Shown here in pieces: positions 1-64,000 of a stretch of DNA of 64,000 nt; the first letter of the stretch is position 1, and the number at the start of each line of letters is the position of its first letter. The notes under the pieces are model-generated. The model had not been told where the DNA came from, made no database searches, and worked only from the letters and a program-made list of their open reading frames with translations. The position numbers and the translations under genes are program-made. This DNA is from Bolinopsis microptera (taxonomy: Eukaryota > Ctenophora > Tentaculata > Lobata > Bolinopsidae), in NCBI RefSeq assembly GCF_026151205.1, contig NC_087076.1:22686828-22750827 (forward strand), given 5' to 3'.

Positions 1-2277
1 ACAAGTCTGCTGGTTATTGAGAATTTAACAATAAAATATGTCCCGGCCCTTTGAATCATCCGCCGAATGATCAACTGAATGATTGCAACAAACAAACGAA
101 CAAGCAAAATTTGTTAAATGGAGTGCATGATCAAAGAAGGTATATTAGCTCCCTACAAAAATCTAATCCAATGAGAAAATAAATCCAAAGTCCAATTGCA
201 AATGACAAAAGTGTAGTAAGGTAACTGGTAACAAGTCTGCTGGTTATTGAGAATTTAACATTAAAATATGTCCCGGCCCTTTGAATCATCCGCCGAATGA
301 TCAACCGAATGATTGCAACAGACAAAGAAACAAGCAAAATTTGTTAAATGGAGTGCATGATCAAAGAAGGTATATATTAGCTCCCTACAAAAATCTAATC
401 CAATGAGAAAATAAATCTAAAGTCCAATTGCAAAAGACAAAAGTGTAGCAAGGTAACTGCAGGTAACAAGTCTGCTGGTTATTGAGAATTTAACATTAAA
501 ATATGTCCCGGCCCTTTGGATCATCCGCCGAATGATCAACCGAATGATTGCAACAGACAAAGAAACAAGCAAAATTTGTTAAATGGAGTGCATGATCAAA
601 GAAGGTATATATTAGCTCCCTACAAAAATCTAATCCAATGAGAAAATAAATCCAAAGTCCAATTGCAAATGACAAAAGTGTAGTAAGGTAACTGGTAACA
701 AGTCTGCTGGTTATTGAGAATTTAACATTAAAATATGTCCCGGCCCTTTGAATCATCCGCCGAATGATCAACCGAATGATTGCAACAAACAAAGGAACAA
801 GCAAAATTTGTTAAATGGAGTGCATGATCAAAAAAGGTATATTAGCTCCCTACAAAAATCTAATCCAATGAGAAAATAAATCTAAAGTCCAATTGCAAAA
901 GACAAAAGTGTAGCAAGGTAACTGCAGGTAACAAGTCTGCTGGTTATTGAGAATTTAACATTAAAATATGTCCCGGCCCTTTGAATCATCCGCCGAATGA
1001 TCAACTGAATGATTGCAACAAACAAAGGAACAAGCAAAATTTGTTAAATGGAGTGCATGATCAAAGAAGGTATATTAGCTCCCTACAAAAATCTAATCCA
1101 ATGAGAAAATAAATCTAAAGTCCAATTGCAAAAGACAAAAGTGTAGCAAGGTAACTGCAGGTAACAAGTCTGCTGGTTATTGAGAATTTAACATTAAAAT
1201 ATGTCCCGGCCCTTTGAATCATCCGCCGAATGATCAACTGAATGATTGCAACAAACAAAGGAACAAGCAAAATTTGTTAAATGGAGTGCATGATCAAAGA
1301 AGGTATATTAGCTCCCTACAAAAATCTAATCCAATGAGAAAATAAATCTAAAGTCCAATTGCAAAAGACAAAAGTGTAGCAAGGTAACTGCAGGTAACAA
1401 GTCTGCTGGTTATTGAGAATTTAACATTAAAATATGTCCCGGCCCTTTGAATCATCCGCCGAATGATCAACTGAATGATTGCAACAAACAAAGGAACAAG
1501 CAAAATTTGTTAAATGGAGTGCATGATCAAAGAAGGTATATTAGCTCCCTACAAAAATCTAATCCAATGAGAAAATAAATCTAAAGTCCAATTGCAAATG
1601 ACAAAAGTGTAGCAAGGTAACTGCAGGTAACAAGTCTGCTGGTTATTGAGAATTTAACATTAAAATATGTCCCGGCCCTTTGAATCATCCGCCGAATGAT
1701 CAACTGAATGATTGCAACAAACAAAGGAACAAGCAAAATTTGTTAAATGGAGTGCATGATCAAAGAAGGTATATTAGCTCCCTACAAAAATCTAATCCAA
1801 TGAGAAAATAAATCTAAAGTCCAATTGCAAATGACAAAAGTGTAGCAAGGTAACTGCAGGTAACAAGTCTGCTGGTTATTGAGAATTTAACATTAAAATA
1901 TGTCCCGGCCCTTTGGATCATCCGCCGAATGATCAACCGAATGATTGCAACAGATAAAGAAACAAGCAAAATTTGTTAAATGGAGTGCATGATCAAAGAA
2001 GGTATATATTAGCTCCCTACAAAAATCTAATCCAATGAGAAAATAAATCTAAAGTCCAATTGCAAAAGACAAAAGTGTAGCAAGGTAACTGCAGGTAACA
2101 AGTCTGCTGGTTATTGAGAATTTAACATTAAAATATGTCCCGGCCCTTTGAATCATCCGCCGAATGATCAACTGAATGATTGCAACAAATAAAGGAACAA
2201 GCAAAATTTGTTAAATGGAGTGCATGATCAAAGAAGGTATATTAGCTCTCTACAAAAATCAAATCCAATGAGAAAAT
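1..2277. repeat. 233-bp tandem satellite, about 10 copies
   Basis: A unit of 232-235 bp beginning ACAAGTCTGCTGG recurs at 1, 231, 466, 698, 931, 1164, 1397, 1630, 1863 and 2098. Two subtypes differ at linked positions (GACAAAGAAACAAG versus AACAAAGGAACAAG, and a short GCAG insertion before the unit start). The array is cut by the left window edge and ends abruptly at about 2277. Short open frames inside it repeat with the unit and are not genes. Confidence 0.95.
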
Positions 2278-2640
2278 ATTGTTCTCCGATATTGCAATCA
2301 CAATCCACGGACATGACTAAAAATGACTGACACGTCCCGCGCGGCATCAGAAATATGGGAGGAAATCTGGCACCACGATTTGTGGTGCCAGTTTGTGGCC
2401 ATGGATAGAGCCCTCTTTGCCGCCTCCGGCGGTCGCGCGCTACTGCAAGCGAGAGGGCTCTGGTTAGAGCAAGTCACGACGTGATACAAGGTTTTTATAG
2501 TTTTGCAGCCGTACAAAACGGTTTTACATAAACCCTAATCCCAACCCTAACAACCATAATATATAATCCCGAAGCTATCCGATACCCTTACCACAACCCT
2601 AACCCGAGCCCTAGCCCTAAACAATCGAATTCAAAAAAGG
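2278..2640. other. Non-coding spacer with telomere-like CCCTAA fragments
   Basis: Single-copy-looking sequence follows the satellite, including a short hairpin (GGCACCACGATTTGTGGTGCC, about 2369-2390). From 2529 there are degenerate CCCTAA/CCCTAG words ending in AAACAATCGAATTC. The same terminal words recur near 21000-21045, so this is part of a dispersed repeat. No exon was recognised. Confidence 0.5.
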
Positions 2641-4520
2641 AAAAGGAGAAGGAGGCGGAGACGGAGACGGAGGCGGAGGCGGAGACGGAGACGGAGACGG
2701 AGACGGAGACGGAGACGGAGACGGAGACGGAGACGGAGACGGAGACGGAGTATCATATCAAATTGTTGTTATTCTCTAGCCGACGGCTTGCTAGTTAAAT
2801 AAATCGTACGCGTAATCAGTTTTAATCCCGGCCTCACGGAAAATCCCGAAACACGCGGTATCATAAACGTATTCGTAAACGGATGAAAGGCGACCATGTT
2901 ACTAGTTCTATATAGATTATAGCTATAAGTATTAGTAGAAGTGTTACTGAGAGATGTGCACTTTGTGTTCATGTGTCGGCTTGAAGAGAATAACCTCATT
3001 TGATCTCCTTTTCCTTCTCCTTGTCTCCTTGTTTCATTGTCTCCTTGTCTCCTTGTGTCCTTGTCTCCTTGTGTCCTTATCTCCTTGTGTCCTTGTCTCC
3101 TTGTCTCCTTGTCTCCTTGTCTCCTTGTCTCCTTGTCTCCTTGTCTCCTTGTGTCCTTGTCTCCTTGTCTCCTTGTGTCATTGTCTCCTTGTGTCCTTGT
3201 GTCCTTGTCTCCGTGTCTCCTTGTCTCATTGTATTCTTGTCTCCTTGCCTCCTTGTCTCCTTGTCCTTGTCTCCTTGTCCTTGTCTCCTTGTCCTCGTCT
3301 CCTTGTCCTTGTCTCATTGTCCTTGTCTCCTTGTCCTTGTCCTTGTCTCCTTGTCCTTGTCTCCTTGTCCTTGTCCTTGTCCTTGTCTCCTTGTCCTTGT
3401 CTCCTTGTCCTTGGCCTTGTCCTTGGCCTTGTCTCCTTGTCCTTGTCCTTGTCTCCTTGTCTCCTTGTCTTTGTTCTTGTCTCCGGAGACGGAGACGGAG
3501 ACGGAGACGGAGTATCATATCAAATTGTTGTTATTCTCTAGCCGACGGCTTGCTAGTTAAATAAATCGTACGCGTAATCAGTTTTAATCCCGGCCTCACG
3601 GAAAATCCCGAAACACGCGGTATCATAAACGTATTCGTAAACGGATGAAAGGCGACCATGTTACTAGTTCTATATAGATTATAGCTATAGGTATTAGTAG
3701 AAGTGTTACTGAGAGATGTGCACTTTGTGTTCATGTGTCGGCTTGAAGAGAATAACCTCATTTGATCTCCTTTTCCTTCTCCTTGTTTCCTTGTTTCATT
3801 GTCTCCTTGTCTCCTTGTGTCCTTGTCTCCTTGTGTCCTTATCTCCTTGTCTCCTTGTCTCCTTGTGTCATTGTCTCCTTGTGTCCTTGTGTCCTTGTCT
3901 CCGTGTCTCCTTGTCTCATTGTATTCTTGTCTCCTTGTCTCCTTGTCTCCTTGTCCTTGTCTCCTTGTCCTTGTCTCCTTGTCCTTGTCTCCTTATCCTT
4001 GTCCTTGTCCTTGTCTCCTTGTCCTTGTCTCCTTGTCCTTGTCTCCTTTTCCTTGTCTCCTTGTCCTTGTCTCCTTGTCCTTGTCTCCTTGTCCTTGGCC
4101 TTGTCCTTGGCCTTGTCTCCTTGTCCTTGTCCTTGTCTCCTTGTCTCCTTGTCTTTGTTCTTGTCCTTCTCCTTGTCTTTCTCCTTGTCCTTGTCCTTGT
4201 CCTTGTCCTTGTCCTTGTCCTTGTCCTTGTCCTTGTCCTTGTCCTTGTCCTTGTCCTTGTCCTTGTCCTTGTCCTTGTCCTTGTCCTTGTCCTTGTCCTT
4301 GTCCTTGTCCTTGTCCTTGTCCTTGTCCTTGTCCTTGTCCTTGTCCTTGTCCTTGTCCTTGTCCTTGTCCTTGTCCTTGTCCTTGTCCTTGTCCTTGTCC
4401 TTGTCCTTGTCCTTGTCCTTGTCCTTGTCCTTGTCCTTGTCCTTGTCCTTGTCCTTGTCCTTGTCCTTGTCCTTGTCCTTCTCCTTGTCCTTGTCCTTGT
4501 CCTTCTCCTTCTCCTTATTA
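2641..4520. repeat. GGAGAC and CTCCTTGT/CCTTGT simple-repeat block with a 762-bp duplication
   Basis: A (GGAGAC)n run at about 2647-2749 is followed by a unique segment beginning TATCATATCAAATTG, then degenerate CTCCTTGT/CCTTGT repeats to about 3480. GGAGAC and the same unique segment then repeat from about 3485/3511, so the block is duplicated with a period of about 762 bp. The second copy expands into nearly pure CCTTGT hexamers at about 4185-4480. Long open frames here on both strands are products of repeat period and are not genes. Confidence 0.93.
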
Positions 4521-5067
4521 CCAACATCTTATCATCGTTGTACAATTTTTGTGGTTGCAAACTTTCAGTTCTCTGGCAACAAGGATTAAGATAGATCGCT
4601 AAATATTATGTCAATGTGTACAGTGTAACCATATATTTCCATATAACATATAGTGAAACAAATGTAATTAACTCAAGATTAAGAAGCGGTTGTAATTTAT
4701 CAAAACGCAAATTATTAAAAATCAAAACGCAAATTATCGTCATGACGGCAAAAGATATATCTTTTATTTCCAATTTGCTGCGAAAATATTGGCAGATGTG
4801 CAAAAAATCCCAAGCTTTCCTAGAATTCATGTTTTACTAGCCTGTCACGTGACCAAAACGGTTTTTTTGCTTATAACTCTCCAGGGAAGCATTTTACCCT
4901 ACGTCATGGGGGGTGATTCGGAATTAGCGTCCAAAAATACATCGATTCAGATCAATTTCATACCCAAAGGGCCTTTTCACAAGCATTTTCTTAAAATTTG
5001 GGCGAGCGATTTAGTATGAGCGCGCCGAGCTATGTCATTTATAATACCTTATAGTTATAATCGCTTA
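4521..5067. repeat. AT-rich spacer with one copy of a dispersed repeat
   Basis: 4521-4825 is AT-rich with no exon seen. 4829-5030 (ACTAGCCTGTCACGTGA onward, with TAACTCTCCAGGG and GATTCGGAAT) is one copy of a repeat also present at about 21056-21245 in the same orientation and at about 43245-43430 inverted. Confidence 0.6.
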
Positions 5068-5980
5068 TAGTCCAGTCATTTATGGAAATGAACCTGCAAA
5101 TTTTCAGATACTCACGAAAATTTGCACAGACCTTCCCAAAGGTATGAATAAACGATTTTCGGTTGGAGACATTTTTTTACCATGGGGAAAACCCAGGAGG
5201 GCTACGCACATATTGACCCAATAACGTAACCGACCCTTTGCTTCTGAAGGTCGTAGAGACTTCAAAATAGGCTTAAACGAAGCCGCATATGCATGTTTAT
5301 ATAGAAGTTATTGATCAACACATGGCCTAAAATCCTTAATTTTCGAGAAATTCGCCAAAAACCATTTTGGGCGAGGCGCTGAGCCAATTTGCTAACTTTT
5401 GATATAATCGTGATAGAGTCCTCGGACAAAGTGCAAAAGAACCGCAATTGGCATATTTATATATGACTTATGAAGAAACATGTGCCTTAAAGTGCTTACT
5501 TTTTCAGTTATTGGCGAAAAACTGATTTTCGGTTCCAGAAATCATGCAAAAATATGGGTATCTGGTAAATTGAGCTATGAAGGCCATAGAGATTTTTGAA
5601 TGAGTGCAAATTGTGCAGAATGGCCATGTTTATATACAACTTATGAAGCAATATGTACCCTAAAATGCTCACTTTTCGAGTTATTTGGGGGAAAACCAGA
5701 GAAAATTTTCACGCAATAGAGCAAAATTGGTTATATCAGCCATTTTTGCCTCCCGTTCTATGTTAATAACTCGAAAAGTCTCTACGACTTTCAGAAGCAA
5801 AGGGTCAGTTACATTATTGGATCAATATGGGCGTGGCCCTCCTGGGTTTTCCCCATGGTCAACAAATGTCTCCAACCGAAAATCGTTTATTCATACCTTC
5901 TGGAAGGTCTGTGCAAAGTTTCGTGAGTATCTGAAAATTTGCAGGTTCATTTCCGTAAATGTCCATTAATAACTGGACTA
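5068..5980. mobile_element. Inverted-repeat (MITE/foldback-like) element
   Basis: The left end TAGTCCAGTCATTTATGG and the right end, whose complement begins TAGTCCAGTTATTAATGG, are inverted copies. The arms extend about 190-205 bp (5068-5254 and 5776-5980) and share the GGAAATGAACCTGC and CCATGGGGAAAACCCAGGAGGG blocks. The interior holds three diverged direct repeats of about 165 bp starting near 5291, 5452 and 5624. No transposase frame is present, so it looks non-autonomous. The class is unknown. Confidence 0.7.
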
Positions 5981-7018
5981 TTATTATAATATCGCGTAAT
6001 TTTGTTGTTAATTGTGTCCTCGTTCCAAATACGTAAAAAATTAAGCGCTCATAATCGTTTATAATCGCTTATATACCCCGCTTACATAATCGCTTATATA
6101 CCCCAAATAAATCAAATCAAAACATATTTTGATCATAGTTTTAAAATGCGTCAAAAAGCGCTTTTCATCGTTTATAATCGCTTATAAGCGACAATTGAAG
6201 ACAATAACATTTACGATACTTTATAATCACTTATAATCGCTTATAATATCTCGTACCTGACAATTTTTTCCTCGTTTCAAATACGTAAAAAAGCGCTTAT
6301 AATCGTTTATAATCGCTTATAGACAGCAAATAAATAAGCGCTTATAAACGCTTTTCAGTAGGAAAATTTCAAGAAAAGCGGTTATAAGCGCTGATCATAG
6401 TGAAAATATCGCTTTTTAGCAGATTTCAAAAAATCGCTTATTGTCGCTTATAATCGTTTTATAATCGATTTAAACCGCTTTTTAACTTAAAATAAAAAAG
6501 CGGTTTTTTAACGATTAGTAGGCGCTTTTTAATTTGGAACTTTCCCTAGTGAATATAATCGCTTATAGTCGATTAAAAGCGTTTTAAAAACGGTCCAAAA
6601 AACGGTTTATAAGCGTTTTTTTGAAAAGCGCTTACTGAGCGATAATAATCGACAACCCTAAAATAAAAGCGTTTTTTTATCACTAATAATTTTAATTCGC
6701 GATTTATTATCGCTTTTAAAGCGCTAATAATCGCTTTTGCAAAAATATTTTATGGAAAAAGCGATTATAATCGTTTTTAACCGTTTATTAACGGGACCGT
6801 TTATAATCGCTTTATAATCGCCAAATAACGGTGGGTTTTATCAATAAGCGCTTTTTTAGCGTAAAAAAAGCGGTTATTACCGCTGATCACAAAAAATTAG
6901 TTATGGAAACTTGCCGAAAACTGTCCGCGGTAGATTAGCAATGCCAATAGCATGACATTTGCCATCAGTATTATTCTAATTCTCAAGAATAGTCCACTTA
7001 TTTCAATGGCTTTGTTTG
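5981..7018. repeat. AT-rich palindromic repeat field (CGCTTATAATCG words)
   Basis: From about 6040 to 6860 the sequence is a dense mix of CGCTTATAATCG, GCGCTTATA, AAAAGCGGTT and their reverse complements. There is no fixed period, unlike a simple satellite. No reading frame of note was found. It could be a decayed hairpin-rich repeat or a secondary-structure-forming spacer. Confidence 0.6.
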
Positions 7019-7320
7019 TTATAGTGCACCGATTTAGAATTGGTGGTTTTTAAGATTCTCAGTAAGGTCAGGTCGGCCAATAAAAATACTCATTAACATC
7101 AAATCAATCATTACCGGACCACTTTTATTCGATTTCGATTCTACCGTCAAAAATACGTAAGGTAAAATGAAATATGTTTAGAGTTCATGGCGTATCCAGT
7201 ATAAAAACTATAAAAACCACAAGTATAAAAACCATAAGGCCTATCCAACTGCATATCCAACATATCACAATACAAGGCCATTTAACTGCAAATTCTAAAT
7301 CGGTTAACTACAGTGCAATA
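7019..7320. mobile_element. Small inverted-repeat (MITE-like) fragment
   Basis: ATAGTGCACCGATTTAGAATT near 7021 is an imperfect inverted match of AATTCTAAATCGGTTAACTA near 7290, giving termini of roughly 20 bp around 300 bp of non-coding sequence. This is weak evidence for a short non-autonomous element. Confidence 0.35.
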
Positions 7321-7705
7321 CTTTTGCTTGTCACTTGAGCATCCTCTGGAAAACTATATGGAATAAATTTTAATATTTATTAAATACTTTTCAAATTTTA
7401 CAGAGTACAGCAATAGATGAATATAAAATAGAATCGTTCAAAATATCGCCCCCATCTGTAAAATATGATGGGCACCCAAACACGGTAAACACATAGTGAA
7501 CTATGTCCGCAGTAACTTGGACCCATTACATCGAATTAATCTAAATCCAAAAATTTATGAAAAACTATTTAATAACAAACAAATCCATGGTGAATAACTG
7601 TGGATATATAGTCAAAATTGGTATTTCAATACGTCAAATTCCAGATACATTAGATACAGGTCTGATATGGTCATTGATTAATAGATAAAGTCAAAATTAT
7701 CTTAC
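7321..7705. repeat. Dispersed repeat copy, no exon seen
   Basis: 7365-7530 (TATTAAATACTTTTCAAA, then CCCCCATCTGTAAAAT and CCAAACACGGTA) matches 58087-58255 in the same orientation, so this is a dispersed repeat. I found no continuation of the minus-strand receptor gene here. Confidence 0.55.
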
Positions 7706-7824
7706 CTTGAAGTAGGTTTCAGATTCATTGTATTTGTTCGTGCTACCTTTTATTACGTTAGTTTCACCCGAAAGCACTAAAACATTGGTTACCTCATCCT
7801 CCAAAACCTCTGCAACAGCAAACC
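7706..7824 (-). CDS. Exon 30: GAIN-like continuation, last exon found
   Basis: The acceptor is TGTTTTCTAG and the donor AAG|GTAAGA, phase 1 to phase 0. GFAVAEVLEDEV and TNVLVLSGETNV continue the GAIN region. Further exons (GPS, seven helices) must lie to the left or be absent. Confidence 0.65.
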
Positions 7825-10800
7825 CTAGAAAACAGTAGTTTTACTTTTTCTTTTTTCTTTTTTTTTCTTTTTTTTTACATTTTTGAATGCTGATAAACTT
7901 ACTCTGTAACGATTCACCCGAGAAGCCGCGCAGCTTATAACAAATTTGATTCCATTCAATTGAATCAAGTATGATAACCATAATTAGTTTTATCTTGTTC
8001 AGCGTTCGTGAAAACATAAGGTCACATGAGCATGAGAATTCATGCTCCACCGGTAGTCCCTACACGTTTGAAATAGAAACCTGGGCCTAGGAAGACATTT
8101 TACCGATAATATAAGCATAAGCAATAAGGTATGATAAGGCATGGTAAGGTATGATAAGGTATGACAAGTATGAAAAGGTATGAAAAGGTATCTGATCTAA
8201 AGTTCGTGCTAGTTATATATATGAAATATATTTTTGTCTGCATTAATTGATACTAAATAAAATTTTTGTTTTCTTGAAATTGTTGTTTTCTTGACAAGGT
8301 ATGACAAGGTATGATAAGGTATGATAAGGTATGATAAGGTATGATAAGGTATGATAAGGTATGATAAGGTATGATAAGGTATGATAAGGTATGATAAGGT
8401 ATGATAAGGTATGATAAGGTATGATAAGGTATGATAAGGTATGATAAGGTATGATAAGGTATGATAAGGTATGATAAGGTATGATAAGGTATGATAAGGT
8501 ATAATAAAGCCGTACTTCAACTACAAGGCTGTATACAAGGCCGCATACATTATACAACGTTATAACAATAAATCGTGCAAAAAACGATTAAAAGATGTAC
8601 CTCACTGGACTTCATTTGAACGGACATTAATTGGACGCTAGGGGCCAAGGTGTTCATTTTAATTTCCGTTGAAATAAAGCCTGCCCATCACGGTTCGTCC
8701 AAATAAAAGTCCGTTAAAAATGTTCCACTTCCACTACGAACTTATTGTCCAGGATATAACTACTTTTTAATTTCGATCATTTCAAATTTCTACCATCGAA
8801 CTAAATTTAACACGTTCAGCTTTGCCACTTATTGCTTTTCTTGGTCAATATTATTTGTCTACTTGAACTCAACCTAGAAATTTTGGATTTTACGGGTTTG
8901 GATGCCTTCGAGTGTTCATTTTAGTGACCGGTCAAAATTGTGTCCGTTCACGCAATGTCTGGTCATATAAAATCACCGTGTTATGACAATAAACGAAGGT
9001 AAATGAAATGTTACATCGGCCCTGGCCTTATCAAGCATATGATAGACTTAAACTAACCAACAGAGTTGAGAGATTTCAAATCTGCTTTACTCTCACTTTT
9101 CTTCACAAGAGCACGAGTGAGACTCACAGCAGATTGTCTGAACTGGTCACTAATTGTATCGTTCTCCCTTAATTCTCCGAGCTCGGTTTTAGTTTGTACA
9201 TTGTCCATCGTGGCAATCACATTATTAAGGGTGTCGTCTGTAATTATCGATAAGTTTACGAGATCATCAATAATTTGGACAGTTTTCTTAACGTCAAGGG
9301 AACTCATTTGAGTTCCTTGATTAGCTGTTATGGTCCTGATGTCATATGATATAGAGTCCGCTGTTATTTTCGTCACATCATTCTGCAATATTTGATATAT
9401 TTGCAACAATTTGATTTATTGTATCGGCATTGCAGAAAGAAAAAGTGCTCTTCTATGGTACAGGGTGCACCATAGAAAATGTGACTTTTTTGAGAAATGA
9501 TACAAAATATTACGAAGGACAGTGCTGTACACCGCCGGCGGCGGCGTAATTGGTGTGAGGTCACGTGATTCCGCAGATTCAATTGTCCTCTAGAATAATG
9601 CCATGCGGAGAGCAATTTTTAACAATCTTGAATTTTGGCCTGAAACGGCGCATTCGGCGTATAAACAGGTTCACGCCGTGTGCGCCGTTTGAAAACGGCG
9701 GCGGCGGCGCGTGGCCGGAAAATCGATGGCGGCGTTCGGCGTTCGGCGGCGGCGTTCAGCGGCAGCGTTCAGCCTTGATGAAGGAGAAGTTGCTGAAAAC
9801 TGAAAACTCTTCATCACATTGTGTCAATATGTTACGAATTTATGCATACCAAGTTTCAAGTCCCAATCAATTTTTGATTTCTCACAAATAGCTATTTTGT
9901 TATGGTGCTACCTCAGGAACTTAAGCTTCTTGTAATTAAGGGGTCTCAAGAAAAATATATTCGAAATCAACATTTTAGTTGTTTTTGATAGAAAATATAA
10001 TATGTATATGGTTCTCTTTACATCTAATATATGGTTCCTCTGCTACCTTACCTCAGATATTGCGTCAATTTTAGATGTAACTGCTGAAGGGCAAGAGGAA
10101 AAGTCTGTGTCACCAAAGCCTTGCTTCATTACAGTTGAATCTTTGATTGGGCTGCTTCTTGGACAGAACTTCTGAGCATAGAACATTTCCTGAAATCATT
10201 ATTATTTGTCAGCGACTCGACACAAAGTCCGATGAACGATGGCATGGCATGGAATATAGCTGCTACTAACCAGTTTTACTGTGAACTTCAGGTAGCAATA
10301 ATTGTACCTGTTAGATATGAATTATGGATTTGTCAGGTACAAAAAAAGTAATACTAAGCTACTGAAACCCAGCGAAAATTCTGTGAAATACAGGACAGAA
10401 CTAAAACGAAAAATCAACTAGCTCACAAATCACATCAATGAGCGACTAAAACAGCTCTGGCAAACTAGCTTGCTGATAGCATTAATTCCACTGACGATAC
10501 AATGAAGATGTTTGAAGCTTCCATTAAAGAAGCAGCACCAATTTCTGTATACAACTCACAGGAACATCTAGTTGCTAGTGATACGAGCAAAAAGCTACTA
10601 TTATCAGGGAGTGGTTTCTTCAACACTGCAAGTGCACAAACTCTGACCCTCCTTTCCTTTTAGAATCCTTCTCTGGGCCTGTTTTACCATTGAATACACA
10701 ATTTTCCAAATCCACTCAATCTTGCAAATTGTCTTAATGAGATTGAGAAGTAGCAAATAAAACATCTCTTAATTGAATTAATCAAATAGTATAAATTCGA

Positions 10801-13800
10801 TCTCATGATTAACTTACGTCGTGGACGCAGGGTTGTACTGCGTAAGTATTTGGGTTAGTGCTCGGCCATGTATAATCACCGTACACTACGTTCACTTCGT
10901 CTTGTGATGGGCAGCCACCTGTTGATACTAGATTATATAATAAATAACAAGACAATTAAAATGAGATGTAATTTTTGAACCAGAAATTAATGTTCACCAT
11001 CAAACTGTCAGCAGTGTGTGCTCAACAGTTGTATTATTAGTGATCCAACGAACACTCAAAAGTTTTCCACAAACTCCAAAGATGATGCAGTTTTACACTT
11101 GAAATTTCAATGATGAGAACACATTTGGGTAGTCGTACTCGTATAAAACGATTTTTATTAAACGTGATAAAGGGACAAAAATCTGTCACAATGTTTTGGG
11201 ACACAACTGTGGAGGACATCGTTGCTTCGCGCCACGCACATTGTCATGTTTGCTTCGTTTTAAAGAGCAAAGATCTGAAAGGGCGGTTGGCAACGTCAAT
11301 CAAGGCTAGAATTTTTAGCATCGCGTTCAACACAGGTCCCTAAGTTCGTAGCAAAAGAGAAAACGTTTGCGGTGCGAAGTTACAAAATCAGAAAACAAGT
11401 TCGATACAAAAGGAAAAGCTTTTTTTGCTTACCACATTTGTTACTGTTAGCTAGATCACAGTTATCTGAAAGAAAATGTATTTTTATTTAAAACGCTATG
11501 TCTCAGGGCCGTGCCCACAATAAAATAATTCTCAATGATAAATTTATTTAACCATCAAATGAAATTTGTATACGATCTGGTTGTTACTATCGATATCGGA
11601 TTCAAACTTGTAAGCAACAACATCCAATGGTTGCAAGGTGCAGACCTTATCAAGACCGATCCATTCCCAAAAATGTAAAACTCCACAATATGAATTAACT
11701 ACCAAGAAACCAATTGATCTAGTTGAATTGGGTTAAAGGTACATAATGAAAGGAAAATATTTAAGACGTGGTTGTCACTCACTGTTAAACAACAACACCC
11801 AATGGATGCAGGTTGCAGACCCTATAAACACCGGTCCATATCGGAAAATTAAGAGACCCACTAAGGCCAAAAATGAATCAAATTGTGGTGGTTGAAGTTG
11901 AAAGAAATGTGTTGAAGGTATGAGATGAGGGATGAAACATACCTGGAACCTCCACACATTCAATGTAATCGCCCCATCCTGCGGCAAGGCACAAGACAGA
12001 GGTAGTGGTAGCGTTTCCTAGCAGTTCAGTTACACTGTCAACTATGTTAACAACAAGGTCACCCTGGAGCGTGGGAACTTTTTATTGTCAAACAACCTAA
12101 AACTAAATATATGTACACGAACACCGGAGTTTGTGATATATTGTCTATCAAATTGTCTGTACTGAAGTATCGAAGAGAAAGGCTGTGGAAGGATAAAATT
12201 TAATATAAATTTCGGGATATCAAGTATTCTGAAGAGGTGAATCAAGTCTTACCGGACAGGTGAGCGTGAAAGGCACGTTACTATCTGGAGACAAAAAGTC
12301 TGAAACGACTTGTTCGCTATCTTCCAAACTCACGGTTACTCCCGCGTCCGTCAAAGTAGATTTACTACAGGCATCTGGAGAGGGAGGTTTAAAGGTTACA
12401 AAATAATAAAATGGAAGGAAATAATAATAAAATGGACATAATGAGTTGGAGTTTCGGTTTCAAACAGAAGGGTGTAAGCAGTTATTTAACAAGGTAGGGA
12501 AGAATTAAAACGTTGCCAAGGAGAACTAAAAATCAAAAAGTTATGCGGTGGCAGAGAAGGTGGCTAAGTACTGTAGTGTGAGTAAAATCTCTATAATATG
12601 GAAATATTAAAGTGATGATCAACAATCAAAAAAACTTACAAGTTGTAACTTCAACTTCAACAGGATCACTTGTCAGTACTGTTTCCGTTTCACCAACATT
12701 TCCCTCGGAGGTCATTGAAATTTTGTAGGCAACATTTGATTCTAGACCTGTAAATTTATGACTAACTGGTGTAACATCACGCTTTCTTCGTGAAGGTAGG
12801 TTATCATCCCCACTTTCGCTGATGGTATTAGCTGGTACAACTGGCTCAGGGTAAACATACTCCATCACAACTGTCCATATTTCGGCAACCTTTTTGGATA
12901 CCTTTAAGCGGTAAGTGAAACCTTCTTCTGGCACGAATTCTACTGTAGCAGTATTGTCAGTCAACACTATTTTTGAGGAATCTATTGGTGTTGGGAGTGT
13001 TGGTCCTGAGAAAAATTGTTCGTTTAATTTCGTGTCAAAAGACTTATTTTATCTTTTTATGGTGATTTTGGTGCCAATTGCTCCAGTCCCGATATCACAA
13101 ATGGCAAAACTTTTTTTTCCTAGTAGTGTCATAATACAAGATACAACAAGAATTGTGCTACATAACACCATTTATCCTCACCTTGAGTGAAAGAGTGTGT
13201 GACTGTCTCGGAGGGTGTATCATCATCAGTCAGAACCGTGACAGTGAAAGTGTACTCTGTGAGTGGAGTAAGATCATCGTACGATATAGTAACTTCCTTA
13301 GCGGCACCAAAATCTTTTTCTTCAATAACTTCGGCCTTGCTACTCAGAGTATACTGAAATTGTTATGATTGTCCTAATCTACGTGAATAGCCAGGCTTGA
13401 GTTTGATGCAGACAAGATTGTGGTGACAGTTCAACAAAGTTGGTTAAGGGGGCAGAGGGGGTCTTCATAATAAATACGAATCAAGACTTACCTTGACTTT
13501 GGTGTTGCCTCCTGGACTGGTATCGGCTAACTTGATTGTCACATCGCGGGCGGTTGAGGAAACTTCAACGTCCGTGATGGTCGCAGAAGCGTGACCTAAA
13601 AACAGTTCCTCAGTTTAACCAAAAATTGACATTAACTCCAAACATGTTCCGACATATCGAATAAATATTTTGCATACATAATGACATGTACGCAAGCTTA
13701 TGAGACTATTACTCTATTTAAAAGTGTTCAACAAAAGTATTTTTAAAATGTAGAATTAAAAAATATATAATATACACTATACAGTGCGAATAAGTACACA

Positions 13801-16800
13801 TTTTTTATTAACCTCAAAACATTGTACTCCTATTTAAAACTTTGAAAAACATAAAATTACCAGTGTTGAATTCTTTGGTCATATCTCCGCCGGGTCCTTT
13901 GTCAGTGCTGGAAGATATCACAACAACATAGCTCTTGAGAGGCTCTAGGACACTGCTCCAATCGTATTCGGTCTGGCTTACAAGATCGGCTATATCTAAA
14001 ACAACGTTTTATTAAGTTGGGTACGATAGAGTTATCTTTGTAATTGTATGGTGCAAACTGTTGGGAACAGTCCACGTTACAATCGCAATTCTTCTATATA
14101 AACTGGAAGCCAGTTCTAGAAACGAATATTAGGTTATTTTTTAGGTTATTTTAGTTAACTCTGGAGATAAGTTCCTTAAATCATAATTTTAATGATGACA
14201 AATATCAACAACAGCTCAGATGTATAGCTGTTTAGTAACGTTTATTTCTCAAACATGGAGATTATGATTCACAGTTACACAAATTAACTTACTCTTATCA
14301 TCGTAAGCTTGTTTCTCTTCACCATCCTTCTCACTTATCTTCATTGCATACACTGGTTCGTATGAGCCGATTGCGGTAATTTCTCCAATATCAGCAGGCA
14401 AAGTGTCTTTGAAAATCATAGTTACAGTTTTAGCGCCGACAACACTAATCGTGACGTCACCTGAAGAAATGACAAAAATTAGGAAGTTACGAATCAAATA
14501 CATGTACAGTAAATAATAGCACTAGACGGCAACACTGTTAATAATAGCGGCTGTTAACTAGTCATACAGCACATCGTGAGTTTTATCGAAATATATGATA
14601 TGTGAGTACATATTATATAGCAAATACCTGCGTCCAAGGGCGGAGGTCCAACATAAAATCCGGTAACGTCATTTTTAGTCAGATAAACTATATCTTGGCT
14701 TGGATATATGATCTGATAGACATGCAGTGAGAAACCATTTTTTAATTTGGCTTTCCAATCAGCATCAGAAGTAGATAGAGTGTACGGGCAATCGTAAGTA
14801 TCGGAGTCTGCGTTGATAGTAGTAATGGTGCAAATTATATCACCAGTACTGTCCGCGACTTGCACTGCGAATATCTTCCAATCATCAAATCTGAATTGGT
14901 TATAAAGTTAAAATTCGGTTGAGGGAAGCGAAGAAACTTTTTCCAAACCTTTTGAAGATTACAAAATGAAGCAATGAACATGACCCATGAATACGGATGT
15001 GTTGTTTTGCATGTAACAATGATACACGGTGTTTTGAAACAGCTGATTCCGTGATTCGTACCAGATTGGGCGCTGTCTCACAACAAAATACTTCGGGTCC
15101 CCAGTCGTAGTTAAGTCTGTAGTCAAGCACAGATTTTATTTTGTTGAAACTGATGGTATCTAAAAAAGGTATCCAATAGACTTACGTATCTCTGTCTGAA
15201 GGCAATACCACAGAAGCTGTAAAGGTGTACGATCCGGTTGACGCTGTTGGTGCACCCAACTTTGGGACAGCTGAAGTAATTTAATTTGTTACTGACGCAG
15301 AGATTATACAAGGCCGTTCACAAAAAAACTTTAGACTTGATAATGGCCCATGGTAAAACTATCCATAAAAATGGTATCTTAGTCCCCGGATCTTGGCTAG
15401 TCGGAGAGCTGGAACGAAGAAATCGGAGACAGTGCAGTACGTACTTTTCAATTTGAAGAAATTATCAGGAAAAAAGCAGAGAAAAATAAACACGTCGTGA
15501 CTGTACACAGTTAGGTTTTGGAAATGAGACATGTGTTGCGTGCCTCAGAACATTTTGTATTGCTATGAAAATGGCAGGGATTATTTTTTTGGCGAGAAAA
15601 ATTCTTCAATTCTGTTCAATTTAGTTTAACTTTCGTTTAATTTTCTCTTTGGAAGCATAAATATCTAAATTCAGTTATCCGTAATGAGACATGTTTTGAA
15701 AAAGTTGGGACCGGAACTGGACATCATTAGTCTCTGTGTCCCACTTGTTTTAAATTCGTACACTTACCAAGGCACCAATCTTTGCCAGCAATATGTGTTC
15801 CTGCCTCCTTCAATTCTACTTTTGTATTATCGTTAGGATCTTTCTTACACTCAGCATAAGACCCAATTGCTCTTTTGGTAACATCGAAAGCCATGACATA
15901 GTCGTCACTAGAACAAGTAATTTCCACCTGTTCACCCAAGGCAACTTTGGTTCCGGTCTGACTTCCTGCGGCGCTAACGATGGTGTTGGCGTTAGGGTTG
16001 GGAATCTCAGTTACCTGAAAAGAGGGAGAATTACTTTTCAAAATGTTTTGTCTTAAATCCATCTCCAAGATATTATTTTCACCTAACAACTATCACGCTG
16101 ATACATTTAAGAATTGCATAGTGCATGTAACCATATCGGTTCAAAGTTTGTCGGTAAAACTTGATTTAGTGCAAATCAGACTTGACAGACTCGAAATCTT
16201 TTACCAAATTTGAAATAGAATTAATGTTAATGAGATGGCTATTTTAAAAGTCACTTGCAACGTAACCATGGTAACAATGGTAACAGCGGTTCTCCTCTGT
16301 ACCAAAGGTAAACCTAAATAGTAAAATTGTGTTACAATCAACACTGTCACTACTAAAACACTTACCGAACACGAAGGGTAGCATTTCTTTAAAACTATAT
16401 CATCTCCGTTTGTTCCACATTCAGCCTCAAATATGTTCCCTGTAGTTCCTTCCACTGTCATCGTTTGATCTTTACATTGGAATTGCACCTGGTAATTATC
16501 TCGTCACATGAGAGAGTACAACTAGAAAAGATCACTTTGAATAAATCATCGACAATTGCACAATGTTTAATGTTTATACATTGAATCATGCACGCGTAAA
16601 AATCAAAATGAGCAAATCCTTATAAAAATAATGTACGATAAGAGCGTCCCTTTGTTATTTCTCAAGATTATTTCATGGATGTAAATTTAGAATGTGAACT
16701 TAGTCTTTTCACTAATGTCGAAAGGTAAATAACCAAAGCTTTTACAATTCGAGTTCAGGCAACTTATAACCGTGATCAATAGTGAATAGAGTGCTCGGCC

Positions 16801-19800
16801 TTGTTCAAGAAAACCAGCCTTCGGTTTGTCAAGGCCCACAGTACAATTTTGAGTTATTACCTTCTTTGACATAGGTTTAAAATCCTACCATTCTACCCTC
16901 CTACCGGCCTCTTGGTCAAAATGAACGGTTATACGATTTAACTTACTTTCTCTCCCGGATTAATCAACATGCGATTGTATATAGTCCGTGGGTTGCCAAT
17001 CAGGAATGTTGCAACTAAAGAATAGTCCAATCCGATAAGAGAGCAAGGTTCTGAAAGATAAAAGTAACATGCGACATGCAGCTAAACGTGCAGAGATATT
17101 TTTTCAACAGCGAAGCTTGCCTTTGTGTTGGGAGGTATGGAAGTGGCTTCGGGTGCTAATGCGGCAAAAGTAGTATCGCCACCATTGTCTTTGACTTTAA
17201 GGAAGTCGAAGAACTGGTCGAGTTCATTTTTGGTTGGTAATTTGCACATGTCTGAAAAAAATATTAGATAGTTCATCATCTATTTAGGAATCCTAAAACT
17301 TTGTTTAAAAGTACTGAATCTTTCCCACTACCCAGGATGTACGTTTGCCGACATACATCTATGCATGCATTTTTCGTCAATATGACCCGTACAACTATAT
17401 AATAGACAGTATGTCTATACACAATACACATTTATAACAACCTTTAATCCAGACACGAACTCAAAAATCATATTTTAATGGGTGGGAGATGCATACCTCG
17501 AAACATGACACATTTTAATAACCATATACATCCCCCGGCGATCTCTGACATCGTATAATCTATATATAAATTTACAACAGCGCCCAGCGGACAAATTATG
17601 TTGGACTAAATAGTCCGACGACAATCGTTACCTTGGTTACGACTCATAACCATGGTCACTGGTCAGGTGTCACCTTTATAGTGCTATATTGCTATGAGGT
17701 TTAAATGTGAAATTATTAGAAATATTTTAAATTTTATTTTAGTAGACGTGTTTTATTTGCTTCTTAAACAGCAAACATGCTCTTTAACTTTGAAACTATC
17801 TGCAATCTTATTATTATAGTCTGTTTTACTTTTCCGAATTTTTCTTGATTCCCATTTTAAGACTGTTTTAAGGCCGTTATATTTCTCACTCCTATCCATA
17901 TTTTTCGTCCTTATACTCTAATCATAATCTGCCTAACATTATGTTCAAAAATCAAAACAAAATGCACATGACTTACTGTAACACTTTATGAGGTCTTTGA
18001 ATTGAGCATTTTCAAAGTCGTATTTCGATGCATCACAAAAGAATTTGGTGTTTGCTTCAACGTTCTCGGTAAACAGAAACACTTTGTCGTGTTTGCAACC
18101 AATAATGAGTAGTGGTGTGTTGAGAGCAACCTCCACTACATTTAAGGCAGCCCGAAACCCGCTAGCGATCTTAGCGTATTCGACGTTATATTCTGTCTTG
18201 ATGATTGACTGCGAAAATGAGGTTTGAAAAAGTTGGGTTACGGCTATAAACCGATCGGATAGTTCAATCTTTACTCAATCCCAAAAATGGGATAGAGTGG
18301 ACCGATCAGCCGAGGTCCAAGGATCGACCGGAACCACTTTTTACGGAACCCGTAAAAGGAATGATTTAAAATTAACTTAAACTAGTGTTCCCAAATGGCA
18401 CCTAGGATAACACCGCGGTCGCTCGCCTGACACAGGAACAAATAAAAGACGATGGTACAATCGCAGAGAAGTAAATGTGGTGCATGTAATGTTCATGAAT
18501 AGAGGAGTTGAAAGGCTTAAACAGTGACTATCAAAATAAAATCGTCTGATTAAAAAATTATCAGAAACGTATTAACTTACAATATCACAAGGAGCGTGGC
18601 ACGATTGAACGACAATTGCACTTGGCGATGCTCCATCGGCCACCTCTTCACATTCGATTTCATCCTCTTGCCCATACGGTAAATGATAATCGCCATCTTG
18701 GCACTCAAGTTCATATTCTTCGTCTTGAGGGACCGACAATATTGTTGCAATTTCATTGTCAAATTTGAACAATATTCCATGATCTGCAAGTACCGTCAGC
18801 GGGCAGTCCTCTGAAAGAAATAAAAGTTATTGGTCTATATTCTATAATACTGGTAATAGTCTTTAAATTTATGGGTTTATGCATTTGAAAATATCGTAAG
18901 CACGGAGTAGTCTAAAAACAATCTTTTTAATCGGAACGAAGAATTACTCTTTTATCTAAGAGCAAATTTGGAAAATGCAAACAGACTCAGAGTAATATTG
19001 TCGAAAAAATCGTACTCAGGTGTGATATTCTTTCTGATAGCAATGCACGATTTAACCAGCCTGATTCTCTGTAGGTTGAAAAGATACAAGATCAATTATC
19101 CGTTTGTGGAAATTGGATGTTATTTGAGCCGATATGGAAGGTTAGGGTAACAATGATGACTAAACATTTTTTGTTGATATGAAATATTTGTCAAAGCACG
19201 AAAAATAGTATGTCCGAATAGTACATAATCAACGGGTCTTGAAGCTTATCCGTTAGAATAAGTCCCCGTTATGTCATCAGAAGTGACAATCTCTTCTCCT
19301 TTCTTTGAGAAAATTCCCACTCTATTTCGCATTTTGCAGTTTTTCATTATGACAAAAGCGGAAGTCCTAATTTCAGGAGTAATGCAAACTTCTTCAATTC
19401 GATTGGGCGACATCTGTCCGACAGCGACATCTGTCCGAAAGCTGAATTAGGGATTTCGGACAGATGTCGCAGTCGGACAGGAGTCGTTTTTGGCGACATC
19501 TGTCCGAATTTCGGATCATATTGTAATTTCGGTTCACATTCGTATTTCACAAGCTCACGGGTAATCTCGTGACGTTCTAAAGCTGATGTGATCCCTTAAG
19601 ATCTGATCCATCGATACGTGATTGACTAGTTGAGAACATGATCGTGCTAGCCGTACCCAGAAAAGCAGCTAACAGACACCCTTCTAACCCGAGAGATCTG
19701 GAAACGCTCTCCATTCCTGCAAACTACATCCTCTCTACCGACAACGAACCAATGATGCTCTGGGACTCTGGATGGGACGAACAGACTATAACAGCAACCC

Positions 19801-22800
19801 TATGGATTTCCTTAAAGCTATCGGAAATTTGACTATGCTTTAGATTTGATTCTGTGATATTGTATTATATTGAATTAATTTATATCATTTAAATAACATT
19901 GAAACTATTGTCTAATTTATCGACATCAAATGAAAATAAACTGTGGTAGTAAACTATGGCTCAGATCATATCTCAAATTGGACATGTTACGTATACAATT
20001 TAGCAAGTAACAGTTTAGATCATGTTTCTAATTGGAAATGTGTCGTATTGAAATCAGGTCACAATTTCGGACAGATGTCGTTTTTTTCTGGTACCCTGAT
20101 TCGGACAGATGTCGCTGTCGGACAGATGTCGCTGTCGGACAGGAGTCGTGTTACCTTCAATTCCACCTCCACTACCCATTAAATCTTACCATCATTTTAA
20201 AGGCAATGGATAGAAATATTTAAAGTAACGTACCTCTACACTTCTTGATGTCGTAAATCCCTGATAAGGTTGCACTGGTAGTGCCACTACTATAAATGCA
20301 ATCCAGCTCTTGTGTGTTTCTGAACTCGGATTTGACTTTGTCTTCAAATGAAGTTCCAGTGTCACATTGGTAGTTGATTTTTTGACCTACCAATGCCGTT
20401 GCAGTTAAAAAGTATGCCTTTGCGTCGGCTTCCAGTGTCACTTCAGATGTGGCACATTCTGAAAACAATAGAAATATAAAAAATTAGAATAAGGTCAAGA
20501 TAAAATTTACAGCTAACAGCTGGCTATTTATTTGCGTTAAGTGGAAGGTATAGACTATTTAAGGCGAGCTCACATATACTTGTAGACATATGTTCAACGA
20601 TTTATCCTAACTAGCAGGAACCCGTTAAATATAACGGTGTCAAGACTCAAGATACTGAAATAATTATTACCTATTTAATTGGCGTTTTTGACACCACTTG
20701 GGGGTCCAAATTTTCGGCTCTAAAATCATTATTCCTCGGCCAATTTTTTATTTTTTCATGCTGATTTGGAGGATATTAAAGCATTTGACCCAGCCAAAAA
20801 AGTTTCAGTTGTATATCTTTTACGGTTTTTGCAGAAAGTTGCGTTAAAGTCGATGCCGTGGTGTCAGTAAAATGGCACAGATATATATATATCGTCTCGC
20901 TTTATATATAGTAAGATTTCATCAAGATAGCTTCGTCAGGACACGATGAACTAACACCTGGTTTAGTCTCTTAGTGGTAAAATGTTAGGGAAGCTATCCA
21001 TAACCATAACCACAGCCCTAACCCTAGCCCTAAACAATCGAATTCGTGTTTTACTACTACTAGCCTGTCACGTGAAGAAAACAGTTATTTGCCCATAACT
21101 CTCCAGGGTATCATTTTTATCCTACGTCATGAGGCCGAGGATGATTCGGAATCAGTGTCCAAAAATACACCGAATTAGATAATGTTTATACCTTAAGAGC
21201 CTTTTCACAAGACTTTTCTTAAAATTTGGGTGAGCAATTTAGTGGGAGCGAGAATATTTACCATTCCAACGATAAACACACCGTAGCACTATATGGTATG
21301 ATACTTAACCTTTCATCACCAGGATATATAACCAGTGTACCGTAGTGTGTTTTGTCGAAGCTGTGTTGCAAAACGTCGACATTTTAATCGTCATTACATT
21401 GACAGTAGTCAAATCATACTGTCAACTTTTCGCTGTTTCCAAAACCTTTCAGGAAAAAAGAAAGTCGTAGAAGGCAATAACTTAATAAGAACTTACGATA
21501 ACACTTTTTGTCACTGTAATTTGTTACAGCGCCACTACATTTAATAGCATCAAATGCGGTGGTACCATCATCACGCCCATACCCTGGTTTGCATTCCAAC
21601 TGAAAAGAAATTCAAATCATTAATTTGCATTTAATCAAATGTTAAATCTTATCCCAATTCCAGACCTTAATTCGAGGTGTCTATCTGCAGATGTAGGGGT
21701 GACGGGGGTCTCTCTGCAGATGGCACCCCTATCAGGCGGGTACAGTTTCATCCAATGTTTATGTTGGACTGTCCAGTTGAAAGATTCTATTTCACTAATT
21801 TAACTAATAAAATGACCATTCATAAATTATGTGATAAATTAAAACTCACGTTTATTTCTGTACCAGCGGGATAGAACGTCTCTGTTTCAAAATCGAGATC
21901 CATCACCACGGTATCGTCAATGGTTGGTTTTGTACACGCGGCTGAAAAATTGCGTTCGTTCAACATTACAGAATGAGAAACCACCAATCGTTTGGACACA
22001 TGCACATTTGAAACTCGAATTAATATAAAATTACACGTGATGCCCATATTAGGCGATGAAATGGTTAGGCACGGCGGTTGGATTTTTCAGATAACTCACC
22101 TTCACATTTTACGAGGTTATACATAGCCATGATATCAGTGGTTTGAGCAACGTCCTGTATACAATTAAAGCTGACACTCGTGAAATCCCCAAAATCTGAA
22201 AAGTCCGTAAGGCTGTCGTCTTTTCTTAACATATACCTGGAACAATTTACAGCTATTTAATCGAATAATATAAATTGTGATTTTCTCATTTTATCCGAAA
22301 CCCACAGTAGCTTTATTTAATTGTTTTAACTAGCAAGATCCCGTTTAGATCTAAAGTCAAGAGACAACAGTATTTATAAGTTTACGATTATAAAACCACT
22401 TGGGGTCAAAATGTGGGGACTTCTTATTACTTGGTCAATTTTTTAGTTCTTCGTACTGTTCAAAAGGCCATAAAAGCATTCGACCCAGTCAAAAAAGTTC
22501 AATTTTCAATTGAGCCGCTAAGGTCATCCCTCTTTTATATCTATGTTATCTAAGTTATCAAGTAAGTATGTTATCAATCATGTCACATGTGATATGGTGA
22601 GTGCTGAAATCTGCCATTTGTTGGCTGTAAATCAGATTTTCACCATTTTTGTGTCAAACCAAAAATAAGTAAACCAGAGATACAACTGTCGACAGACTTA
22701 TTTGAGCGTAATATTTACTTACATTGTATTTGGATTCGAGTCTTGTTTACATTTAAACGTAACTGCCTGCCCCAAGTATATTCTGTCGTAAGAGTCGTAG

Positions 22801-25800
22801 TTACCAGGAACTATTGCCACTTCATCTATTATCGTTTGGGTAAAAGGGTTGTCTGCAAGATCCTTTGCACTGTTGCCCTCCAGTTTGCAGCCTGAAGGTT
22901 GCAATTTAAGTAACATATAAAAAGGAGTCTTAATAAAGATTCTTGTACTATACAAAATATGTACTAGACAAATGGATTAAAATCCCATAACACACAACCC
23001 TTTGCTCGATAAATCACAATTAAGGTGTGAAGTTGGCAAGCACTTACTTGATGTTTGAGCTGCAACACATCTGCTACTGTCACTGACCCAACAACAATGT
23101 ATAAGGTTGCACTTCCCTACAAAAAATCTAAGACAGCTAGCGCGCTCTAGCTGTCTTAGGAGGCAATTTCTAAGACAGCTAGAAATGAGGGTTGATGCGC
23201 GCTAGCTGTCGTAGGTAGCTGTCTTAAAAAACTGAGCTAGCTACGACAGCTAGCAATGACAGTTTAACCCCCATTATAATGAGGGTTTATAGATTTTGCG
23301 TCGCGCAAATAATGCCACGTAAATTGTTGTCATTATCACGTTTATTTATAAAATACAGGTTCGGTTTCCGCGCGCAGAGAATTAATCCGAAATTTTGGCC
23401 TAGTTTTCGAAAAAAATTTGTCAATTTTTAAGGCCCGATATCCTTTATTTTGTTTATAAACTGAGTTGAATTTGCTTTGGTATGATAGGTGGCATATGAA
23501 CTAACCTTTCCAGCCAGTTTTGAATGATTCTAGGTCTCTTTGCCTAACTGGACTAGCGCCTAAATCCATGAATTAGGCCATAAGACCAGTTAGTTCAGGC
23601 GACCGTTTGGGGTCTAATACTACTTTAAATTGAAGTTTAACAGACCAACAGTCCACCTTTAGTCGCTTGGCCTAACTGGACTGACGGGCTACAGTGTGAT
23701 GAGACCCGTACGTGCACCGTTTTACTCACCATGAGCTGACAAAGCATGCTATATGAGCCCGATGACGTGCTTCGACGAGTAAGTGGCCATGCTGACGTGA
23801 TCCATGTCTATATCTCTCATCAATAAAGAGCTCGTTAGCTCACACATACACAAGGGAATCAGCTGTTTTCAGGGGGATCACCAATATTTCTGGACGCTGC
23901 GCTGGATCCAAAAGGACCCCTTTCCTCAACGGCTATATACTTATATAATATGTACTTGACTAATTAATTTGGTCCATGTCATCGAGCTAGGATATAGCAT
24001 GCCCTGTCAGCTCATGTTAAGAGCAATACAGTGCACTTACGGGTCACATCACTCATGCAGTTAGGCCAGGTGACCTCAAGTAGACTATCGGCCTAAAATC
24101 TGCCCTAAGTTAGGAATAGGCCATCCGTCCGTTTGTTCAGTATACTATTACTTGTTAGGCCATTAGTCAAGTTAGGCCAAGCGTCCAGTTAAGCCAACAG
24201 ACCCGGTACCCTCTCTACCATGCCAGATTGATTACAAGTCAGCCCTGGCATACCTATTGCCTCAAATTTCTGTCCCAAATTTGTCTCAATGTGCCAAAAT
24301 CCGGGATTCATGAGTGCGGCAAAAATTGCGACAGAAAGTGGCCGCCAGTCACCGTTGAAATAGTAACACGGTTCAAATACCTGACTGCATGAATTATACT
24401 TCTTTTTGTAAATCAGATACAAGCCACTTTCCATCTATTCATTACTTCCGATACAGTTACCCAAATGATGGAATACAAATTAAAATAACAATCAAATTAT
24501 ATGAAATAATATGAGGGCATTTAAGTTTCAACCAATCCGACAACCAACTATGCTGTCATAATCAGTTTCTGTATTATATGCCATGATTTGAGGATATAGT
24601 GTAAAAACCAATCCGAGGCCGATGATAATAATACGACATTCTTGCTCGTTGCGAAGCTAATTTTCAGTCTTTTGATATTTTGTAATGCTTTAACGAAAAC
24701 GCTTTTATATTCCAATTTTCAAAGTGAATGTTATTTATAAAGAAGTACACAGAAGTTCCGAATCTCAAAATGTCAAACTTTAAATATTATACGTTCTGCA
24801 GATATCGCCAGTCTTGTAATTGGCTCTTAAAAATTGACTGATATTCAAAATATCCAATATAATGTAACTCATTTTTTGTTTTTAAATAATAGTCCTTTTA
24901 TCCTAATAACACAATTTCAGCTGTCGTCGGCGACCATTTGTTCAGAAGATAATCACGTTTCTTGGCTGCCACTCTTTGTAACTTCGTAACCTGGATAAAA
25001 AGGTGGATTAATTGTGGTTTATCTGATTCTGTTCTATCCGCGATTGTTTTATATCAAGACAAGGTGGACACTGAGGTTGATCCAGCGACCAATCAAATAT
25101 GGAGGGCAAGAGCCAAGAGGAAGCAAATGTAAGTAATATTGACAAACCAGTTGTGTCGCTGTCCAGTGTCTTTGCTGCGTGGATTTATCTTGTCGACACA
25201 GCGGTTCGTGTCAAATTGACCACATTTGTGAACGCTGAGGAAGGGAATTCGGATTACAAATTTATAATAGGGGAAGTACGGCTCTTTATAAAGATATGAT
25301 TTAGTAAAAGTAATTGCTGAATCATTAACACAATGAAAATGTGCATTGTATTGTAGATTGTATTTAACTGCAGTCAATGAATAAAAAAAGTCTGGTTCGT
25401 AGCTGAAACTTTTTCCGCCACAGTAAATGTTTTTAAATCGGATAGAATATTTAAAGGGGAAGCCAAGGGGTATTTTTGGGTACTTTGGGGGATTTCATTC
25501 TGGGGGATTTCGAAGGCGTTCATAGGCTATCGCTATCCATTATCGGTATGAAATCTTTTATCTAGATAAACAGATAAAGATTTAGGTTTTATCTAGACAA
25601 AACCGATCATTTTTCTGCTGAAGGCTAAAGCCAAAATGTTATCCAAATTTCATAAAAAACTAATTGTCGACTTTAAACATTGTTTTACCAGTAATCTTGG
25701 CAAATAAAAGTACCACTTCCTTTCTTTGAAAATAGTAAAGCACCAGTTTTCTTCTCCTAGAAAAGTAGTGCACCATGACCATTTCTCCTCAAAACAATAG

Positions 25801-28800
25801 ACCAACGGTTTCCTTCTCCCGAGAACATGAACAGTAGTGCACCAGTTCTCTTCAAAATAGTAGACCAACGGTTTCCTTCTCCCGAGAACAGTAGTGCACC
25901 AGTTCTCTTCAAAACAGTTAAGCATTAAATAATTCAGTAAACCGTTTCCTTATCCTGTGGATAACTTGGAGCAACAGATTCCTTCTCCTGGGAACAATGT
26001 TTCACGCCCAGAACACTTACGGAATACAATTGAGTGCCCTGCCGGTATTTTTGACTCTCGTTAACAGTAACATGCTCGGCCCATGCCCGTCTCCAGAATG
26101 GTTACAAAGGTAAAACGCCAGCACCCTCAAGAGAACAATACCAATAACCTTCTCTGGATTTCTACAGTTCATACAGTTCTACAGTTCCATAGGTATACAA
26201 ATGTAAATAAACCTCTTAAGCACACATCCAAGTAAAATGACATCCAAGGAATGACATAAAGATCTCTTCTCTGTGGGGGTAGTCAAACAATATGATGACC
26301 CTATTAAAGCTGAACGAATAACAACATAGTTGAAGGAATTACAACATGAGTTGGGTAGGGCAAAATGTCAAAGTTACACCCCTCTCATCCTGAGCTGTAT
26401 TTTACTAAACTAAACAGTCACACCCTGCTCCTGTTACACTAAGCTAACAGTTACACCCCGGCCCCTGTGTTACAATAAGCTAACAGTAACACCCCGCCCC
26501 CTTTGTAACACTAAGCTAACAGTTACTTCCTGCCCCCTGTGTTATACCAAGCTAACAGTTATCAGGTGTGCGCAGGATTTTTGAAAGGGCAAAGCGCCGG
26601 CTCTGAGGTTACCGTTGCGAGCAGCCCCCGGAAAATTGTTCGACTGGATTATATACTAAACCAATAGGATATCATACAGAAGGTTCAAAGCAGCAGTTGA
26701 TTAGACAATTTGTTATTAGTAATATTTTGAATTAAAAACTTGGACAAATTAAAATTAAAGATAGCACGAGTTTTAAGTTATTCTGGATATCTCCAGTCTG
26801 AAAAGATGCCGTATGGCTTAGCGTACGCTTTTTGGTACTGGATCGTGATGTCCCATGATTCTGAAATAATGATGTTTTTTGACCCTTCTGATTAAGACTG
26901 AGGCTGATCCTCAGAGCTTTCCAATTATATTAATCTGCCTATCTCAAATCTCTTTTGAGCCTCATCATACCCACTCAACTATGAGGATTGGCTTCCTAGA
27001 TTTAGGAGCAGCCAACCCATGGAAATTATATATGCACAAGGCATGTGTATCGACCTAATTAATTCGAACCTACTATATTCGTTTAAAAATAAAACTTTTG
27101 CATCATGTCATTAACGCAAATGTTTGTGAAAATGTTTATAAAATTGTTTATAAAATTATTTTGTTGCTCTGTAGAAGGCAATTAAAAAAAATTCTGGGTC
27201 AGCATTTCAAAAAGGGCCAGGGGCGGGGGCCGGCGCGGGGGGCGATCGCCTACATCGCCACCCGCCTGCGAACCAGGCCTCCCACCCTCAAATTCCCTAA
27301 AATTCTAGGTTTTAAAGGTGGTTTTCTTGGTTTTCAAACCCCTTAATTCAAGGTTTTCAGATAGCCATTTTCAAGGTTTTCAAGGTTTTTTAAGACGAAT
27401 ATGTATGTTTGCACTACGAAAACTTGTTAATTTTATCTATTTTCTCAAAACTAATGAATGAAATAATATAACCTGGACTAGGTTAGGATTGCTCAAAACA
27501 TAAATGAGGGGACTGGTGGGGCAAAGGATATGATTTTAAGCAAGAAAACTGCCGGAGGCGAAATTTATAGTTGAAATTCAAGGTTTTCAAGCGTTTTTGT
27601 GAAAATCCAAGGTTTGCAAGGTTTTTGATTCAAAATATCAGAAATCAAGGTTCTCAAGGGTTTCAAGGTTGGCTGCTGCCACACGCCCATGACAGTTACA
27701 CCCCGGCATCTATGTTACAGTTAGCTAACAGTTTCACCCCCCGGCCCTGTGTTCAGATAGCTGTATGCAATGTCTCTCAAAACTTGATTTTATAAGCTGT
27801 TCCTGATAGAATGATATCCTATCAGGAGCTCCCATGGAAAAATATTGTTCCTAGCCAAAGTTGCCCCATAAAGTTATCAGCTTTTCAAATAAAATAATCA
27901 AAAAAAGGCCTATTTTAAAATTTTGATGAGACATAATTTTTCTAAATGGTCCTTAGAACATATCCTGAAAGTTTCAAGGTGATTGCTCAAAAATGTAGGA
28001 GAAGATGGAATTTTAGTTTTCAAGGCGCGCCTAATTAAAACCGCTTGCGCAAATACACTTACATGTAATGAGCGATGACCTTTTGACGGTCATACCCTTT
28101 GACTAGGAACAATAATTTTCCTTAGCAGCAATGATTCTAAACATTTCAATGCTCACGTTTGACTAATTAAGCTAATGATTGATCTGAAAAGAAACATATT
28201 GTATGAAGTAAAGTCACTGGTAATTTGAACAGCTAAGAGCGTAAAATGGGGTTGGCTAATTAACTCAACAACCAGAAGCCTGAGGACTAAATAACAAGCC
28301 TCTACCCCACTAATATCTGAATTTTTGAACATCCAGTTACCCAAGTTTAGATTATATTCCTAACTATAATCAGCAGTAGAGTTATTTTCATTTTCTCTAT
28401 TATCACCACAGGCTAGAGCATAATTTAAGTAGGTTTTGGTCTATTAAATCGACAGCCAGCATGATGCCTGAGGAAGTTTAAACTAGGCTTTACCCCACTT
28501 AATATGATCATTTTACTACTCAATTTACGCCCCTAACTTCAATCAGAAAACCGAGTCATTTTGATTTTAAGTGCAGTGGTCGCCACATGCTCAAACTGCA
28601 GCATAAATTTTGGGTATTATGAGGACCTTTTTCACAGATGATTTCCAATGCCCATTAAGGCATTCCCAATAATACCCCTTGGTTCCTCCATAGTTCTAAC
28701 CATATAATGGCCAAACCATATGTTCTAACATAATTATTTTAATGACCAAACCTTAGTTGATTACATCTTTCATCCCGAATTGAAGCTTGACAGGATATTC

Positions 28801-31800
28801 CGCCTTTTTTCTGCCTGCTGAAATTCTTGTTACTCCTTCGAAGCTTGCAAAGCGTGTATATGTCACTTTGTGTCTAAAGTTCCTGGTCCCTGAAGGATTT
28901 TGATTGAGCAGCAGTTTAAATACGAATTTTTTAGAATCTAAAGTCCAATGATTCACAGATAATTAAGAAAACAGAAATTACAAAGTAAAAAGCAGTTATT
29001 TAGACCTTTATGGAAGCTGTGAATGTTGTGCAATAATCTTTGTGATGTTCTTATCATAATCTCACTATTCTAACACTCCTCAGCATATCAACTCTTTCAA
29101 CCTGAACAGAAATGTAAAATAAAAAGCTTTTTCGTGGCACACCTGTGCATTTTGAGTTTGTGCCACAATATTATAAAAGTTAAAATTATTATTTATATTT
29201 CATATGTAACAATCAAAGCGAGATATTACTTTTAGGTAATTAGTGGTTATCTCCCAAAAGGATTCTCACCAGTATATAATTTGAATAATCAAATTGAATA
29301 ATCAAATCTGAAATCAAACACAAAATACCTTTCTTTTACAGAGCAAATGTGTGACTTTCGTGGTGAATCATATGAAAACTTTCCCAAGTCTGCTATCCTT
29401 GTTACCAACTGACCATATCATAGCATAGACAAACCGTATGAAACATCCTAGATTATTGTAGTTTGAGAAGTCAAAACATGAATAATTAGCTCACACCTCT
29501 GAAGAGGCAATGAAGGAATAAGAATATCACGCATCGAATGGACCAAAGTGCATCAACTTTATATCAAAAGTGTATCAAAGTATCAACTTACTGCCAACGA
29601 TACAGTAGTTCTTTACAAAAAAATTCGTTTTTAGATAGAAGGTAATTCTTGGCAGACGACATTGCAAAACTAGACAAGAAAACCAAAACTTTCATGATAA
29701 ACTACTATTTACTGGCCAGTCTGAACTAACAAAATAGTCTGAACTAACAAAATAAACCTCGCTGGTCGATTAGGAGGATGAGAGAGACAACAATAACATG
29801 CACCTGAAAAAAACAGCAGGTTTGTGGCAGGTATAATGAGTGGCGAGAAGGTTAGCGCTCGATTCATAGGTGATTTTAAATTATATTATAGTTGGTGAGC
29901 CGCGCGCCAAATGAAAAAAAATTTCATAAATGATGAATCCAAAATCTAAATTTAGTTATATTCATAAGTCATTTGAAAATACCAAATACTGTCACAGAGT
30001 ATTAGAAATAAAATTAAACAAACAAATCAAAATTTGTACTTAACCCAAGTACAACGGAAATCATTTTAAAATCATCTAAACTAAACTTTTGATTTTGAGC
30101 CTGCAGCTTACTTTGTTAACTTAAAATAAATTTAAAATGCTAAACAATTTTTCGCGGCGGTCATCAAGATAAATTCGAATTTTTAATCTAAAATAAGCCC
30201 CCCCCCCCCCCCTCCCCTATTGTTTAGGAAGTTGACAGACATAATAAAAATCACATAAACATAGTGCCAAAAATGAAAATAATTTAGCAAATCTAAAATA
30301 ATATATTAATCCACATTACATTTATATTTAAAAAACATAAAAGTAATTGTATGAAATGAATTAACATGATTTTGTAAAATGAAAAAATAATTGCCGAATT
30401 CGTTTTCGGAATTAATTAAACTCAGCTTGTACATTTGTTTTCGTGTGGCTCAGATAATATTATTTTAAAATGGCATGGCTTGCATTATAATTATATAAAA
30501 GTGTTTGATAGCAAAATCATTTCAATGACAACTATAAACTTTTCTTAAACTAGCGGGGTTGATTTTGAGAGTTTTCAATTTTGGCTTTGAAAAAAGTGAC
30601 ATGTGACAGCTCCGTTTAAATTGTTTAGCAATATTATATGATATAATATAAAAATTGAAAAAAGGCAAAATAAACGATGGAGCCATGCTGCAGTATGCAG
30701 TTGCATTTATTAAAAATAATATTGTTGTTTATTTATTTGAATTTTAATATTCTTAAAAATGAATACAATTCAATTTGCAATTCATATTCAATATTCATGA
30801 TTTATGAATATGAAACTATTTTTCATTTTTTTTCATTTGGCGCGCGGCTCACCAACTATAATATAATTTAAAATCACCTATGAATCGAGCGCTAACCTTC
30901 TCGCCACTCATTTTACCTGCCACAAACCTGCTGTTTTTTCAGGTGCATGTTATTGTTGTCTCTCTCATCCTCCAATCGACCAGCCGAGGTTTATTTTGTT
31001 AGTTCAGACTATTTTGTTAGTTCAGACTGCCAGTAAATAGTAGTTATCATGAAAGTTTTGGTTTTCTTGTCTAGTTTTGAAATGTCGTTCTGCCAAGAAT
31101 TAGCCTTCTATCGTAAAACGAATTTTTTTGTAAAGAACTACTGTATCGTTTGCAGTGGTATTCTTGTGGCAGTAAGTTGATACTTTGATACACTTTTGAT
31201 ATAAAGTTGATGCACTTTGATCCATTCGATGCGTGATATTCTTATTCCTTCATTGCCTCTTCAGAGGTGTGAGCTAATTATTCATGTTTTGACTTCTCAA
31301 ACTACAATAATCTAGGATGTTTCATACGGTTGTCTATGCTATGATATGGTCAGTTGGTAACAAGGATAGCAGACTTGGGAAAGTTTTCATATGATTCACC
31401 ACGAAAGTCACACATTTGCTCTGTAAAAGAAAGGTATTTTGTTGTTTGATTTCAGATTTGATTATTCAATTTGATTATTCAAATTATATACTGGTGAGAA
31501 TCCTTTTGGGAGGATAACCACTAATTACCTAAAAGTAATATCTCGCTTTGATTGTTACATATGAAATATAAATAATAATTTTAACTTTTATAATATTGTG
31601 GCACAAAACTCAAAATGCACAGGTGTGCCACGAAAAAGCTTTTTATTTTACATTTCTGTTCAGGTTGAAAGAGTTGATATGCTGAGGAGTGTTAGAATGG
31701 AGATTATGATAAGAACATCACAAAGATGTATTGCACAACATTCACAGCTTCATAAAGGTCTAAATAACTGCTTTTTACTTGTAATTCTGTTTTCTTAATT

Positions 31801-34800
31801 ATCTGTGAATACATTTGGACTTTAGATTCTAAAAAATTCGTATTTAACTGCTGCTCAATCAAAATCCTTCAGGGACCAGGAACTTAAGACACAAAGTGAC
31901 ATATACACGCTTTGCAACTTCGAAGGAGTAGACAAGAATTTCAGCAGCAGAAAAAAGGCGGAATATCCTGTCAAGCTTCAATTCGGATTGAAAGATGAAA
32001 TCAACTAAGGTTTGTCATTAAAATAATTATGTTAGAACATATGGTTTGGCCATTATATGGTTAGAACTATGGGGGAAGCCAAGGGGTATTATTGGGAATG
32101 CCTTAATGGGCATTGGAAATCATCTGTGAAAAAGGTCCTCATAATTACCCAAAATTATGCTGCAGTTTGATGCATGTTGCGACCACTGCACTTAAAATCA
32201 AAATGACTCGGTTTCTGATTGAAGTTAGGGGCTTAAATTGAGTAGTAAAATGATCATATTAAGTGGGGTAAAGCCTAGGTTAAACTTCCTCAGGCATCAT
32301 GCTGGGCTGTCGATTTAATAGACCAAAACCTACTTAAATTATGCTCTAGCCTGTGGTGATAATAGAGAAAATGAAAATAACTCTACTGCTGATTATAGTT
32401 AGGAATATAATCTAAACTTGGGTAACTGGATGTTCAAAATTCAGATTATTAGTGGGGTAGAGCTTGGTTTTTAAGTCCTCAGGCTTCTGGTTGTTGAGTT
32501 AATTAGCCAAACCCCATTTTTACGCTCTTAGCTGTTCAAATTACCAGTGACTTTACTTCATACAATATGTTTCTTTTCAGATCAATCATTAGCTTAATTA
32601 GTCAAACGTGAGCATTGAAATGTTTAGAATCATTGCTGCTAAGGAAAATTATTGTTCCTAGTCAAGGGTATGACCGGTCAAAGGTCATCGCTCATTACAT
32701 GTAATTGTATTGCGCAAGCGGTTTTCAATAGCGCGCCTTGAAAACTAAAATTCCATCTTCTCCTACATTTTTTGAGCAATCACCTTGAAACTTTCAGGAT
32801 ATGTTCTAAGGACCATTTAGAAAAATTATGTCTCATCAAAATTTTAAAATAGGCCTTTTTTTGATTATTTTATTTGAAAAGCTGATAACTTTATGGGGCA
32901 ACTTTGGCTAGGAACAATATTTTCCATGGGAGCTCCTGATAGATATCATTCTATCAGGAACAGCTATAAAATCAATTTTGAGAGACATTGCATACAGCTA
33001 TCTGAAACACAGGGGCCGGGGTGAAACTGTTAGCTAACTGTAACATAGATGCCGGGGTGTAACTGTCATGGGCGTGTGCAGCAGCCAACCTTGAAACCCT
33101 TGAGAACCTTGATTTCTGATATTTTGAATCAAAAACCTTGCAAACCTTGGATTTTCACAAAAACGCTTGAAAACCTTGAATTTCAACTATAAATTTCGCC
33201 TCCGGCAGTTTTCTTGCTTAAAATCATATCCTTTGCCCCACCAGTCCCCTCATTTATGTTTTGAGCAATCCTAACCTAGTCCAGGTTATATTATTTCATT
33301 CATTAGTTTTGAGAAAATAGATAAAATTAACAAGTTTTCGTAGTGCAAACATACATATTCGTCTTAAAAAACCTTGAAAACCTTGAAAATGGCTATCTGA
33401 AAACCTTGAATTAAGGGTTTGAAACCAAGAAAACCACCTTTAAAACCTAGAATTTTAGGGAATTTGAGGGTGGGAGGCCTGGTTCGCAGGCGGGTGGCGA
33501 TGTAGGCGATCGCCCCCCGCGCCGGCCCCCGCCCCTGGCCCTTTTTGAAATGCTGACCCAGAATTTTTTTTAATTGCCTTCTACAGAGCAACAAAATAAT
33601 TTTATAAACAATTTTATAAACATTTTCACAAACATTTGCGTTAATGACATGATGCAAAAGTTTTATTTTTAAACGAATATAGTAGGTTCGAATTAATTAG
33701 GTCGATACACATGCCTTGTGCATATATAATTTCCATGGGTTGGCTGCTCCTAAATCTAGGAAGCCAATCCTCATAGTTGAGTGGGTATGATGAGGCTCAA
33801 AAGAGATTTGAGATAGGCAGATTAATATAATTGGAAAGCTCTGAGGATCAGCCTCAGTCTTAATCAGAAGGGTCAAAAAACATCATTATTTCAGAATCAT
33901 GGGACATCACGATCCAGTACCAAAAAGCGTACGCTAAGCCATACGGCATCTTTTCAGACTGGAGATATCCAGAATAACTTAAAACTCGTGCTATCTTTAA
34001 TTTTAATTTGTCCAATGTTTTAAATTCAAAATATTACTAATAACAAATTGTCTAATCAACTGCTGCTTTGAACCTTCTGTATTGATATCCTATTGGTTTA
34101 GTATATAATCCAGTCGAACAATTTTCCGGGGGCTGCTCGCAACGGTAACCTCAGAGCCGGCGCTTTGCCCTTTCAAAAATCCTGCGCACACCTGATAACT
34201 GTTAGCTTGGTATAACACAGGGGGCAGGATGTAACTGTTAGCTTAGTGTTACAAAGGGGGCGGGGTGTTACTGTTAGCTTATTGTAACACAGGGGCCGGG
34301 GTGTAACTGTTAGCTTAGTGTAACAGGAGCAGGGTGTGACTGTTAGTTTAGTAAAATACAGCTCAGGATGAGAGGGGTGTAACTTTGACATTTTGCCCTA
34401 CCCAACTCATGTTGTAATTCCTTCAACTATGTTGTTATTCGTTCAGCTTTAATAGGGTCATCATATTGTTTGACTACCCCACAGAGAAGAGATCTTTATG
34501 TCATTCCTTGGATGTCATTTTACTTGGATGTGTGCTTAAGAGGTTTATTTACATTTGTATACCTATGGAACTGTAGAACTGTATGAACTGTAGAAATCCA
34601 GAGAAGGTTATTGGTATTGTTCTCTTGAGGGTGCTGGCGTTTTACCTTTGTAACCATTCTGGAGACGGGCATGGGCACGAGCATGTTACTGTTAACGAGA
34701 GTCAAAAATACCGGCAGGGCACTCAATTGTATTCCGTAAGTGTTCTGGGCGTGAAACATTGTTCCCAGGAGAAGGAATCTGTTGCTCCAAGTTATCCACA

Positions 34801-37800
34801 GGATAAGGAAACGGTTTACTGAATTATTTAATGCTTAACTGTTTTGAAGAGAACTGGTGCACTACTGTTCTCGGAGAAGGAAACCGTTGGTCTACTATTT
34901 TGAAGAGAACTGGTGCACTACTGTTCATGTTCTCGGGAGAAGGAAACCGTTGGTCTATTGTTTTGAGGAGAAATGGTCATGGTGCACTACTTTTCTTAGG
35001 AGAAGAAAACTGGTGCTTTACTATTTTCAAAAGAAAGGAAGTGGTACTTTTATTTGCCAAGATTACTGGTAAAACAATGTTTAAAGTCGACAATTAGTTT
35101 TTTATGAAATTTGGATAACATTTTGGCTTTAGCCTTCAGCAGAAAAATGATCGGTTTTGTCTAGATAAAACCTAAATCTTTATCTGTTTATCTAGATAAA
35201 AGATTTCATACCGATAATGGATAGCGATAGCCTATGAACGCCTTCGAAATCCCCCAGAATGAAATCCCCCAAAGTACCCAAAAATACCCCTTGGCTTCCC
35301 CTTTAAATATTCTATCCGATTTAAAAACATTTACTGTGGCGGAAAAAGTTTCAGCTACGAACCAGACTTTTTTATTCATTGACTGCAGTTAAATACAATC
35401 TACAATACAATGCACATTTTCATTGTGTTAATGATTCAGCAATTACTTTTACTAAATCATATCTTTATAAAGAGCCGTACTTCCCCTATTATAAATTTGT
35501 AATCCGAATTCCCTTCCTCAGCGTTCACAAATGTGGTCAATTTGACACGAACCGCTGTGTCGACAAGATAAATCCACGCAGCAAAGACACTGGACAGCGA
35601 CACAACTGGTTTGTCAATATTACTTACATTTGCTTCCTCTTGGCTCTTGCCCTCCATATTTGATTGGTCGCTGGATCAACCTCAGTGTCCACCTTGTCTT
35701 GATATAAAACAATCGCGGATAGAACAGAATCAGATAAACCACAATTAATCCACCTTTTTATCCAGGTTACGAAGTTACAAAGAGTGGCAGCCAAGAAACG
35801 TGATTATCTTCTGAACAAATGGTCGCCGACGACAGCTGAAATTGTGTTATTAGGATAAAAGGACTATTATTTAAAAACAAAAAATGAGTTACATTATATT
35901 GGATATTTTGAATATCAGTCAATTTTTAAGAGCCAATTACAAGACTGGCGATATCTGCAGAACGTATAATATTTAAAGTTTGACATTTTGAGATTCGGAA
36001 CTTCTGTGTACTTCTTTATAAATAACATTCACTTTGAAAATTGGAATATAAAAGCGTTTTCGTTAAAGCATTACAAAATATCAAAAGACTGAAAATTAGC
36101 TTCGCAACGAGCAAGAATGTCGTATTATTATCATCGGCCTCGGATTGGTTTTTACACTATATCCTCAAATCATGGCATATAATACAGAAACTGATTATGA
36201 CAGCATAGTTGGTTGTCGGATTGGTTGAAACTTAAATGCCCTCATATTATTTCATATAATTTGATTGTTATTTTAATTTGTATTCCATCATTTGGGTAAC
36301 TGTATCGGAAGTAATGAATAGATGGAAAGTGGCTTGTATCTGATTTACAAAAAGAAGTATAATTCATGCAGTCAGGTATTTGAAACCGTGTTACTATTTC
36401 AACGGTGACTGGCGGCCACTTTCTGTCGCAATTTTTGCCGCACTCATGAATCCCGGATTTTGGCACATTGAGACAAATTTGGGACAGAAATTTGAGGCAA
36501 TAGGTATGCCAGGGCTGACTTGTAATCAATCTGGCATGGTAGAGAGGGTACCGGGTCTGTTGGCTTAACTGGACGCTTGGCCTAACTTGACTAATGGCCT
36601 AACAAGTAATAGTATACTGAACAAACGGACGGATGGCCTATTCCTAACTTAGGGCAGATTTTAGGCCGATAGTCTACTTGAGGTCACCTGGCCTAACTGC
36701 ATGAGTGATGTGACCCGTAAGTGCACTGTATTGCTCTTAACATGAGCTGACAGGGCATGCTATATCCTAGCTCGATGACATGGACCAAATTAATTAGTCA
36801 AGTACATATTATATAAGTATATAGCCGTTGAGGAAAGGGTCCTTTTGGATCCAGCGCAGCGTCCAGAAATATTGGTGATCCCCCTGAAAACAGCTGATTC
36901 CCTTGTGTATGTGTGAGCTAACGAGCTCTTTATTGATGAGAGATATAGACATGGATCACGTCAGCATGGCCACTTACTCGTCGAAGCACGTCATCGGGCT
37001 CATATAGCATGCTTTGTCAGCTCATGGTGAGTAAAACGGTGCACGTACGGGTCTCATCACACTGTAGCCCGTCAGTCCAGTTAGGCCAAGCGACTAAAGG
37101 TGGACTGTTGGTCTGTTAAACTTCAATTTAAAGTAGTATTAGACCCCAAACGGTCGCCTGAACTAACTGGTCTTATGGCCTAATTCATGGATTTAGGCGC
37201 TAGTCCAGTTAGGCAAAGAGACCTAGAATCATTCAAAACTGGCTGGAAAGGTTAGTTCATATGCCACCTATCATACCAAAGCAAATTCAACTCAGTTTAT
37301 AAACAAAATAAAGGATATCGGGCCTTAAAAATTGACAAATTTTTTTCGAAAACTAGGCCAAAATTTCGGATTAATTCTCTGCGCGCGGAAACCGAACCTG
37401 TATTTTATAAATAAACGTGATAATGACAACAATTTACGTGGCATTATTTGCGCGACGCAAAATCTATAAACCCTCATTATAATGGGGGTTAAACTGTCAT
37501 TGCTAGCTGTCGTAGCTAGCTCAGTTTTTTAAGACAGCTACCTACGACAGCTAGCGCGCATCAACCCTCATTTCTAGCTGTCTTAGAAATTGCCTCCTAA
37601 GACAGCTAGAGCGCGCTAGCTGTCTTAGATTTTTTGTAGGGTTGGATTCCTCTGTTACAGGGTCTGCATGGGCCGGCATTAAACAATCAATAGTGTTTAT
37701 CCCACTCCTATCAGCAGGGCACTTTTCATCTCCCGATGAGGCATCGGATGCATATTGGTCTGAAATAAAGGGAATATTTATAAAAGCAATTAAATCACGG

Positions 37801-40747
37801 GTAATGAAGAATTAACCACAATGCAATCATTAAAAACCACGTTAACTATATAGTCGTATATTGTGCATCCAGTTTCGCAAATGCGAGCAGTTACGAAAAT
37901 ATATAAATTTGAGTAGAAGGTGATAACTAGATGATTTCCAATTTACAGTAAAGAACGAAAAAGTATAGTGCTCTCATCTCGTCAGACTCTCGCTACCCAA
38001 ACTCTTTCATTGTTTTCCTTCGCTATAATAGAATGAATTCTAATTTCAGCGAAATTGAAACTGAAACTGAAATTGAAACTGAAACTGAAACCCCTTTCAA
38101 GGTGCTCGTATGGGGTGAGAAGTAAGAATCATACAGCTACAGATAACACCGGTAACAAGTCAGAGTGAGATGTGATGAGAGTGGGAATAGAAACATACAC
38201 TCCCACCAAGTGCAGTGACTTGCATAATCACTGGAGTTACCATGACAACACTTCCTGCATTCCCTAAACAGTAATGTCCCATTTAAAAAGTTTCTCATCA
38301 ATTATGTAAGCAAGAAAAGGTATTATACAAACACACAACACTTAAATTTAGTTTTGTGTGTTTGCTCAAAAATTTTTTATTCAATTTTGAAAATATTGGA
38401 CCTCGATTTTTTACGATTTTTCGATGTCCAGGATTTTCAAAATTGAATAAAAAAATTTTAAAGGCCTATCTCCAAATTTTGTATGAGCAATTTCTTCTAA
38501 ATGGTCCCTAGAACATATCATGAAAGTTTCAGGGTGATTGCTCAAAAAATGTAGGAGAAGATAGATTTTTAGACTCGATTTTCAGAACTTGCGATTGAAA
38601 ATCGCTCGCGCAATACATTTACACATAAGCGCTGACCTTAGACCGGCGATAATTTCGGCTAGAAACAATATTTTTCCATGGGACCAAAAGCAGCTGGTAG
38701 ATATCACTCCCTTCTATTAGAAACAACTATAAAGTCAATTTCGAGAGATTTTTGATGAAGACCCCCCGGCCCCCATAACGCATATAAACGCATATTAACA
38801 CATATATAAACGCATATTAATCTTTAGATTTAGTACTCACAGTTGGCAATGTTGATGCACGTATTGGTATCGAAGCTATAAGCTTTTTTTGCGGCGGCGT
38901 TGCCGGTGTTCGTTCTCTTATCCAAAACATAGGAAGTTAAACCTTCGCTATTGTAATTGTCCACAATCACGACATTACTCCTTTCAAACGGCGCTTTTAC
39001 AGGGTCGTAAGTGGACGCTGAAATTTGTTTGTTATTTCATATTCATAAATCAATAAATTAGTTGTTAGGCTTATCCAAGTGCCAGCACAATCTACAAAGT
39101 TATATACCGAAATGAATCGGGATCAGCTTACTGGTAACTATTTAAACAAACGTTTTCTAAACGTCGTTTTTAATAGTTTAAAGTTAAACGTTCCGCCCGA
39201 ACTTTTGAGGGGGTCACGGACTCCGTGCGCCCAAAAAATCACCTTGACGTACCTAAAACCAAAATTTGGCGACAAATGTTTTTACAATATGATTCTGCAC
39301 CGATTCCGATCTGCGCAATTTCGGTACTAGTTTGTTGGTCAAATGCCATCTCGAAAACAAGTTCCATAAAAAATACGTGAACTCCCACCTCCCCCCCCCC
39401 CCCCCCCCCCCCCCCCCTTTCCCCCATTTATGTTAAGATATTATATTATCGAAATAAAATATTTCTTTTTCAGATTAACTTACGGAACATCCATGTGATT
39501 TTGGCTGGTAGAACAGTTGCCTGATCGGTAAATATGGTAAGGAAACGTCCGTCAAGTGCAGAATTAGCTTTTAACGCTGCAGTACAATCTGCCGAAATAG
39601 TATCGGAAGTAGTCAGTTGGATGGTGCCAAGATAAGCTGCTAACGTGTCTGGGGTATCAGCGATAATGGCATACGTAACATCGAAGCTAGCTGATGGCTT
39701 CGGAGCGTCTTCAGGTAAAACAAACGTAAGGGCTGACTCCACAAAGACGTCTTCAACAGCTGCACGGCACTCGAGTGTAACCTTATACTGCTCAAGATTA
39801 TCACTAGATAGACCAGTGAATGCAGCTGTTAATTTGACTAGGCCTTCTGCTCCAGCAGCATCAGACGTGTGTACTGTGTGGATAACTTCAGACTCCACTA
39901 ATGTTATCTCACTTTTTAGAGTCAGATCATAACTAAGCAAGTCCCATGAAATTGTCATCTTGTTAGCGGCGTCATCCACGGTTTGAACGTCGACTTCAGC
40001 AGGTTGACTGTTAGAGATAAGACCTGAAATAAAATTAAAAAATTAATCACCAAATAGGAAATTCAGAGCTATATTTATAATAATACTATAATATATTATA
40101 CAACACGCCAAATAACTATAAGATGCAGCTCTAGTGTGTAGGTATATCATTAAAACGACTCACCATCCGCGCTCTCTGGGAGTTGACCAACTTCACGCCC
40201 AAGGAAAAAAAGGTCCAATGGTCCAGCTTTCGTAAAAGCGAACGCCTCTGCTCCGGTCCACTCAATTTGTTCAGGGAAACAAAAATGTGCTGTTTCAGTA
40301 ACGCCAATCAATAGCAAAACCAAAGTCCAGGTCTGATAGAGAGCAAAGAATTTAGTATCAAATTTGGTGCATATGCCCAAATATGGGCATATGGTTTTTG
40401 GCTCATAACTCAGTCATTTTTTGTCCAATTTGGATGAAAATTGGCCAAATTTGGCTCAAATATAGGTGCGGCTGCACTGCGGGCACCGGTGGACGGTTGG
40501 GGTCCGGGACCCCCTCAAAAGTTTGGTCATGGGTCTTAGTTTGTCGGTCAACTGCTATGTCAGAATCAAGTTTCATAAAAATTTCAGACTGGACGGCGGA
40601 CAGTTCAAACATTAGGTAATGGATATTATATAAGCCATTTTTGACCTTATCTCCGCTGGACTGACGTACGCAATATGTGAAAAGATCCCTTGTGTAACCA
40701 TGGTAACAATACTGTAACCATGGTAACAATACTGGACTCACCTTCAT
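7706..40747 (-). CDS. Adhesion-GPCR-like modular extracellular protein (30 exons, 3' end missing)
   Basis: Overall gene model; each exon has its own entry. The start ATG is at 40745-40747. Exons 1-2 give the signal peptide MKTWTLVLLLIGVTETA. Order of modules: an N-terminal beta-type region, a trefoil-like domain (exon 5), CCP-like modules (exons 6-16), four FN3-like modules (17-23), a CCP-like module (24-25), an HRM-like cysteine domain (26-28) and a GAIN-like helical region (29-30). Nearly all modules begin and end in phase 1, as in shuffled extracellular domains. HRM followed by GAIN is characteristic of adhesion GPCRs, so a GPS and seven-helix region is expected further left, but none was found down to position 1. 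Two defects: a 14.5-kb palindrome splits exon 5, and exons 13 and 14 do not agree in phase. The product would be a cell-surface receptor or adhesion protein; the ligand is unknown. The combined architecture is an inference from motif patterns. Confidence 0.75.
8125..8510. repeat. 10-bp tandem repeat (AAGGTATGAT)n in an intron
   Basis: Some 20 copies of AAGGTATGAT run from about 8296 to 8505. A looser cluster lies at about 8129-8190, separated by unrelated sequence. It lies in the intron between exons 29 and 30. Both derived open frames are repeat shadows. Confidence 0.95.
8600..8975. mobile_element. Relict of the GGACGGACATTA-type element
   Basis: TTGAACGGACATTAATTGGACGCTAGGG near 8627 and GGATGCCTTCGAGTGTTCAT near 8900 match terminal words of the TA-flanked element at 42037-44390. 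It is probably a small internally deleted relative. No coding content. Confidence 0.45.
9058..9382 (-). CDS. Exon 29: GAIN-like helical subdomain
   Basis: The acceptor is AAATATTGCAG and the donor G|GTTAGT, phase 0 to phase 1. The 108 residues are almost entirely helical and cysteine-free (VKKTVQIIDDLVNLS, FRQSAVSLTRALVKKSESK). This fits GAIN subdomain A of adhesion GPCRs, directly after the HRM-like domain. Confidence 0.75.
9455..9900. mobile_element. Dispersed repeat carrying a CGGCG-rich insert
   Basis: The ends (GTGCACCATAGAAAATGTGA near 9467; TCACATTGTGTCAATATGTT near 9813) match the inverse of 59995-60175. Between them about 270 bp is unusually GC-rich with GGCGTTCGGCG and CGGCGGCGG words, in an otherwise AT-rich window. 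The other copy lacks this insert. Confidence 0.55.
10052..10189 (-). CDS. Exon 28: HRM-like domain, second part
   Basis: The acceptor is ATGATTTCAG and the donor GAG|GTAAGG, phase 0 to phase 0. AQKFCPRSS and TDFSSCPSAV give the later HRM cysteines; the segment then enters a helical linker (KIDAISE). Confidence 0.75.
10380..10770 (+). pseudogene. Degraded LINE fragment
   Basis: The plus-strand translation contains DDTMKMFEASIKEA, close to DDARKMFEASRSL in the LINE fragment at 41.3 kb, but stops and frameshifts break it. It lies in the intron between exons 27 and 28 of the receptor-like gene. Confidence 0.4.
10818..10918 (-). CDS. Exon 27: HRM-like domain, first part
   Basis: The acceptor is GTATCAACAG and the donor GAC|GTAAGT, phase 1 to phase 0. 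GGCPSQDEV, GDYTWPST and AVQPCVHD follow the hormone-receptor-motif pattern (Cys, Trp-Pro, Cys) found before the GAIN domain of adhesion GPCRs. Confidence 0.75.
11433..11465 (-). CDS. Exon 26: 33-bp micro-exon
   Basis: It encodes DNCDLANSNKC between ATTTTCTTTCAG and G|GTAAGC, phase 1 to phase 1. The in-phase fit and the cysteine-rich content just before the HRM-like domain support it, although it is short. Confidence 0.6.
11943..12063 (-). CDS. Exon 25: CCP-like module, second half
   Basis: The acceptor is CACGCTCCAG and the donor G|GTATGT, phase 0 to phase 1. It includes TSVLCLAAGWGDYIECVEV, closing the module begun in exon 24. Confidence 0.75.
12253..12374 (-). CDS. Exon 24: CCP-like module, first half
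   Basis: The acceptor is CCCTCTCCAG and the donor CCG|GTAAGA, phase 1 to phase 0. It starts ACSKSTLTDAG and ends NVPFTLTCP, the same layout as exon 8. Confidence 0.75.
12640..13005 (-). CDS. Exon 23: FN3-like module with dibasic RRKR insert
   Basis: The acceptor is TTTTTCTCAG and the donor T|GTAAGT, phase 1 to phase 1. It encodes a whole FN3-like domain (TATVEFVPEEGFTYRLKVS, then FTGLESNVAYKISMTS). The linker SRRKRDVTP between strands matches the furin-type consensus R-x-K/R-R. Cleavage there is inferred and not shown. Confidence 0.82.
13182..13353 (-). CDS. Exon 22: FN3-like module, second half
   Basis: The acceptor is AATTTCAG and the donor G|GTGAGG, phase 0 to phase 1. YDDLTPLTEYTFTVTVLTDD is a near-classic FN3 L-x-P-x-T-x-Y-x-F-x-V signature. 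Confidence 0.82.
13492..13595 (-). CDS. Exon 21: FN3-like module, first half
   Basis: The acceptor is CTGTTTTTAG-like and the donor AAG|GTAAGT, phase 1 to phase 0. It encodes ASATITDVEVSSTARDVTIK, the first strands of the third FN3-like module. Confidence 0.75.
13861..13995 (-). CDS. Exon 20: FN3-like module, second half
   Basis: The acceptor is TTTTAG and the donor G|GTAATT, phase 1 to phase 1. EYDWSSVLEPLKSYVVVISS fits the L-x-P-x-x-x-Y-x-V strand signature of FN3, followed by GPGGDMTKEF. Confidence 0.78.
14293..14460 (-). CDS. Exon 19: FN3-like module, first half
   Basis: The acceptor is ATTTCTTCAG and the donor A|GTAAGT, phase 1 to phase 1. DVTISVVGAKTVTMIFKD and YEPVYAMKIS resemble the early strands of an FN3 domain. 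Confidence 0.75.
14628..14890 (-). CDS. Exon 18: FN3-like module, second part
   Basis: The acceptor is CCAATTCAG and the donor G|GTATTT, phase 2 to phase 1. It contains WKIFAVQVADSTG and HVYQIIYP and ends VGPPPLDAG, the proline-rich linker usual between FN3 repeats. It carries two cysteines (IICTI, YDCPY). Confidence 0.75.
15186..15270 (-). CDS. Exon 17: FN3-like module, first part
   Basis: The acceptor is ATTACTTCAG and the donor AC|GTAAGT, phase 1 to phase 2. It encodes VPKLGAPTAS and YTFTASVVLP, then joins in phase to exon 18. Confidence 0.65.
15768..16014 (-). CDS. Exon 16: CCP-like module
   Basis: The acceptor is CTCTTTTCAG and the donor G|GTAAGT, phase 0 to phase 1. Core strand LGEQVEITCSSDDY, then SYAECKKDP and KDWCL. 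It is the last of the first run of CCP-like modules. Confidence 0.8.
16366..16488 (-). CDS. Exon 15: CCP-like module, second half
   Basis: The acceptor is ATAATTACCAG and the donor TCG|GTAAGT, phase 0 to phase 0. It begins VQFQCKDQTM and ends KKCYPSCS, completing the module started in exon 14. Confidence 0.78.
16947..17050 (-). CDS. Exon 14: CCP-like module, first half
   Basis: The acceptor is TATCTTTCAG and the donor AAA|GTAAGT, phase 1 to phase 0. It encodes PCSLIGLDYS and MLINPGEK. The other two frames contain stops. It pairs cleanly with exon 15. Confidence 0.75.
17121..17251 (-). CDS. Exon 13: CCP-like first half with non-canonical GC donor
   Basis: The acceptor is TTTTTTCAG. It encodes NMCKLPTKNELDQF and then IPPNTK. 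The best donor is AAG|GCAAGC, a GC-AG type site, giving phase 0. Exon 14 needs phase 1, so the two do not join in frame. Either a second-half exon is lost, or the true donor is elsewhere (a weak G|GTGGCG inside the exon would give phase 1). Confidence 0.55.
17252..17976. other. Intron 12, no further feature seen
   Basis: AT-rich intronic sequence between exons 12 and 13, with no repeat match or alternative exon recognised. A second-half CCP exon was sought here and not found. Confidence 0.4.
17977..18208 (-). CDS. Exon 12: divergent CCP-like module
   Basis: The acceptor is ATTTTCGCAG and the donor A|GTAAGT, phase 0 to phase 1. The peptide includes LLIIGCKHDKV, TKFFCDASKY and DLIKCY. It lacks an obvious first cysteine, which may come from the end of exon 11. 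Confidence 0.75.
18581..18810 (-). CDS. Exon 11: CCP-like module
   Basis: The acceptor is TTTCTTTCAG and the donor ATT|GTAAGT, phase 1 to phase 0. Cysteines occur in EDCPLTVL, YELECQDGDY, EIECEEV and SCHAPCD. It is an acidic, divergent sushi-like module. Confidence 0.8.
19400..20150. mobile_element. Inverted-repeat element with CGGACAGATGTCG clusters
   Basis: GCGACATCTGTCCGA words cluster at 19409-19512 and their inverse at about 20065-20148, with about 550 bp between. Each end holds two or three copies and a variant CGGACAGGAGTCG. It is probably a non-autonomous element in the intron between exons 10 and 11. Confidence 0.6.
20234..20458 (-). CDS. Exon 10: complete CCP-like module in one exon
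   Basis: The acceptor is TTGTTTTCAG and the donor G|GTACGT, phase 1 to phase 1. Key cysteines lie in QCATSEV, KINYQCDTG, ELDCIYSS and IKKCR, with LVGQKINYQC as the core strand. The 75-residue module has an unsplit exon, unlike exons 6-9. Confidence 0.82.
20665..21245. repeat. Intronic dispersed repeats
   Basis: 20676-20830 (CCACTTGGGG, GGCCAATTTTTTATTTTTTC, GTTTCAGTTGTA) has diverged copies at 22395-22510 and 44400-44470. 20985-21050 carries CCCTAACCCTAG words like those at 2.6 kb. 21056-21245 is a copy of the 4829-5030 repeat. Confidence 0.6.
21497..21599 (-). CDS. Exon 9: CCP-like module, second half
   Basis: The acceptor is TTCTTTTCAG and the donor C|GTAAGT, phase 0 to phase 1. It starts LECKPGYGRDDG and ends SDKKCY. 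With exon 8 this is the clearest sushi domain of the gene. Confidence 0.82.
21850..21941 (-). CDS. Exon 8: CCP-like module, first half
   Basis: The acceptor is ATTTTTCAG and the donor AAC|GTGAGT, phase 1 to phase 0. It has AACTKPTIDDT at its start and TFYPAGTEIN at its end, the first cysteine and the pre-core strand of a sushi module. Confidence 0.8.
22100..22236 (-). CDS. Exon 7: CCP-like module, second half
   Basis: The acceptor is AATTGTTCCAG and the donor G|GTGAGT, phase 2 to phase 1. It contains SVSFNCIQD and ends NLVKCEG, giving the closing cysteines of the module begun in exon 6. Confidence 0.75.
22723..22891 (-). CDS. Exon 6: CCP-like module, first half
   Basis: The acceptor is AACCTTCAG and the donor AT|GTAAGT, phase 1 to phase 2. 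It encodes C-K-L-E-G early and YLGQAVTFKCKQD near the end, matching the start and the G-x-x-V-x-F-x-C core of sushi/CCP domains. Exon 7 completes the module. Confidence 0.78.
23048..23114 (-). CDS. Exon 5, second part (trefoil CCW), beyond the palindrome
   Basis: It begins at the left TT duplication and ends at A|GTAAGT, phase 1. Joined to 37644 and keeping one TT (AA on the minus strand), the frame continues through CNLIHCCWVSDSSRC, the CC-W signature of trefoil domains. The restored exon is 183 bp, phase 1 to phase 1. Confidence 0.7.
23115..29935 (+). repeat. Left arm of the giant palindrome
   Basis: Contents from the tip inward: AGCTGTCTTAG repeats (23127-23255); a zone rich in AGGCCTAACTGGAC-type words (about 23520-24210); a conserved short frame at 25099; about 56-bp tandem units with GGTTTCCTTCTCC (25690-25920); about 38-bp units with GCTAACAGTTACACCCC (26395-26570 and 27690-27755); a GC-rich patch (27215-27290); CAAGGTTTTC repeats (27340-27680). 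Confidence 0.85.
25099..25128 (+). other. Possible first exon inside the arm (uncertain)
   Basis: ATG at 25099 opens MEGKSQEEAN, followed directly by a full donor GTAAGT, and the mirror copy (35657 downward) is identical. A TATA-like TTTTATATC lies about 50 bp upstream. No downstream exon was found, so this is only a candidate. Confidence 0.25.
29936..30799. other. Spacer at the centre of the palindrome
   Basis: About 0.87 kb of AT-rich sequence is not mirrored, with a C-run at about 30198-30212. No transposase or other domain was recognised. A 64-codon frame (30677-30871) crosses into the arm and looks random. Confidence 0.6.
30800..37641 (-). repeat. Right arm of the giant palindrome
   Basis: Reverse complement of the left arm. 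Small differences include an extra segment near 31160 (GGTATTCTTGTGGC) and one-base indels that change frames (for example the counterpart of 24370 near 36384). By eye, identity is very high over the whole arm. Confidence 0.85.
37644..37759 (-). CDS. Exon 5, first part (trefoil-like), cut by the palindrome
   Basis: The acceptor is TTTATTTCAG. It encodes a segment with EKCPADRSGINTIDCLMPA and stops at the TT duplication bordering the giant inverted-repeat element. The cysteine spacing, followed by CNLIHCCW in the second part, fits a P-type trefoil domain. Reading on into the element meets an in-frame stop within roughly 35 codons, so this allele should not make a full-length protein unless the insert is spliced out. 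Confidence 0.72.
37760..38840. repeat. Intron 4 with an extra copy of an arm segment
   Basis: 38440-38770 (GGCCTATCTCCAAATTTTG, AAATGGTCCCTAGAACATAT, GTAGGAGAAGATAG) is a diverged copy of 27830-28110 and 32640-32960 inside the palindrome arms, but lies outside the element. 38340-38460 contains a short inverted repeat around TCGATTTTTTACGATTTTTCGA. Confidence 0.6.
38841..39017 (-). CDS. Exon 4: 59-residue segment
   Basis: The acceptor is AAATTTCAG and the donor T|GTGAGT, phase 1 to phase 1. The peptide includes VVIVDNYNSEG and ends DTNTCINIAN. No domain was recognised. It splices in phase directly to the trefoil exon (junction codon TAC). Confidence 0.72.
39393..39417. repeat. Poly-C run
   Basis: An uninterrupted run of C residues lies at about 39393-39417 in the intron between exons 3 and 4. 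Its length may be unreliable in the assembly. Confidence 0.85.
39484..40023 (-). CDS. Exon 3: two beta-sandwich-like N-terminal modules
   Basis: A single 540-bp exon with acceptor TTTATTTCAG and donor C|GTAAGT, phase 1 to phase 1. Alternating hydrophobic segments (NKMTISWDL, YKVTLECRA, SASFDVTYAI) suggest two tandem beta-sandwich domains of Ig, FN3 or hyalin type. I cannot decide which. The long open frame without stops and the matching phases support coding. Confidence 0.8.
40164..40332 (-). CDS. Exon 2: signal peptide core and N-terminus
   Basis: The acceptor is CTCTCTATCAG and the donor G|GTGAGT, in phases 0 and 1. It encodes the hydrophobic core WTLVLLLIGVT of the signal peptide and then about 40 mature residues rich in Phe and Gly (for example AHFCFPEQIEW). 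No family was recognised for the mature part. Confidence 0.75.
40742..40747 (-). CDS. Exon 1 coding part: start codon and signal-peptide start
   Basis: ATGAAG precedes a strong donor, GTGAGT (40736-40741). Joined to exon 2 it reads MKTWTLVLLLIGVTETAHF, a textbook signal peptide, which is why I prefer this ATG to others upstream of exon 2. The upstream part of the exon would be 5' UTR. Confidence 0.7.
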
Positions 40748-41029
40748 GTCTAATAGCTGTGCACCGTCAATAGTCGTTACTGTTTTGATCAATCCTAGCC
40801 TATAATGATATTCAAGGTTATAATGCTTTTGGAAACGAAGGGAAACACAAAATGCAATGCTTGAAATCTTCGTAAATTTACATCATTAGAGCCTGTAAAA
40901 CATTTAAGATAAGCACTCAATCAAGTAAAATTCATATATATAATCATCATAGTTTGTTAGATAGATAGCACTCAGTTTGACTGTTCAACTCTCTACTAAG
41001 ATAAAGAACTCAAACATAAATATCAAAGT
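40748..41029. other. Upstream region of the receptor-like gene
   Basis: No TATA box of quality and no open frame was seen. The rest of exon 1 (5' UTR) and the promoter should be here, but they cannot be placed from sequence alone. Confidence 0.3.
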
Positions 41030-41699
41030 GCGATTGCTGAAAGGTTATCGGGTAAAACTTATTTAAATGACCCAAATGAGAAAATGAATGAACTTTTTAG
41101 TGACATACGTGCGTGTGCTGAAGAAACTATACCACTGAAAGGGAAATCCTCTAAAAAAAATTCTCCAGTGATCTAACAGTAGCTTCATTAGTTGCTAAAA
41201 AGCTCAGACTCTGAAGATAAAATCAGCCCCAAGTGGTAGTGATGATAGGAGAGAAGTTAGAAAGATTCAGAGTAGCATTTCTAAGAGACTTGTGCAAATA
41301 AATAACATTAAGGCTGACGCTCTAGCAAAAGAAAGAAATAACATTGATGATGCTAGAAAGATGTTTGAAGCTTCAAGATCTTTAGCTGGAATAAAAAAGT
41401 CGGGTAACATACTGGTCAATGACATCAACAACAACCCTATTGGTACTGATTTAGGGAAAGCAAACACAGCGAAAGCTTTCTTCGAAAAACAACTAACAAA
41501 AGGAGTTGAAGCTGGCCTGCAACCTTTCACCTGCGATCCAAAACCACTTGATAACCCCATTACACCAGTTGACGTTAAACTTGCTGCAAGTAAACTCAAA
41601 TCAAACCGTGCCAGTGGTCCAGATAATCTCCAGAATGAGTTGATAAAGTACGCCCATCCAATTATTTTTGAGAAGTATGCTGAGGCAATCAATGAGTGA
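41030..41699 (+). pseudogene. LINE reverse-transcriptase fragment
   Basis: The frame at 41292-41699 encodes KLAASKLKSNRASGPDNLQNELIKYA, shortened here to its key block NRASGPDNLQNELIK, the N-terminal RT signature of LINE elements. Upstream, 41030-41290 carries broken frames of the linker region. It stops at 41697-41699 well before the catalytic motifs, so it is a fragment. Confidence 0.65.
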
Positions 41700-42036
41700 T
41701 ATAGTGGGAACAAATACATTAGTTCGATAGGACAAGGTATTGTGACTCCTCGACTGTAAATGCCTCGAGCTCCCACTTCTACTGTCTGGAGCTTGCAATC
41801 CCATCCGTTGGCTTCTATCTCTTTTGTCAGCTGCTGATATCTCTTCATCTTTCGCTTCTCTTGATCAGCAAAGTTCTGCTCATTTCCACAAGTCAGCTCC
41901 ATTAAATAAACCTTCTTTGCTTTATCTGAATAGATCACTACATCAGGTCTTAGTGGTGTAGCTGCAATGTGCTGCGGGAAGTTCCTCAGTCTCTCATCCT
42001 CATCAAATATTATCAAATTGGAGTTTTGTAAGTATA
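41700..42036 (-). pseudogene. LINE C-terminal restriction-like endonuclease fragment
   Basis: The minus-strand frame has RPDVVIYSDKAKKVYLMELT, then EKRKMKRYQQL and TVEVGARGI. R-P-D, then E-L-T, then K-x-x-R-Y resembles the PD-(D/E)xK-type endonuclease at the C-terminus of R2-like LINEs. It abuts the RT fragment of the opposite strand tail to tail, and its start is overwritten by the DNA transposon at 42037. Confidence 0.55.
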
Positions 42037-42244
42037 CCTTATCGGACCTTATTTGGACGGACATTACATGAACGGACATAATTGTGAACGGACATTAATA
42101 TGAACGCTCGAAGGCATTCAAAACCATCAAAAATCCGAATTTTTTTCAATTTTTGACGTTTTTTAAATTTCAGCAAATGATTTTTTAATCCATTTTTTAT
42201 ACAGTAAGTAAGAATAGCAGTCATTAAGCAGTAAAAATGTTAAA

Positions 42245-42730
42245 ATATGTGTACATGATCAGTGTCTAATATCACATATCATCTTCATTAAATGGGTTTT
42301 CGTGCATGAAATAGTCCATGCTTAAACAAGCATCAGTGATTTCTAGCTTTGTGGAAACCTTTTTTATCATACTACCCCGGTCCTGCCTTTCAGTGTTAAC
42401 TTTTACAAGCCATTCGGCGTGAAGTGGTTTTATCTTAGACAACTTTAGGTTAACCTTAACATCACGTGAAGCTTTCCTAGCACTGTTTCATTACCTCCCC
42501 TCAGTAATATGAACTATAAAAACGTCGGACAATGTCCTTGGCAACACGATTTACCGTAATATCTAGAGGCTGGAACAAGTTTGTCATGTTGGCGGGGACT
42601 AGCTCATGAACTATGTTGTTGAGTGCCATGATTTCGTTGACTTTTTCCGCCAAGTGACCCTTGAAAACATTATATACTAGTAGAGTTTTCTGTGCTTCCG
42701 GCAGACCAAGGAGAACCTTTCCGTCGTTAA
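42245..42730 (-). pseudogene. Pogo/Tigger-type DDE transposase C-terminal remnant
   Basis: The minus-strand translation gives LPEAQKTLLVYNVFKGHLAE, then ELVPANMTNLFQPLDITVN and, after a stop and frameshift, LKLSKIKPLHAEWLVK. The L-L-x-Y-N-x-F-x-G-H and T-x-L-x-Q-P-L-D motifs are typical of DDE_1 (pogo/jerky) transposases. The catalytic Asp expected before Asn is missing (YNVF instead of DNF-like). Broken frame; inactive. Confidence 0.6.
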
Positions 42731-42899
42731 CTTACGGCACAATAAAGTTCTCATAGTTGTCATACTCATATTCTGGGTAAAAAGTTCGAAATGGAAAAAT
42801 GTTTGAAAAAATTTCAACGGACTTTAACTTGGACGGACATTAATTGAACGGACTTTATTTGAACGGACATTAAGATGAACGCTAGGGCCCCAGTGCGAA

Positions 42900-44150
42900 A
42901 TTATTTCAAAGCCAGTAGGAATAATTTTTTAGCCTAAAAACCCAGCAGTAAACCAGTAAATAACAATTAATAGTACATAGTAATACAGTGAATTTTTGAC
43001 CCTTTTCAGACTGAAACGTTTTTCTTCTCAGATGTTTTCTATTCTTCAAAAGTAAGTATTGTTTTCAGAAATTCGCAATATCTGAGGTACAACGTATTAA
43101 AGGCCTTTTGTGGAAACATACTTACTCACTGTCTCCCTACTTTTTAAGGCTAAAGGTGCACGGCTTAAACTTCACTTATGACCAATGACGATAAATACAA
43201 AATTGAAATCTATGTAATACAAATTCAACCGTGCTCAATCACTCAGTCGATTTTCGAGAATTTTCTAAAAGGGCCCCCGGCAGTTAAAACCAATTTGAAT
43301 CGATGCATTTTCGAACGCTGATTCCGAATTACCCTTCATCATGAAGGCTTCATGACATGGGTTAAAATGCTCACAGTACATGGCAAGATATAAGGGAAAA
43401 ACTGTCTCAATCACATGATATGACCGTATAATGAAGTTGGTCTAATTTCTCGTTAGGGTTAGTGGTTAGGGTTTCAGTGTATGCTTTTTAAAGATTGGGC
43501 TAGGGTTGGGATCAGATTAGAGGGCTAAAATTTCGAATAGTCATTCAGGGCCAGCTAGACAACGTGTTTATAAAGTCCGTGACAGTCGAGTGTAGAGTAA
43601 TTAATTATCATCATTCATCCATACAACTTTCTGATCGTGATTAAATTTATATTGTTACATGTTATGTCATCAATTTAGTAATTTACGTTGCATCAGTTCT
43701 AGTTTATAATTATGTTAAGACGCGCAGCTTAAGTCATGCGCGTGCGTTACGTACTTTATTTATCAACGTGCATATGCGTATATAATAATCAAAAAGTGGT
43801 ACGTGACAAGCTTGTTTTACGAAAAAAGACAATTTCGATTGCCAATTACGGTCACGCGCGCTATTGCAAGTTTAAAAGCTAAAATTGCCCGGGGTAGGGC
43901 TCCACAAATATGATACAACAATAAATGTTTATGGTACCATGCACATGTAATTATTTATTTGTCCATTATTAATTGATTTATGGGTCGTTCACATATTACA
44001 AAATACGTTATCATTTATGAATTTATGCTCCAAAAAGTGAAAACGTAATGTATTAATATGTGATCAACCCCTTTAATTAAATTTTTCATGTAATGAAATG
44101 GGTAAATATAGCAGCTGCGCAATTTTATTTTTCATAACGAGAAACGACTG
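42900..44150. other. Interior of the transposon, non-coding
   Basis: Apart from the inverted repeat copy (43245-43430) and short TTAGGG-like words at about 43455-43475, I see no gene. 44155-44290 (TTTTGTAGGTTTACAACCTA, GGACTCGTCGACGGTCC) is duplicated at 49033-49135. Confidence 0.4.
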
Positions 44151-44506
44151 ACTATTATTTTGTAGGTTTACAACCTACCAGGACGCGCTCAGAGTTGGAC
44201 TCGTCGACGGTCCTATATACGGTTCCAATATATTGAACAGATTTTTTACGAGTATCACCCGTTAAACTATTATCCTGATGATGATAAGAACAGAGTTTAT
44301 TTAAACTTGACATACAGAACTTATTGTCCTTGCGTTTCAGCCTAGGGCCTCCAGCGTTCAAGTAATGTCCGTCCAAATAAGGTCCGATAAGGTAACTTCT
44401 ATTTCTTGGCCAATTTTTTATTTTTTCATGCTGATTTTAAAAAGTTTCAGTTGTACATCTTTTACGGTTAAAGTCGCGTAAATTTTATATTACGGTTTTT
44501 GTATCC

Positions 44507-45456
44507 CAGGGTCAGGGTCAGGGTCAGGGTCAGGGTCAGGGTCAGGGTCAGGGTCAGGGTCAGGGTCAGGGTCAGGGTCAGGGTCAGGGTCAGGGTCAGG
44601 GTCAGGGTCAGGGTCAGGGTCAGGGTCAGGGTCAGGGTCAGGGTCAGGGTCAGGGTCAGGGTCAGGGTCAGGGTCAGGGTCAGGGTCAGGGTCAGGGTCA
44701 GGGTCAGGGTCAGGGTCAGGGTCAGGGTCAGGGTCAGGGTCAGGGTCAGGGTCAGGGTCAGGGTCAGGGTCAGGGTCAGGGTCAGGGTCAGGGTCAGGGT
44801 CAGGGTCAGGGTCAGGGTCAGGGTCAGGGTCAGGGTCAGGGTCAGGGTCAGGGTCAGGGTCAGGGTCAGGGTCAGGGTCAGGGTCAGGGTCAGGGTCAGG
44901 GTCAGGGTCAGGGTCAGGGTCAGGGTCAGGGTCAGGGTCAGGGTCAGGGTCAGGGTCAGGGTCAGGGTCAGGGTCAGGGTCAGGGTCAGGGTCAGGGTCA
45001 GGGTCAGGGTCAGGGTCAGGGTCAGGGTCAGGGTCAGGGTCAGGGTCAGGGTCAGGGTCAGGGTCAGGGTCAGGGTCAGGGTCAGGGTCAGGGTCAGGGT
45101 CAGGGTCAGGGTCAGGGTCAGGGTCAGGGTCAGGGTCAGGGTCAGGGTCAGGGTCAGGGTCAGGGTCAGGGTCAGGGTCAGGGTCAGGGTCAGGGTCAGG
45201 GTCAGGGTCAGGGTCAGGGTCAGGGTCAGGGTCAGGGTCAGGGTCAGGGTCAGGGTCAGGGTCAGGGTCAGGGTCAGGGTCAGGGTCAGGGTCAGGGTCA
45301 GGGTCAGGGTCAGGGTCAGGGTCAGGGTCAGGGTCAGGGTCAGGGTCAGGGTCAGGGTCAGGGTCAGGGTCAGGGTCAGGGTCAGGGTCAGGGTCAGGGT
45401 CAGGGTCAGGGTCAGGGTCAGGGTCAGGGTCAGGGTCCGGGTCAGGGTCAGGGTCA
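44507..45456. repeat. (TCAGGG)n hexanucleotide array, about 158 copies
   Basis: About 950 bp of perfect GGGTCA repeats, with one visible variant (GGGTCCGGG near 45434). TCAGGG differs from the metazoan telomere unit TTAGGG by one base. Open frames in all phases (VR, DP, TL dipeptide repeats) are artefacts of the six-base period. Confidence 0.97.
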
Positions 45457-45639
45457 GTGCCACGACTGATCCAGCCATTGTCGTGCGAAGTACCTACAGC
45501 TTTACACGTCACGAGGCATACTGTTCCTACTCAAGTATTGTATCCTACAAATCTTCTCTCCAGATACTATTTATTCAGGCAATACTATCGAGAATATATC
45601 TATTTATATTTAAAACTTGACGAAAAAATCCATAATTTC

Positions 45640-46715
45640 GGCAGAGTAGGAGCCACATTATCAACACAAATAAACAATCAACGGAGTTACATTATAACTT
45701 ATATTTATAAAATATAGTACACCGTATCAGATAAAGAATTTTGTGTCATGAAAGAACTCAAAACCTTATAAGCTTATAGTTTCGCATATCCAATCCTCTC
45801 TCTCTGAATAATAATTCCATTATTATAATATTATTTACATCCATCTTGTTTATAACAGATACCACTCATATGATCTGTTCACAATCGGTGCACCGACTGG
45901 TGCACCGACTGGGTCGGGCTTCTTGAATACTGAAAAAATTACACAGTATTACTTTTTTTGAAAAGATCGAAATATGAAGAACCTAAGTCAGCGAAGTGCA
46001 CGAGCCTGTTTGATGTTAGCTATAAGTATAATGTTAGATTTGCTCCATATGCAATGTTTGGTATATGGTTATACAGATCATGCGACAAACCCGCACTAAA
46101 TACTGATATTAAGTTGGAACTCTCCGCTCAGTCCAACGTGGAGGGAGATACTGTCTAATATCCAAGTTTCATGATTGTATCAGTATTGGATAAATGTATT
46201 GTGCTGTTTCAATATTTCTCGTGCTAGTGTAAATGTAAATGATGACGTACTACACGCTCACAACTATTAAAAATTGTTGGTAATATCACTGTGAGACACT
46301 TGGCTTGGGCAGCCAGCAACGCCCAGGTTGTAAAACAACGTGGTATGGTAACGCCCAGGTGGTATGGGAACGTGGTATGGCCCCCGTTTACAGAACATTT
46401 AAACATAAGTTGAAGACTGGACCCTGAATATCACCCTGTAAATTAGCGGAACCAGACTGTGACCCTACTTCCCTTGCCCTTATTGACCCACTGAGGCACT
46501 GACCGTCTGTACAAAAAACAACCTGTCTAACCATCGTGGCTGGCACTGTCGAAGCACTCTCGTGGCTCTGTCGTGGCACTGTCGCGGCACTATGGCGGCA
46601 CTCTGGCGACATAGTGCCAACTTTCAATCATGTTCTTTTAAAAGCATAAGACAATCATTATACATTTATTATTATCTTTCCACAATAACCACGGTGTCAT
46701 AAAATCATTACTCTT
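45640..46715. repeat. 1.5-kb-period duplication, copy 1
   Basis: CGGCAGAGTAGGAGCCACAT at 45640 recurs as CGGCAGAATAGGAGCCACAT at 47130, and similarity continues to the GGTGTCATAAAATCATTAC words at 46695. Both copies carry a short plus-strand frame starting MKRSKYEEPKSAKC or MKRPKLEEPKSAKC, of different lengths. The origin of the frame is unknown; it may be part of a repeat. Confidence 0.8.
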
Positions 46716-46749
46716 TATGTTAATCAACATTTAATTAAAAGTATAATGG

Positions 46750-47128
46750 CACTTAAGCACTTTTGTGAGAAAACGAGCTCGTTTTCACAAAAGTGCTTAA
46801 GTGCAATAAATTGTTTTTTTCCAGGCCAAAAGACCCACGATCACCAAATTGCCATCACTAGGCAAGTTTTGGACGTAGAAAACAATGCCACCATTTTCAG
46901 TTCCCGAAATGGCACCATTTTTGAAATAAACGGCTCCCGTTTTCCAAAATGTTACTTAAGCACTTTTCTCAGAAAAATGACCATTCTTTGCATTTTAGGG
47001 GGTTCCAAAAAGGGGGTTTCGGGGGGTGAATGTATCCAATGGTCCTCAGGGACAGTTCTTGACCCAAAAACAAAAGTTAGACCAAAAAACCCGAAATTTC
47101 CAAAATGTTAAGCACTTTTGTCAGAAAA
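46750..47128. repeat. AAGCACTTTTGTGAGAAAAC motif cluster with hairpin
   Basis: AAGCACTTTTGTGAGAAAAC at about 46754 meets its inverse (GTTTTCACAAAAGTGCTTAA) around a GAGCTC centre, forming a near-perfect hairpin. Diverged copies of the same word recur near 46956 and 47110. The 121-codon frame here has no recognisable domain. Confidence 0.6.
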
Positions 47129-47129
47129 C

Positions 47130-48375
47130 GGCAGAATAGGAGCCACATTATCAACACAAATAAACAATCAACGGAGTTACACTATAACTTATATTTATAA
47201 AATATAGTACACCGTATCAGATAAAGAATTTTGTGTCATGAAAGAACTCAAAACCTTATAGTTTCGCATATCCAATCCTCTCTCTCTGAATAATAATTCC
47301 ATTATTATAATATTATTTACATCCATCTTGTTTATAACAGATACCACTCATATGATCTGTTCACAATCGGTGCACCGACTGGTGCACCGACTGGGTCGGG
47401 CTTCTTGAATACTGAAAAAATTACACAGTATTACTTTTTTTGAAAAGACCGAAATTGGAAGAACCTAAGTCAGCGAAGTGCACGAGCCTGTTTGATGTTA
47501 GCTATAAGTATAATGTTAGATTTACTCCATATGCAATGTTTGGTATATGGTTATACAGATCATGCGACAAACCCACACTAAATACTGATATTAAGTTGGA
47601 ACTCTCCGCTCAGTCCAACGTGGAGGGAGATACGGTCTTATATCCAAGTTTCATGATTGTATCAGTATTGGATAAATGTATTGTGCTGTTTCAATATTTC
47701 TCGTGCTAGTGTAAATGTAAACAGTAATTAGTAAATGATGACGTACTACACGCTCACAACTATTAAAAATTGTTGGTAATATCACTGTGAGACACTTGGC
47801 TTGGGCAGCCAGCAACGCCCAGGTGGTAAGACAACGTGGTATGACCCCCGTTTACAGAACATTTAAACATAAGTTGAAGACTGGACCCTGAATATCACCT
47901 TGTAAAATAGTGGAACCAGACTGTGATTACTGGGCCGCGCTCAGCCTGTCATTCCGCCAAATCTTTATTCTATTATGTTAATGAACATAATAGCCTGGGG
48001 TCCTCAGGTAAGACTGTGACCGTACTTTCCTTGCCCTTATTGACCCACTGAGGCACTGACCGTCTGTACAAAAAACCTGTCTAACCATCGTGGCTGGCAC
48101 GGTCGAGGCACTCTCGTGGCTCTGTCGTGGCACTGTCGCGGCACTATGGCGGCACTCTGGCGGCATAGTGCCAACTTTCAATCATGTTCTTTCAAAAGCA
48201 TAAGACAATCATTATACATTTATTATTATCTTTTCACAATGTTTGTTTGGGGACCGGTTTTTGGTACACCGGCCAATGTTTACAAAATCATATGATACAT
48301 AACAATATAATTGTATTTAATATACGTGAATATTAGAATAGAAATGACCACGGTGTCATAAAATCATTACCCTTT
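47130..48375. repeat. 1.5-kb-period duplication, copy 2
   Basis: Counterpart of 45640-46715, with two insertions: about 47925-48005 and about 48243-48345. The short frame (47440-47709) runs on longer than in copy 1 because TAATATC in copy 1 is TTATATC here. Confidence 0.8.
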
Positions 48376-48423
48376 ATTTACTAACCTTGTCGAAGCCTTG
48401 TGATTTACAATCCTGATCATCTG

Positions 48424-48833
48424 GTTCCGCGACAGTGCCGCCATAGTGCCACGAGACTGCCACGAGAGTGCCACGACAGTGCCACGATAGTGCCACGACG
48501 GTGCCACGATAGTGCCACGACAGTGCCACGACAGTGCCACGATAGTGCCATGAAAGTGCCATGACAGTGCCACCACAGTGCCACGACAGTGCCATGATAG
48601 TGCCACGACAGTGCCACGACAGTGCCACGACAGTGCCACGACAGTGCCACGACAGTGCCACGATAGTGCCACGACAGTGCCACGACAGTGCCACGACAGT
48701 GCCACGACAGTGCCACGACAGTGCCACGACAGTGCCACGATAGTGCCACGACAGTGCCGCGACAGTGCCACGACAGTGCCACGACAGTGCCACAACAGTG
48801 CCACGACAGTGCCACGACAGTGCCACGACTTTA
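48424..48833. repeat. 11-bp minisatellite (CAGTGCCACGA)n
   Basis: About 37 units of CAGTGCCACGA with variants (TAGTGCCACGA, CAGTGCCATGA). Degenerate inverse units also occur at 46540-46615 and 48100-48165 within the duplicated blocks, so the minisatellite probably grew from that sequence. The MALSWHCRGTVV-type frames are shadows. Confidence 0.95.
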
Positions 48834-48839
48834 ATTAAC

Positions 48840-49440
48840 ATTTAACACCATGGGTCTATCGCAATAAAAGCTTTTTCGGGTTGGATCATAGATTAATTAT
48901 AAAGTTAGTAATGTTGACTGTTGAAAGCATTAAAACTCTAATGCATTTTATAGTCATAATGGTTGTTTTTGATCCCATACTAATGCTATTAGTGTATTCC
49001 ACTACAAACTTTTTTCCCAGGATACGAATAATTTTGTAGGTTTACAACCTACCAGGACGCGCGCCGAGTTGGACTCGTCGACGGTCCAATATATGGAACA
49101 GATATTTTAAATTTACAAGTATCACCCGTTAAGAATAATTTTTAATTTCGGTCAAATTCAATTTATATCATTGGACTAAATTATATTTATATCAAACAAC
49201 TGTTTTTGAATGTTTAAAAAAAACCAGTTGTTTAAAAAATTTATTGAAAATTTATTTGATAAAATTGGGAACAACCGCGCCCAAAAAGATGAACAATAAC
49301 TTCCGATAAGGTAGTATAGAGAGAGAGAGAGAGAAAATAGTTCTGGGGACGAGTTGTGAGAAGTTGTCGTTTCGTCGCTTCGTTGCATTATCATGCTTTC
49401 TTCGCTGAAGGACGCTTTTGGCTAGTAGTAACTACTAGCA
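48840..49440. other. Non-coding spacer
   Basis: It contains the copy of the 44155-44290 segment (49033-49135) and a (GA)n run at 49317-49334. No gene was seen. Confidence 0.4.
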
Positions 49441-49620
49441 CCATCGGCATAAGGTCTCCAGGGTGAACCTCTTCCGTCAAGGGTTCGCATGAAGTCTCCA
49501 GGGTGAACATCGTCCATCAAGGGTTCGCATAAAGTCTCCAGGGTGAACATCGTCCATCCAGGGGTCGCATATAAGGTCTCCAGGGTAAACATCTTCCATC
49601 AAGGGGTCGCGACGTCCATT
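49440..49620. repeat. Tandem repeat of about 43 bp, four units
   Basis: AAGGTCTCCAGGGTGAAC and its variants recur near 49451, 49492, 49535 and 49573, each followed by CATCAAGGG or CATCCAGGG words and CGCATA. Confidence 0.8.
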
Positions 49621-49689
49621 TCAATTGATGGTGTTATTTTTGCGGTTGCTTGATCGAAGCGGGTCAATTCTAGAATACAGCCTGTAAAG

Positions 49690-50085
49690 TGTAATTATCA
49701 ATGAAACAAGAAATTTCAATGAAACAAGAAATTTAATTTTCGCACATTTTACAGAATAAAAAGATGTAAAACAATTCATAAAATATAATGTCCATTTGGT
49801 GTATGACTTTTTGAGTTTTTGTCCTTGACTGCTAGTTTGGTTTTGGAAGGACAGGTTACTAACGGGACAAGGAATGCGCGCGTGCCTGAAAGCTTTTGCA
49901 AACACCGAAACGCTATAAGTTTAGTTAACTTAAGTTTTTAAAGACAAGGCTCATATTAGGACTACAATAACTGAAAAAGATTTTTAGTGGACATTAGGGC
50001 CGGTTGCAATTTGCATTATTATTATATAGATTGCAGTCTTGTTGTGATAAAAAGTCTACACTAAAACATGCTTTAGTTTATATTG
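49690..50085. repeat. Inverted-repeat partner of 54620-54985
   Basis: CAATGAAACAAGAAATTTCA, the CTTGACTGCTAGTTTGGTTT region and TGCAGTCTTGTTGTGATAAA are mirrored in 54620-54985. The two copies are about 4.5 kb apart and point outward to the same tip sequence. Confidence 0.7.
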
Positions 50086-51347
50086 TGTAGTTCAAGGATA
50101 TGAAATGCAGCTTGAAGTTGAACCCAAGCTATTATGTTCATAAACATAAATAAAAATTCGGTGGAATGACAGGCTGAGCGCAGGAGCGCTACCCAGCGAA
50201 GAAATTGTAGATTGTGAGTTATTTCGAAAAGTGTGATTTTGGGCTGAATAAAAGATCGCAGCTTTATAACTTTGCAAATTAATTTGGTTTTGATGACTCC
50301 ATAGATGAATGCAGGTTCAAGGTTGTAACACACGTGCAGAGCAACAAGCTTTACGTCACGTGCGACGACAAACAGGCTATTGAAAAATTATCACCTCTAG
50401 TAACACCGCCAGTCAGTAAGGTTTTTTGGTTATGTACATTGTTTGACCATTGTTAATGATAAGGCCCGGCGCGCGCTACTTCGTAGCACTTGTGACTTGC
50501 CATCGGGCCAAAATTTCGAGAAGAAAGCGGCGCGCGCTACTTCGAAGAAATTTAGACTAGTAACATCCGTCAATAGGTTATGATAATACAAACTGTAAAG
50601 CATAAAGTAATTTAGCACGCTTGTAGGAGGACCAACCACTCAAAATTTAAAAGTAAATAAGTTCCAATCGGATTTTTTACCTAGCTGGCTCGCTAATCCA
50701 TGTGCGCGGCGCTCTTTTCATGCTTACTTATCCTAATCATATTGCATACATTTATTAAAAATGACAGAGTCCTTAATGTTATGTGGAAAAGATTACATTC
50801 ACACCACTGGTATTTAGTACTGCAGGAGGAATGGCGTTTTAGGCTTCACAATTCCTGAAATATCTTTGATCTTGCTGAAAAGATCACCTTTAATAATTAA
50901 GGCCAAAGAAAGCTCCGTCAAGGATCGTAAGCTGAAAGCTCTAGCAAGTCTCTAAAGTATGTTATATACCCTATATAAAAAAAACCGTGCTTAAGGAAAA
51001 CATGGGGTTACAGAAAGGTATATCAATATTTAGGAAATCTAGAGGAAATGATATGTGACACTGTGATGTGATGTCATTTGTCAGGCAGAGACTATGCTTG
51101 AATTTGCTCAGAACCCTGCCAGGATATATAAAAAATAAAAATGAACCTGTATAATCTCTATCATATCAGGGGTTACAGAGGTACCATAACTCTTTCATCT
51201 GCGGCAATAAATGATTTGCACCTAATCAATACTGCTAGTATATAGTAAATCTTAAAAGGTCAGTGAGTGCTTGTTCGGTGAGGTTCTGAACTGGTTGTTG
51301 TTGTGATGTGAGCTTGTACATTTGCGAATTTTTAAAAAAAAAAGCGC
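50086..51347. other. Spacer before the LINE
   Basis: Contains paired GGCGCGCGCTACTTCG words at about 50466 and 50528. No endonuclease domain of the LINE was found here, so the element is truncated at its 5' side. Confidence 0.45.
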
Positions 51348-53380
51348 ATGAGAAAGAACAAAGATAAAGCATGGACTGCATTTGATATTGAACCTTCTAG
51401 TGTTAATCTTAGTCATGCAAGTAGTAAACAGCTCATCTATGAAAATGAGGAAGTGAAAGCAAAGATAAGATATGAGAAGAAGATAACTTCCAATTTAAAG
51501 ATCAATTGTAAATCATTTTATTCTTATTTGAGAAATAAGAGAAAGGTTAAAGCTTCGGTACCAAGTTTAGATAAGGAAGACGGTACAAGGACAACTAGTG
51601 CAGGGGAGTCTGCAGAGGTACTTGCAAGTGCCTTTAGTTCTGTGTTTGTTAATGAGCCACTCGGCCCATTACCTAGAAGTTATAGTAAGAATACTAATAG
51701 TATATCTGATATTGTTATTACCTTTGATAATGTTAAAAAGGAACTATTAAAGCTTAATATTTTTAAAAGCACTGGCCCAGATGGGCATCATCCAAAGCTG
51801 CTTAAGTCCCTAGCTGGAGATGCTAGTTTTGTAACAGCTCTTACTAAATTATTTAGTGCCTGTAGTGATACTGGAAATCTTCCGGAGGTATGGAAGTCGG
51901 CATCTGTAGTTGCACTTTTTAAAAAGGGCTCTAAGTCTGACCCTCTTAACTATAGACCAGTTTCTCTTACTTGTATTCTTTGTAAAGTTTATGAACAGTT
52001 TGTTAGATCCCATGTGTTAGAATTTTTAGAAGACCGTATTTCAAAGGACCAACATGGGTTTGTTAAAGGAAAATCTTGTTTGTCAAATCTTTTGGAGACT
52101 TTCGACACTATACTTAATTTAATAGATGAAGGTGCTCCGGTGGACTTATTTTATTTTGATTTTAGTAAAGCTTTCGATTCTGTTCCCCATTATCGCTTGA
52201 TTAACAAGCTAGAGAGTCTAGGGATAACTGGTAAAGTTTTAGATGTAATTACAGATTTTATCTCAAATAGAACTATGAGAGTGTGTGTAGAAGGTGAAAC
52301 TTCAGAGTGGAAGATTGTATGGTCAGGAGTTCCCCAGGGATCAGTCCTTGGACCATTACTATTTGTGTTATTTATTAATGATTTACCAGATAACATTAAA
52401 AGTAAAGTTAAAATATTTGCTGATGATCTTAAGCTTATAGCTAATGCCTCCGAGCATGAAACTATAGCTAATGATCTGAACGAACTAGAGATGTGGGAGA
52501 GTAAATGGCTTTTAAAGTTTAATCCTACTAAGTGTTCGATAACCCAAGATCAAGTTATTCTCTTAATGGAGTTACATTGGCAGAATCTGTACAGGAAAAA
52601 GACTTGGGAGTTATAACCCATAACTCTCTGCTTTGGAATGAACAGATTAAGGCTTCAATATCTAAAGCCAACAGAATGATATGTTGGATTGTTAGAAATC
52701 TGATTATCAGGGAAAAATCTGTGATGATATCCATTTACAAAGCTTTAATAAGACCCCATTTAGAGTATTGTGTTCAATTGTGGAGTCCAGTTGCGGCTCA
52801 TGGAAGTTGGGGGATCATCTTGGAGCTGGAGAGCGTCCAGAGGCGGTTTACCCGTCTGATTGACGAGGTGGGTACTCTTCCATACAGTCGTCGACTGGAA
52901 ATCCTCAATTTAACAACGCTGGCAGAGCGGCGAATACGTGGGGACCTCATTGAATCTTTTAAAATGATAAGTGGTTTGGCCAATTACGGAGCTGGTTTGT
53001 TCAGTATGAGCAGATCTGGTTTTAATGTGGTATCAAACAGTAGATGCAGTAAAAGTAGCAGTAAAATAAAGAAAGTCCACAGTTCTTTTCTTCCGGAGAG
53101 GGTGAGACCTTATTGGAACAAACTCCCCTCGGATGTCAAGAATTGTGGGACTGTGTTAAGTTTTAAAATAAGATTAGAAGCTTTCAAAAAAGAGACTATT
53201 TTAAACGGATCCGTAAATGATATTCATTTTTGGTATGTTTCGGACGAAGTATTAGGAAAGATTGAGGGATTAAATTATGCTACTAATAAAGAGAAGCACA
53301 ATGAATATCTTGTGTGTAATCCTCATGTTGCTAAGAAACGCTTTATTAACTTATATAGTAGTGGAAAGTATGTAAATTAG
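51348..53380 (+). pseudogene. CR1/Jockey-type LINE ORF2, 5'-truncated and frameshifted
   Basis: Two frames, 51348-52616 and 52532-53380, together cover the linker, reverse transcriptase and C-terminal region. RT motifs are clear: STGPDGHHPKLLK, FYFDFSKAFDSVPH, GVPQGSVLGPLLF and the catalytic FADD. The endonuclease is absent. Near 52530 the frame shifts between NPTKC and NPRSSYSLNGVTL, with a few codons lost. The second frame ends with the usual RRLEILNLTTLAERR and RGDLIESFKM blocks. Inactive as it stands; the copy is otherwise well preserved, implying a fairly recent insertion. Confidence 0.88.
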
Positions 53381-53510
53381 ATTCATTTTATCTTGGTTGT
53401 TTAGGCCAATAGATTTAAGATATTTTTAAAACTTTAGTAGATATATTTTTGATGATGTGTGATGATGTTTGTGTCATTATATTTTGATTTGATTTGATTT
53501 GATTTTAAAT
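53381..53510 (+). repeat. LINE 3' end with (TTTGA)n tail
   Basis: After the stop codon about 100 bp of AT-rich sequence ends in a TTTGATTTGATTTGATTT microsatellite (53483-53508), as expected for the 3' tail of a CR1/L2-like LINE. Confidence 0.6.
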
Positions 53511-53914
53511 TGACCAATTTTTATATTATAAAGGGTTTATTATGATATAAGGTTTTCTATCCTTGTTTTTAACATTTTCTACCGTTTTATCGCATTTATT
53601 GTGTTATTTTTTGGGGGTGTCCAACTTTATTGCTGGACAATGACCATTGCTATATTGTGTGTATATTATTTGAATAATTCCTCCAAAGTATGATCACTTT
53701 TATGAATGATAAACTGTAATTTGTCTTCCTTTTATCTCCAGGAAGGTCATGTCAGCTCAAGCCTAATCTCATTTGTTGATTCCCAATCTGAAGGTAAGTG
53801 TTTTCCATTTTGTTTTATATTTCGTAATTTCATGTACGGCCTATTTATTCATTGGAGAGTTACTGATAACTCAGTACGAACTGGATAGAGAAGTGAACAA
53901 AAGGGTGGACTTAT
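53511..53914. other. Non-coding spacer
   Basis: AT-rich, no gene recognised. A GATTCCCAATCTGAAGGTAAGTG stretch near 53780 resembles a donor site, but no exon could be built on it. Confidence 0.35.
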
Positions 53915-54000
53915 CAGCACAGTTTGTGATTTAATGGTTAGAGCTTCCACCTTCTGAGCAGTAGGTCCAGGCACCAGGGTTTGAATCCCAGTGTCGGCTA
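53915..54000 (+). mobile_element. tRNA-like sequence, probably a SINE head
   Basis: TGGTTAGAGC (53935-53944) resembles a Pol III A box and GGGTTTGAATCCC (53977-53989) a B box, at tRNA-like spacing. No intact cloverleaf or clear anticodon could be drawn, so it is taken as a tRNA-derived SINE and not a functional tRNA. Confidence 0.5.
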
Positions 54001-54619
54001 GTCTTGGAAGAAAGGTCCATTGGATAAATGCAAATTTAGACATACGCAAAGTTTAACACCCGGAGAGAGCTTGTTCCAATACAGTCTAGCTCTGTCTAGA
54101 AGAAAAGAACTCCTTAATTTATTAGCACACTTACTATGTAGCACTCTTATTATTTGATTTAATCGATAAATGGGCTCCTGTTCACTTATTTTATTATCAC
54201 TCAAATATAGTGTCAGAATTCAGATGTCTCTGAAAACACAAGCTGTTTGAAGATTTTACAAAGAAATACAGGTTAAAGATACTGGTCGATAATTATATTA
54301 TAGAGTTAGACAAAGAATACATTTTAAAAAGTGGCTTTTTAACATAATAAATCTCTAATGGAATACTATTAGCCAGCACTCATCCCATATACAGGTCTAA
54401 TAAATTCAAATTATTGGTAACCAAAGTAGCATATATTGACAGCAAGCTTATCATGCAAATATACAATAGATAATCTATATTCTGTATGTGCACTAGATAA
54501 ACATGAATATTGAACAGTGGTTTTGTTCTCAGTTATTCTCGATTCTTCAGAAGACAATAGTCTGTTTTTCATCAGCTCTCCAATATCCATCTTAAAGTTG
54601 CATCTTATATCCTCAAACT

Positions 54620-54985
54620 ACACAATTTAAACTTAGGCATATATAGTGTAGACTTTCTGTCACAACAAGACTGTAACCCATAGTAACAAACACAAACAGA
54701 ACCCCTAACGTCTGCTAACAATTTTCTTCTGATCCTCATATGAGCCCTGTCTCTAAAAACTCAACTGAACTAGCGTTTTGGTGTGTGCACGCACATTCCC
54801 TGCCCCGTTAGTTACCTGTCCCTTCAAAATCAAACTAACAGTCAAGGACAAAAAGTCATACACCAAATGAGCATTACATTTTTATAAATTGTTTTACATC
54901 TCTTTATTCTGTAAAATGTGCTAAAAATTAAATTTCTTGTTTCATTGAAAAATTTCTTGTTTCATTGTTTCCACAGCATGGGCTA
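54620..54985. repeat. Inverted-repeat partner of 49690-50085
   Basis: TAGTGTAGACTTTCTGTCAC, CAACAAGACTGTAAC, AGTCAAGGACAAAAAGTC and AAATTTCTTGTTTCATTG (twice) mirror the other arm. It ends about 115 bp before the stop of the GPCR gene. Confidence 0.7.
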
Positions 54986-55099
54986 GATTCCCGTTTCATC
55001 GACTTCTGTTCCACCCCTTCTTTCAGTTAAAACTGTTTCCTTTACTTCCTCCTGCCGCCTTCTTTGAGTTGGATCTGTATGTAGCAATTCGTTAATTGC

Positions 55100-56100
55100 T
55101 TAGGCCCTAACAATTATAGGATGTATTTGCCTCTGGGTAATGAAACACGAAAACATCGCAACAAACTTTGCCTTGATGAAATTCTGAAAGCTTGTTAGGG
55201 ACATCATGTAGATGAAAACATTGGCAATGTTGTTCAAGTATGGAATACACTGACAAAACATTGCCAATTTAAGGTTTCTGTCACTATCACTGGCAATCAC
55301 CTCAAGGACATAATATCCAAAAAGAGGCAACATACTAATGCAATAAACAGCAGCTATTAAGATTACAGTTAAGGTTCCCTGAATATTAACTGATCTCCCT
55401 TGTCGGTGATTCAGCCTTATAGCAATCACTATCAGCCAGATGCCAGAAATCACTACTGTAATGGTACAGAGTAGTGCAACACTAAATACTACAATAGCTG
55501 ATTTAATAAACAATTGATATTCAATCAACATGTCACAACTTAGATTACTATTATAGTATACAACGTTAATTTTATCTTTTTGCAGAACAAATATTAAATT
55601 AAGGGCTAATGAGAGAGCCCAGATGCAGCATGCTATAATGTGTCCTTGTCCACAAGTCCATGTTGCACTCCTAAATGGAAACAGGATAGAAGCCAGTTTA
55701 GAACAGTTCACAGCAGTAATCAAAAAACCAGTAGCAGACACCAAAAACCATCTGGAGTATGCTTGAAAAGCACAGAATTGTTTGCCTAGCAACCAATGGT
55801 CCGTGATGGCAGCCAAGCAAGTGGGGAAGAGAACTGCAAATGTAGTTAAGAGGTCCAAAACTGCAACATGTTGAATCAATGCAGTTGTTATCTTGCCCAA
55901 CCTAATTAGCTAATTGCTTTCTGTTTAGTAGCGATTAAGATTACAGTACTTCCAATCAGTCCAATAAGTGTACCAAGAAGGAAAAACGTAGAGAAGAGTG
56001 AACGAGCCAAAACAGGGTTCACATTGTTATCAAGCCACCAGTTCTTCGCGTATCCTCCAAACAAACTGTAATTGTTTGGAGGGGCCCATATTTTCCCCAT
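55100..56100 (-). pseudogene. Rhodopsin-like GPCR with a frameshift between TM1 and TM2
   Basis: Intronless. ATG at 56098-56100; stop at 55100-55102. The frame 56100-55906 gives an extracellular N-terminus and TM1 (SLFSTFFLLGTLIGLIGSTV). The next frame, open from 55909 to 55100, gives TM2 (VAVLDLLTTFAVLF), a conserved Cys at the TM3 start (GKQFCAFQ), TM4 to TM6 and TM7 with an N-x-x-x-Y variant (NVFIYMM). The TM3 end lacks DRY (CSKLA). One base inserted or lost within AATTAGCTAATTAGG (about 55903-55915) would explain the break; no GT..AG intron fits. It could be a pseudogene or a one-base sequencing error. Ligand unknown. Confidence 0.75.
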
Positions 56101-56514
56101 TTATCGTTACTAAGGGTACAAAATCAAGGGTTAACAACCGTTTTGAATAATGGACACCAATTATTTAAAAACCTGTAAAGCTGAACTTGCTAAGGCTGTA
56201 ATAGCAAATGTCAAGGAATCCATTTGATAGAGACAAGAAAATTGATTCCTTTTTTAAATGTCATTATATACCATAACATGAGAAAAGACAATTTTTGTAT
56301 GAGAAAAGACAATTATACTATTTATCATAAATACAAAAATAGTAATATATATTCGGAAAATTGCTCGTTAATTCCACGGTAGTAAAAAGACATAAATGAA
56401 AAAACGAAGACACATACTTCAGCTGGTACACAAATTATGCGTTAGTCGACTTTTAGTAGCACAGACGGTGACACAGAGAGGATCCATTAGATTTCATAAC
56501 ATAATGGTCAATCA
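56101..56514. other. Upstream region of the GPCR
   Basis: AT-rich; no clear TATA box or exon was seen. A near-direct repeat GAGAAAAGACAATT occurs at about 56280 and 56300. Confidence 0.35.
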
Positions 56515-56516
56515 TA

Positions 56517-57641
56517 GGGTAAAGCACATAATTTTGTCATTTTTTGGCAATTTTCCGACTGCCTGATATAAACCATGGGTTTTAACCTCGTCTGAAATTC
56601 CGATTTAGATGAAACCTCCACCATGTTATAGTAGACAGTCTAGGCAAGTTCTAACACAAAAATGATCGAAATTGCTGGGGTTGAAGATGTTTAAAAAAAT
56701 TATTTTGAAAAAATGACAAAATTAGGTGACTTTACTTAATTTTGTCACCCCGAACCTAATTTTGTCACTTGAAGATTGTGCAAAAAGTAACCGTTTCTCG
56801 GTATTTTAGACTACCTGGATGCATCATTCGAGCGCTTTTTTACCAACATTGACCTCAAAAATCCCAAAGATATGATGTTTTCATAGTTTTGTAGCTTGAT
56901 GAAAAGATGACACTTTTTGGGTATCTAATCTTAGAAAATAGCCCCCAAATGCCCCTGAAACCACTGGCATCTTGAAAACTTTCTATGAAGCATAAATCAA
57001 TATTGGTTACTGATTCACGAAACTATATTTACCAATAGCTCTTTAAAACCCTGAATTACAGTATATTTCTCGGCGAAAATATGCTATTATAAGTGTTTAA
57101 ATGCTATTATAAGTGCCTTATACATATCCTATGGGCAAAAAAACTTCAGAATAGTTGTATAAGGCCATTTTCAACACAATCTGTGATTTACAAGAAATTT
57201 GAGAAAGGTCGATTTTTTTGTCAAAATTAGGTACTTTTGGCAAAATCGAACCTAATTTTGTCACCCTCTGTAACTTGAACAATAATTGCGCTAGAGACTT
57301 GAAAATTTGTAGGTATACTTCTGCTGTAGAAGATATTTGAAATATGCAATGGCATGAAGCTAGCTCAATTACTTTTGAAATAGCAATAAATCAAAATTTT
57401 GAAAATTCCTTAAGAAAACTTTAAGGATCTTATTTATTTTTCGGGTTAACAGTTTCGCCTTCTTTTTTGACACAGATGCAAAAGAGCTAGAAATTTAAAC
57501 TTTGTAGGAGCAGTTTCAGCAAAGTCTAAGCTTTCTTTTTATACACAAACCTTTTCTTTCAAGCTGAAATTCCGAGCCGAGGCAGTTTTTCAGAGCAAAA
57601 TGACAAAATTAGGTACCCTGACAAAATTACGTGCCTTACCC
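56517..57641. mobile_element. TA-flanked inverted-repeat element, 1.1 kb
   Basis: The left end GGGTAAAGCACATAATTT (56517) and the complement of the right end, GGGTAAGGCACGTAATTT, match at all but two of the first 23 bases. TA borders both ends (56515-56516; 57642-57643). AATTTTGTCA words recur inside near 56710, 56750, 57220 and 57600. No transposase frame. Probably a Tc1/mariner-type MITE. Confidence 0.75.
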
Positions 57642-57643
57642 TA

Positions 57644-59994
57644 GCTATAATTACTAAAAGTGGCCCTTGCATTAGTAATGAGAACGACCGAAAACTGAAT
57701 ATTAGCAAACAACAGAATGCTCAATCATTCCTATAATCTCTTTTAAGCTTTTGTGAGCCTTGGTTGACTATTAAGGTATTAAGATTACTTAACACCTGCT
57801 CTATTTCACTTCTTTGTGCTCTCATTAGATCATTAGATTTACAACAGAATGGTTAATCATTCCTGTATAATCTCTTTCCTTTAGAGGTAAAGCGGCCTTT
57901 GCATCAGTAATCAGGACTGAACATTAGCAGAGCTACTACAACACGGGTGCTAGATCATCAGTTAACACGTGCTACTTACTTTGAGATGGAGAGTAGATCT
58001 TAATGTGTGGTACTCATGAGAAATTTGAACATACATGATTTTACATTGCCTACTAGCAGGTGTCTAGTAGGCTATATTACACATTTTTATTAAATACTTT
58101 TCAAACTTTACAGAGTGTGCAATTATAATGTATAAAGGTATGAAATAAACTCGAATAAATTATTGTTATTGCCCCCGTCTGTAAAATCTGACGGGAGACC
58201 AAACACGGTACTGTACAGTAAAATGTGCCCGCAATTACATGGCCCCGATAAAATAACAAAAATGTGAAACAAAATTGTGATAAAATAAATGTGTGTTGAA
58301 GAATGTAAAGCAGTTCAAATGTCATAATAAAATATATATATTATCATTATCAATACAGAAATTGCATGAACTAAGCCAGAACTCTTTTTGGAAAATCTCC
58401 AACTGACCAAGCTCTAAGTTAATGTTAAATTCCGACTCTCACATCAAATGCTGGTCTTTATATGATATTAATTTATCACCTTGTAAGATGGTCATTCAAG
58501 AAAAATTCAATCAAAACAGTGAAATTTGGGTCTCGGAAAGCTGAAATTTGAATATGTCCTACCGGTACAGTAGGACATATTCAAAATTTCAATTGCATCA
58601 TAACATTATGTATAATTTTTTCCTTTGATCGATCATCAACGGCTTGTTCAGTTAAGCGGTCTTACGATTTATTCTGGTGAATAATTGTTCTCCCTTTCAT
58701 AACAATTTCTTCACCTCATTGCCTCATTATTGCTTTGCAATATCTGCCGTTTATGTAAGGAGTCTGAAAAAGTGGCAATGGCGAAAATGCTGATTAGAAA
58801 GGGGCTTATGAGTAATGGTCAAGATATAAATTAAAAAACGTCCGATTGAAAAACGTATAGTAAGATTTAAAACATATCACACGTAATGAATAAACTCGTT
58901 ATGCTTCATATCTCGGTCATCTGAGAAGCTAAAGTTCTAATTTTTTCAGGACACACGTAATTCGAATGGCCAACACGATTCAATAAAATTTAGCTTGATC
59001 CGACTATCCAACCTATCAAATAAATGCAAAAATGAACCTTCATTTGAAACAAATGAACTCGAATATTTTTCGATTTGACAAATTCCTCAAACCAGTGATA
59101 GTAGTAAGTCATACCAGAAAGAATTATTTCAATTGGGCAGTCAGTGACTGAGCTATTAAGGCCAACGTATGCCCACTGACTTTTGGCCCACCCTGTATAT
59201 CAGATTAAAAAACGTAAGATTTAAAACATATATCAGATTGAAAAACGTAAGATTTAAAACATACGTATATCAGATAAAAACGTTAGATAAGTTCTAAATT
59301 GAAGAGCAGTTGAGACATTTGTTCTTGAATAGAATATGAGAAATAATGAGCCCTTAATTAAAAGCGTATAAAGCAAAACTTAAAAACTAAATGAATCACC
59401 ATAGGAAAGAAAGGTCCATGTAAAAGAGAGATGTTGGCCAGGTGTAAATTTAAAACTATACCAGCACGGTTCTATTGTTGATATTTTAATTAAACCTTAT
59501 TTGTTAGAGCTTTTTGTTATACTCTAAAGTTTTTGGGAGACGACTGTACTTCATGATCTGTGCAAAGAACAATAGCATTATCATAGTCTAATCGTTTGAG
59601 GGGTTCCCAATTGAATAGAGAACAAACCTTACAATGTGTAATAAGGCGCCAGTTATTTTAAGGTTTGTCTTACAGACTCAGCACTGTATTCCGTTTATGT
59701 TATAATTATGAAAGATATTATATTCGTAAACATTGACTGGCTAATAAGTAATAGACCAGTCCCCAAACAAACAAATGTATCGTGATGGAAATATTTTAAG
59801 CGAGTAAAAGCCTGTCCAATCCCAGGCTACATAATATGATGACTTTGCTGTAAGTTAAGCTGTCACCAGCTTAGTAATTTTAAGGTTTGTCTTAAACAAT
59901 AAACCACAGAACTCAGCACTGAATAATAGAAAATAATAGTATACGGAAGAGCAGTTATCTTATCAAGTATCAAAGTAATAAAAACGTTTTAAAG
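57644..59994. other. Repeat-derived intergenic sequence
   Basis: 58087-58255 is a copy of the repeat at 7365-7530. 58547-58590 holds a palindrome TGTCCTACCGGTACAGTAGGACA. 59200-59280 carries three AAAAACGTAAGATTTAAAACATA units. No exon was recognised. Confidence 0.45.
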
Positions 59995-60175
59995 ACCTTC
60001 CTCAAAATAGCAATTTGTGAGAAATCAAACATTTATGGGGACTTGAAATTTGGTATGCATAAATTCGACACCTAGTGACACAATGTGATGAAGAGTTTTT
60101 AGCAACTGTTCCTTCATAATATTTTGTATCATTTCTCAAAAAAGTCACACTTTCTATGGTACACCCTGTATAGGG
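59995..60175. repeat. Dispersed repeat copy, inverse of the 9455-9900 ends
   Basis: GTGAGAAATCAAACATTTATGG and CTCAAAAAAGTCACACTTTC blocks match the two ends of the 9.5-kb copy in inverse orientation, without its GC-rich insert. Confidence 0.6.
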
Positions 60176-60958
60176 TGGATGATTAATGATAGAGTTATCG
60201 ATTTTTGACAAATGATTGGTTTGTTCATTAACAATTCCCTTTGTAATAGTTACTCTGGATGTACCGTTTATTAAGAGTGTTCATCCAGAGTCGGGGAGGC
60301 GGGGGGCGCCAGAGTCACCCTAACAATACATCATAATAATTAATAATATGCAGATATTATATCGTTTTGGCCAAGAAAAGAAGGAACATTTCGAACATTT
60401 CGAACATTTCTCTCCTGGAAAATTCATTTAACCCGTCCTGATGTGCAACGTAATTCGAATCTAAACACATTTCAGAATTCAGAGCAATCGCCAAATAACA
60501 TTATTGTATGTTATCAGGTTTTAACTGTAAATTACCTTACTCGGGAATATTATAGCGGGTTAATTTATGACTGGGAAAATTAATGATCAGGAAAAATATG
60601 GCGAAATTTTCCAAAACCCACCACTTTATCCCAGTCATAATATTCCCGAGTAAGGTAAGTGAAGTTAATACTTACCGAAACCTTTTTGAATCATCCGCCA
60701 ACACTCAACAGTTAAAATAACACAGTTATAATAAGAAGGCAGCTAACTTATGGCAGTTAACCGCATAATGATAAAACGTGAGCGTATATTATACATTCCT
60801 TTTGCTCAACTCTGACAATTACTCGTGACTTCACCCTGCCAGTTACTTTGACAGTCAAACGAGATGTGAGATGAAATGTGCAATCTGTAGCGCGCTAAGC
60901 TAAATTCGCTAATTTACTGTTGGGTGCGGCGCGCGCACTATCACGTGACAGTCACGTA
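60176..60958. other. Upstream intergenic region with a 125-bp hairpin
   Basis: 60533-60658 is an inverted repeat: TTACCTTACTCGGGAATATT at one end and AATATTCCCGAGTAAGGTAA at the other, with ATGACTGGGA/TCCCAGTCAT inside. A short G-rich patch lies at 60290-60310. No gene seen. Confidence 0.6.
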
Positions 60959-61040
60959 AACCAATCCGAGCCCTGACAGCCAACCGAGTGCTCCTGGTCT
61001 ATATAAAGCCTGTCTCAACCATTACATCATTTCGCAGTCA
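60941..61040 (+). promoter_or_regulatory. Argonaute core promoter (CCAAT, TATA)
   Basis: An E-box CACGTG (60942-60947), a CCAAT box (60961-60965) and TATATAAAG (61000-61008) are spaced as in a Pol II promoter. Transcription would start near 61030-61040. It points toward the Argonaute exons. Confidence 0.7.
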
Positions 61041-61944
61041 TACGTTTTGAATTTGTTACCTCTTTTCCACTGTACGCTAGTCGAGACAATTACCTCAGTA
61101 TACTCTCTCCTTCTCACTAGAGGTACTTATCTTACTTTCTGTTTGTTTTTTACTTAATTAATCGTTCTAAGAGTGTACTGTGTAGTATGTACTTGTTTGT
61201 ACTTTGTTTGTTTATAGAACCCGTCCCCAAACTCAGTTCTGGATGTGAATACGGGTGGTATCTGCAAGTGTGTTCATTAAGCATTTTCAGTTCTGTAGTA
61301 TGTACTTACATATTAACTTATCGTTACACTTAGCACTGTTGCTGTCTCGAACCTACTGTCTCGGTTATCAGTAATGCTGCATTATTAGTTTAGGATGTAG
61401 ATCTAGCATCCTGTCGGCTCAGAATCACATTTAAAGTCAAAGAAGATGCACTGAAATTAAGTTTATCAAGCTCCAGTCAGTTATTGTGAGTTCTTCAGGG
61501 TATTGAGAGTCTAGTCAGTTGTGCGATTGGAATCTTGAAATAAGACTTGGTCTGACAATCAGGGATCGTTCATATTAATTAATCACTGATGGCAAGGGGT
61601 GGTGTTTCTCCGATAAGAAAAAGATAATACAACAGCAAAAACAGTCTGGACTAAAAACTAATCTTTTAAATCGTTCCTCCGGCTGCTACTTCAGTGCATT
61701 ACTGTTCACATGACGTCACAGTTACCATCCCCTGTTCGCGAACAGTTACCATCCCCTGTTCGCGAACAGGGCCGTCTCGTGTACCCAATATCAAACATGT
61801 GTACAATTGTTCCTTCAATGTTCAACTTGTGCAATGAACATGGTATCTTACTCATTCCTTTTTCAGTAAAACGAATCAAGAACTCTACAGATAGATATAC
61901 AACTACAGAAACAGCATAACTTACTGAAACATCTACATTCTACG
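61041..61944 (+). other. Argonaute 5' leader, probably with a 5'-UTR intron
   Basis: No long frame. A possible donor (AGAG|GTACTT near 61122) could join an acceptor close to the start codon; this is not resolved. A 24-bp direct repeat CAGTTACCATCCCCTGTTCG occurs at about 61719 and 61743. Confidence 0.45.
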
Positions 61945-61960
61945 ATGCAATCTTCATCAG
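61945..61960 (+). CDS. AGO: Argonaute exon 1 (start codon)
   Basis: ATGCAATCTTCATCAG is followed by GTAAGAAC, phase 1. It gives MQSSSG on joining exon 2. Chosen because it is in phase with exon 2 and close to a donor of good quality. Confidence 0.7.
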
Positions 61961-62079
61961 GTAAGAACTTTAATACTTTACTTTACTTTAACATTTATCT
62001 GCTTTGTTCTAATTATTACGCACTCAGTATTTCGACACGGAATAATGCGTTCCTCTACATTGCCAGTCCTAATTAGTCA

Positions 62080-62215
62080 GCATATTATGTTAATGACAGC
62101 ATATTATGGTAATGACAGCATATTATGTTAATGACAGCATATTATGTTAATGACAGCATATTATGGTAATGACAGCATATTATGTTAATGACAGCATATT
62201 ATGTTTATGACACTT
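62080..62215. repeat. 19-bp tandem repeat in Argonaute intron 1
   Basis: About seven units of GACAGCATATTATGTTAAT, with GGTAAT variants in alternate units. Confidence 0.9.
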
Positions 62216-62418
62216 GTTGAGGTTAGTTAAACATTTGATAGTACGTCGACGACTGAACATTAGTCAGGTAGCAATGTAGCATGACTAGAAGATAACTGCT
62301 TCGTCTAGATAACTATTGTTTCTTAATTTTTAATGTGATAATATATTAGCGTTTGTTAAATATGATAAAGTTTATCAACATGTCAGTTTATCCAACTCCA
62401 CCATTTCCATGATTTCAG

Positions 62419-62722
62419 GAACTGTCACCCCTCCCCCAAAGAACAAGATGATCAGGCAGAACGCTACAGGAACAAAAGGCCGGAATGTCGCGCTGATCTC
62501 CAACAGCTTCCAGATTAACTTCAAGAAACCCTCCCTCAGTATCTTCCAGTTTGACCTGTCCATCGTGAACCCCAACAGGAATAACGATAATAACGCTAAC
62601 AGTGTTCCCTCTAGAGGAGTTTGTGATGAGGTGTACAAACAGCTGAATCTCGGAGCAGAGTGGGCCTACGATGGAAAGAAGAACCTGTACTCTCCGTCAG
62701 GAGAGGGCGTCCATATATCAAG
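62419..62722 (+). CDS. AGO: Argonaute exon 2 (N domain)
   Basis: The acceptor is GATTTCAG and the donor AG|GTAATT, phase 1 to phase 2. After a Pro-rich start, GTKGRNVALISNSFQINF matches the G-x-x-G-R-x-I-x-L-x-x-N-x-F opening of the Argonaute N domain. FQFDLSIVNP matches the following Y-x-V-x-I-x-P strand, and YDGKKNLYSP the DGR/KNLYT block. The last is typical of the AGO clade more than of PIWI. Argonautes bind small RNAs and silence complementary transcripts. The protein continues past the window, so slicer residues cannot be checked. Confidence 0.88.
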
Positions 62723-62879
62723 GTAATTTATGTTTTGCCTGATTCACGTAGTTAGGGATGATTGTAAATCGAGACGGTGCCCGGGTGGTTCTAATGGGAT
62801 TTTCGATAGCTGGTTTTAACAAAGAGGTAACAATATTTACCTCTTTACATATATATATATATATATAGGGCAGTTTCGG

Positions 62880-63225
62880 AATAACCGTGCCCCAGGTGGT
62901 TTTGCCCGAGATGTGCCCCAGGTGTGCCTGAGATGTGCCCCAGGTGTGCCCCAGGTGGTCCTGCCCGAGGTGTGCCCGAGATGTGCCCGAGATGTGCCCG
63001 AGATGTGCCCAGGTTCTTTTCCCAAGGTTTCCCAATTACCATGCCCGAATTTTGCCCGAGATGTGCCCGAGGTGTGCCCGAGGTGTGCCCGAGGTGTGCC
63101 CCAGGTGGTTCTGCCCGAGGTGTGCCCGAGGTGTGCTTTGTGCCCGAGGTGTGCCCGAGGTGTGCCCGAGGTGTGCCCGAGTTTGTGCCCCAGGTGTGCC
63201 CGAGGTGTGCCCCAGATGTGCATCG
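62880..63225. repeat. GTGTGCCCGAG minisatellite in Argonaute intron 2
   Basis: Some 25 imperfect 10-11 bp units (GTGTGCCCGAG, GTGTGCCCCAG, ATGTGCCCGAG) in a complex order. Open frames of about 110-155 codons with Cys-Pro repeats are shadows. A (AT)n run precedes it at 62850. Confidence 0.92.
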
Positions 63226-63249
63226 GCAGATTACCGAGTTACCGCTGAG

Positions 63250-63645
63250 GAAATAGCCCTGTTATTCCGTCAAATAATTGGTGTGTGGTTCCGGGATCCG
63301 GATGTTTGTAAGGCAGTTTCGGTAACCCTAATTAGCTGTGGAAATAGCCCTGTTATTCCGTCAAATAATTGGTGTGTGGTTCCGGGATCCGGATGTTTGT
63401 AAGGCAGTTTCGGTAACCCTAATTAGCTGTGGAAATAGCCCTGTCATTCCGTTAAATAATTGGTGTGTGGTTCCGGGATCCGGATGTTTGTAAGGCAGTT
63501 TCGGTAACTCTAATTAGCTGTGGAAATAGCCCTGTCATTCCGTTAAATAATTGGTGTGTGGTTCCGGGATCCGGATGTTTGTAGGGCAGTTTCGGTAACC
63601 CTAATTAGCTGTGGAAATAGCCCTGTCATTCCGTTAAATAATTGG
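63250..63645. repeat. 91-bp tandem repeat in Argonaute intron 2
   Basis: GAAATAGCCCTGTTATTCCG (or GTCATTCCG) starts at 63250, 63341, 63432, 63523 and 63614. The unit contains GGTTCCGGGATCCGGATG and GGTAACCCTAATTAGCTG. Confidence 0.95.
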
Positions 63646-63948
63646 TTTTTAGGAAGTATAGCCTCATAAACTAAGATTGAGCAGTCAACCAGCTTGACTT
63701 TTGACAGCTGTGTACCTTTGTTACAGTATAGTAATCTGGTCGAAGTTGAGATTTTTGGATAATCCTAATAAGTCTGGGGGATAAGTAAACTAGGTTCTGA
63801 GCAAATGAGCAAATGAGAACTATGATTTCTCGACTTCGCAACAAGGGTTACTAGATACTTGTGTGATTTTTCAAAAAGCTTTTGGTGCCATTCTAACCAT
63901 CAATAACTTGTACATCATTGCTACGTTAATCTCCGTCTTCTTCTTCAG
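63646..63948. other. Rest of Argonaute intron 2
   Basis: AT-rich intronic sequence ending in a pyrimidine-rich tract (CTCCGTCTTCTTCTTCAG). Nothing else seen. Confidence 0.5.
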
Positions 63949-64000
63949 GAAAATAAAGCTCGGCAGAACTGAATTCGAGGTAGAAGTGCAGGGTCCGGTG
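63949..64000 (+). CDS. AGO: Argonaute exon 3, partial
   Basis: The acceptor is TCTTCTTCAG. Phase 2 continuation gives RKIKLGRTEFEVEVQGPV, consistent with the strand after the KNLY block in Argonaute N domains. Cut by the window end. Confidence 0.8.

What the first reader, a model, noticed from the sequence alone, without database searches (positions are those of the whole stretch)
23115..37641. 14.5-kb near-perfect palindrome inside a coding exon
Two arms of about 6.8 kb mirror each other around an unmirrored spacer of 0.87 kb. Arm coordinates sum to about 60756 along their whole length. The unit interrupts an exon precisely enough that removing it (keeping one TT) restores a trefoil reading frame. 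Such long arms are unusual for a DNA transposon, and no known transposase was visible. It could be a new foldback-type element, or a cargo-free derivative of a larger one.
Basis: partly seen in the sequence, partly recalled or inferred. Interest (0 to 1): 0.9.

Follow-up and report, generated by a model that had tools for sequence, protein, structure and literature searches.

The report
Giant palindromic jumping DNA element
A comb-jelly genome carries 14.5-kb mirror-image DNA units that jump as a whole, can cut a gene on landing and keep their two halves matched, while coding for no recognisable protein of their own.

Summary
The palindrome is real. Arms 23115-29922 and 30825-37641 mirror each other around a 902-bp spacer. 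It is a mobile element, not an assembly fold: three other loci on other contigs carry the same arms and spacer. All 6 two-tip copies read carry exactly 2 bp of flanking duplication (one lies in symmetric flanks). Two uninterrupted paralogues of the host exon hold a single TT at the insertion point; one equals the rejoined flanks over 300 of 300 bases.

Of 47 two-against-six substitution columns among eight arms, 45 are shared by both arms of one copy; none groups left arms or right arms across copies. The arms of a copy are homogenised together, most simply by arm-to-arm gene conversion.

No transposase was found. Diverged relatives are palindromes too, so the architecture seems old. An intact gene inside one relative looked like the transposase but belongs to a nested element. 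Best reading: a giant non-autonomous foldback-type DNA transposon family, superfamily unassigned, probably in Bolinopsis microptera. The host exon's trefoil label is unconfirmed.

The parts
23115..37641 (.). whole palindromic element, 14527 bp
   Evidence: self-BLAST; same unit at C8, C4, C6; empty-site paralogues
23115..29922 (+). left arm, 6808 bp
30825..37641 (-). right arm, 6817 bp, mirror of the left arm
29923..30824 (.). unmirrored AT-rich spacer, 902 bp, found in all four full copies in the same relation to the arms
   Evidence: 25.7% GC
23113..23114 (.). left copy of the 2-bp target duplication TT
   Evidence: paralogues with one TT
37642..37643 (.). right copy of the 2-bp target duplication TT
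   Evidence: paralogues with one TT
23115..23251 (+). tip CCCTACAAAAAATCTAAGA plus six subterminal AGCTGTCTTA repeats (at most 1 mismatch, both orientations); mirrored at the other end; putative transposase-binding region
37505..37641 (-). mirror copy of the tip and subterminal repeats
25778..25918 (+). internal tandem array, 63-bp period, mirrored at 34838-34977
26404..26561 (+). internal tandem array, 36-bp period, mirrored at 34196-34352
24480..25320 (+). arm block best conserved in diverged relatives (79% to C3, about 71-72% to more distant copies); no shared reading frame
23048..23114 (-). 3' part of the interrupted host exon (donor site judged by eye)
37644..37759 (-). 5' part of the interrupted host exon (acceptor site judged by eye)

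Best explanation
One copy of a non-autonomous, foldback-type DNA transposon family in a ctenophore genome; the whole 14.5-kb palindrome is the mobile unit. SHOWN: shared tips, 2-bp target duplications, other copies and empty sites. INFERRED: a transposase supplied from elsewhere binds the clustered AGCTGTCTTA repeats at the tips, cuts beside CCCTAC and joins the element to a target opened with a 2-bp stagger (TT or TG/CA in the four full copies and in C3). SHOWN: substitutions specific to one copy sit in both of its arms. INFERRED: the arms pair with each other and are kept alike by gene conversion, so the palindrome persists while subfamilies diverge.
For: Same arms and spacer at C8:3405544-3421203, C4:7541144-7556020 and, with nested inserts, C6:15773077-15809467. 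2-bp duplications in 6 of 6 two-tip copies read, no third matching base (the C12 mini-copy lies in inverted-symmetric flanks, and is not independent). Left and right flank matches overlap by exactly 2 bases at two paralogues; one equals the rejoined flanks over 300 of 300 bases. 45 of 47 two-against-six columns unite the two arms of one copy. Six subterminal repeats in the first 137 bp, 0 in 200 random 400-bp windows drawn from about 24.0-29.4 kb. Longest stop-free frame 133 codons; 10 of the element's long frames give no Pfam family above cut-off.
Against: No autonomous partner or transposase was found, so movement in trans is inferred. The spacer differs by 1.1-1.7% between copies against 0.2-0.8% in the arms, which conversion between the arms of one copy alone does not predict; exchange between copies, or constraint, may also act. 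One arm pair of different copies (C5R-C8L, 13 differences in 6653) is closer than the two arms of C4 (17). The C5 arms differ at 45 columns, which I ascribe to consensus noise without proof.
Confidence: 0.8

Rival explanations
1. The arms are made identical anew at each transposition, because the moving or repaired form is a single arm or hairpin that is copied into a palindrome, rather than by gene conversion in the chromosome.
For: It also gives copy-specific substitutions in both arms and arms that are nearly identical at birth; the C5 outer arms differ by 0 substitutions in 2634 columns.
Against: The 902-bp spacer is kept in the same relation to the arms in all four copies, so both arms and the spacer would have to be recovered each time; no such intermediate is known to me for this kind of element (recalled).
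Confidence: 0.15
2. The element is autonomous: a multi-exon transposase gene lies in each arm, in two inverted copies, and was missed because its exons are short.
For: Another transposon of this genome splits a 754-aa gene into 11 exons of 110-378 bp; a 0.8-kb arm block is conserved between subfamilies.
Against: No shared frame in the conserved block; no Pfam family above its cut-off for 10 frames of the element and 10 of relatives; no trace of the one transposase-like protein found.
Confidence: 0.08
3. Assembly artefact: a fold or palindromic chimeric read.
For: The left arm holds a stretch of clustered private differences, which looks like poor consensus. No reads were available.
Against: Several loci with different flanks, each with a 2-bp duplication, a common spacer and copy-specific substitutions; empty-site paralogues.
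Confidence: 0.02
4. The 11-exon gene found between the arms of the C3 relative is the palindrome's own transposase, and the window element is its deletion derivative.
For: The gene has an intact 754-codon frame in C3 and sits between the arms of a palindromic relative.
Against: It belongs to an element with its own ends (TAGTGTGGTTGG) and an 8-bp duplication CTATTAAC at C3; 10 listed loci hold it at 98-100% identity, 6 of them full length, whereas the C3 tip is found at 4 loci.
Confidence: 0.02

Closest known systems
Galileo of Drosophila (P superfamily, foldback-like); longest copy 112 of D. willistoni (PMC4168063, section read)
   Same: Almost only two very long inverted arms, no transposase in the long-armed copy, internal tandem repeats, flanking target duplications. 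Copy 112 is 9021 bp with arms of 4246 and 4680 bp.
   Different: Galileo duplicates 7 or 8 bp (abstract passage), here 2 bp. Galileo has a known P-type transposase; none is known here. Here the arms are 6.8 kb and four copies share the same giant palindrome.
Tetris of D. virilis (PMC4079207, passages)
   Same: Non-autonomous foldback element with internal tandem repeats in the arms; the paper mentions possible homogenisation of its repeats within copies.
   Different: Arms up to 1735 bp; 8-10 bp target duplications.
Gene-converting palindromes of mammalian Y chromosomes (recalled, no call)
   Same: Long, nearly identical arms around a short spacer, kept alike by arm-to-arm conversion.
   Different: Those are fixed chromosomal structures with genes; this unit moves as a whole.

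Membership tests
Foldback-type transposon (structural class) | Long inverted arms making up most of the element, often with internal tandem repeats | tested here: met
Foldback-type transposon (structural class) | Dispersed copies with flanking target duplications | tested here: met
P superfamily (Galileo) | 7-8 bp target duplication | tested here: not met
   2 bp in 6 of 6 two-tip copies read
P superfamily (Galileo) | P-type transposase in an autonomous partner | tested here: inconclusive
   no transposase found; no autonomous partner known
Mutator (most foldback elements, as stated in PMC4079207) | 8-10 bp target duplication | tested here: not met
Tc1/mariner (definition recalled) | TA target duplication | tested here: not met
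   TT, TG, CA, CA, TT; only the C12 mini-copy has TA
piggyBac and Kolobok (definition recalled) | TTAA target | tested here: not met
CACTA / EnSpm (definition recalled) | Ends beginning CACTA/CACTG | tested here: not met
   ends are CCCTAC
ISL2EU and other superfamilies with 2-bp duplications (definition recalled) | 2-bp duplication together with the matching transposase | tested here: inconclusive
   2-bp duplication met; no transposase to compare
MITE | Short, usually under 600 bp, high copy number (passage of PMC3573991) | tested here: not met
   14.5 kb; 16 zero-mismatch tips at 11 loci; the shortest relative seen is 1.1 kb

The most novel reading that the evidence does not exclude
A deep, so far undescribed lineage of DNA transposons (CCCTAC ends, 2-bp target duplication) whose normal form is a giant palindrome: pairing and conversion between the arms is part of how the element survives, each arm serving as the repair template of the other.
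Probability: 0.25. Interest if true: 0.75.

Novelty: new variant of a known kind. Interest (0 to 1): 0.52.

Why it matters
Foldback elements are known, but the longest arms I found in print are 4.2-4.7 kb (one Galileo copy; most papers were seen only as listings). Here a 14.5-kb palindrome exists in four closely similar copies with 2-bp target duplications and an empty-site paralogue, so transposition of the whole unit can be tested. The eight arms form a natural experiment on concerted evolution within a mobile element. Copies this long and this alike are also likely sites of cruciform breakage and of inversions between copies (inference), in an animal phylum for which two searches for transposon papers returned 4 and 1 papers.

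Tried and rejected
1) The 11-exon gene in the C3 relative as the palindrome's transposase: it looked intact and well placed and I noted it as the candidate. Searches showed a separate nested element with its own ends and an 8-bp duplication, so I dropped it. Decayed exons of the same protein family 16 kb inside the C11 tip are dropped as evidence for the same reason.

2) The 14.4-kb 'core' of C6 as an ancestral interior: it is a nested element with ends CACTCCTGCGCG/CGCGGCAGTG and a 5-bp duplication AGATT.

3) The protein family of the nested element: the model from two sequences had mean pLDDT 32.6, so no fold search was run. Pfam, NCBIfam and the PDB gave 0 matches at E<=10. Three protein searches found only two relatives; the IMG/VR scan found none.

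4) Conserved arm block as coding: no shared frame seen. Frames of the element and of relatives in Pfam: only weak matches below cut-off, best E 0.013 to a domain of unknown function (20 frames given, not all that exist). An earlier Pfam call on 10 frames from fetched loci gave only retrotransposon domains above cut-off.

5) The trefoil label: not confirmed.

6) Tip pattern with up to 2 mismatches: 61 hits against 57 for the reversed control pattern, so only the 16 zero-mismatch hits were used.

7) Ends of the more distant palindromes (C10:5600009, C7:17123903, C11:18204975, C13:9062374, C1:17047836) were not read; one 8-kb piece of the C10 one was fetched and shows no CCCTAC.

8) Papers: 'giant palindrome' with transposon terms gave 0 papers; other searches were made; one of 10 was unused. 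Seen: PMC4168063 (passages and section 6), PMC3573991, PMC4079207 and PMC12221973 (passages); all others only as search listings.
Full report
WHERE IT IS. The window lies on contig C5 of a 264.7-Mb, 232-contig assembly. A gene of the same genome is 99% identical, over 76% of the query, to a protein listed for Bolinopsis microptera (P0001), a lobate ctenophore, so the genome is most likely that species or a very close one. This rests on one protein.

THE OBSERVATION. Self-BLAST confirms the palindrome: 23115-29922 mirrors 37641-30825, with a 902-bp spacer. Over 23115-25750 the arms differ by no substitution in 2634 columns and by 4 indels. The remaining differences lie mostly in the left arm at about 25.7-29.9 kb, as clustered private substitutions and short indels. 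I read this as consensus noise, so the true identity is probably higher than 98.5%; no reads were available to test it. GC of both arms is 37.9%, of the left flank 37.5%, of the spacer 25.7%.

OTHER COPIES. The pattern CCCTACAAAWWWTCTAAGA has 16 zero-mismatch matches at 11 loci: five loci with both tips (C5, C8, C4, C6 and a 1.1-kb mini-palindrome on C12) and six with one. With up to two mismatches, hits are no more than for the reversed control pattern, so only the exact ones count. BLAST of fetched loci shows the complete palindrome at C8:3405544-3421203, C4:7541144-7556020 and C6:15773077-15809467, the last enlarged by nested insertions, one of them 14,435 bp with its own inverted ends and a 5-bp duplication. 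All four carry the same spacer in the same relation to the arms.

INSERTION. The bases beside the tips are TT/TT (C5), TG/TG (C8), CA/CA (C4), CA/CA (C6), TT/TT (C3 relative) and TA/TA (C12 mini-copy). That is 6 of 6 two-tip copies read, none with a third matching base; the C12 copy sits in inverted-symmetric flanks, so its match is not independent. Searching the genome with each flank of the window element found paralogues of the host locus at C5:21.476 Mb and C8:4.903 Mb in which left and right flank matches overlap by exactly two bases. The C5 paralogue equals the window flanks joined with a single TT over all 300 bases compared; the C8 paralogue also holds one TT and keeps the frame with an in-frame gap. 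A third paralogue (C5:21.571 Mb) also lacks the element: its two flank matches lie 16 bases apart, but the junction itself was not read. These filled-versus-empty pairs establish a precise insertion with a 2-bp duplication. The host exon is probably coding (open across the junction, splice sites plausible by eye, frame kept in the paralogues), but its 'trefoil' nature is not supported by Pfam or the PDB.

ARMS EVOLVE TOGETHER. Eight arms were aligned; 6653 of 8762 columns have no gap and only these were counted. Among two-allele columns of two against six, 45 of 47 group the two arms of one copy (C4 30, C5 6, C6 6, C8 3); the other two group C5 left with C8 right and C8 left with C4 right; none groups left arms or right arms across copies. 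Single-arm changes: 40 in the noisy C5 left arm, 31 in the other seven together; five further variable columns have other patterns, two of which unite C4 left with both C6 arms against C4 right. Differences between the arms of one copy: C6 7, C8 9, C4 17, C5 45; between arms of different copies, C5 left arm excluded, 13 to 54. If the arms had been inherited separately, substitutions specific to one copy would not sit in both arms. Gene conversion between arms is the simplest cause; re-formation of arms at each move is the rival. A result that conversion between the arms of one copy does not predict by itself: the spacer differs by 1.1-1.7% between copies while the arms differ by 0.2-0.8%.

DEEPER RELATIVES. 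The C3 locus holds a diverged palindrome: arms of about 6.3 kb, 97.8% alike in the main block, spacer about 0.28 kb once a nested element is set aside. Its left tip shares the first 16 bases (the right tip lacks one of them) but has a different subterminal repeat. C12:8764173 is an older palindrome whose right arm is truncated; 1.9 kb of mirrored arm is 82% alike, and its pieces are 86-91% similar to C3. The arm block 24480-25320 and the inner arm detect further inverted pairs on C10 (5.60-5.61 Mb), C7 (17.13 Mb), C11 (18.20-18.22 Mb) and C13 (9.06-9.08 Mb), with roughly 0.6 kb between the innermost matches on C10 and C7; these were not read to their ends. The palindromic form therefore seems to be the usual state of the lineage rather than an accident of one copy.

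WHAT MOVES IT. The element has no stop-free frame longer than 133 codons; ten of its long frames give one sub-threshold Pfam match (E 0.1), and it has no similarity to the one transposase-like protein found. The first 137 bp hold six copies of AGCTGTCTTA (at most one mismatch), against none in 200 random 400-bp arm windows, as expected of transposase-binding sites. I conclude that it is non-autonomous and moved in trans by an enzyme not identified here. The first candidate, an intact 11-exon gene between the arms of C3, is part of a separate nested transposon.

COMPARISON. The nearest described structures are Galileo and Tetris. Galileo's longest D. willistoni copy has arms of 4.2 and 4.7 kb and no transposase (PMC4168063), so giant arms are not without precedent. 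The 2-bp target duplication separates this family from both (7-8 bp and 8-10 bp), and the ends and targets do not fit Tc1/mariner, TTAA or CACTA families (definitions recalled). I file it as a foldback-type transposon by structure and leave the superfamily open. Longer arms may be in print outside the library searched.

VERDICT. Real, mobile, and recently inserted on present evidence (flanks identical to an empty paralogue over 300 bases, nearly identical arms); structurally extreme; a new variant of a known kind. The open and interesting part is whether arm-to-arm conversion is a survival strategy of the lineage.

Noticed in passing
C3:1932342-1945870 (L024-L026) and C1:10490889-10502022 (L034, L031, L035): A separate DNA transposon with ends TAGTGTGGTTGG, inverted arms of 2-3 kb with CTGT arrays, an 8-bp duplication CTATTAAC at C3 and an intact 11-exon, 754-codon frame without any Pfam match; 10 listed loci at 98-100% identity, 6 full length. 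Possibly active and of an undescribed family; ends resemble hAT (recalled).
   Followed up: partly
window 25750-29922: Left arm holds clustered private substitutions and short indels absent from the other seven arms: probably a poorly polished stretch of the assembly.
   Followed up: partly
C6:15782268-15796702 (L014, L015): 14,435-bp nested element in the spacer of the C6 copy, ends CACTCCTGCGCG/CGCGGCAGTG, flanked by AGATT on both sides.
   Followed up: partly
C12:9228812-9229907 (L022:813-1908): A 1.1-kb mini-palindrome with the same tips, whose flanks are themselves inverted copies of each other.
   Followed up: no
window 22520-23114 and 37642-38240; C5:21475440-21476634, C5:21571197-21572092, C8:4902987-4904190: The host gene lies in a duplicated family; three paralogous loci lack the element.
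   Followed up: partly
window 1-2278, 44507-45457, 48424-48829: Long tandem arrays outside the element, seen as ladders of direct self-matches.
   Followed up: no
window 5077-5262 / 5776-5961 and 49699-50120 / 54588-54967: Two further inverted repeat pairs outside the element, 93.5% and about 77% identical.
   Followed up: no
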